Shown here piece by piece: positions 1 through 27,414 of a DNA stretch of 27,414 nt (the first letter of the stretch is position 1; each line of letters begins with the position of its first letter). The DNA comes from Opitutia bacterium (GTDB lineage Bacteria; Verrucomicrobiota; Verrucomicrobiae; Opitutales; Opitutaceae). Position numbers and translations under genes: made by a program. The stretch is taken from NCBI GenBank assembly GCA_947442255.1, contig CANEVO010000054.1, forward strand, positions 1 through 27,414, read 5' to 3'. A model generated the notes under the pieces. That model searched no databases and was not told the DNA's origin. It saw only the letters and a list, made by a program, of their open reading frames with translations.

Positions 1-2
1 AA

Positions 3-77
3 TGGCTGCCCGGGCAGGGGTCGAACCTGCGACCAAGTGATTAACAGTCACCTGCTCTGCCACTGAGCTACCGGGCA
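3..77 (-). tRNA. tRNA-Asn (anticodon GTT)
   Basis: Read on the minus strand, this folds as a complete cloverleaf. The 7-bp acceptor stem pairs TGCCCGG with CCGGGCA, the D arm contains AGCTCAGTGGCAGAGC, the anticodon loop is CTGTTAA with anticodon GTT, and the T arm carries the GGTTCGA signature. The 3' CCA is encoded in the DNA (positions 3-5) after discriminator G. The GTT anticodon reads AAC and AAU, so this is an asparagine tRNA. It sits alone at the window edge. No integrase gene or repeated tRNA 3' end is visible beside it, so there is no sign that it serves as an integration site here. Confidence 0.96.
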
Positions 78-291
78 AACACGCTACAAGTTAGCGAATT
101 AAGAGCGTTTTGGCCTGCCGTCAGGATTCCCGCTCCTCCCTCGAAACCATCAGAGCGGTTATTACTACGGAACGTCCGCGATCCCGGGCAAGCAAAATGG
201 TGAGACTTAACTCAGGGAATTCCTACTCCCCGGCCGAATGGATCGCCGCGGGTGGCGCCCAAGTGCCTCGTCGCACCGAACGCCCTCTCCC
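78..291. other. Spacer between tRNA-Asn and the aminopeptidase gene, no gene seen
   Basis: About 210 bases lie upstream of the tRNA and downstream of the aminopeptidase stop, both on the minus strand. Open frames here are short, arginine/serine-rich and run into the aminopeptidase gene in antisense, so I take them as chance. I see no convincing terminator hairpin with a T-run after the aminopeptidase stop and no strong consensus promoter for the tRNA. Confidence 0.5.
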
Positions 292-2937
292 TCAGCGCCT
301 CCCCTGCGTCGCCATCCACGCTTCCACCGCCGGCAGCACGCGGGCCTTGAAGGCGGACTTGAATCGGATGTTGTCGGCGGCCTTCGCGGCCTCGGGGACG
401 GCGGACGGACCGAGCTTCCGGGCGACAAAGGCTTCCAGTTCGTCGGCCTGGGCGGCATCGGTGAACCCTTCGCCGATGGCAGCGAAATAGGTGTTGCGCG
501 TGATGAACGCGCCGCCCGCCGGCACCTTCGCAATCAGCGCATCGGCGTTCGCCTGGGCAAACTCCCACGCCATCGCCGGATGCCGCCGGGCGACCGCCGG
601 GACGATCCCGAACCATTGCACGACGCTGCGTTCCTCGGTCAGCGCCAGCTCAAGGGTGCGGCGCGCGAGCACGGGATCGCGCACGGCTTGGAACGCCCGA
701 TAGTAACGGTTCTGTTCCTCCGTACTCGTCGCCGCGCGGGCCATCGCGTGGAGCTTTTCCCACGTCGCGGCATCCGCATACCAGCCGACAATCTGGCAGA
801 CCGGGCTGCGAAGATTCGCCGGCAACGAGGCCGGCTCCGCCACAAACCGCGCGAACCGCCGCCGGGCCTCCGCGATCACATCAGGGTCCCCCGCCCGGCC
901 CAGCGCCGTGATCAACTGCGCCCGCAACACGCTGTCGGTCGTGGGTTCGCCCGGTCGATCCTCCCAGCCGAGCCGCGCCAACGGTCCGCGCAGTCGCTCC
1001 TGCCACCACCGCGCCGAGGCCGCGGCGCCGGGCGTGCCGCGCTGCAGGGACTCAAGCCGGCCGAAGGCATCCAGCACCTGCTCCCAGATCGCCAGCGAGG
1101 TTTCGCCGGGATCGAGCCGTGCCACGAGGTCGAGAAAGCGCGCGACGTCTCCCCTCCCCGCGTCCGTCAGCGCCCAGGCATCGCCGAGGAGGTTGACCCG
1201 ATCGTCCTCCTTCAGCGCCGCAAAATTGTCCGCCAGCGCCTGCGCGAGCGGCGGCGAGTACGAGGCGCGGTAGAAGCCCGTATTGCCCACGTTGATCTTG
1301 ATCGGTGTGCCGGGCTTCACCGGGAGCGTCACGACGTCGCTGGTCCCCTCGAGCAGCACGGTCTGCGCCGCCGCCGGCGTGCCGGCGGGCGCAATCGAGA
1401 CGGGAATCTTCCATTGCAGCGCCGTGGGCGCCGGATCGTTGACGGTGAACCGCTCCTGCGTGAGCCGCACTTCGACGCGGCCATCGGCGTCGCGCGCGTC
1501 AACCTTGACCACCGGAAAGCCCGGCTGCGTCGTCCAGCCCTCGGCAAACGCCCGCACAGGCTTGCCCGACGACCGCTCCAGCGCGCCCCAGAGGTCGGCC
1601 GTGGTCGTATTGCCATAGGCATGACGCGCCATGTAGCCGCGGATGCCGGCGCGGAAATCGCCCTCGCCAAGATAAGCCTCGAGCATCCGGATGAAGCCCT
1701 GGCCCTTCAGGTAGGTGATGTCGTCGAACGCGTCCGACGCTGCGCTCTCGGTCAGCCCCGGCTGTTGAATCGGGTGCGTCGTGCGCCGGGCGTCGCGTCC
1801 CATCGCCGTTTCCTTCTCGGAGTTGGCGCGCAACCAGACCTGCCAGCCGGGATTAAAGTGGTCGGTCGCCTTGGTGCCCATCCAGGACGCGAAGCCCTCG
1901 TTGAGCCAGAGGTTGTCCCACCACGCCATCGTCACGAGGTTGCCGAACCACTGGTGCGCGATCTCGTGCGCGATGATGCTGAAGATGCCCTCCTTCGTGC
2001 TCTGCGAACTCGTCGCCGGATCGAAGAGCAGCGCCGATTCGATATACGTGATGCCGCCCCAGTTTTCCATCGCGCCGCCGAAGCCGCCCGGCACCGCGAT
2101 CTGGTCAAGCTTCGGCAGCGGGTACTTCACGCCAAAATATTCGTTGTAGTAACGCACCAGCTGCTTCGTGGCCTCCATCGCGTAGCGCGCCTGTGGGGTT
2201 TTCCCGGCGGTCGTCCAGATCGCCAGTTGCACGCCGTCGACTTCGTCGCGCAACGCCTCGAGTTCGCCAATGCAGAGGACCACGAGGTAGCTCGACATCG
2301 AGGGCGTGACCCCGAACGCCACCTCGCGCTTGCCGCCCGGGAGTGTGCGCTCCGCCGTGACCGGCGTGTTCGAGACCGCCGTCTCGCCGGCGCCAATCCG
2401 GACCGTCAACTGAAACGTGGCGCGGAAAACCGGCTCGTCCCAGCACGGAAACATCCGGCGCGCGTCGGTCGGCTCCATCTGGGTACCGAGGAAGTTCCGC
2501 TCGCCGGCCGGCGACTGATATTTCTCGAGAAAGAGCCCGGTGGGCTGGCGCGTGATCCGGCCCTTGAACCCGAGGCGCAGCGCGTGCCTTCCCTTGATCA
2601 GCGGAGCCGCGAGGTTGAGGGTCGCCGTCTGCGCCTCGGCATCCACCACCGGCAGCGCCACGCTGGCCCCGTCGACAGCGGCGGCGGTGAATTCCAAATC
2701 GAGGCCATTAAATACCAGCGCTCGGGTCTCCTCGCGAACATCGAGGTCAACCGTCACCTCGCCCACCGTGGCCATGGCAGCGGCGTCGGGCTCGATCGTA
2801 ATCGCGTAGTGAACCGGAATGACCGTCTTCGGTAATTTGCCGGGCGTGGCCGCCAGCGAGAAAGGCTCCTCCGCCCGCGTCCCCGCGAGCGCAGCCAGCA
2901 GGAACGCGAAACCAGCCCGGCAGAGTCGCAGCATCAT
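292..2937 (-). CDS. Secreted M1 family zinc aminopeptidase (aminopeptidase N-like)
   Basis: This is a metallo-aminopeptidase of the gluzincin M1 family, which removes N-terminal residues from peptides. The protein has 881 residues. The M1 exopeptidase motif GAMEN is at about residues 288-292. The zinc site HEIAH is at 324-328, with the third ligand Glu in NEGFASW at 347. An N-terminal beta domain precedes these, and a long helical ERAP1-like C-terminal domain follows. Start choice: the open frame runs back to 3033, but the upstream part lies inside a palindromic repeat and is charged. Starting at 2937 (or the adjacent ATG at 2934) gives a clean signal peptide, MLRLCRAGFAFLLAALAGTR, so the enzyme is probably periplasmic or secreted. 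No strong ribosome binding site is visible. The family call is secure; the exact substrate preference is not. Confidence 0.95.
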   Translation of the reverse strand: MMLRLCRAGFAFLLAALAGTRAEEPFSLAATPGKLPKTVIPVHYAITIEPDAAAMATVGEVTVDLDVREETRALVFNGLDLEFTAAAVDGASVALPVVDAEAQTATLNLAAPLIKGRHALRLGFKGRITRQPTGLFLEKYQSPAGERNFLGTQMEPTDARRMFPCWDEPVFRATFQLTVRIGAGETAVSNTPVTAERTLPGGKREVAFGVTPSMSSYLVVLCIGELEALRDEVDGVQLAIWTTAGKTPQARYAMEATKQLVRYYNEYFGVKYPLPKLDQIAVPGGFGGAMENWGGITYIESALLFDPATSSQSTKEGIFSIIAHEIAHQWFGNLVTMAWWDNLWLNEGFASWMGTKATDHFNPGWQVWLRANSEKETAMGRDARRTTHPIQQPGLTESAASDAFDDITYLKGQGFIRMLEAYLGEGDFRAGIRGYMARHAYGNTTTADLWGALERSSGKPVRAFAEGWTTQPGFPVVKVDARDADGRVEVRLTQERFTVNDPAPTALQWKIPVSIAPAGTPAAAQTVLLEGTSDVVTLPVKPGTPIKINVGNTGFYRASYSPPLAQALADNFAALKEDDRVNLLGDAWALTDAGRGDVARFLDLVARLDPGETSLAIWEQVLDAFGRLESLQRGTPGAAASARWWQERLRGPLARLGWEDRPGEPTTDSVLRAQLITALGRAGDPDVIAEARRRFARFVAEPASLPANLRSPVCQIVGWYADAATWEKLHAMARAATSTEEQNRYYRAFQAVRDPVLARRTLELALTEERSVVQWFGIVPAVARRHPAMAWEFAQANADALIAKVPAGGAFITRNTYFAAIGEGFTDAAQADELEAFVARKLGPSAVPEAAKAADNIRFKSAFKARVLPAVEAWMATQGRR

Positions 2938-2989
2938 CCGCAAATGCTTGCGGTGACGGTCCCGCTGGCCAGCCGAAATGTACGACGGC

Positions 2990-3167
2990 GAACGCGCTTG
3001 GTTTGTCATTCTGAGACGGGTTACCAACGGCAATCCGTTGGGTGGCGGCTTCCCGATGACGCTTCACGCATTGTCGTTCTGAGCGCTAGCGAAGAATCCA
3101 TGCGGTATGGTTACACCGATGATATGGATTCTTCGCTCACGCTCAGAATGACAAACCAAGTGCGTTC
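2990..3167. repeat. Nested inverted repeat of the TTGTCATTCTGAG type
   Basis: The outer arms 2990-3015 and 3142-3167 are inverted copies of 26 bases with a single mismatch. An inner pair, about 3071-3101 and 3122-3153, shares the core TTCTGAGCG..AGCGAAGAATCC and would fold into a long hairpin with a loop of about 20 bases. The phrase TTGTCATTCTGAG therefore occurs three times, twice forward and once inverted. I recall similar CATTCTGAGCG..AGCGAAGAATC repeats in intergenic regions of many unrelated bacteria. It lies between the divergently transcribed aminopeptidase and cytochrome/propeller genes, in a 420-base spacer that otherwise shows no gene. Confidence 0.85.
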
Positions 3168-3358
3168 TTCGGCCGCCTACTGAAACTTCACCTCCCGCCC
3201 TCCCTGTTCGAATCAATGACAGGCAGCGCAGCCTTTTCCCTTCCCCCGGCTGCTCCTAGCTCGAATCTCCGATAACGTTGTGCCCCACGGTCGCCCTTCC
3301 ACTCTCTGTCCTTTGCGCCTTCACGATTACCCAGCCACCAACGTTTAAAATCACGGCC

Positions 3359-5962
3359 ATGAATCACTCCGCCCCTCGGTTCCACCCCCGCCGTGTCGTC
3401 CTGGCCTTGGCCAGTCTCGCCTGCGGGATCGCCGGACTCAACGCGCAGGCACCGGTCACCCCGCCTGGTTTCGACCGCGCCGTCGACGAAGCGGTCGCGC
3501 GCGTCCGGCAGCAGGCCACCGGGCCGACGCTCATCAATGACTCAGTGTTTCGCAATCTGGGCATGAATCCCGCCAACCTCGCAGTGGGTCGGACCCTCTT
3601 CAACACGACCTGCGCCCTGTGCCACCTCGAGGACCTGCGGGGCAAGGCCGGCAATCCCGCTGTCGCTGGCTCCGATTTGACGGACAACATCTGGGACCGC
3701 GGCGGCCGTCCCGCCGACATCTTCACCTCGATCATGAACGGCTCGCTCGACACGGGCATGCCGCCGTGGAAGGACGCCCTGGGCGAGGAGAAGGTCGCGC
3801 TCGTTGTCGCCTACATCCTGAGCCGCCTGCCGGTGGTGGAAACCCCGATTTCGGCGGCCAATGCCGCGCACAACGCGAAGCTGAAGGAGTGGCTCGCCCA
3901 ATGGGACGACATCCCGCGCCCCGCGCCCGGCGAACCGGCCCGGCTCGCCTATTTCCCAGTGCGCCTGCCGGAGGGCGATCTGATCGAGGCCCTCGCGTTG
4001 CTCTATGCCGACGGGCGCGTGCTGCTGTACGATCAAGCGACGCTCGCGCCGCACAGCCTGTGGTCGGACACAACCCTCTCGCGCGACCGCGCGGCGATCC
4101 GGGGCTTCCGCCTTGAGGGCCGGCGCACGATGACGTTCACCGGCGCGTCCAATGCCATCACGCTCTCCGGGGCGTCGGGGGACGGGAATCCGATGAAGCG
4201 CACCTTGGTCGACGTCGTGCGACGCCAGGACAGCATCGAGATTACGACGCGCGCCACCTCTGACTCGGGCGAAGTGGTGACCGGCCGCGAGATGCTGGGC
4301 GTGATCGACTCCGGCGGCGGCACCGTGCTGCGTCGGACGCTGACCTTCGACGGCATTCCCACCGGCGCGAGCCTCGGGCTCACTCCGGGCCGCGTGCAGG
4401 ACACGACGGAGACAAACGCCGGGATCGTCCGGACCACCGGACTGATGCAACCGGCCGGAAACGGCCTCGCGATCGCTCCCGCCGCCGGCGCCCGCAACGT
4501 GGGCGTGGAATGGGTCCACGACTTGGAGTCGACGCCGACCACGGCGGCGCGCGTGGTGAAACCCGCGGGGTTCACCTGGGACGAGTGGTTCCCGGGCTCC
4601 TCGAGGCGGCCGGGTTATCAGGCGGTGCAGCACCCGCTGCCGCGTCTGCCTTCGGGCGAAGCCCGCGTGCTGCCACTGGCCCTGGCAACCGATCCGGTGA
4701 CGGGCACGGTGTACGTGGCTTCCGGAAAACTCGGGGAAATCTTCCGGGTCAAAGTCGATGCCAAGCCGGGCTCGCTGGCCACGCTGACCGATTTCACGGG
4801 GACCCACTTTCAAGACATCCTGGCGATGGCCCATGACGGCCACTCGCTGCTGGTGCAGCACCGGCGCAACCTGACGCGCGTCCTCGACGGCGACCGGGAC
4901 GGCGTCGCCGAGCGTTACGAGCACCTGCTCTCCTTCCCGCAGTTGCTCGATCCGAAATCGTACGACTGGGGCTATGGTCTGGTGCCGGACAAGAAGGGCG
5001 GATACATTGTCAGTTTCGCGACCCACGCGGTGGGCTCGCAGGAAATGAAGGGATCGGGTTCCGCGATCCGGCTGATCCCCGATCCGTCGGGCTGGAAGAC
5101 TGAGGAAGTGGCGTTCGGCATGCGCAATCCGATCGGCTGGACGCCAGGACCGGACGGGGATGTTTTCTTCACGGACAACCAGGGCAACTGGATGGCGAGC
5201 AACCGGCTGTCCCAGCTCGTGCCCGATCGCTATTACGGCTTCCCGAATCCGAAGCAGTTGGATCATCGATCGAAGCCGGTTGGCCCGACGGCGGTGTGGG
5301 TTCCCTACGCCTGGGCGAAATCGATCAACGGCGTGACGTACGACTCGACGGCCGGAAAGTTCGGGCCGTTCGCCGGCCACTTCTTCCTCGCGGAAGTGAT
5401 GGAAGGCGGCGCGATCATCCGGGCGCAATTGGAGAAGGTGAAAGGCCAATACCAAGGGGCCTGCTTCCCGTTCTGGAACCGCGGACTGCTCGGGCCGGTG
5501 ACCGTGACCTTCGATCCGACGGGCCGGCTGTGGGTCGGAAGTCTCACGGAGCCCGGCTGGATGCGACAGCCGGATCGCGGCGCGCTCTACTCGATTGAGT
5601 ACACGGGCGAGGTGCCGTTTGAGATCCAGTCGATTCACGCCCGGCCCGATGGCTTTCGGATCCGCTTCACCGCCCCACCCAATCGACGGGCCGTCGAGGC
5701 GATCTCATACCGGATCGAGCACTATCGCTACGAGTACAGTTCGGCCTACGGATCGCGCGAATTCGACCGGACGGCGGCGCCCGTGAGGAGCGTGAAGATG
5801 CAACCTGACGGGACTGAGGTCGACCTGGTCCTGCCTCCTCTGGTCAAGGGCCGCGTCTACCGCTTCGATCTCGATGTCGGCATCACGTCCGAGCGGGGCG
5901 ACCCGCTGGCGAACGACCGCGCGGCCTACACCCTGAACGAAATTCCGGACGCGACGAATTAA
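3359..5962 (+). CDS. Secreted cytochrome c / beta-propeller dehydrogenase-like protein
   Basis: The protein has 867 residues. An N-terminal signal peptide (arginines, then VVLALASLACGIAG, ending at about residue 31) directs export. A class I cytochrome c domain follows, with heme motif CALCH at 85-89 and a likely axial Met in MPPWKD at 134. The middle is beta-rich. From about residue 440 there is a six-bladed-propeller-like region of the kind seen in glucose/sorbosone dehydrogenase and NHL-type proteins, with the typical run MRNPIGWTPGPDGDVFFTDN. Such proteins are common in Verrucomicrobiota and Planctomycetota and are thought to oxidise sugars or related alcohols in the periplasm. The substrate cannot be read from the sequence. 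Start choice: the open frame reaches back to 3278, but the ATG at 3359 gives the signal peptide. The 3' end overlaps the stop of the next, convergent gene. Confidence 0.85.
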   Translation: MNHSAPRFHPRRVVLALASLACGIAGLNAQAPVTPPGFDRAVDEAVARVRQQATGPTLINDSVFRNLGMNPANLAVGRTLFNTTCALCHLEDLRGKAGNPAVAGSDLTDNIWDRGGRPADIFTSIMNGSLDTGMPPWKDALGEEKVALVVAYILSRLPVVETPISAANAAHNAKLKEWLAQWDDIPRPAPGEPARLAYFPVRLPEGDLIEALALLYADGRVLLYDQATLAPHSLWSDTTLSRDRAAIRGFRLEGRRTMTFTGASNAITLSGASGDGNPMKRTLVDVVRRQDSIEITTRATSDSGEVVTGREMLGVIDSGGGTVLRRTLTFDGIPTGASLGLTPGRVQDTTETNAGIVRTTGLMQPAGNGLAIAPAAGARNVGVEWVHDLESTPTTAARVVKPAGFTWDEWFPGSSRRPGYQAVQHPLPRLPSGEARVLPLALATDPVTGTVYVASGKLGEIFRVKVDAKPGSLATLTDFTGTHFQDILAMAHDGHSLLVQHRRNLTRVLDGDRDGVAERYEHLLSFPQLLDPKSYDWGYGLVPDKKGGYIVSFATHAVGSQEMKGSGSAIRLIPDPSGWKTEEVAFGMRNPIGWTPGPDGDVFFTDNQGNWMASNRLSQLVPDRYYGFPNPKQLDHRSKPVGPTAVWVPYAWAKSINGVTYDSTAGKFGPFAGHFFLAEVMEGGAIIRAQLEKVKGQYQGACFPFWNRGLLGPVTVTFDPTGRLWVGSLTEPGWMRQPDRGALYSIEYTGEVPFEIQSIHARPDGFRIRFTAPPNRRAVEAISYRIEHYRYEYSSAYGSREFDRTAAPVRSVKMQPDGTEVDLVLPPLVKGRVYRFDLDVGITSERGDPLANDRAAYTLNEIPDATN

Positions 5963-6606
5963 CGGTGCCCAAGCAGTGCGGCGACCGGCTCCACCAGTGC
6001 GAGCCCGAGGCGTTCGTGCTGATCGGCATCGAGGTGCACGCCATCGATCACACTGACCCGGGCGACGGCGCTGGCGTCGAAGAACGCGCAGTTCTCGTCC
6101 GCGGCCATTTGCCGGCAGGCGGCGGCCAGGCCCACGCAGCGTTCCTCGGCGCCCGCGAACTTGGGTCCCACGCTCGCGCCCTTCGGATCCTTGATCGCCG
6201 GCGGCGCCAGGATCAGGATCGGCGGAATCGTCATCCCGGGCTCGATCGGGGCGGAACGGATCGCACGAACCAGCGTGGCGACACCCTGCGCGGATTGCCA
6301 CGCGTTGTTCTGGTGGCTCGATTGAAAGTCGTTCGTGCCGAGCATCACGATGATCAGCGCGAGCGGCGAATTGACCTCGATCCGCTGCGGCAGCCCGATG
6401 AGCCCGTTGCGGCCGGCCTTGTAGGGATCCTCCCAGACGGTGCGCCGACCGTTGAGGCAGTCCTCGATCACCCGGACATTGCGGCCCGCGGCGTTGAACC
6501 GGCTTTCGAGGATGCCCGACCAGCGCTGGGCCAAAGGAAGCCGGCGGCGCGTGCCCGGGACGATGCCCCAAGTCAGGGAATCCCCGTAGATAAAGATGGA
6601 CTGCAT
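5959..6606 (-). CDS. SGNH/GDSL hydrolase family protein (arylesterase-like)
   Basis: The protein has 215 residues, normal for a single-domain SGNH hydrolase. Block I is YGDSLTWG with nucleophile Ser10. Block III is GTND at 90-93, with Asn92 expected in the oxyanion hole. Block V is DGVH with Asp188 and His191. These make the complete catalytic set for ester hydrolysis (lipase, arylesterase or acyl-thioesterase type). There is no signal peptide, so it is probably cytoplasmic. Its TAA stop overlaps the TAA stop of the convergent cytochrome gene: the two stops share bases 5960-5961. No clear Shine-Dalgarno sequence precedes the ATG at 6606. The substrate is unknown. Confidence 0.88.
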   Translation of the reverse strand: MQSIFIYGDSLTWGIVPGTRRRLPLAQRWSGILESRFNAAGRNVRVIEDCLNGRRTVWEDPYKAGRNGLIGLPQRIEVNSPLALIIVMLGTNDFQSSHQNNAWQSAQGVATLVRAIRSAPIEPGMTIPPILILAPPAIKDPKGASVGPKFAGAEERCVGLAAACRQMAADENCAFFDASAVARVSVIDGVHLDADQHERLGLALVEPVAALLGHR

Positions 6607-6726
6607 GCTGATTGGGTCGCCGAAACCCCGCCGCCAACGCGAGCGGAAAAATGCGCCCCAAACCGGTTTGTCATCTAATGGAGGACAAACACCCGGGTGG
6701 GAATGGCATCTCCCCGTCGTCGCCGG

Positions 6727-6752
6727 AGTGCCGGTCTCCGGCCGGCGGGAGC
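6727..6752. repeat. GCCGGTCTC-type palindromic repeat, copy 1 (diverged)
   Basis: GCCGGTCTCCGGCCGGC is an imperfect palindrome of the same kind as those at 8447-8472 and 25676-25746. It lies in the spacer upstream of the SGNH hydrolase gene. It is diverged, but the shared core GCCGGTCTC is exact. Confidence 0.6.
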
Positions 6753-6903
6753 CATGATGATCAACGGGCCCGATGACCCGAGGAGGGACGCAGGCTTACT
6801 GCGCCCTCGTGCGCGCCCAATCCGGTTAGGAGTACGGTAACTGAGGGATTGCCTCGGTATCTTGGTGGTTCAACGCCTGATTGGCTCCGGCCCAATCCGG
6901 GTG

Positions 6904-6959
6904 AACCACAAAGACACAGAGAGCACAAAAAACACTCCGGCCTTTGTGCCTTTGTGGTT
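6904..6959. repeat. AACCACAAAG inverted repeat next to the hemG stop
   Basis: AACCACAAAG at 6904-6913 pairs perfectly with CTTTGTGGTT at 6950-6959, and the pairing extends imperfectly inward (ACACAG against CTTTGTGCC). I know this AACCACAAAGNCACAAAG type as a dispersed intergenic repeat in many bacterial genomes. The hairpin begins a few bases after the hemG TGA stop on the minus strand, so it could help end that transcript or protect its 3' end. It has no T-run typical of an intrinsic terminator. Confidence 0.75.
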
Positions 6960-6962
6960 AAT

Positions 6963-8378
6963 TCAGGTTAGGGCCGGCGAAATTTGTCGGTCACCCGTGG
7001 AGCGAAGGTATCCCTGGGTCACTCCCGCGAGCCGGCGGCCGGACTCGATGCAGTTCGCGATCGAGATGCCGTCGCGACAATTGCCGCCGACGAAGAACCC
7101 GGGATTTGCCGTCTCGACCGCGCCGATGGCTGCCTTGAAACGGCCGTAACCGAGGTTGTACTGCGGGATGGCCCGCGGCCAGCGTTGGATGTGCGTGTAG
7201 ATCGGTTCGCCGCGCACCCCGACCAGCGCAGCGAGATCCTCCTGCACCAGCTGCAGGATATCCCGTTCCGCGCGCAGCTCCAGCGCCGGGCGGCGCGTGC
7301 CCCCGATGAAGGTCGTCAGGCCCACGCAGCCATCGGGCGCCCGACCGGGAAAGAGCGTGCTCGAAAAGAGCGTGCCGAGAATGGAGAACGGCTCCACCTC
7401 CGGCACCAACACGCCGAATCCATCGAGCGGATGCGCTACCGCCTCGCGCCGGTAGCCCGTGAACACCGAGGCCACCGGCGGCTGTATGACGTCACGGAGC
7501 ACGCCGAGCCGGGTGCTCTCCGGCATATCGTCGCACCGCAGCGCGGCCAGCGCATCGCCCGGAAGCGCCGACACCACCGCCGCAAATTCCTCGGTCGCGC
7601 GGCCGGAGATCGGTTCAAAGTCGACGAACCACCGGGCGCCTTGCCGGCGGATCCCGCGCACGGTGCATTGCAGCCGGACGGCGTCACCCAGCTGCCCGAC
7701 GATCGCGAGCGGCAGTTCCTCAAGTCCGTTCGGAAACGAAAAGATCCGGCCCTTCGCTCCACCGCTGGTGTTGCGGCGCTTCAACGCCCCGCGAATCAGC
7801 GAGCCATGCTCCTGCTCTAGGGCGTGCAGCTTGGGGAAGGCGTGTCGCACGGAGAGCTGCGCCGGGTCGCCCGCATAGACTCCGGCCACGAAGGGATTGA
7901 TCGCGTAATCGAGAAACTCCTGCCCCAGCCGCCGGCGCACGAAATCCGCCACGCTCTCCACATCGTCCGCCGGGCCGCGGGGCCGCCACGGTTCGCCGAG
8001 CAGGTGCCGTTTGGCGCGCCACGAAAACAACTTCGTCTCGATGAAGCCGAACGGCGAAGTCGGCAGCGCCACGAGTTGCCGGCCGCGAACGATGTACCGC
8101 TGCCGGGCCGCCGGGGACGCAAAGATGCGCCGCGCGCCGAGCCCGACCTCGTCGATGAACGCCGCGACTTCCGGCGCGCCCTCGAGCAGGGAATTGGGGC
8201 CGAGCTCATGCAGCCAGCCCTCCTTCGTGGGCAGCGCCCCGATCGCTCCGCCGGGCCGGATGGACTGCTCGAAGACGACCGGCCGCAGTCCGGCTTTCTG
8301 CAGCCGCCACGCCGCCGTCAGCCCGGTGATCCCGCCACCGAGGATTGCAATCCGGGAACCGGGAGATGCTTCAGCCAT
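6963..8378 (-). CDS. hemG: Protoporphyrinogen oxidase (FAD-dependent, HemY type)
   Basis: This FAD-dependent amine-oxidase-fold enzyme oxidises protoporphyrinogen IX to protoporphyrin IX, or coproporphyrinogen III in the coproporphyrin-dependent branch, late in heme synthesis. The protein has 471 residues, the usual length. It starts with the dinucleotide-binding motif GGGITGLTAAWRLQKAG at about 14-30, with acidic Glu37 at the end of the second strand, then RPGG and an ELGPNSLL segment typical of this family. The C-terminus has the closing FAD motif (FVGGNCRDGISIANCIESG). This type is called hemY in Bacillus and hemG in family-based annotation; it is unrelated to the flavodoxin-like HemG of E. 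coli. No other heme gene is adjacent. Its product could serve the cytochromes encoded nearby, though that is only inferred. Confidence 0.92.
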   Translation of the reverse strand: MAEASPGSRIAILGGGITGLTAAWRLQKAGLRPVVFEQSIRPGGAIGALPTKEGWLHELGPNSLLEGAPEVAAFIDEVGLGARRIFASPAARQRYIVRGRQLVALPTSPFGFIETKLFSWRAKRHLLGEPWRPRGPADDVESVADFVRRRLGQEFLDYAINPFVAGVYAGDPAQLSVRHAFPKLHALEQEHGSLIRGALKRRNTSGGAKGRIFSFPNGLEELPLAIVGQLGDAVRLQCTVRGIRRQGARWFVDFEPISGRATEEFAAVVSALPGDALAALRCDDMPESTRLGVLRDVIQPPVASVFTGYRREAVAHPLDGFGVLVPEVEPFSILGTLFSSTLFPGRAPDGCVGLTTFIGGTRRPALELRAERDILQLVQEDLAALVGVRGEPIYTHIQRWPRAIPQYNLGYGRFKAAIGAVETANPGFFVGGNCRDGISIANCIESGRRLAGVTQGYLRSTGDRQISPALT

Positions 8379-8703
8379 GGGAGGTCCATTTCATCACATC
8401 CAAACGTTCACGGACTTCGCCCGACCCTGCAAGCGACCGTTCATCGTGGCGCCGGTCTCGGACCGGCGGCCCTGAGTTTGGACAGGAGGGACAGGACAGG
8501 GGAGAGGATGAACAGGATTCGGCAGGGATCCGAGTGGCATCCGTTCGCGGATACCCAAAACCTTGGACCGCTTCCGTCGTGCAAGGTTAGCCGTCGACCA
8601 TTCGACCGGAATCGACGGCGCCCACGATTGACTCGATTCGACCCCCTCCTCTTTTTACCACCTACCCGCCGGCTCTGCGGCCGCACCCCTGCCCCCATTC
8701 CTG
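8379..8703. other. Divergent spacer before the DUF1592 gene, with repeats
   Basis: This 325-base divergent spacer lies between hemG (minus) and the DUF1592 gene (plus), so promoters for both should lie here, but I find no confident consensus pair. It contains a GCCGGTCTCGGACCGGC palindrome at 8447-8472. From about 8480 to 8530 it has a purine-rich run with the word ACAGG repeated four times, similar to degenerate ACAGGAT repeats known from other bacterial spacers. Confidence 0.5.
8447..8472. repeat. GCCGGTCTC-type palindromic repeat, copy 2
   Basis: GCGCCGGTCTCGGACCGGCG-like palindrome in the divergent spacer between hemG and the DUF1592 gene. Its core matches both arms of the repeat at 25676-25746 except at one or two positions. 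This shows a dispersed family within the window. Confidence 0.75.
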
Positions 8704-11700
8704 ATGCGCAATCGCCTTCTGGCTTTCGTCCTCACCCCGCTGGCCATCGCCGCTGTCCCGCTCCTGTGGGTCGCGTGCACCGGCCCGCAACTCGCCTCGC
8801 CAACCGTCGTCGCCGCGGCGACCGTTGCGGTGCCGAAGCCACTGGAGACCGGTTTCCACCAGACCGTCCGTCCCTTCATCGAGACTTACTGTGTGGAATG
8901 CCACGGCGGTGACAGCCCCGAGGCGGAACTCGATCTCAGCTCGGTCAAGACGCTGGCCGCCGTGACGTCCGACCCGCGCCGTTGGGACCAGGTGCTCGAG
9001 CGGATCCAGGCCGGCGAGATGCCGCCCGACGACGCCAAGGTCCACCCTACCCCCGCGCAACAGCAGCCGGTCGTGGCCTGGCTCGAGGCGATGCACACCC
9101 ACGAGGTGCAGCGCAACGCGGGCGACCCCGGCATCGTGCTGGCGCGCCGGCTGAGCAATGCGGAATACGATTACACCATCCGCGATCTCACCCGCGTCGA
9201 TATCCGGCCGACCCGGGAATTCCCGGTCGATCCGGCCAACGAGGCGGGCTTCGACAACTCCGGCGAGTCGCTCGCGATGTCGCCGTCGCTCGTCACCAAG
9301 TACCTCGATGCGGCCCGGACCGTCGCCGATCACGTGGTCTTCACTCCGGACGGGCTGCGGTTCGCGCCGTATCCGATGACCACCGACGAGGACCGCGACA
9401 AGTACGCCGTCCATCGCGTGGTCGACTTCTATCTGAAGCAGAAACTCGACTACGCTGACTTCCTGGCCGCGGCGTGGCGGTTCCAGCACCGGGTCGCCCT
9501 CGGTCGCGACCGCGCGACCCTCGCCGATTTCGCCCGCGACGCGAAACTCAGCCCGAAGTATCTCGCAACGCTTTGGACCACGCTGAACGCCCCGGCGGAC
9601 CTCGGCCCGATCGCGGCGATTCAGGCGCGGTGGCGCGCCCTCCCCGCTCCGGCGGCCGGCCGTGAACCTGAACAGGTGGCCGCGGGGTGCGGCGAGATCC
9701 GCGACTTCATCGCCAAGTTGCGCCCGCTGGTGAAGGTCGAGTTCGCCAACCTGGCAACCAATCGAAAAATCGCCGCCGGATCGCAGACCCTCGTCCTCTG
9801 GAAGGACGAACAGTACGCCGTCAGCCGCACGAGCTACGCGGGCAACGCACTCGAGGTGGACCTGAAGGAGTTCGCGGATCACGCGATGCAGGTGCCGGCC
9901 GCCGATCCGGAGCGCGCCCGCTTTGAGGCCGCGTTCAAGGACTTCTGCGCGGTATTCCCGGATGCATTCTACATCTCCGAGCGCGCCCGAATGTTCCTGA
10001 CCAATCCGAAGGAGATCGCGTCCGACCTCGCGGGTCACCGGCTGCTCACCGCCGGGTTTCACAGCCAGATGGGCTATTTCCGCGACGATCGGCCACTCTA
10101 TGACATGGTCCTGGATCAGCCGCAGCAGCGCGAACTCGACCGGCTGTGGCAGGAGTTGGACTTCATCACCCACGCGCCGCTGCGCCAGTTCCGGCAGTTC
10201 ATCTGGTTTGAGCGCGCAGAGCCGCCGAGCTACATGAACACGCCGGAGTTTCACGGCTTCCGCTCCGAGGATGACGACATCACGACTGAGCCGAAGCTGA
10301 AGCTCCTGGCCGCGGCTTATATCGCGAAGGCGGAGCGGCTCGAGGTCGAGGCGAAGCCGATGCAGGCGGTGCGCGACTACTTCACCACCATCAACGCCTC
10401 GATCCGCGCCCTCGAGGCAGCGCAACTGGCCGCCGAGCCCGCGCATCTGCAGTCGCTCGTGGCGTTCGCGGAACGCGCGTCACGACGTCCGCTGAGCGCA
10501 AAGGAGCGCGACGAAGTCCTCGCGTTCTACCGGCGGCTTCGCACCGAGGAACTCAGCCACGAGGATGCGATTCGCGATTCCATCGTGAGTGTCCTGATGT
10601 CGCCGGCCTTCACCTACCGCGTGGATCTGCCGCGACCCGGCAGCCCGAACGACCGCGGGGTGCAGCCGCTCTCCGGTTTCGAGCTGGCGAACCGGCTCAG
10701 TTACTTCCTCTGGGCGAGCATGCCCGACGACGAACTCCTCGCCCACGCCGCCGCGGGCGATCTGCACCAGCCCGAGGTGCTTGTGGCCCAGGCCCGCCGG
10801 ATGCTGCGCGACGATCGCGTCCGCGGACTCGCGACGGAGTTCGGCGGCAACTGGCTAGATATTCGCCGCTTTGAGGAGCACAACGCGGTCGACCGCGAGC
10901 GCTTCCCCGCGTTCACCAACGAACTCCGCGCGGCGATGTTCGAGGAACCGATTCGCTTCATCGTCGATCTGGTACAGCGCGACGGCTCGGTCCTCGATTT
11001 CGTCTATGGCGGGCACACCTTCGTCAATTCGCTGCTCGCGCAGCACTACGGCATGCCTGCGCCTGAGGGTCCGGCCGGCACCTGGACGAAGGTGGAGAAC
11101 GCCGACCAGTTCCAACGCGGCGGGCTGCTGCCGATGTCGGTCTTCCAGACCAAGCACGCTCCCGGCCTGCGCACGAGCCCGGTGAAGCGCGGGCATTGGG
11201 TCGTGACGAAATTGCTGGGGCAGCGCATCCCGGCGCCGCCACCCAATGTTCCCGTGCTCCCTACCGACGAGACCAAGCTCGGCGAGCTGACGCTCCGCGA
11301 GACCCTCGCCAGGCATCGCGAGGACAAGAGCTGCGCGAGCTGCCACAATAAATTCGATTCGTTCGGGCTCGTCTTCGAGGGCTTCGGGCCGGTCGGCGAA
11401 ATCCGGACCACCGACCTCGCCGGCCGCCCCGCGGAAACCACCGCCGTCTTCCCGGATGGCAGCGAGGGCTCCGGACTCGCCGGACTGCAGACCTATTTCC
11501 GCTCCAAGGTGGAGCATGAGTTTCTCGACAATCTCGCCCGCAAGCTGATGGTCTTCGCGCTGGGCCGCACCCTCCGCCCCGCCGACGATCTGGTGATTGC
11601 CCCCCTGCGGCAAGAGCTCGCCGCCGACGGTTACCGTTTCTCGACGCTCGTCGAGGCCATCGTCACCAGCCCCCAGTTCCTGCACAAACGCGTCTCGTCC

Positions 11701-11727
11701 GACCCCGCCTACACGCAGACCCCATGA
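8704..11727 (+). CDS. DUF1592/DUF1588/DUF1585 multidomain cytochrome c protein
   Basis: The protein has 1007 residues and the domain order typical of Planctomycetota and Verrucomicrobiota. There is an N-terminal export signal; a Cys at residue 25 could be a weak lipoprotein site. A planctomycete-type cytochrome domain carries heme motif CVECH at 63-67. A DUF1587 segment contains NAEYDYTIRDLT, and DUF1595 contains RASRRPLSAKERDEVLAFY. DUF1592 contains ELANRLSYFLWASMPDDELL. DUF1588 contains SPVKRGHWVVTKLLGQRIP and a second heme-type motif, CASCH, at 877-881. DUF1585 lies at the C-terminus (LMVFALGRTLRPADD). The biochemical role of this family is unproven; a periplasmic redox role is inferred from the heme motifs. 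The stop overlaps the start of the DUF1552 gene by ATGA, so the two are translationally coupled. Confidence 0.93.
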   Translation: MRNRLLAFVLTPLAIAAVPLLWVACTGPQLASPTVVAAATVAVPKPLETGFHQTVRPFIETYCVECHGGDSPEAELDLSSVKTLAAVTSDPRRWDQVLERIQAGEMPPDDAKVHPTPAQQQPVVAWLEAMHTHEVQRNAGDPGIVLARRLSNAEYDYTIRDLTRVDIRPTREFPVDPANEAGFDNSGESLAMSPSLVTKYLDAARTVADHVVFTPDGLRFAPYPMTTDEDRDKYAVHRVVDFYLKQKLDYADFLAAAWRFQHRVALGRDRATLADFARDAKLSPKYLATLWTTLNAPADLGPIAAIQARWRALPAPAAGREPEQVAAGCGEIRDFIAKLRPLVKVEFANLATNRKIAAGSQTLVLWKDEQYAVSRTSYAGNALEVDLKEFADHAMQVPAADPERARFEAAFKDFCAVFPDAFYISERARMFLTNPKEIASDLAGHRLLTAGFHSQMGYFRDDRPLYDMVLDQPQQRELDRLWQELDFITHAPLRQFRQFIWFERAEPPSYMNTPEFHGFRSEDDDITTEPKLKLLAAAYIAKAERLEVEAKPMQAVRDYFTTINASIRALEAAQLAAEPAHLQSLVAFAERASRRPLSAKERDEVLAFYRRLRTEELSHEDAIRDSIVSVLMSPAFTYRVDLPRPGSPNDRGVQPLSGFELANRLSYFLWASMPDDELLAHAAAGDLHQPEVLVAQARRMLRDDRVRGLATEFGGNWLDIRRFEEHNAVDRERFPAFTNELRAAMFEEPIRFIVDLVQRDGSVLDFVYGGHTFVNSLLAQHYGMPAPEGPAGTWTKVENADQFQRGGLLPMSVFQTKHAPGLRTSPVKRGHWVVTKLLGQRIPAPPPNVPVLPTDETKLGELTLRETLARHREDKSCASCHNKFDSFGLVFEGFGPVGEIRTTDLAGRPAETTAVFPDGSEGSGLAGLQTYFRSKVEHEFLDNLARKLMVFALGRTLRPADDLVIAPLRQELAADGYRFSTLVEAIVTSPQFLHKRVSSDPAYTQTP

Positions 11728-13064
11728 AAATCTACCCCACCGTGAATCCGCACCAGCATTCCCGCCGGCAGTTTCTCCGGGGCGCCGGGGTCGTCATGGC
11801 ACTTCCGTGGCTCGAGTCGCTGCCCGTCTGGGGTGCTGAGCCGGCCACCCGCGGCGCGCTGCCGCCCGCGCCGAAGCGGCTCGCCGTGCTGTTCATGGCC
11901 AATGGCGTGAATCCGAAATACTGGACCGCGACCGGCACCGGCGCGGCGATGGAACTCGGCGAGACGCTCTCCCCGCTCGAATCGGTGAAGGGCAAGGTGA
12001 ATTTCATCAAGGGCCTCTACAACCAAGCCGCCGTCGGCGTGGGCATCCACCCCGGCATGACGGGCAATCTGCTCTCCGGTGCGCCGCTCACCAAGGGCGC
12101 GGAGCTGCACGGCGGGGTGAGCATGGACCAGGTGCTGGCCCGCCACCTTGGCGATCAGACCGTGCAACCGAGCATGGTGCTCGGCTGTGAGCAACCCGTC
12201 ACCGGCTACCACGAGACCAACTTCTCGATGGCCTACAGCTCACACATCTCGTGGCAGAGCCCGACGTCACCCGTGCCGATGGAAGTCTATCCCTCGCTCG
12301 CGTTTGACAGCCTCTTCGACAACCGCGGCCAGCAGCGCAACCAGAGCGTCCTCGACCGCGTGAAGGACCAGGCCGCCTCGCTGGGCCGGCAGGTCAGCGC
12401 GGCGGACAAGGCGAAGATCGACGAATACCTGACCAGCGTCCGCGAAGTCGAAAAACGCGCCGAGAACATGCGCGCCGCCAAGGCCCGCGCCGACGCGAAT
12501 GCCAAGGGCGATCCGCGAATGGCGATTACCATGAAACGGCCCGACAACGGCCTGCCCGAGGACATTCGCGAACACATGCGGCTGATGTGCGACATCGTCG
12601 CGCTCGGTTTCCAGACCGACAAGACGCGGCTCGCGACGCTGCTGCTCTGTCGCGATATCTCGGGGCTCTTCTACCCCTTCCTCGACGCGAAGCTCGCCCA
12701 CCATCTCGCGAGCCACGAGGAGGACGACGCGTTCATGCGGATCAACAAGTACTATGTCAGCCAGTTCGCCTACCTGATCGAAAAGCTGCAGAGCATGCCC
12801 GAGGGCGAAGGCACGGTGCTGGATAATTCGTGCCTCGTGTTCATGTCGAACATGTGGTCCGGCAAGAATCACGACAGCAACAAGGTCCCGCTGCTCACCG
12901 CGGGCGGGCTCGGCGGCACGCTCGAGACGGGCCGCGTCCTCGACTTCACGGAGGCCGGCAACGACAACCGCAAGCTGTGCAGCCTCTACCTTTCGCTGAT
13001 GGATCGGATGGGCGTGAAGCTCGACCAATTCGGAGATGCGCAGACGCGGCTGGCGGGGATCTGA
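11724..13064 (+). CDS. Tat-exported DUF1552 domain protein
   Basis: The protein has 446 residues. A twin-arginine signal, SRRQFLRGAG at 13-22, is followed by a hydrophobic stretch and a VWGAEPA-like cleavage region, so the protein is exported folded by Tat. The body matches DUF1552, a family of planctomycete/verrucomicrobial proteins encoded immediately after DUF1592 proteins. Features seen are NGVNPKYW near the N-terminus, a helical charged middle, MRLMCDIVALGFQTDKTRL, and a C-terminal GGLGGTLETGRVLDF segment. DUF1552 is thought to be related to the alkaline-phosphatase/sulfatase-like DUF1501 proteins, but no catalytic site is assigned. The ATGA overlap with the upstream gene and the universal pairing of these families suggest that the two products work together in the periplasm. 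Confidence 0.93.
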   Translation: MKIYPTVNPHQHSRRQFLRGAGVVMALPWLESLPVWGAEPATRGALPPAPKRLAVLFMANGVNPKYWTATGTGAAMELGETLSPLESVKGKVNFIKGLYNQAAVGVGIHPGMTGNLLSGAPLTKGAELHGGVSMDQVLARHLGDQTVQPSMVLGCEQPVTGYHETNFSMAYSSHISWQSPTSPVPMEVYPSLAFDSLFDNRGQQRNQSVLDRVKDQAASLGRQVSAADKAKIDEYLTSVREVEKRAENMRAAKARADANAKGDPRMAITMKRPDNGLPEDIREHMRLMCDIVALGFQTDKTRLATLLLCRDISGLFYPFLDAKLAHHLASHEEDDAFMRINKYYVSQFAYLIEKLQSMPEGEGTVLDNSCLVFMSNMWSGKNHDSNKVPLLTAGGLGGTLETGRVLDFTEAGNDNRKLCSLYLSLMDRMGVKLDQFGDAQTRLAGI

Positions 13065-13074
13065 GTCTGACCGA

Positions 13075-13169
13075 GTGGCATGGGTCTCCCGATCCATGAC
13101 TAACGTTCGATCCTGAATTTCTGAACTGCGTTTCCTCACGGTCTGCCCGGGTCGGGAGACCCGTGCCAC
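13075..13169. repeat. Inverted repeat GTGGCAYGGGTCTCCCGAYCC
   Basis: The 21-base arms at 13075-13095 and 13149-13169 are inverted copies with two mismatches (19 of 21 pair). Each arm is also internally palindromic around GGGTCTCCCGA. They flank about 53 bases in the short spacer between the DUF1552 and esterase genes. The repeat could act as a transcript end or as a mobile REP-like unit. There is no T-run. Confidence 0.75.
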
Positions 13170-13191
13170 CGGCCAATCCTGATCTCATCCC

Positions 13192-14346
13192 ATGAATCGT
13201 CTCACCCTGCTTCGCTGCGCGGCGCTCGTCGCCGTCCTCGCCCCGACCCTCTTGCTGCCGGCCTTCGCTGCTGACGCCCGGCCGCGGCCGCCCACCCGAC
13301 CGGCCAATGGCCCCGGTGCGCCCGTCTTCACGCCGGCCGGCATCAAATCGGGCGAGGCCGCGAAACTCGAGGGTGCCCCGGGGGCGAACCCGCCCGTCAA
13401 CGCGGACGGCGACTTCATCATCGGGCCCGTCTATGTGCCGGCCCCGGAGTTAACGGTGGTCGAAGGCGTGCCGCGCGGCACCGTGCACCGGCTCACGATG
13501 AAGTCGGAGGACAGCAAAATTTTCCCCGGGATCACGAAGGTGCCACCGGGTGGCCCCGACAATTACATGCCGCCGGATCTGACCAAGGTGCAGACCTGGC
13601 CGAAGCCCTACACGCGGTCTGTGACGGTCTACGTGCCGGCGAACTACGTGGCAGGGACGCCGGCGCCGCTGCTCGTGATGCAGGACGGACCGGACAACAA
13701 CCTGCCCGTCGTCCTTGATAATCTCATCGCGCAGCGGCGCATTCCCGCACTCGTCGCGGTGATGATCCAAAACGGCGGCGGCGACGCCCAGGGCAGCCAG
13801 CGCGGTCTCGAATACGACACGATGTCCGGCCTCTACGCGCAGTTCGTCGAGGCCGAGGTGCTGCCTTTCGTGGAGCAGAACTGCGGGGTGAAAGTTTCCA
13901 GGGATCCCGAGGCCCGCGCGACGATGGGCAACAGCTCCGGCGGCGTGGCCGCGTTCACCATGGCCTGGTATCATCCCGAGCTCTATCGGCGTGTCATAGC
14001 CTACTCGGGCACGTACGTGAATCAGCAATCACCGTTCAACTCCGAGACGCCAGGCGGCGCGTGGGAGTATCATCGGAAGATCATTCCGAACAGTCCGCGG
14101 AAGCCGATCCGGCTGTGGATGCAAGTCGGAGATCGGGATCTCCTGAATCCGAATACACTCCGCGACGAGATGCACGACTGGGTCGGGGCGAATCACCGGA
14201 TGGCCGCGGTCCTGAAGGCCAAGGGCTATCACTACCAATACGTTTTCTCCCTCGACGCCGGTCACAGCGACCGGCCCGTGAAAGCGCAGACCCTGCCGCA
14301 GGCGTTGGAGTGGGTCTGGCAGGGATATGGAAAAAGCGGAAAGTAG
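13192..14346 (+). CDS. Secreted alpha/beta-hydrolase esterase (enterochelin esterase-like)
   Basis: The protein has 384 residues with a signal peptide (MNRLTLLRCAALVAVLAP, cleaved near AFAAD) and then a proline-rich linker. The catalytic domain is of the putative-esterase family (PF00756 type, as in Fes/esterase D). The nucleophile elbow is GNSSGG with Ser248. The acid is in VGDRD (Asp314 or Asp316) and the base is probably His358 in DAGHSD. Relatives cleave siderophore, feruloyl or acetyl esters; which applies here is not visible. It follows the DUF1552 gene in the same direction after a 127-base spacer holding an inverted repeat, so it may be transcribed separately. Confidence 0.88.
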   Translation: MNRLTLLRCAALVAVLAPTLLLPAFAADARPRPPTRPANGPGAPVFTPAGIKSGEAAKLEGAPGANPPVNADGDFIIGPVYVPAPELTVVEGVPRGTVHRLTMKSEDSKIFPGITKVPPGGPDNYMPPDLTKVQTWPKPYTRSVTVYVPANYVAGTPAPLLVMQDGPDNNLPVVLDNLIAQRRIPALVAVMIQNGGGDAQGSQRGLEYDTMSGLYAQFVEAEVLPFVEQNCGVKVSRDPEARATMGNSSGGVAAFTMAWYHPELYRRVIAYSGTYVNQQSPFNSETPGGAWEYHRKIIPNSPRKPIRLWMQVGDRDLLNPNTLRDEMHDWVGANHRMAAVLKAKGYHYQYVFSLDAGHSDRPVKAQTLPQALEWVWQGYGKSGK

Positions 14347-14349
14347 GGC

Positions 14350-15516
14350 TCAGCCCGCGATCCGCTGCACCGTCCACCAGAGGCCGAATCCGGCGATCGC
14401 AACGGAGGCCGGCACGGCGACCAGCTTCCGGTAAAGGTCTTCGCGCCTCAGCCAGCGCGTCGCGAGCCAGGCAAGGCTGATGACGCCGATCTGGCCGAAC
14501 TCGACGCCAAGGTTGAACCCAAGCAGCCCGACCATCAGCGAGGTCGCAGGGAGATTCAATTCCTGGAGGGCGCCCGCGAAGCCGAGACCATGAACGAGGC
14601 CGAAGACAAACACCACAGCCAGTCGCCCGGGGGAATACTTGGGCCGGAAAATGTTCTCCAACGCGATCACCGCGATGCTGGCGGCAATCACCGGCTCGAC
14701 CACGGCACCCGGGATGGACACCCGGCCCAGCGTCGCGAGACCGAGCGTCAGCGTATGGGCCACGGTGAAGGTCGTGACCTGCAGGAGCAGCGGTCGCCAT
14801 TGTCGGCTCAGGAGAAACAGGCCGAGGACGAAGAGCATGTGATCCCACCCGAGCGGGATGACGTGCACGAAGCCCTGCCGGATGAAATCGACGAACGTCT
14901 CCCACATCCCACCCGAGACGCCGACCGACCCGGCCACCGGCGTCGTGGCAAGGACGCCGCCGAGATTCGTCAGATCGAGCGTGTAGCTCGACTCGCCGGG
15001 AAAGAGCACGTTCACCCGCTGCACCTGCTGGGCGCCCAGAGTGTTGACCAGGACGATGCTGTACTTGCCCTGGGGACGGGCCTCGATCCGGAACCCGTTC
15101 AGACCGGCCGCCAGTCGCGTCGTCCAGCGCCCGGTCAGCACCACGGGGTCGTCGGGCAGCCGCAGTTCACCGCCACCCATGCCGGTGAAACTGAATTGAA
15201 AGTCCGGCAGGAACTGGCCGGTCGGCTCGAAATAATAGGCCACGGAGTCGGTCGCGAACGTCCGGGCGTGTTCAATCAACTCGGCGCGCCGGCCGGGCGG
15301 AAGTTTCTCGAACTCGGCCTGCACGAGGTAGGGATCGGTGTTCGGATCCGCCGCCGAAAACCGGACATCGATCTCAATCTCGATCCGGGCCTGGCCGTCC
15401 AGGTCGAAGAAACCACGCACCGGAATGTCCGGAATCGGATGCGCTCCCAGACGTGCCATCACGCCGAGGAGCAGCAGGAGCAACGGCCACCGGCCAGGGG
15501 TTAACACCGGAAACAT
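14350..15516 (-). CDS. HupE/UreJ family membrane protein (second type)
   Basis: The protein has 388 residues. After a signal peptide (PLLLLLLGVMARLGA, then HPIPD) comes an extracytoplasmic domain of about 180 residues, then six or seven membrane helices from about residue 207. The histidine motifs of this family are clear: GFVHVIPLGWDHMLF at about 215-229 (His218, Asp225, His226), FTVAHTL with His254, and FGLVHGLGFAGAL with His309. HupE and UreJ relatives are nickel permeases linked to hydrogenase and urease. This longer form with an N-terminal domain is widespread without such partners, and none is visible here, so the metal role is uncertain. The gene ends 3 bases from the convergent esterase gene. 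The ATG at 15516 gives a good signal peptide. Confidence 0.87.
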   Translation of the reverse strand: MFPVLTPGRWPLLLLLLGVMARLGAHPIPDIPVRGFFDLDGQARIEIEIDVRFSAADPNTDPYLVQAEFEKLPPGRRAELIEHARTFATDSVAYYFEPTGQFLPDFQFSFTGMGGGELRLPDDPVVLTGRWTTRLAAGLNGFRIEARPQGKYSIVLVNTLGAQQVQRVNVLFPGESSYTLDLTNLGGVLATTPVAGSVGVSGGMWETFVDFIRQGFVHVIPLGWDHMLFVLGLFLLSRQWRPLLLQVTTFTVAHTLTLGLATLGRVSIPGAVVEPVIAASIAVIALENIFRPKYSPGRLAVVFVFGLVHGLGFAGALQELNLPATSLMVGLLGFNLGVEFGQIGVISLAWLATRWLRREDLYRKLVAVPASVAIAGFGLWWTVQRIAG

Positions 15517-15820
15517 GCTGTGGTCTTGTCAGCCGGTCCGAGCTGAGTCAGCAGAATTTCGGCCGCGGCATCGCGGCGGCGTTCGCGCCGAAGCCCATTG
15601 GTGTAGGGCTCCGCCCGTCGGCAGGCCCCAAATCCACGAGGTAGCGGGCCCGTTGCGAACGACAAACCCTGCAATCATCGTCGATCTGTTAAATCGCCCC
15701 CCGGCGATCCTAGGCCACCCGCCGCTTGCATTCCCCTGGGCACGCCGTAGGGTCACCGGTCTCCCGGGATTAACCCGGAGTTACCCCTCGAAGCCCACGA
15801 CAGTCCTAAACCATACTAAA
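15517..15820. other. Divergent spacer between the HupE-like gene and the small secreted protein
   Basis: This 304-base divergent spacer should hold promoters for both neighbours. I see GC-rich short hairpins (for example GGGCTCCGCCC at about 15607) and an A/T-rich stretch just before the ATG at 15821, but no -35/-10 pair I would defend. The longer open frames that cross it in the plus direction lack a start of their own and run into the small secreted protein gene. Confidence 0.45.
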
Positions 15821-16114
15821 ATGAAGAAAATCATCGCCCTGTTTGTTGCCTCCATCATTGCCGCCGGTTCGGCCCAGGCCATGTGCGGCAAGAAGGTCAC
15901 CGATTCCGGCACGCTCAAATCCTATAACAAGGATTCGAAGTCCATCGTCGTCCAACTCGCCGGCAGCACCGCCGAGATCACCCTCACGCCAAGCACCGAG
16001 ACCAAGGACGCCACCGGCAAGGTTGCGAAGCTCGAAGATCTCATCGGCAAGTCCGTCACGGTCGTCAGCGAGCACAAGAAGGCCGACTCCGTTCAGGAAG
16101 CGAAGAAGAGCTAA
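15821..16114 (+). CDS. Small secreted protein of unknown function
   Basis: The protein has 97 residues. A textbook signal peptide (MKKIIALFVASIIAAGSAQA, residues 1-20) is followed by a mature part of 77 residues beginning MCGKK. The mature part is lysine- and threonine-rich with alternating hydrophobic residues (SIVVQLAGSTAEITL, KSVTVVSEH), suggesting a small beta-barrel or OB-like fold. There is one Cys just after the cleavage site, not in a lipobox. I do not recognise the family. The ATG at 15821 is chosen because the frame upstream (to 15338) is antisense to the HupE-like gene and the signal peptide begins exactly here. A strong intrinsic terminator follows 24 bases after the stop, so it is probably a single-gene transcript that may be well expressed. 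Confidence 0.85.
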   Translation: MKKIIALFVASIIAAGSAQAMCGKKVTDSGTLKSYNKDSKSIVVQLAGSTAEITLTPSTETKDATGKVAKLEDLIGKSVTVVSEHKKADSVQEAKKS

Positions 16115-16137
16115 GACTGCTTCGCCTGTCATTTTCC

Positions 16138-16167
16138 AACCCGGTGGCTCGCGCCGCCGGGTTTTTT
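16138..16167 (+). terminator. Intrinsic terminator of the small secreted protein gene
   Basis: The 10-base stem AACCCGGTGG (16138-16147) and CCGCCGGGTT (16154-16163), with a CTCGCG loop and one G-T pair, is followed directly by T residues, giving a run of six T at 16162-16167. It sits 24 bases after the stop at 16114. Confidence 0.9.
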
Positions 16168-16203
16168 GTGCCCGGACGGAGCGACGCAGTTTGTGCGCGC
16201 ACC

Positions 16204-16234
16204 AAAAGCGCCGAAGCCAGCCTGGCTTCGGCGC
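16204..16234 (-). terminator. Possible minus-strand terminator or palindromic repeat
   Basis: GCGCCGAAGCCAG (16208-16220) and CTGGCTTCGGCGC (16222-16234) are perfect 13-base inverted arms around one base. Read on the minus strand, the hairpin is followed by TTTT (16204-16207), as in an intrinsic terminator. No accepted minus-strand gene lies just upstream, only the coding-like stretch at 16241-16460. It could instead be a REP-like palindrome. Confidence 0.4.
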
Positions 16235-16583
16235 AGAGAATCTCGCGGACGCCTGACTCGGCGGCGCCGATGGTCGGCGATTTGCCGGTCTTGGCGTTCT
16301 GTGGCTCGATCTTCGCCCCATCGTCACGCGGCGAACCCGGCTGCAGCGGATCGATCGTCATCCCGGGGCTCACTTTGGTGACGCGCTGGGTATCCGGGAC
16401 GATGGCGATGGCCCGGCCAATCTGCTCCGGTGGCGACGCGGCGGACCCGGTTCGAGCCTTTTATCCGGGTCGAAATGGAACCCTTCACCCGACTGCGCCC
16501 TCGGACTACGACTCCCGCGTGTCGGACACGAATGACGATAATGTGCTGTTCCCCCCGCGCGCCGCACCCGATACTCACCTTTC
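16235..16583. other. Spacer with an unexplained coding-like minus-strand frame
   Basis: No standard gene is found between the hairpin and the DUF6172 gene. On the minus strand, from 16460 downwards, an open frame with mostly G/C third positions reads ASPPEQIGRAIAIVPDTQRV and onwards to KTGKSPTIGAAES near 16260. It is preceded by a TAA stop at 16461-16463 and has no ATG; the first usable start is a GTG at 16373. It may be a gene remnant, a gene with a start I cannot see, or chance. Confidence 0.35.
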
Positions 16584-16880
16584 ATGCAGAAAACGTTTCC
16601 GCTCCAGATTCCCGGCAAGGTCGACGCCCGCGTGGTGGAGGCCGTGAAAGGTGACGTGCGCAAGTACGTTAAACGCGAGCGCCGCAAGAAACTTCCGGAG
16701 GGCTTCACCGAGTGGACTTTTGCCTGTAAGGCCGGCCCGGACCGCGCCACCGCCGCCACCGCCGCCGTTGACGAACTCAGCGCCGTAATTGACGCCGCCG
16801 TCGCGGCGGGCGCCACCGCCCTCTACATCGAGATCATCGCGCGGCCCGGCATCCGGCCGCCCCGCATCGCTACCCTGTAG
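16584..16880 (+). CDS. DUF6172 family protein
   Basis: The protein has 98 residues and matches DUF6172 along its length as I recall it. It begins MQKTFPLQIPGKVDARVV, then has a basic segment VRKYVKRERRKKLPEGF, then WTFACK, and ends with a conserved YIEIIARPG segment. It has no signal peptide, membrane span or known catalytic motif, so it is a small basic cytoplasmic protein of unknown function. It is followed after about 30 bases by the DUF2293 gene on the same strand, so the two could be co-transcribed. ATG at 16584 is the natural start because the conserved N-terminal motif begins there. Confidence 0.85.
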   Translation: MQKTFPLQIPGKVDARVVEAVKGDVRKYVKRERRKKLPEGFTEWTFACKAGPDRATAATAAVDELSAVIDAAVAAGATALYIEIIARPGIRPPRIATL

Positions 16881-16911
16881 TGCGATCACTCATACCTTGG
16901 TCTTGCCACCT

Positions 16912-17622
16912 GTGCTCCCTTCCGCCCCGGTCGCCCGCGAAGTCCGACCATCTCCGCTACCCCGCCAGGTGTTGAACGAGCGAGGCGCCCTCGAACTTGT
17001 GCCAGACGACTGGGATTTGCTGCCGCCGGGCGACGCTGCCCTGAGCCGGCGGATCAAGGAGGATGGGCAGACGATCACCGTGATTGAGGTGAAAGGCCGC
17101 AAGAGGTTCTCCCGCGGGATTTGGGCGCCGGCGGCGCGAATTGCAGCCTTGCGGACGGAACGCGCCGCCGAGTGCAAAAATCCCGCCTATCTCCGCCGCC
17201 TGGGCGCCAGCCGCCAGCGCCGCGTCGCCGCGGAAGAGGACTATGCGGAGGACTTCACCGCGGCCGTGGTAACGTTCCTGAATTTTCATCCCCAGCACGC
17301 GCTGCTCGCGGACACCCTGGCCGGGCTAATCGGGGCTCATGCGACGCCCGTGGGCAGCGGCACCGTGGCGCGGACCCGGCGCATTCCCCTCCCCGCTCGG
17401 GCCGAGGCGGCCACCATCGCCTGGCTGCGCCATCAAACCACCGGCTATGATCGGATGAGCATCCCCCGGGAAAAAGGCCGGCGCCGGGAAGTTCGCCGGA
17501 TGCTCGCGCAGCGTTCCGCCCAGATGCTCGGCCAGTATCGCTCCGGCCAGACCGTCGACCGCGACCGCTGTCCGCTCTACTCCGCCCTCGTACCGGCCCT
17601 GCCCACGCGGACGATTGGATGA
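16912..17622 (+). CDS. DUF2293 domain protein
   Basis: With the GTG at 16912 the protein has 236 residues. The C-terminal part (about 115-210) matches DUF2293: an FTAAVVTFLNFHP segment, then the hallmark IAWLRHQTTGYDRM near 169-182, and a basic region REVRRMLAQRSAQMLGQYR. The N-terminal half holds a short strand-rich segment (ITVIEVKGRKRFSRGIWAP) of unknown role. Many basic residues and no signal peptide suggest a nucleic-acid-associated cytoplasmic protein, which is only an inference. The start is uncertain: TTG at 16897 and GTG at 16969 are also in frame, and no ATG precedes the conserved part. The stop overlaps an ATG (ATGA at 17619-17622) that opens the next, apparently frameshifted gene. 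Confidence 0.75.
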   Translation: MLPSAPVAREVRPSPLPRQVLNERGALELVPDDWDLLPPGDAALSRRIKEDGQTITVIEVKGRKRFSRGIWAPAARIAALRTERAAECKNPAYLRRLGASRQRRVAAEEDYAEDFTAAVVTFLNFHPQHALLADTLAGLIGAHATPVGSGTVARTRRIPLPARAEAATIAWLRHQTTGYDRMSIPREKGRRREVRRMLAQRSAQMLGQYRSGQTVDRDRCPLYSALVPALPTRTIG

Positions 17623-17847
17623 CGATCGCGGCGCCGGCAGAGGTAATGCCCGCCGTCGCCTCCGTATCACTCCTCCGCAAATCGCTTTGCCGGGACCCGG
17701 CGGGCCCACGCCCGCCTCCATTATGTCGAGGAGCGGGATGTCGATGAGCTGGTCGAGATGCTGTCCCAGCGCTATGTCGTTGCCGACCTCAAGCGACGAC
17801 AGGCGGGGCTCACGAACCATCCATTCCAGATCGAGCGCTCCGGCTGA
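17619..17847 (+). pseudogene. Probable frameshifted small gene after the DUF2293 gene
   Basis: An ATG at 17619 overlaps the DUF2293 stop (ATGA) and opens a frame beginning MTIAAPAEVMPAVASV. Around 17660-17670 a coding-like sequence continues in the +1 frame: RRAHARLHYVEERDV, then DELVEMLSQRYVVADLKRR, ending NHPFQIERSG with TGA at 17845-17847. The second part has strongly G/C third positions and a balanced amphipathic composition, but no start codon of its own after the upstream TAA at 17644 apart from an internal ATG late in the frame. Joining the frames gives a product of about 75 residues. I do not recognise the family. It could be a decayed gene, a programmed shift or a sequencing error. 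Confidence 0.4.
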
Positions 17848-17983
17848 GCGGAAGGGTGCAGACGGAGGTCTCTCAGCGCCGATTGAGGCGAAACCGGTGG
17901 GAATGCCCGTCGTCGACCGGCCCTCAATTCACAAGGGAGAACGGGCCTGGAGCGAGCGACGGCCGACACCCATGGACCGTCTG
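17848..17983. other. Short spacer before the convergent sulfatase-fold gene
   Basis: These 136 bases lie between the frameshifted small gene (plus) and the stop of the LTA-synthase-like gene (minus). Long frames crossing here on the plus strand are antisense to the latter gene. I see no hairpin with a T-run and no gene. Confidence 0.5.
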
Positions 17984-20020
17984 TCAGGGTGCGGCGTACC
18001 GTTTGATTTCTGCCGCGGTCAACTCCCGCTGGCGGCCGTGCTTGAAGAGCCAGCTCGCGGTTTCGTAGTAGGCCATCGCGTCTTCGATCAGATTTGGATC
18101 AGCCGCCGCCGGCATCATCTCCTTCTTCCCAAATTCGTAACGGAACGTGGTGGCACTCCGCACCGGCTTCAGCACTGCCACTTCGTCGCCGCGGTAGAGA
18201 CCGAGCTTCTGGTAGTTGCCGATCAAGGCCCGCCCATGGGCCGCCGCCGCGGGTCCCAACACATCGCGCCCAAAGAAGCGGCTCGGATAACTCCAGCCCA
18301 GCAGCCCGAGGAGCGTCGGAGCATAGTCGATCTGGCTGGTGAGCGTGCCGACCACTCCGGGCTTCACCTGGCCGCCGGGCGCATAAATCAGGAGTGGAAT
18401 ATGGTAACGGTCGACCGGCAGCTCCGTCCGGCCCGCGCTCGAGGCGCAATGGTCGGCCACGATGACAAAGATCGTATTCTTGAACCACGGCCGATCCGCC
18501 GCGGCGCGCAGCAGTTCCCCGATCGCATGGTCGGTATATTTCACGCCGCCGGAGCGCCCCGAGGTCTTCGACGGCAGATCGATCTTGCCCTCCGGATACG
18601 TGAACGGACGGTGGTTCGACGTCGTCATGACGAAGTGGAAGAAAGGCTTGCCCACGGCATAATCCCGGTCCGCCTCGCGCAGCGCCCATCGGAAGAGGTC
18701 GCCGTCGCACGCGCCCCACGCATTCGCGAAGGTGATGTCACCCTTGACCACGAGATTGCGGTCCACGACCCGGTAGCCGTTCCCCCCAAAGAAGTGATTC
18801 ATGTTGTCGAAGTACCCATAGCCGCCGTAAATAAATGCCGTCTTGTACCCGCGGCTGCGAAACACGGAGCCAAGCGTGAAGAGGTTTTCGTTGTTCGGCC
18901 GCTTCACGAGTGAACGGCCGGGCGTGGGCGGAACCGACAGCGTCAGGGCCTCCATGCCCCGATCCGTCCGCGTGCCCGTGGCGTAGAACCGATCGAAGAC
19001 CAGGGAATGAGCGGCAAGCGCATCGAGGTTCGGCGTCAGCCCATCCTTGTTCCCGTACCGTCCAAGGAACTCCGCGCTGAGGCTCTCGACCGTGATTTGG
19101 ATGACATTGAGCCGCTGCTCGGGTCCGGGATGGCGCACCATCCGCAGCAAATCGCGGGGATCATCCGCGAGCGGCGTGTCCCGGTCCGGCGCCAGCAGGC
19201 CGTGCATCCGCTCGAAGGCGGCATCCACCGACATGGTGGGATAAAACTCGTCGTAATCGAGCTGGTTGCCGCGAAAGGCCGCGAAGAGCGACCAGAGGCC
19301 GTCCTTCGCCAGCTCCCGGTTGTAACTGTTGGCCAACGCGGGCAGGTGGGTTTCGCTCAGGCCGAGACCGAGAATCAGGGCCCCCACAGTCCAGGCCGCC
19401 GCCCCTCGCCAGCGGGCGGTCACCGGCGTCGCGGCCGTCGCCAGCCACCGGTTCACAGCGCCCGTCCGGTGGAGCAGCCAGTAACCGAGGCAAGTCAGCA
19501 GGAAGAGTCCCGCATAGATCGCCGGCATCGGGTACGATTCGCGAATGTTACCGATTACCTCGGTCGTGTAGACGAGATAGTCGACGGCGATGAAGTTGAA
19601 GCGGACGCCAAACTCCTCCCAGAAGAACCACTCCGCGACCGCCCCAAAGAGCAGGCCGTAGAGAATCGCCATCAGGACGACGTGCGCCACGCCGCGCCCC
19701 CACGCCCACTCGAAGAATCGCGCCGGCAGCACAGCCAGTGCGATGGCCAGCGGCGCCGCCCAGCAAAGGCTCGCCGCGAAATCGAACAGCGTTCCCCAGG
19801 CAAAGGCGGCGACCAGGCTCAGATCCCACGACACTTCCCGCGCCGAGTACATCAGCAAGGCGACCCGGGTCAGCCCGCCGACGACGATCGCCATGCTCAG
19901 CGCGAGGACGACGCCCCCGTGCCGGCCCGCCACGCCACCACGCCACCGCCCTCCGGACTGAAGGACAGGCAGGCTTGGCGGCGCAGGTGCGATAGACTCG
20001 CTTGGGGTCAGGCTGAACAT
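17984..20020 (-). CDS. LTA synthase-like membrane phosphoglycerol/phosphoethanolamine transferase (sulfatase fold)
   Basis: The protein has 678 residues. The N-terminal half carries about five membrane helices (roughly 36-58, 66-98, 110-130, 165-183 and 207-223). An extracytoplasmic sulfatase/alkaline-phosphatase-fold domain starts near residue 303. Metal and active-site residues of the LtaS/MdoB family are visible: Glu312 in QITVESLSAEF, nucleophile Thr352 in GTRTDRG, His470 in TTSNHRPF, and Asp523-His524 in IVADHCASS. Members transfer phosphoglycerol or phosphoethanolamine groups onto cell-envelope glycans or lipids. A Gram-negative-type member probably modifies periplasmic glucans or envelope polymers, but the acceptor is unknown. 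The next gene upstream on the same strand is 107 bases away. The start at 20020 leaves a proline-rich cytoplasmic leader before the first helix. Confidence 0.88.
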   Translation of the reverse strand: MFSLTPSESIAPAPPSLPVLQSGGRWRGGVAGRHGGVVLALSMAIVVGGLTRVALLMYSAREVSWDLSLVAAFAWGTLFDFAASLCWAAPLAIALAVLPARFFEWAWGRGVAHVVLMAILYGLLFGAVAEWFFWEEFGVRFNFIAVDYLVYTTEVIGNIRESYPMPAIYAGLFLLTCLGYWLLHRTGAVNRWLATAATPVTARWRGAAAWTVGALILGLGLSETHLPALANSYNRELAKDGLWSLFAAFRGNQLDYDEFYPTMSVDAAFERMHGLLAPDRDTPLADDPRDLLRMVRHPGPEQRLNVIQITVESLSAEFLGRYGNKDGLTPNLDALAAHSLVFDRFYATGTRTDRGMEALTLSVPPTPGRSLVKRPNNENLFTLGSVFRSRGYKTAFIYGGYGYFDNMNHFFGGNGYRVVDRNLVVKGDITFANAWGACDGDLFRWALREADRDYAVGKPFFHFVMTTSNHRPFTYPEGKIDLPSKTSGRSGGVKYTDHAIGELLRAAADRPWFKNTIFVIVADHCASSAGRTELPVDRYHIPLLIYAPGGQVKPGVVGTLTSQIDYAPTLLGLLGWSYPSRFFGRDVLGPAAAAHGRALIGNYQKLGLYRGDEVAVLKPVRSATTFRYEFGKKEMMPAAADPNLIEDAMAYYETASWLFKHGRQRELTAAEIKRYAAP

Positions 20021-20127
20021 GCGGGTGCGATTTACAGCGGACGCTGATGTTCGATGCGATTCAGGGTGGATTTCATAAATAACGATGGACTTCCTTGCTC
20101 AAGAAATATCGCGACGGCGCCGCGCGC

Positions 20128-21570
20128 TCACATCCCCATCAGCTTCATCGCGCCCCCGCGCACCCCGGACCAGAACCGCCGGGCCGACTTGGCCTCGTCG
20201 CCATCCGCCACCTGCTGGCAGAGAAAAATTCCCTGTCCGGTGAAGAGATCGTCGAAGAGTGGATTCATCCCGCGATAGTAACTCCAGAACGTCTCCGCGC
20301 GCGCCGGCCGGTAGTCGAGATTCGGCGTGAAACCGATCGTCGCATCCTGGTTGGTCCGCCGGGCCGCGACCTCGCCCCCGGCGCCCGCCACCAATCGCTC
20401 GACGCGCACGCCGCGCCGGCCCGCCACAATCAGCCGGCAGGGCCCGACGAACTCGAAGAAGCGAAATTGGAGCGTCACCCACGACTGCCAGCGGAAGAAC
20501 TGCCACCGCTTGCGCATCACGAGTCGCGTGCGGTGGTCGGCGAGGACGACGCCGGCAAGGAAGCTCGGTCGCAGGATCAGCGAGGTGCCCTCGACGAGGG
20601 AGATCACCGCAAGTTCGCTGTGCGGATCGGACTGGTTCGATAGCGTGAGTCGCCGCTCGGCCTCGCCGGCATTGGCCAATTCAATCAATTCGACGAGGCC
20701 CGCCGCCAGGCAGGTGAACGGCACGCGCCAGTCGAGGAGGTACCGGCCCTTCCGCCGGAGACCTTCGTCGGAGGCCTGGAGAAATTTCTCCTTCACCCAC
20801 AAGCGCTCGCCCGGCCCGAGAGGGATCTCGGCCGAGACCTGACTGACGCTAACGGCCGGCAATTCCGCCGCCTCACGCTGCAGCCGCACCGGACGACTGC
20901 GGGCAATATGTGGCGCCACGATGAAGTAGAGCCCCAGTTTGCCGAGAGTCGGGCCAAAGAAATAGAACAGCAGCGCCGTGAGCAGCCACCACTTGGTCGC
21001 CATCTGCCACGGCTCGCGCCCGATCGGATGATTCCAGGTGCGCTCGAGATAATGCTGCACGCGTGACTGCTGCGCCTCCAATTCCTGCAGCCGCACCTCC
21101 ACCTTGCCGAGGGCGATCTCGAGTCCGTCGCGTTCCCAAGTCGTGCGGGTGAATTCCTGCTGGATCGCTTCCCGCCGTTGGGTGACGTGGAGCCGCAGCG
21201 CGGTCATCTTCTGGATCTGTTCCGCGTTCGCCTTCTGTTGCTCCGGATTGCCCACGTAGCGATCCCAGGCGCTTTCCAATTTCCTCAGCTGCGCGATCAC
21301 CCGGTCGGCCTGCTTGCCGCGCTCCTCCTCCGCCGAAATTTCGGCCGAAATCCTGGTCATTCGTTTTTCCACATCAGCCATCGCCTCGCGAACCTTCGTA
21401 CGCTCGCCGTTGACGGAGCGAATGACCTCCTGCCGCCAAAGGTCGAAATCCACGTTGTCCTTCAGGAAGAGCCACAGGCCGCCCGCGGCGAGACTCAGGC
21501 CCGCGATCAGGATCACCGCGGCGAATTTTTGGCCGAGCCAGCGCAGAAAATCCCACAGCACACCGATCAT
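20128..21570 (-). CDS. Coiled-coil membrane protein with AIM24-like C-terminal domain
   Basis: The protein has 480 residues. It has a membrane helix at about 16-36, a long charged coiled-coil-like region at about 50-175 rich in Glu, Arg, Gln and Lys, a second membrane helix at about 193-219, and a beta-rich C-terminal region. The segment containing ELAVISLVEGTSLILRPSFL and FRFFEFVGPCRLIV resembles AIM24/TIGR00266-type proteins. The function is unknown; the arrangement suggests an extracytoplasmic coiled coil between two membrane spans with a cytoplasmic AIM24-like domain. Start choice: the frame runs back to 21720, but the ATG at 21570 is preceded by GGAGGG about 8 bases upstream and gives a membrane helix right at the N-terminus. 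The earlier part looks non-coding. Confidence 0.7.
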   Translation of the reverse strand: MIGVLWDFLRWLGQKFAAVILIAGLSLAAGGLWLFLKDNVDFDLWRQEVIRSVNGERTKVREAMADVEKRMTRISAEISAEEERGKQADRVIAQLRKLESAWDRYVGNPEQQKANAEQIQKMTALRLHVTQRREAIQQEFTRTTWERDGLEIALGKVEVRLQELEAQQSRVQHYLERTWNHPIGREPWQMATKWWLLTALLFYFFGPTLGKLGLYFIVAPHIARSRPVRLQREAAELPAVSVSQVSAEIPLGPGERLWVKEKFLQASDEGLRRKGRYLLDWRVPFTCLAAGLVELIELANAGEAERRLTLSNQSDPHSELAVISLVEGTSLILRPSFLAGVVLADHRTRLVMRKRWQFFRWQSWVTLQFRFFEFVGPCRLIVAGRRGVRVERLVAGAGGEVAARRTNQDATIGFTPNLDYRPARAETFWSYYRGMNPLFDDLFTGQGIFLCQQVADGDEAKSARRFWSGVRGGAMKLMGM

Positions 21571-21818
21571 GCCCACGTCCCTCCACCCGGACACGCGCCG
21601 TCCTTCGCCAGGCTGACCCGGTGCCACGTTCCCTGCGTCAATCGATGTAATCCCCGTTTCATAATGGTCCGTTGCACTCGATTCCCTCCCGGGAAGCGCG
21701 CGTATTCGCCAATGATTCAAACCGCGGCTTCCCGGAAGCCAATTGCTAAACCGGCAACTCTGGCCAGCGTGAAGGCGCTCAGTTCCTACCGCCTGTCCAA
21801 GCCCGACTTCCCGGTTCC
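21571..21818. other. Divergent spacer between the coiled-coil gene and gdhA
   Basis: This 248-base divergent spacer has GGAGGG just upstream of the ATG at 21570 (minus) as the only clear ribosome binding site. I find no convincing promoter pair for the glutamate dehydrogenase gene and no Shine-Dalgarno sequence before its ATG. Frames crossing the spacer are arginine/proline-rich and unlikely to be genes. Confidence 0.45.
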
Positions 21819-23093
21819 ATGTCCAAAGCCATCGTCTCTTCCCTTTACGACTCCGAGGTGTTTCGGATGGCCTGCCGACAGTTCGACAAGGCCGCCGATG
21901 CCATCAGCCTTCCGGATACGCTCCGCGACCGCACGAAGTATCCGCGCCGCTGCCTCGCGGTTTCACTGCCGATTCGCCGGCAGGACGGCAGCGTCACCGT
22001 TTTCGAGGGCTATCGCGTACAGCACAACCTCTCGACGGGTCCTTCGAAGGGCGGCATCCGCTTTCACTAGAGCGTGACCCTCGGTGAGGTCGCCGCGCTC
22101 TCGATGTGAATGAGTTGGAAAACGTCGCTCGTCGGTCTCCCCTATGGCGGTGCCAAGGGCGGCGTGATCGTCGATCCCCACACGCTTTCCGAGACTGAAC
22201 TCGAACACCTCTCCCGTCGCTACATGCAGGAGATGGTGAACTTTCTTGGCCCACACGTCGACGTGCCAGCGCCGGATGTGGGCACCAACGAGAAGATCAT
22301 GGGCTGGATGATGGACACCTAATCCAACCATGTCGGCCACCTCGAACCCGCGATCGTGACCGGCAAGCCAATCGCGCTCGGCGGATCGCAGGGCCGCCGC
22401 GAGGCCACCGGCGAGGGGGTCGCCTACCTCGTGAAACAGTACCTTCGCGACCTGAAGGTGCCGATCGGCAGGGCCACGGTCGCGATCCAAGGCTTCGGCA
22501 ACGTCGGCAGCGAAACCGCCCGCGCCCTCGTCGGGTACGGCGCGAAGATCATCGCCATTTCGGATCACACGGGCGCCTTCCATAATCCCAAAGGGATCAA
22601 CATCGAAAAGGCGCTCACCTACGTGCGCTCCCAGAAAGTCCTGCGCGACTTCGAAGGCGGCGATCCGATCACGAACGCGGAACTGCTCGAGCTGAAGTGC
22701 ACCGTGCTGATCCCGGCGGCCCTCGAGCGAGTCATCACCGAGAAGAACGCGGCCCAATTGAAATGCCGGATGCTGGCCGAGGCGGCCAATGGCCCGACGA
22801 CGAATGCCGCGGACTAGATCATCGACGAGCGCGGCGACATCGAGGTCATCCCGGACGTCCTCTGCAACTCCGGCGGCGTCATCGTCTCCTACTTCGAGTG
22901 GCTGCAGAATCTCTCGAACTTCTACTGGGACCGCGAGGAGGTGATGACGAAGCTCTTCGCGATGCTCGACAAGGCGAAGCTCTCAGTCGACGCCCAGAAG
23001 AAGAAGTTCCAGTTCAGCCGCCGGCTCGCCGCCCTCACGCTCGGCATCAAGCGCGTCGCCGACGCGAAACAGAGCCGAGGGTTGTTCCCTTAA
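21819..23093 (+). pseudogene. gdhA: Glutamate dehydrogenase with four in-frame stop codons
   Basis: One frame of 425 codons covers a full-length Glu/Leu/Phe/Val dehydrogenase, which interconverts glutamate and 2-oxoglutarate with NAD(P). It is interrupted by TAG at codon 84 (22068), TGA at codon 97 (22107), TAA at codon 168 (22320) and TAG at codon 333 (22815), with no frame change. Preserved features are the substrate-binding [10 protein letters not shown] (Lys77), the catalytic GGAKGG (Lys113), APDVGTNE (Asp153), the coenzyme motif GFGNVGS at 225-231, and the normal C-terminus ending SRGLFP. The stops fall where relatives, as I remember them, have Gln or another one-substitution residue, Trp (before MSWK), Tyr (MMDTYS) and a polar residue. 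Without suppression no full enzyme is made. Alternatives are a recent pseudogene or sequence errors. The family call is certain; the status is not. Confidence 0.9.
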
Positions 23094-23259
23094 TCGCCAC
23101 CCAATCCGTGGGCCGGGCGCGGTCTCTGCGTCCGACCATCGAGCCTCGGGCCGCCACTCGCTCACGCTCGCAGCCACGGATATCGTCTTTCGCCTCCCAC
23201 CACAGGCTTGATCGCCGGTGAGTCCCGTGCGACATCACCGCCGCGCCGCCGGCCGCCCC

Positions 23260-24114
23260 ATGAACCTTCCTGCCCTAACCTGCGTCGCGCTCGCCTGCCT
23301 GGCCGGCCCGTCGCTGGTTGCCGGGCCCGTGGACGAGGGCATCGTGATCGCGATGCGTTTGTCGGAGCGTCCGAACTATAGCTGGACTTCCACGGTCGAC
23401 GACGATGCCCGCACCTACGACATCGTGGGCAAGACCACGCCGGACGGTTTCACCCAAGCCAGGATGCCAATCGTGAATTCCGTGCGCCGCCGACTCGGAC
23501 GCGGGGCCACCGACAACCTCGTGGACGCCATCTATCGCGGCAACGTGGAGTGTGTCCTCGCCACCGATACGGGCTGGATGACGATCGACGAGCTACCGAT
23601 GGTCCGGGACAGCGAACCGATCCTGGGCACCGACGGGATGGGCCTGCCCGGTTTGATCCTCACCATCCCCGGCGCCGCGACAGCCGGGGGCGGATCAATC
23701 CTCCCCATGCCAAAGGTCGACGACGATCGCGGCCGTCGCGCCTACAGCAACCTCCAGATGGGCATCAGCCACCCGCATGAGGATCTGGGTGTCATCGTCA
23801 GCAGCGGCACGAATCTGCGGGCGGACGGCGATGTCCTCACCGGCTCGTTGACCGAACTCGGTGCCCAACTCCTCCTCGTGCGCGACGGCCAGCCCGAGAT
23901 CACGCCCGAGCAGGGTGCGGGCACTTTCACGATCTGGATGCGCGCGGGAATGGTGCAGCGATATCAGGTGAGGCTGAAGGGTGTGCTCGCGATCAAAATC
24001 GGTCTTGGCACCAAGCGGGTCACCGTGAACCAGACGACCCTCACCGTGATCCGCGACGTGGGCACGACGCGCGTCGAAGTTCCCGCCGAAGCGAGACGAA
24101 AACTGGGTGGCTGA
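23260..24114 (+). CDS. Secreted protein of unknown function
   Basis: The protein has 284 residues. The frame runs back to 23218, but the ATG at 23260 begins a clear signal peptide (MNLPALTCVALACLAGPSLVAG). The mature protein is rich in beta-prone segments and glycine: NYSWTSTVDDDARTYDIVGK near the N-terminus, a Gly/Pro-rich middle (LPGLILTIPGAATAGGG), and a C-terminal half with LLLVRDGQPEITPEQGAG and a threonine/valine-rich end. No catalytic motif, repeat or membrane anchor is seen, and I do not recognise the family. It follows the disrupted glutamate dehydrogenase after 166 bases and precedes a repeat-filled spacer, so it is probably a single gene. Confidence 0.65.
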   Translation: MNLPALTCVALACLAGPSLVAGPVDEGIVIAMRLSERPNYSWTSTVDDDARTYDIVGKTTPDGFTQARMPIVNSVRRRLGRGATDNLVDAIYRGNVECVLATDTGWMTIDELPMVRDSEPILGTDGMGLPGLILTIPGAATAGGGSILPMPKVDDDRGRRAYSNLQMGISHPHEDLGVIVSSGTNLRADGDVLTGSLTELGAQLLLVRDGQPEITPEQGAGTFTIWMRAGMVQRYQVRLKGVLAIKIGLGTKRVTVNQTTLTVIRDVGTTRVEVPAEARRKLGG

Positions 24115-24372
24115 GGGCTGGCCAGCGAGTCAGCCTGGGTTGGTAGTCCCGCCTTCAGGCGGAATGGCTTGGTTCGGCGCGCCGCGGGATTCCAGAGAAC
24201 TGTTTCTCCAAGGTGGAGGGCCGAGCTCGGCCCTCCCCAGAATCATCTCGCCCCTCCAAAGACGTGCAGGGGCGTGGCCCTTGTCTTCGGGCCAAACACT
24301 CTTCCGCGCCCTCGGCGCCGGCCCCCCTCCGCCTTCGCGCCTTTTCGCGAACTTCGCGGTTCAACTGCCGCC
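24115..24372. repeat. Repeat-filled spacer with a 22-base perfect palindrome
   Basis: This convergent spacer lies between the secreted-protein gene and the DUF1015 gene. It contains a small hairpin, CCGCCTTCAGGCGG (24149-24162), following GTAGTC, and a perfect 22-base palindrome centred on GGGCCGAGCTCGGCCC (24215-24236). A tract at about 24325-24361 (TTCGCGCCTTTTCGCG, then ACTTCGCGGTTC) resembles degenerate dispersed repeats known from other genomes. The two hairpins could end transcription from either side, although neither has a long T-run. No gene is supported here. Confidence 0.65.
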
Positions 24373-25587
24373 TCAGAACGTGTGGATGAACAATCCCGAC
24401 CGGAGCTTCGGTTCGAACCAGGTGCTCTTCGGCGGCATGATCTGCCCGGCATCGGCTATGTCCATCAACTGCGCCAACGTCACCGGATAGAGCGAGAACG
24501 CCACGCCGCCTTCGGCATCGACGCGCTTGACCAACTCGCCGGTTCCCCGGATGCCGCCGACGAAGTCGATGCGCTTGCTGGTGCGGGGATCGTCCACGCC
24601 GAGCAACGGCGCGAGCAGCCGATCCTGGAGCACGCTCACGTCCAGCCGGCCAACCGGATCGGCCTTGGGATCGACGGGGCATTTCAGCCCGTACCACTTT
24701 CCGTCTAGATACATCCTGATCTCGCCCACTGCGCCGGGGGTCGGCGACGCGTCTTCCCGCAAGCCGAAGGTGGCCTTCACCTGCGCGAGGAAATCCGCGG
24801 GCGACCGGCCGTGGAGATTCGGCACGATGCGATTGTACGGCAGAATCTTGAGTTCACTCGCGGGGAAGAGCACGCACAGGAACCAATTGTACTCCTCGCC
24901 TCCGGTGTGCTGCGCGTTCCGCTCGCGGCGCAAGCGGGCGACGCGCGCGGCGCTCGCCGCCCGATGGTGGCCGTCGGCAATGTAGGTGACCGGGACCGCC
25001 CCAAAGGCCTGGACCCAACCAGCCGGATCGCTGATTCGCCAGACGGTGTGGCGGATCCCGTCGGGTGCCGTGAAATCGTGCTGCGGCTTTTCCTTCGTCT
25101 TCGCCTCCACCATGGCCGTGACCGCGGCGGCATCGCGATAGGTGAGAAACACCGGGCCGGTGTCGGCGCTGAGCGTATCAATCAAACGGGTGCGGTCGTC
25201 CTCCTTGTCCTTGCGCGTCTTCTCATGCTTCTTGATCAGGCCGGCATCGTAATCGTCGACGTGACAGCCGGCGACGAGCCCGCGCTGGCGGTGGGCGCCC
25301 ATCTGCTGCTGGCAAATGTAGAGGCTCGGACCTGCCTCCCGCACCAGCACGCCGGCCTGCTGCATGGCCTGGAAATTCTCGCGAGCCCGCGCGTAGACGA
25401 CATCACTGTAGGGGTTGGTCTCGACCGGCAGATCGATCTCCGCGCGGTCGACATGCAGCAGGCTGTGCGGCCGGCCGGCTGCCAGGGCCGCGGCTTCCGC
25501 GGTGTTGACGACATCATACGGCACGCAGGCCACTTCGGGCGCGCGATCGGTGGGAGGAACAAGACCTTGAAAGGGATGGAGGCGCAT
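24373..25587 (-). CDS. DUF1015 family protein
   Basis: The protein has 404 residues, typical for DUF1015. It begins MRLHPFQGLVPP with PYDVV at 23-27, as in the family. The conserved basic/acidic motif KKHEKTRKDKEDDRTR is at about 119-134, and the strongly conserved YIADGHHRAASA is at about 202-213. It has no signal peptide or membrane span, so it is cytoplasmic. The family is widespread in bacteria and archaea, has no proven activity, and in some genomes lies next to serine-biosynthesis genes; no such neighbour is present here. The ATG at 25587 begins the conserved N-terminus and is accepted as the start. Confidence 0.9.
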   Translation of the reverse strand: MRLHPFQGLVPPTDRAPEVACVPYDVVNTAEAAALAAGRPHSLLHVDRAEIDLPVETNPYSDVVYARARENFQAMQQAGVLVREAGPSLYICQQQMGAHRQRGLVAGCHVDDYDAGLIKKHEKTRKDKEDDRTRLIDTLSADTGPVFLTYRDAAAVTAMVEAKTKEKPQHDFTAPDGIRHTVWRISDPAGWVQAFGAVPVTYIADGHHRAASAARVARLRRERNAQHTGGEEYNWFLCVLFPASELKILPYNRIVPNLHGRSPADFLAQVKATFGLREDASPTPGAVGEIRMYLDGKWYGLKCPVDPKADPVGRLDVSVLQDRLLAPLLGVDDPRTSKRIDFVGGIRGTGELVKRVDAEGGVAFSLYPVTLAQLMDIADAGQIMPPKSTWFEPKLRSGLFIHTF

Positions 25588-25802
25588 GGGCGTGAAAGGC
25601 CGGAGATTGTTCGGACGCCGACGTCAAAGACACGGAAAAAGCGCAAGGCGCCGCGGCATAATGGCGACGATCGAGGTAGCGCCGGTCTCTGACCGGCGAG
25701 AGCGGAGACAACCGTACGTTCCCCGCCGGTCGGAGACCGGCGCTACTCGCCGCGAGCCATTTCCCGCCCGATCGCGCCGCGGGTGAGTCGAAACGCCGCC
25801 AC
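25588..25802. other. Spacer upstream of the DUF1015 gene, with repeats
   Basis: This 215-base stretch lies between the L31 terminator and the DUF1015 start, both on the minus strand. It should contain the promoter of the DUF1015 gene, but none is clear. It holds a CAAAGACACGGAAAAAGCGC tract at about 25626-25645, similar to the dispersed CAAAGACACA-type repeat at 6904, and the inverted GCCGGTCTC repeat at 25676-25746. Confidence 0.5.
25676..25746. repeat. Inverted pair of GTAGCGCCGGTCTC palindromic repeats (copy 3)
   Basis: The 23-base arms at 25676-25698 and 25724-25746 are inverted copies differing at one base. Each arm is itself nearly palindromic (GCCGGTCTCTGACCGGC). They are separated by 25 bases. 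The same core occurs singly at 6727-6752 and 8447-8472. The paired arrangement resembles REP/BIME elements. Confidence 0.85.
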
Positions 25803-25832
25803 AAAAAAGCCCTCCCGAAACGGGAGGGCTTT
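25803..25832 (-). terminator. Intrinsic terminator after rpmE2
   Basis: A perfect 12-base stem, AAAGCCCTCCCG (25806-25817) and CGGGAGGGCTTT (25821-25832), has a three-base loop. On the minus strand it is followed by T residues, with a run of six T at 25803-25808. It lies 24 bases after the stop of the L31 gene at 25857 and ends the rpmJ-rpmE2 transcript. The stem is also T-rich on the plus side, but nothing is transcribed toward it from the left. Confidence 0.92.
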
Positions 25833-25856
25833 GAAAAGGGAAACGTGGCTCGCGTC

Positions 25857-26111
25857 TTACTTCTTCGCGGCACCGCGCTTGAACTTCGTAGTGAACTTCT
25901 CGACCCGGCCCGCGGTGTCCACGAGGCGCTTTTCGCCGGTGTAGGCGGGGTGGGAGTCCATCGTCACGTCGCGCACGATGACAAAATATTCCTGACCATT
26001 GATGTCCTCCTTGCGGGCGGACTTTATGGTGGACTTGGTGAGAAAACGACGGCCGGTTCCGATGTCGAGGAAGCAGACGTTGTTCAGGGAGGGATGTCCT
26101 TCGGCTTTCAT
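25857..26111 (-). CDS. rpmE2: 50S ribosomal protein L31, type B
   Basis: The protein has 84 residues. It matches type B bacterial L31: an N-terminal MKAEGHPSLNNVCFLDIGTG, the central SHPAYTGEKRLVDTAGRVEKF, and a basic tail ending RGAAKK. The zinc-binding cysteine set of type A L31 is absent; there is only one Cys, at about residue 13. L31 binds the large subunit near the central protuberance and bridges to the small subunit. It lies 16 bases downstream of rpmJ on the same strand and is followed by a strong terminator, so the two form one short operon. In some bacteria zinc-free L31 is made under zinc limitation; whether a zinc-type copy exists in this genome cannot be seen. Confidence 0.95.
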   Translation of the reverse strand: MKAEGHPSLNNVCFLDIGTGRRFLTKSTIKSARKEDINGQEYFVIVRDVTMDSHPAYTGEKRLVDTAGRVEKFTTKFKRGAAKK

Positions 26112-26127
26112 CGCGGTAAATGCTTAA

Positions 26128-26253
26128 TCAGCCTTGGCGCGCCTTGTAACGCGGCTCGACTTTGTTGATGACGTAAATCTTGCCCTTGCGACGCACCACC
26201 TGGCACGCCGGGTGACGCTTCTTGGCGGATTTAATGGATGACACGACTTTCAT
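26128..26253 (-). CDS. rpmJ: 50S ribosomal protein L36 (41 residues, cysteine-poor type)
   Basis: This short gene encodes 41 residues beginning [20 protein letters not shown] and ending [10 protein letters not shown]. It is a clear L36 of the longer type (YkgO-like in E. coli), with the [11 protein letters not shown] core. The usual zinc-binding Cys/His set of short L36 is reduced to one Cys (17) and one His (14), so it probably does not need zinc. L36 is a small basic protein of the large subunit that binds 23S rRNA. It is the first gene of a two-gene operon with rpmE2 (16-base gap). A promoter-like TTGACA/TATCCT pair lies just upstream, leaving a very short leader without a visible Shine-Dalgarno sequence. 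Confidence 0.95.
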
Positions 26254-26265
26254 AAAAGGGGCCAA

Positions 26266-26292
26266 AGGATAGTCCGCCCGCACCTCTGTCAA
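26266..26292 (-). promoter_or_regulatory. Sigma70-type promoter of rpmJ-rpmE2
   Basis: On the minus strand, a perfect -35 TTGACA (26287-26292) is followed after 15 bases by TATCCT (26266-26271) as the -10. The spacer is shorter than the optimal 17 bases. Transcription would start near 26259, only about six bases before the rpmJ ATG at 26253, so the message would be almost leaderless. No Zur-like palindrome is visible. Confidence 0.55.
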
Positions 26293-26305
26293 CCGAAATG
26301 TCCCC

Positions 26306-26860
26306 TCAGTTCATCTCCGGATGATCCGGTTCGCCGGCGAGGAGCCGCCACTCCGCGCCTTCACGACCCAACACGGTGCGCCACAACGAATCGTCCTGCG
26401 GATGCACCAGCAGATCCTCGGGCACGTCAGCGACGACCCAGGTTTTTTGCTTCATCTCGTTCTCGAGCTGGCCGGCCGACCACCCAGAGTACCCCATGAA
26501 GCCGCGGACATGCGTATCCTCCTCGGCCATGAGCTGCAGCGCTTTGTCCGGTTCGATTCCGAAATGGAGGCGGAATCCGTCCATCCGCGTCTGCCACGCC
26601 GCGAGGGCCAGTTTTTCCCGGTCACAGGGCCCGCCGATGAACACGGGCACGCCGGCCAGCGGGCCGAGGGCAAAGTCGCCGCTCAACTCCCCGAGGCGCT
26701 TGCCAAACGGGCGGTTGAGCACGACACCCATCGCACCCTCGGCGCCATGGGCCGACATCAGGATGACGCTCCGGCGGAAGTTCGGATCCCGCATTGCCGG
26801 ATGCGCGAGCAACAATGACCCGGCGAGGGTCTCCTTGGATGTTTTGTGACGTTCGCGCAT
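26306..26860 (-). CDS. YqgE/AlgH family protein
   Basis: The protein has 184 residues. The open frame extends to 27016, but the upstream part overlaps the deaminase gene in another frame, and the ATG at 26860 gives the family's usual start: [20 protein letters not shown], a hallmark of YqgE/AlgH (DUF179). Other conserved parts are [10 protein letters not shown], the VFIGGP motif in the middle, and [13 protein letters not shown] near 140-152. The family is cytoplasmic. In Pseudomonas AlgH was first linked to alginate regulation, but its molecular function is not settled. It follows the dCMP-deaminase-like gene by 26 bases on the same strand and is probably co-transcribed with it. Confidence 0.92.
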
Positions 26861-26886
26861 GAGCGAGGACGGACCGGCCGGTTGAC

Positions 26887-27402
26887 TCAAAGTTTCAGCA
26901 CGGCAATCCCGGCATCGGCCAGGAGCGGCGCCACCAAGGGATCGTTGAGGTAGTCGGCGCGGTACTTGATCTGCGATATGCCGGAGGCCGCGAGGATCTT
27001 CGCGCAGTTGATGCACGGATAGTGCGTGACGTATGCCACGCAGCCCTCGACCGAACTCCCGCGCCGCGCCGCATCGGCAATCGCGTTCTGCTCCGCGTGC
27101 ACCGTCGCCTGCTCGTGGCCGTCGCGCAGTCGCGAGACGTGGGGCGTCGAGGGCAGAAAACCGTTGTAGCCGGCCGCCACAAGCCGGTTGCGCCGCTCGC
27201 CGCCTGTGACGATCACGCAGCCAACGTGCAGCCGCTCGCAGTTGGAGCGGGAGGAAATCAGGACCGCCGTGGCCATGAAATACTCATCCCACGAGGGCCG
27301 GTGCGGAAAATTGCTGGCCGCCTCCGCGATTAAGTCGACGGGCAGCACAGGCACGGCGGGAACCGCCGGATGATCGGGCGCAGGCATCGCAGGGTGGCTC
27401 AT
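26887..27402 (-). CDS. Deoxycytidylate (dCMP) deaminase family protein
   Basis: The protein has 171 residues. This zinc-dependent deaminase of the cytidine/deoxycytidylate family converts dCMP to dUMP, feeding thymidylate synthesis. Zinc ligands are His102 with the proton-shuttling Glu104 in VHAEQNAI, and Cys130 and Cys133 in PCINCAK. The segment RPSWDEYFMATAVLISSRS at about 35-53 is typical of dCMP deaminases and their ComEB relatives. An N-terminal proline-rich extension of about 30 residues precedes the domain, so a later start is possible, though the ATG at 27402 is the simplest. The gene begins 12 bases from the window end, so its promoter is not in view. It probably forms an operon with the YqgE/AlgH gene. 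Confidence 0.9.
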   Translation of the reverse strand: MSHPAMPAPDHPAVPAVPVLPVDLIAEAASNFPHRPSWDEYFMATAVLISSRSNCERLHVGCVIVTGGERRNRLVAAGYNGFLPSTPHVSRLRDGHEQATVHAEQNAIADAARRGSSVEGCVAYVTHYPCINCAKILAASGISQIKYRADYLNDPLVAPLLADAGIAVLKL

Positions 27403-27414
27403 GGAATCAGCGCG

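Follow-up and report, generated by a model that had tools for sequence, protein, structure and literature searches.

An interrupted glutamate dehydrogenase gene

The stretch of DNA analysed here (27,414 nucleotides; hereafter, the window) carries a frame for glutamate dehydrogenase (GDH) at positions 21819-23093 of the forward strand, comprising 424 codons and a terminal TAA (425 codons in total). Translation of this gdh frame confirmed what the initial annotation had described, namely four internal stop codons and no frameshift. The stops are TAG84, TGA97, TAA168, and TAG333 and include three stop types, and the frame alignment with the closest relative genome compared (G001, an Opitutae MAG) contains zero indels. 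The gdh frame, its stops, and the two locus markers that flank it are as follows:

20128-21720, minus strand: divergent neighbour of gdh with no Pfam family, used as a locus marker in relatives (comparison with relatives)
21819-23093, plus strand: gdh frame, GDH family, with four interruptions (translation, Pfam, and comparison with G001)
22068-22070, plus strand: TAG, codon 84 (translation and comparison with G001 and relatives)
22107-22109, plus strand: TGA, codon 97, with ATG98 immediately after it (translation and comparison with G001 and relatives)
22320-22322, plus strand: TAA, codon 168; the next listed open frame starts from GTG180 at 22356 (translation and comparison with G001 and relatives)
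22815-22817, plus strand: TAG, codon 333 (translation and comparison with G001 and relatives)
24373-25587, minus strand: DUF1015 gene, open, used as the downstream locus marker (Pfam and comparison with G001)

Both Pfam GDH domains were found above cut-off when each stop was replaced by X, i.e. PF02812 (residues 42-169; 179.8 bits) and PF00208 (residues 188-421; 231.4 bits). Lys77, Lys101, Lys113, and Asp153, which we take to be the catalytic residues, are all present, and the active-site motifs, already called intact in the initial annotation, were read in frame and aligned to the GDH chain of PDB 1b3b, presumably a Thermotoga-type enzyme. The intact relative P0122 (residues 13-424) stood in for the window in this alignment; its motifs are identical to those of the window, and its lysine and aspartate motifs match those of 1b3b. 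The window gdh thus shares the lysine, aspartate, and nucleotide-binding motifs of 1b3b and of NCBIfam NF040817 (GdhA_Arch) but differs from both in being interrupted four times. The NF040817 score is 455.6 bits against an equivalog cut-off of 750, so that this name does not apply, and the several GDH equivalog models that match the frame all do so below their cut-offs. By its domains and motifs, the gdh of the window is assigned to the Glu/Leu/Phe/Val (ELFV) dehydrogenase family. With its four internal stops, it is not a standard-code open reading frame capable of yielding GDH; translation would stop after codon 83.

The divergent neighbour, the true start of which is probably near residue 50, is conserved in 16 of the 26 relatives searched (all 16 of the same genus) and also in G025. 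A palindrome-like repeat lies at 23147-23180, ~54 bases after the gdh stop, and at least 49 further places in G001 carry this repeat (scoring covered 40 of 189 candidate stretches). Several are arranged as inverted pairs separated by 26-138 bases, which is REPIN-like; five Y1 transposase matches in G001 could be RAYTs. At the other end of the window, positions 231-3196 have no counterpart at the corresponding place in G001, where contig C402 matches window 1-230 (at 3947-4175) and window 3197-5953 (at 4340-7096). This segment is close to a tRNA-Asn gene (3-77) and contains an 865-codon frame with no Pfam match. A plasmid DNA search gave 163 records, of which none covered 80% of the query and 162 showed 60-80% identity.

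Divergence from the nearest relative

G001 is 94% complete with a size of 3.9 Mb and shares 33% of the sampled 31-letter words of the window. Positions 13322-27412 match one G001 contig in two blocks (97.9 and 98.0% identity), and at the same locus, with 98% DNA identity, the gdh of G001 is intact and has no stops. The window gdh thus combines disabling mutations with an intact orthologue at the same locus in its nearest relative, as do other bacterial nonsense pseudogenes, and the intact copy at 98% identity indicates that the inactivation in the window is recent. No second GDH was found in the 94% complete G001, which has no other PF00208 protein, and a second copy serving as backup was rejected on this ground.

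Between the window and G001, gdh shows 29 codon differences: 19 synonymous (including the terminal stop), 6 missense, and 4 nonsense. Nine other window genes together show 238 codon differences, i.e. 178 synonymous and 60 missense with 0 window stops. These genes are those for an esterase and PSD (both in part), HupE, DUF2293, a sulfatase, DUF1015, AlgH, a deaminase, and a cytochrome-domain protein; the compared frames were open by listing, such that broken genes elsewhere in the window (e.g. in 1-3277 or 15517-16788) would escape notice in this count. Window stops therefore make up 4 of 29 differences in gdh versus 0 of 238 in the nine genes (Fisher P = 1.1e-4). Left out of the count were frames 299+, 432+, 278+, and 471- (probably not genes) as well as 298+, 237+, and 530-. 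Five of these frames (530-, 299+, 432+, 278+, and 471-) contain stops in G001, and 278+, which has no Pfam match and overlaps 471-, has one window stop absent in G001. The AlgH frame, as delimited here, is interrupted in G001 by a stop at codon 34, upstream of the conserved domain; this stop is not counted in the 238.

Polarization on 8 outgroups placed 7 synonymous, 4 missense, and 4 nonsense changes on the window branch and 9 synonymous and 2 missense changes on the G001 branch, with 2 synonymous sites left unassigned by the outgroup votes. The neutral mutation opportunity in gdh is 74% missense, 24% synonymous, and 2% nonsense under the observed spectrum and 73% missense and 3% nonsense under a uniform spectrum. 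The neutral expectation is thus 23 to 37 missense changes per nonsense change, versus 4:4 on the window branch. At the best-fitting inactivation time, the probability of at least four nonsense changes given at least one is 1.4e-4 to 6.4e-4, a value obtained from small counts on a finding that was picked because it was striking, and all of these nonsense statistics assume the window-G001 substitution spectrum or a uniform one. These nonsense and missense counts bear out the view of the initial annotation that an ageing pseudogene would not usually show such a pattern. Compared with other bacterial nonsense pseudogenes, the window gdh differs in having four stops, hardly any missense changes, no indel, and an excess of nonsense changes over the neutral expectation.

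The missense:synonymous ratio of gdh (6:19) is similar to that of the nine other genes (60:178), any relaxation of selection after the inactivation being too recent to show in it; this similarity suggests that selection acted on gdh through most of the divergence and that the gene was inactivated late. Three local causes of the stops were considered and rejected. Two of the four stop changes are transitions of the deaminase type, but the other two are transversions, which argues against deaminase hypermutation. The differences are unclustered (codons 238-291 hold 9 of the 29; P = 0.24 for any 54-codon stretch), which argues against a local hot spot or a recombination tract, and the absence of window stops from the nine other genes argues against a window of poor quality.

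gdh and ammonia assimilation among relatives

The residues at the stop positions were read from the gdh loci of relatives. Among 80 named relative loci, 67 give a match of exactly 1272 bases and form the set for residue counts, which takes in G001 itself (L040) and L118 (with a stop at codon 54). Codon 97 encodes Trp and codon 168 Tyr in all 67, codon 84 encodes Gln in 61, and codon 333 encodes Lys in 46 and Arg in 19. At codons 97 and 168, a stop has thus replaced an invariant residue of this set, whereas all six missense positions vary among its members. Other lesions among the 80 loci comprise one stop and two missing codons in L087, the single stop in L118, and a frameshift in L110.

A gdh match was obtained in 30 of the 38 relatives searched, and 19 of the 25 same-genus genomes contain a full-length, uninterrupted gdh. 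In G002 and G006, the gene runs off the end of a contig, and no gdh match was found in G017 and G022 (85 and 73% complete, respectively). G007 retains a gdh remnant (L123:9804-9977) in which approximately codons 1-45 are joined in frame to codons 401-422 and the start codon is gone. This remnant adjoins the same divergent neighbour as the window gdh and was placed by that one neighbour only, DUF1015 not being found in G007. In G025, DUF1015 and the divergent neighbour lie 1.7 kb apart with other frames between them, and no gdh was found between these markers or elsewhere in the genome. On this comparison of loci, the genus can lose gdh, and at least two further members have shed the gene from this same locus.

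The glutamate synthase domain PF01645 was found in 32 of the 38 relatives (weakly in G034) and extends over nearly the whole length in G001, G007, and G025. Glutamine synthetase (PF00120) was matched in 31 of the 38; within the genus, the match is strong in 3 of 25 members (G003, G017, and G019), weak (27-66 bits) in 19, and absent from 3 (G001, G020, and G022). The weak matches would represent a divergent, perhaps type II-like, glutamine synthetase; GSIII was found in 0 of 5 relatives searched. Two separate searches found no glutamine synthetase in G001, which may reflect an assembly gap. The initial annotation had warned that loss of gdh would affect nitrogen assimilation unless another dehydrogenase or GS-GOGAT exists. 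This worry is only partly eased by the full-length glutamate synthase of G001 and by the existence of relatives without gdh; it persists with regard to glutamine synthetase, the lack of which in the nearest relative makes a ready backup less likely. Where gdh has been lost, ammonia probably enters through GS-GOGAT, which may serve the window strain as well, but a complete GS-GOGAT pathway near this strain stays putative because G001 gave no glutamine synthetase match.

In Blochmannia (ant endosymbionts), gdhA is reported to be absent from every sequenced member, and B. vafer is also without glutamine synthetase (PMC3017870). Blochmannia offers a parallel for a bacterial group without GDH, but it differs in that the gene is absent there, whereas the frame in the window is still readable and the nearest genome keeps gdh.

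Origin of the four stops

Judged from its sequence, the window gdh is most likely dead and without function. Among the options of the initial annotation, a very recent pseudogene is the best, given the intact copy of G001 at 98% identity. The gene would have been inactivated so recently that little else has decayed, and the enzyme would be dispensable in the window strain, with GS-GOGAT as the expected other route for ammonia. The number of stops, which is above the yield of ordinary decay, is the sole unusual part of the find. We favour the explanation that several null alleles that arose independently were brought together in one sequence, either through recombination among members of the population or because strains were merged during assembly. 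That the window holds such pooled null alleles in a recently dead gdh, in a strain close to G001, has in our estimation about an even chance of being right, and it is favoured over both neutral decay and an artefact.

A protein collection, in which 584 of 1147 candidates matched and 120 of these matches were listed, hinted at further null alleles. Among the matches listed, the two nearest truncated proteins, P0002 (245 aa; 97% identity) and P0030 (116 aa; 98% across 68% of the query), share a start at GTG180, which is the earliest start listed downstream of TAA168, and they differ in their mixture of window-type and G001-type residues. P0002 carries Lys at position 333, and P0030 no longer matches GDH in its final residues. 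P0002 lies on a contig of 15,838 bases and P0030 on one of 911 bases. The two may be fragments cut by contig ends: among the matches listed, 11 of 14 other 245-aa proteins are on contigs of 956-1520 bases. We therefore rejected the truncated proteins as proof of other null alleles and regard them as a hint only, since contig ends yield similar fragments. At positions 256 and 411, all four combinations of residues occur among the outgroup, G001, the window, and P0002, a pattern at two sites involving one database protein that would be compatible with recombination or repeated change. The same collection contains the intact allele P0122, which represents a 14-member cluster. When the first 96 codons served as the query, 51 of 58 candidates matched, and the 37 of these 51 that were read included no close relative of the window protein with an end at 83, 96, or 167; in more distant relatives, the end lies at 167 in P0247 and P0252 and at 96 in P0261. 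P0247 (167 aa) and P0017 (253 aa) are GDH pieces that are both from 14291-base ENA contigs, which suggests that another species likewise has a split gdh, with a stop at codon 168.

Neutral decay within a single lineage would mean that one stop inactivated gdh and that three others followed at random while missense changes were still few and indels absent. This scenario needs nothing unusual and agrees with the missense:synonymous ratios, which point to a recent death. Nonsense changes constitute 2.6% of the nonsynonymous opportunity under the observed spectrum, however, and at least three further stops among seven changes would have a probability of ~6e-4; a single-lineage model with a functional phase followed by a dead phase reached a best joint probability of only 1.3e-5 to 1.1e-4. 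This misfit is softened by the finding having been picked because it was striking, and we consider plain decay a fair but less probable alternative to pooled null alleles. The excess of nonsense over missense changes, given by neither drift nor purifying selection, together with the nine other genes free of window stops, could also point to stops that exist in no cell and were introduced into the consensus or sequence file. About 74% of random sequencing errors would be missense, so such error fits no better than drift, and only a targeted alteration would produce the pattern; natural gdh losses occur in sister genomes, and truncated close relatives starting after codon 168 are present in the protein collection, although contig ends could explain the latter. 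An artefact seems unlikely.

The production of a working enzyme by read-through of the stops or re-initiation of the pieces appears very improbable. The intact active-site motifs, the position of ATG98 directly after TGA97, and the ordinary missense:synonymous ratio would fit such recoding. Within this single gene, however, all three stop types would have to be decoded as amino acids, although TAA, TAG, and TGA each terminate other window genes and no window stop relative to G001 occurs in the nine genes compared; read-through, which the initial annotation had listed, is not supported on these grounds. In addition, the frame is open in 19 of 25 genus members, and no stop type was found to serve as sense across the window genes examined. 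The only two tRNA genes in the window are for tRNA-Asn and tRNA-Gly, and a suppressor tRNA was accordingly rejected for the window.

Overall, a conserved gene has most likely been lost here, in a real and recent event of a kind already known. A more far-reaching version, in which loss of gdh was favoured in the Opitutae population so that independent null alleles rose and were shuffled into haplotypes with up to four stops, is speculative, and we hold it only tentatively. A central nitrogen enzyme lost in one strain and kept by a 98%-identical relative offers a chance to watch gene loss, and, if the four stops are null alleles pooled by recombination, the locus would provide a natural and testable example of selection favouring the loss of a metabolic gene. 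Otherwise, the gene would be a young pseudogene of the ordinary sort and a warning against scoring this lineage as GDH-positive on a homology match.
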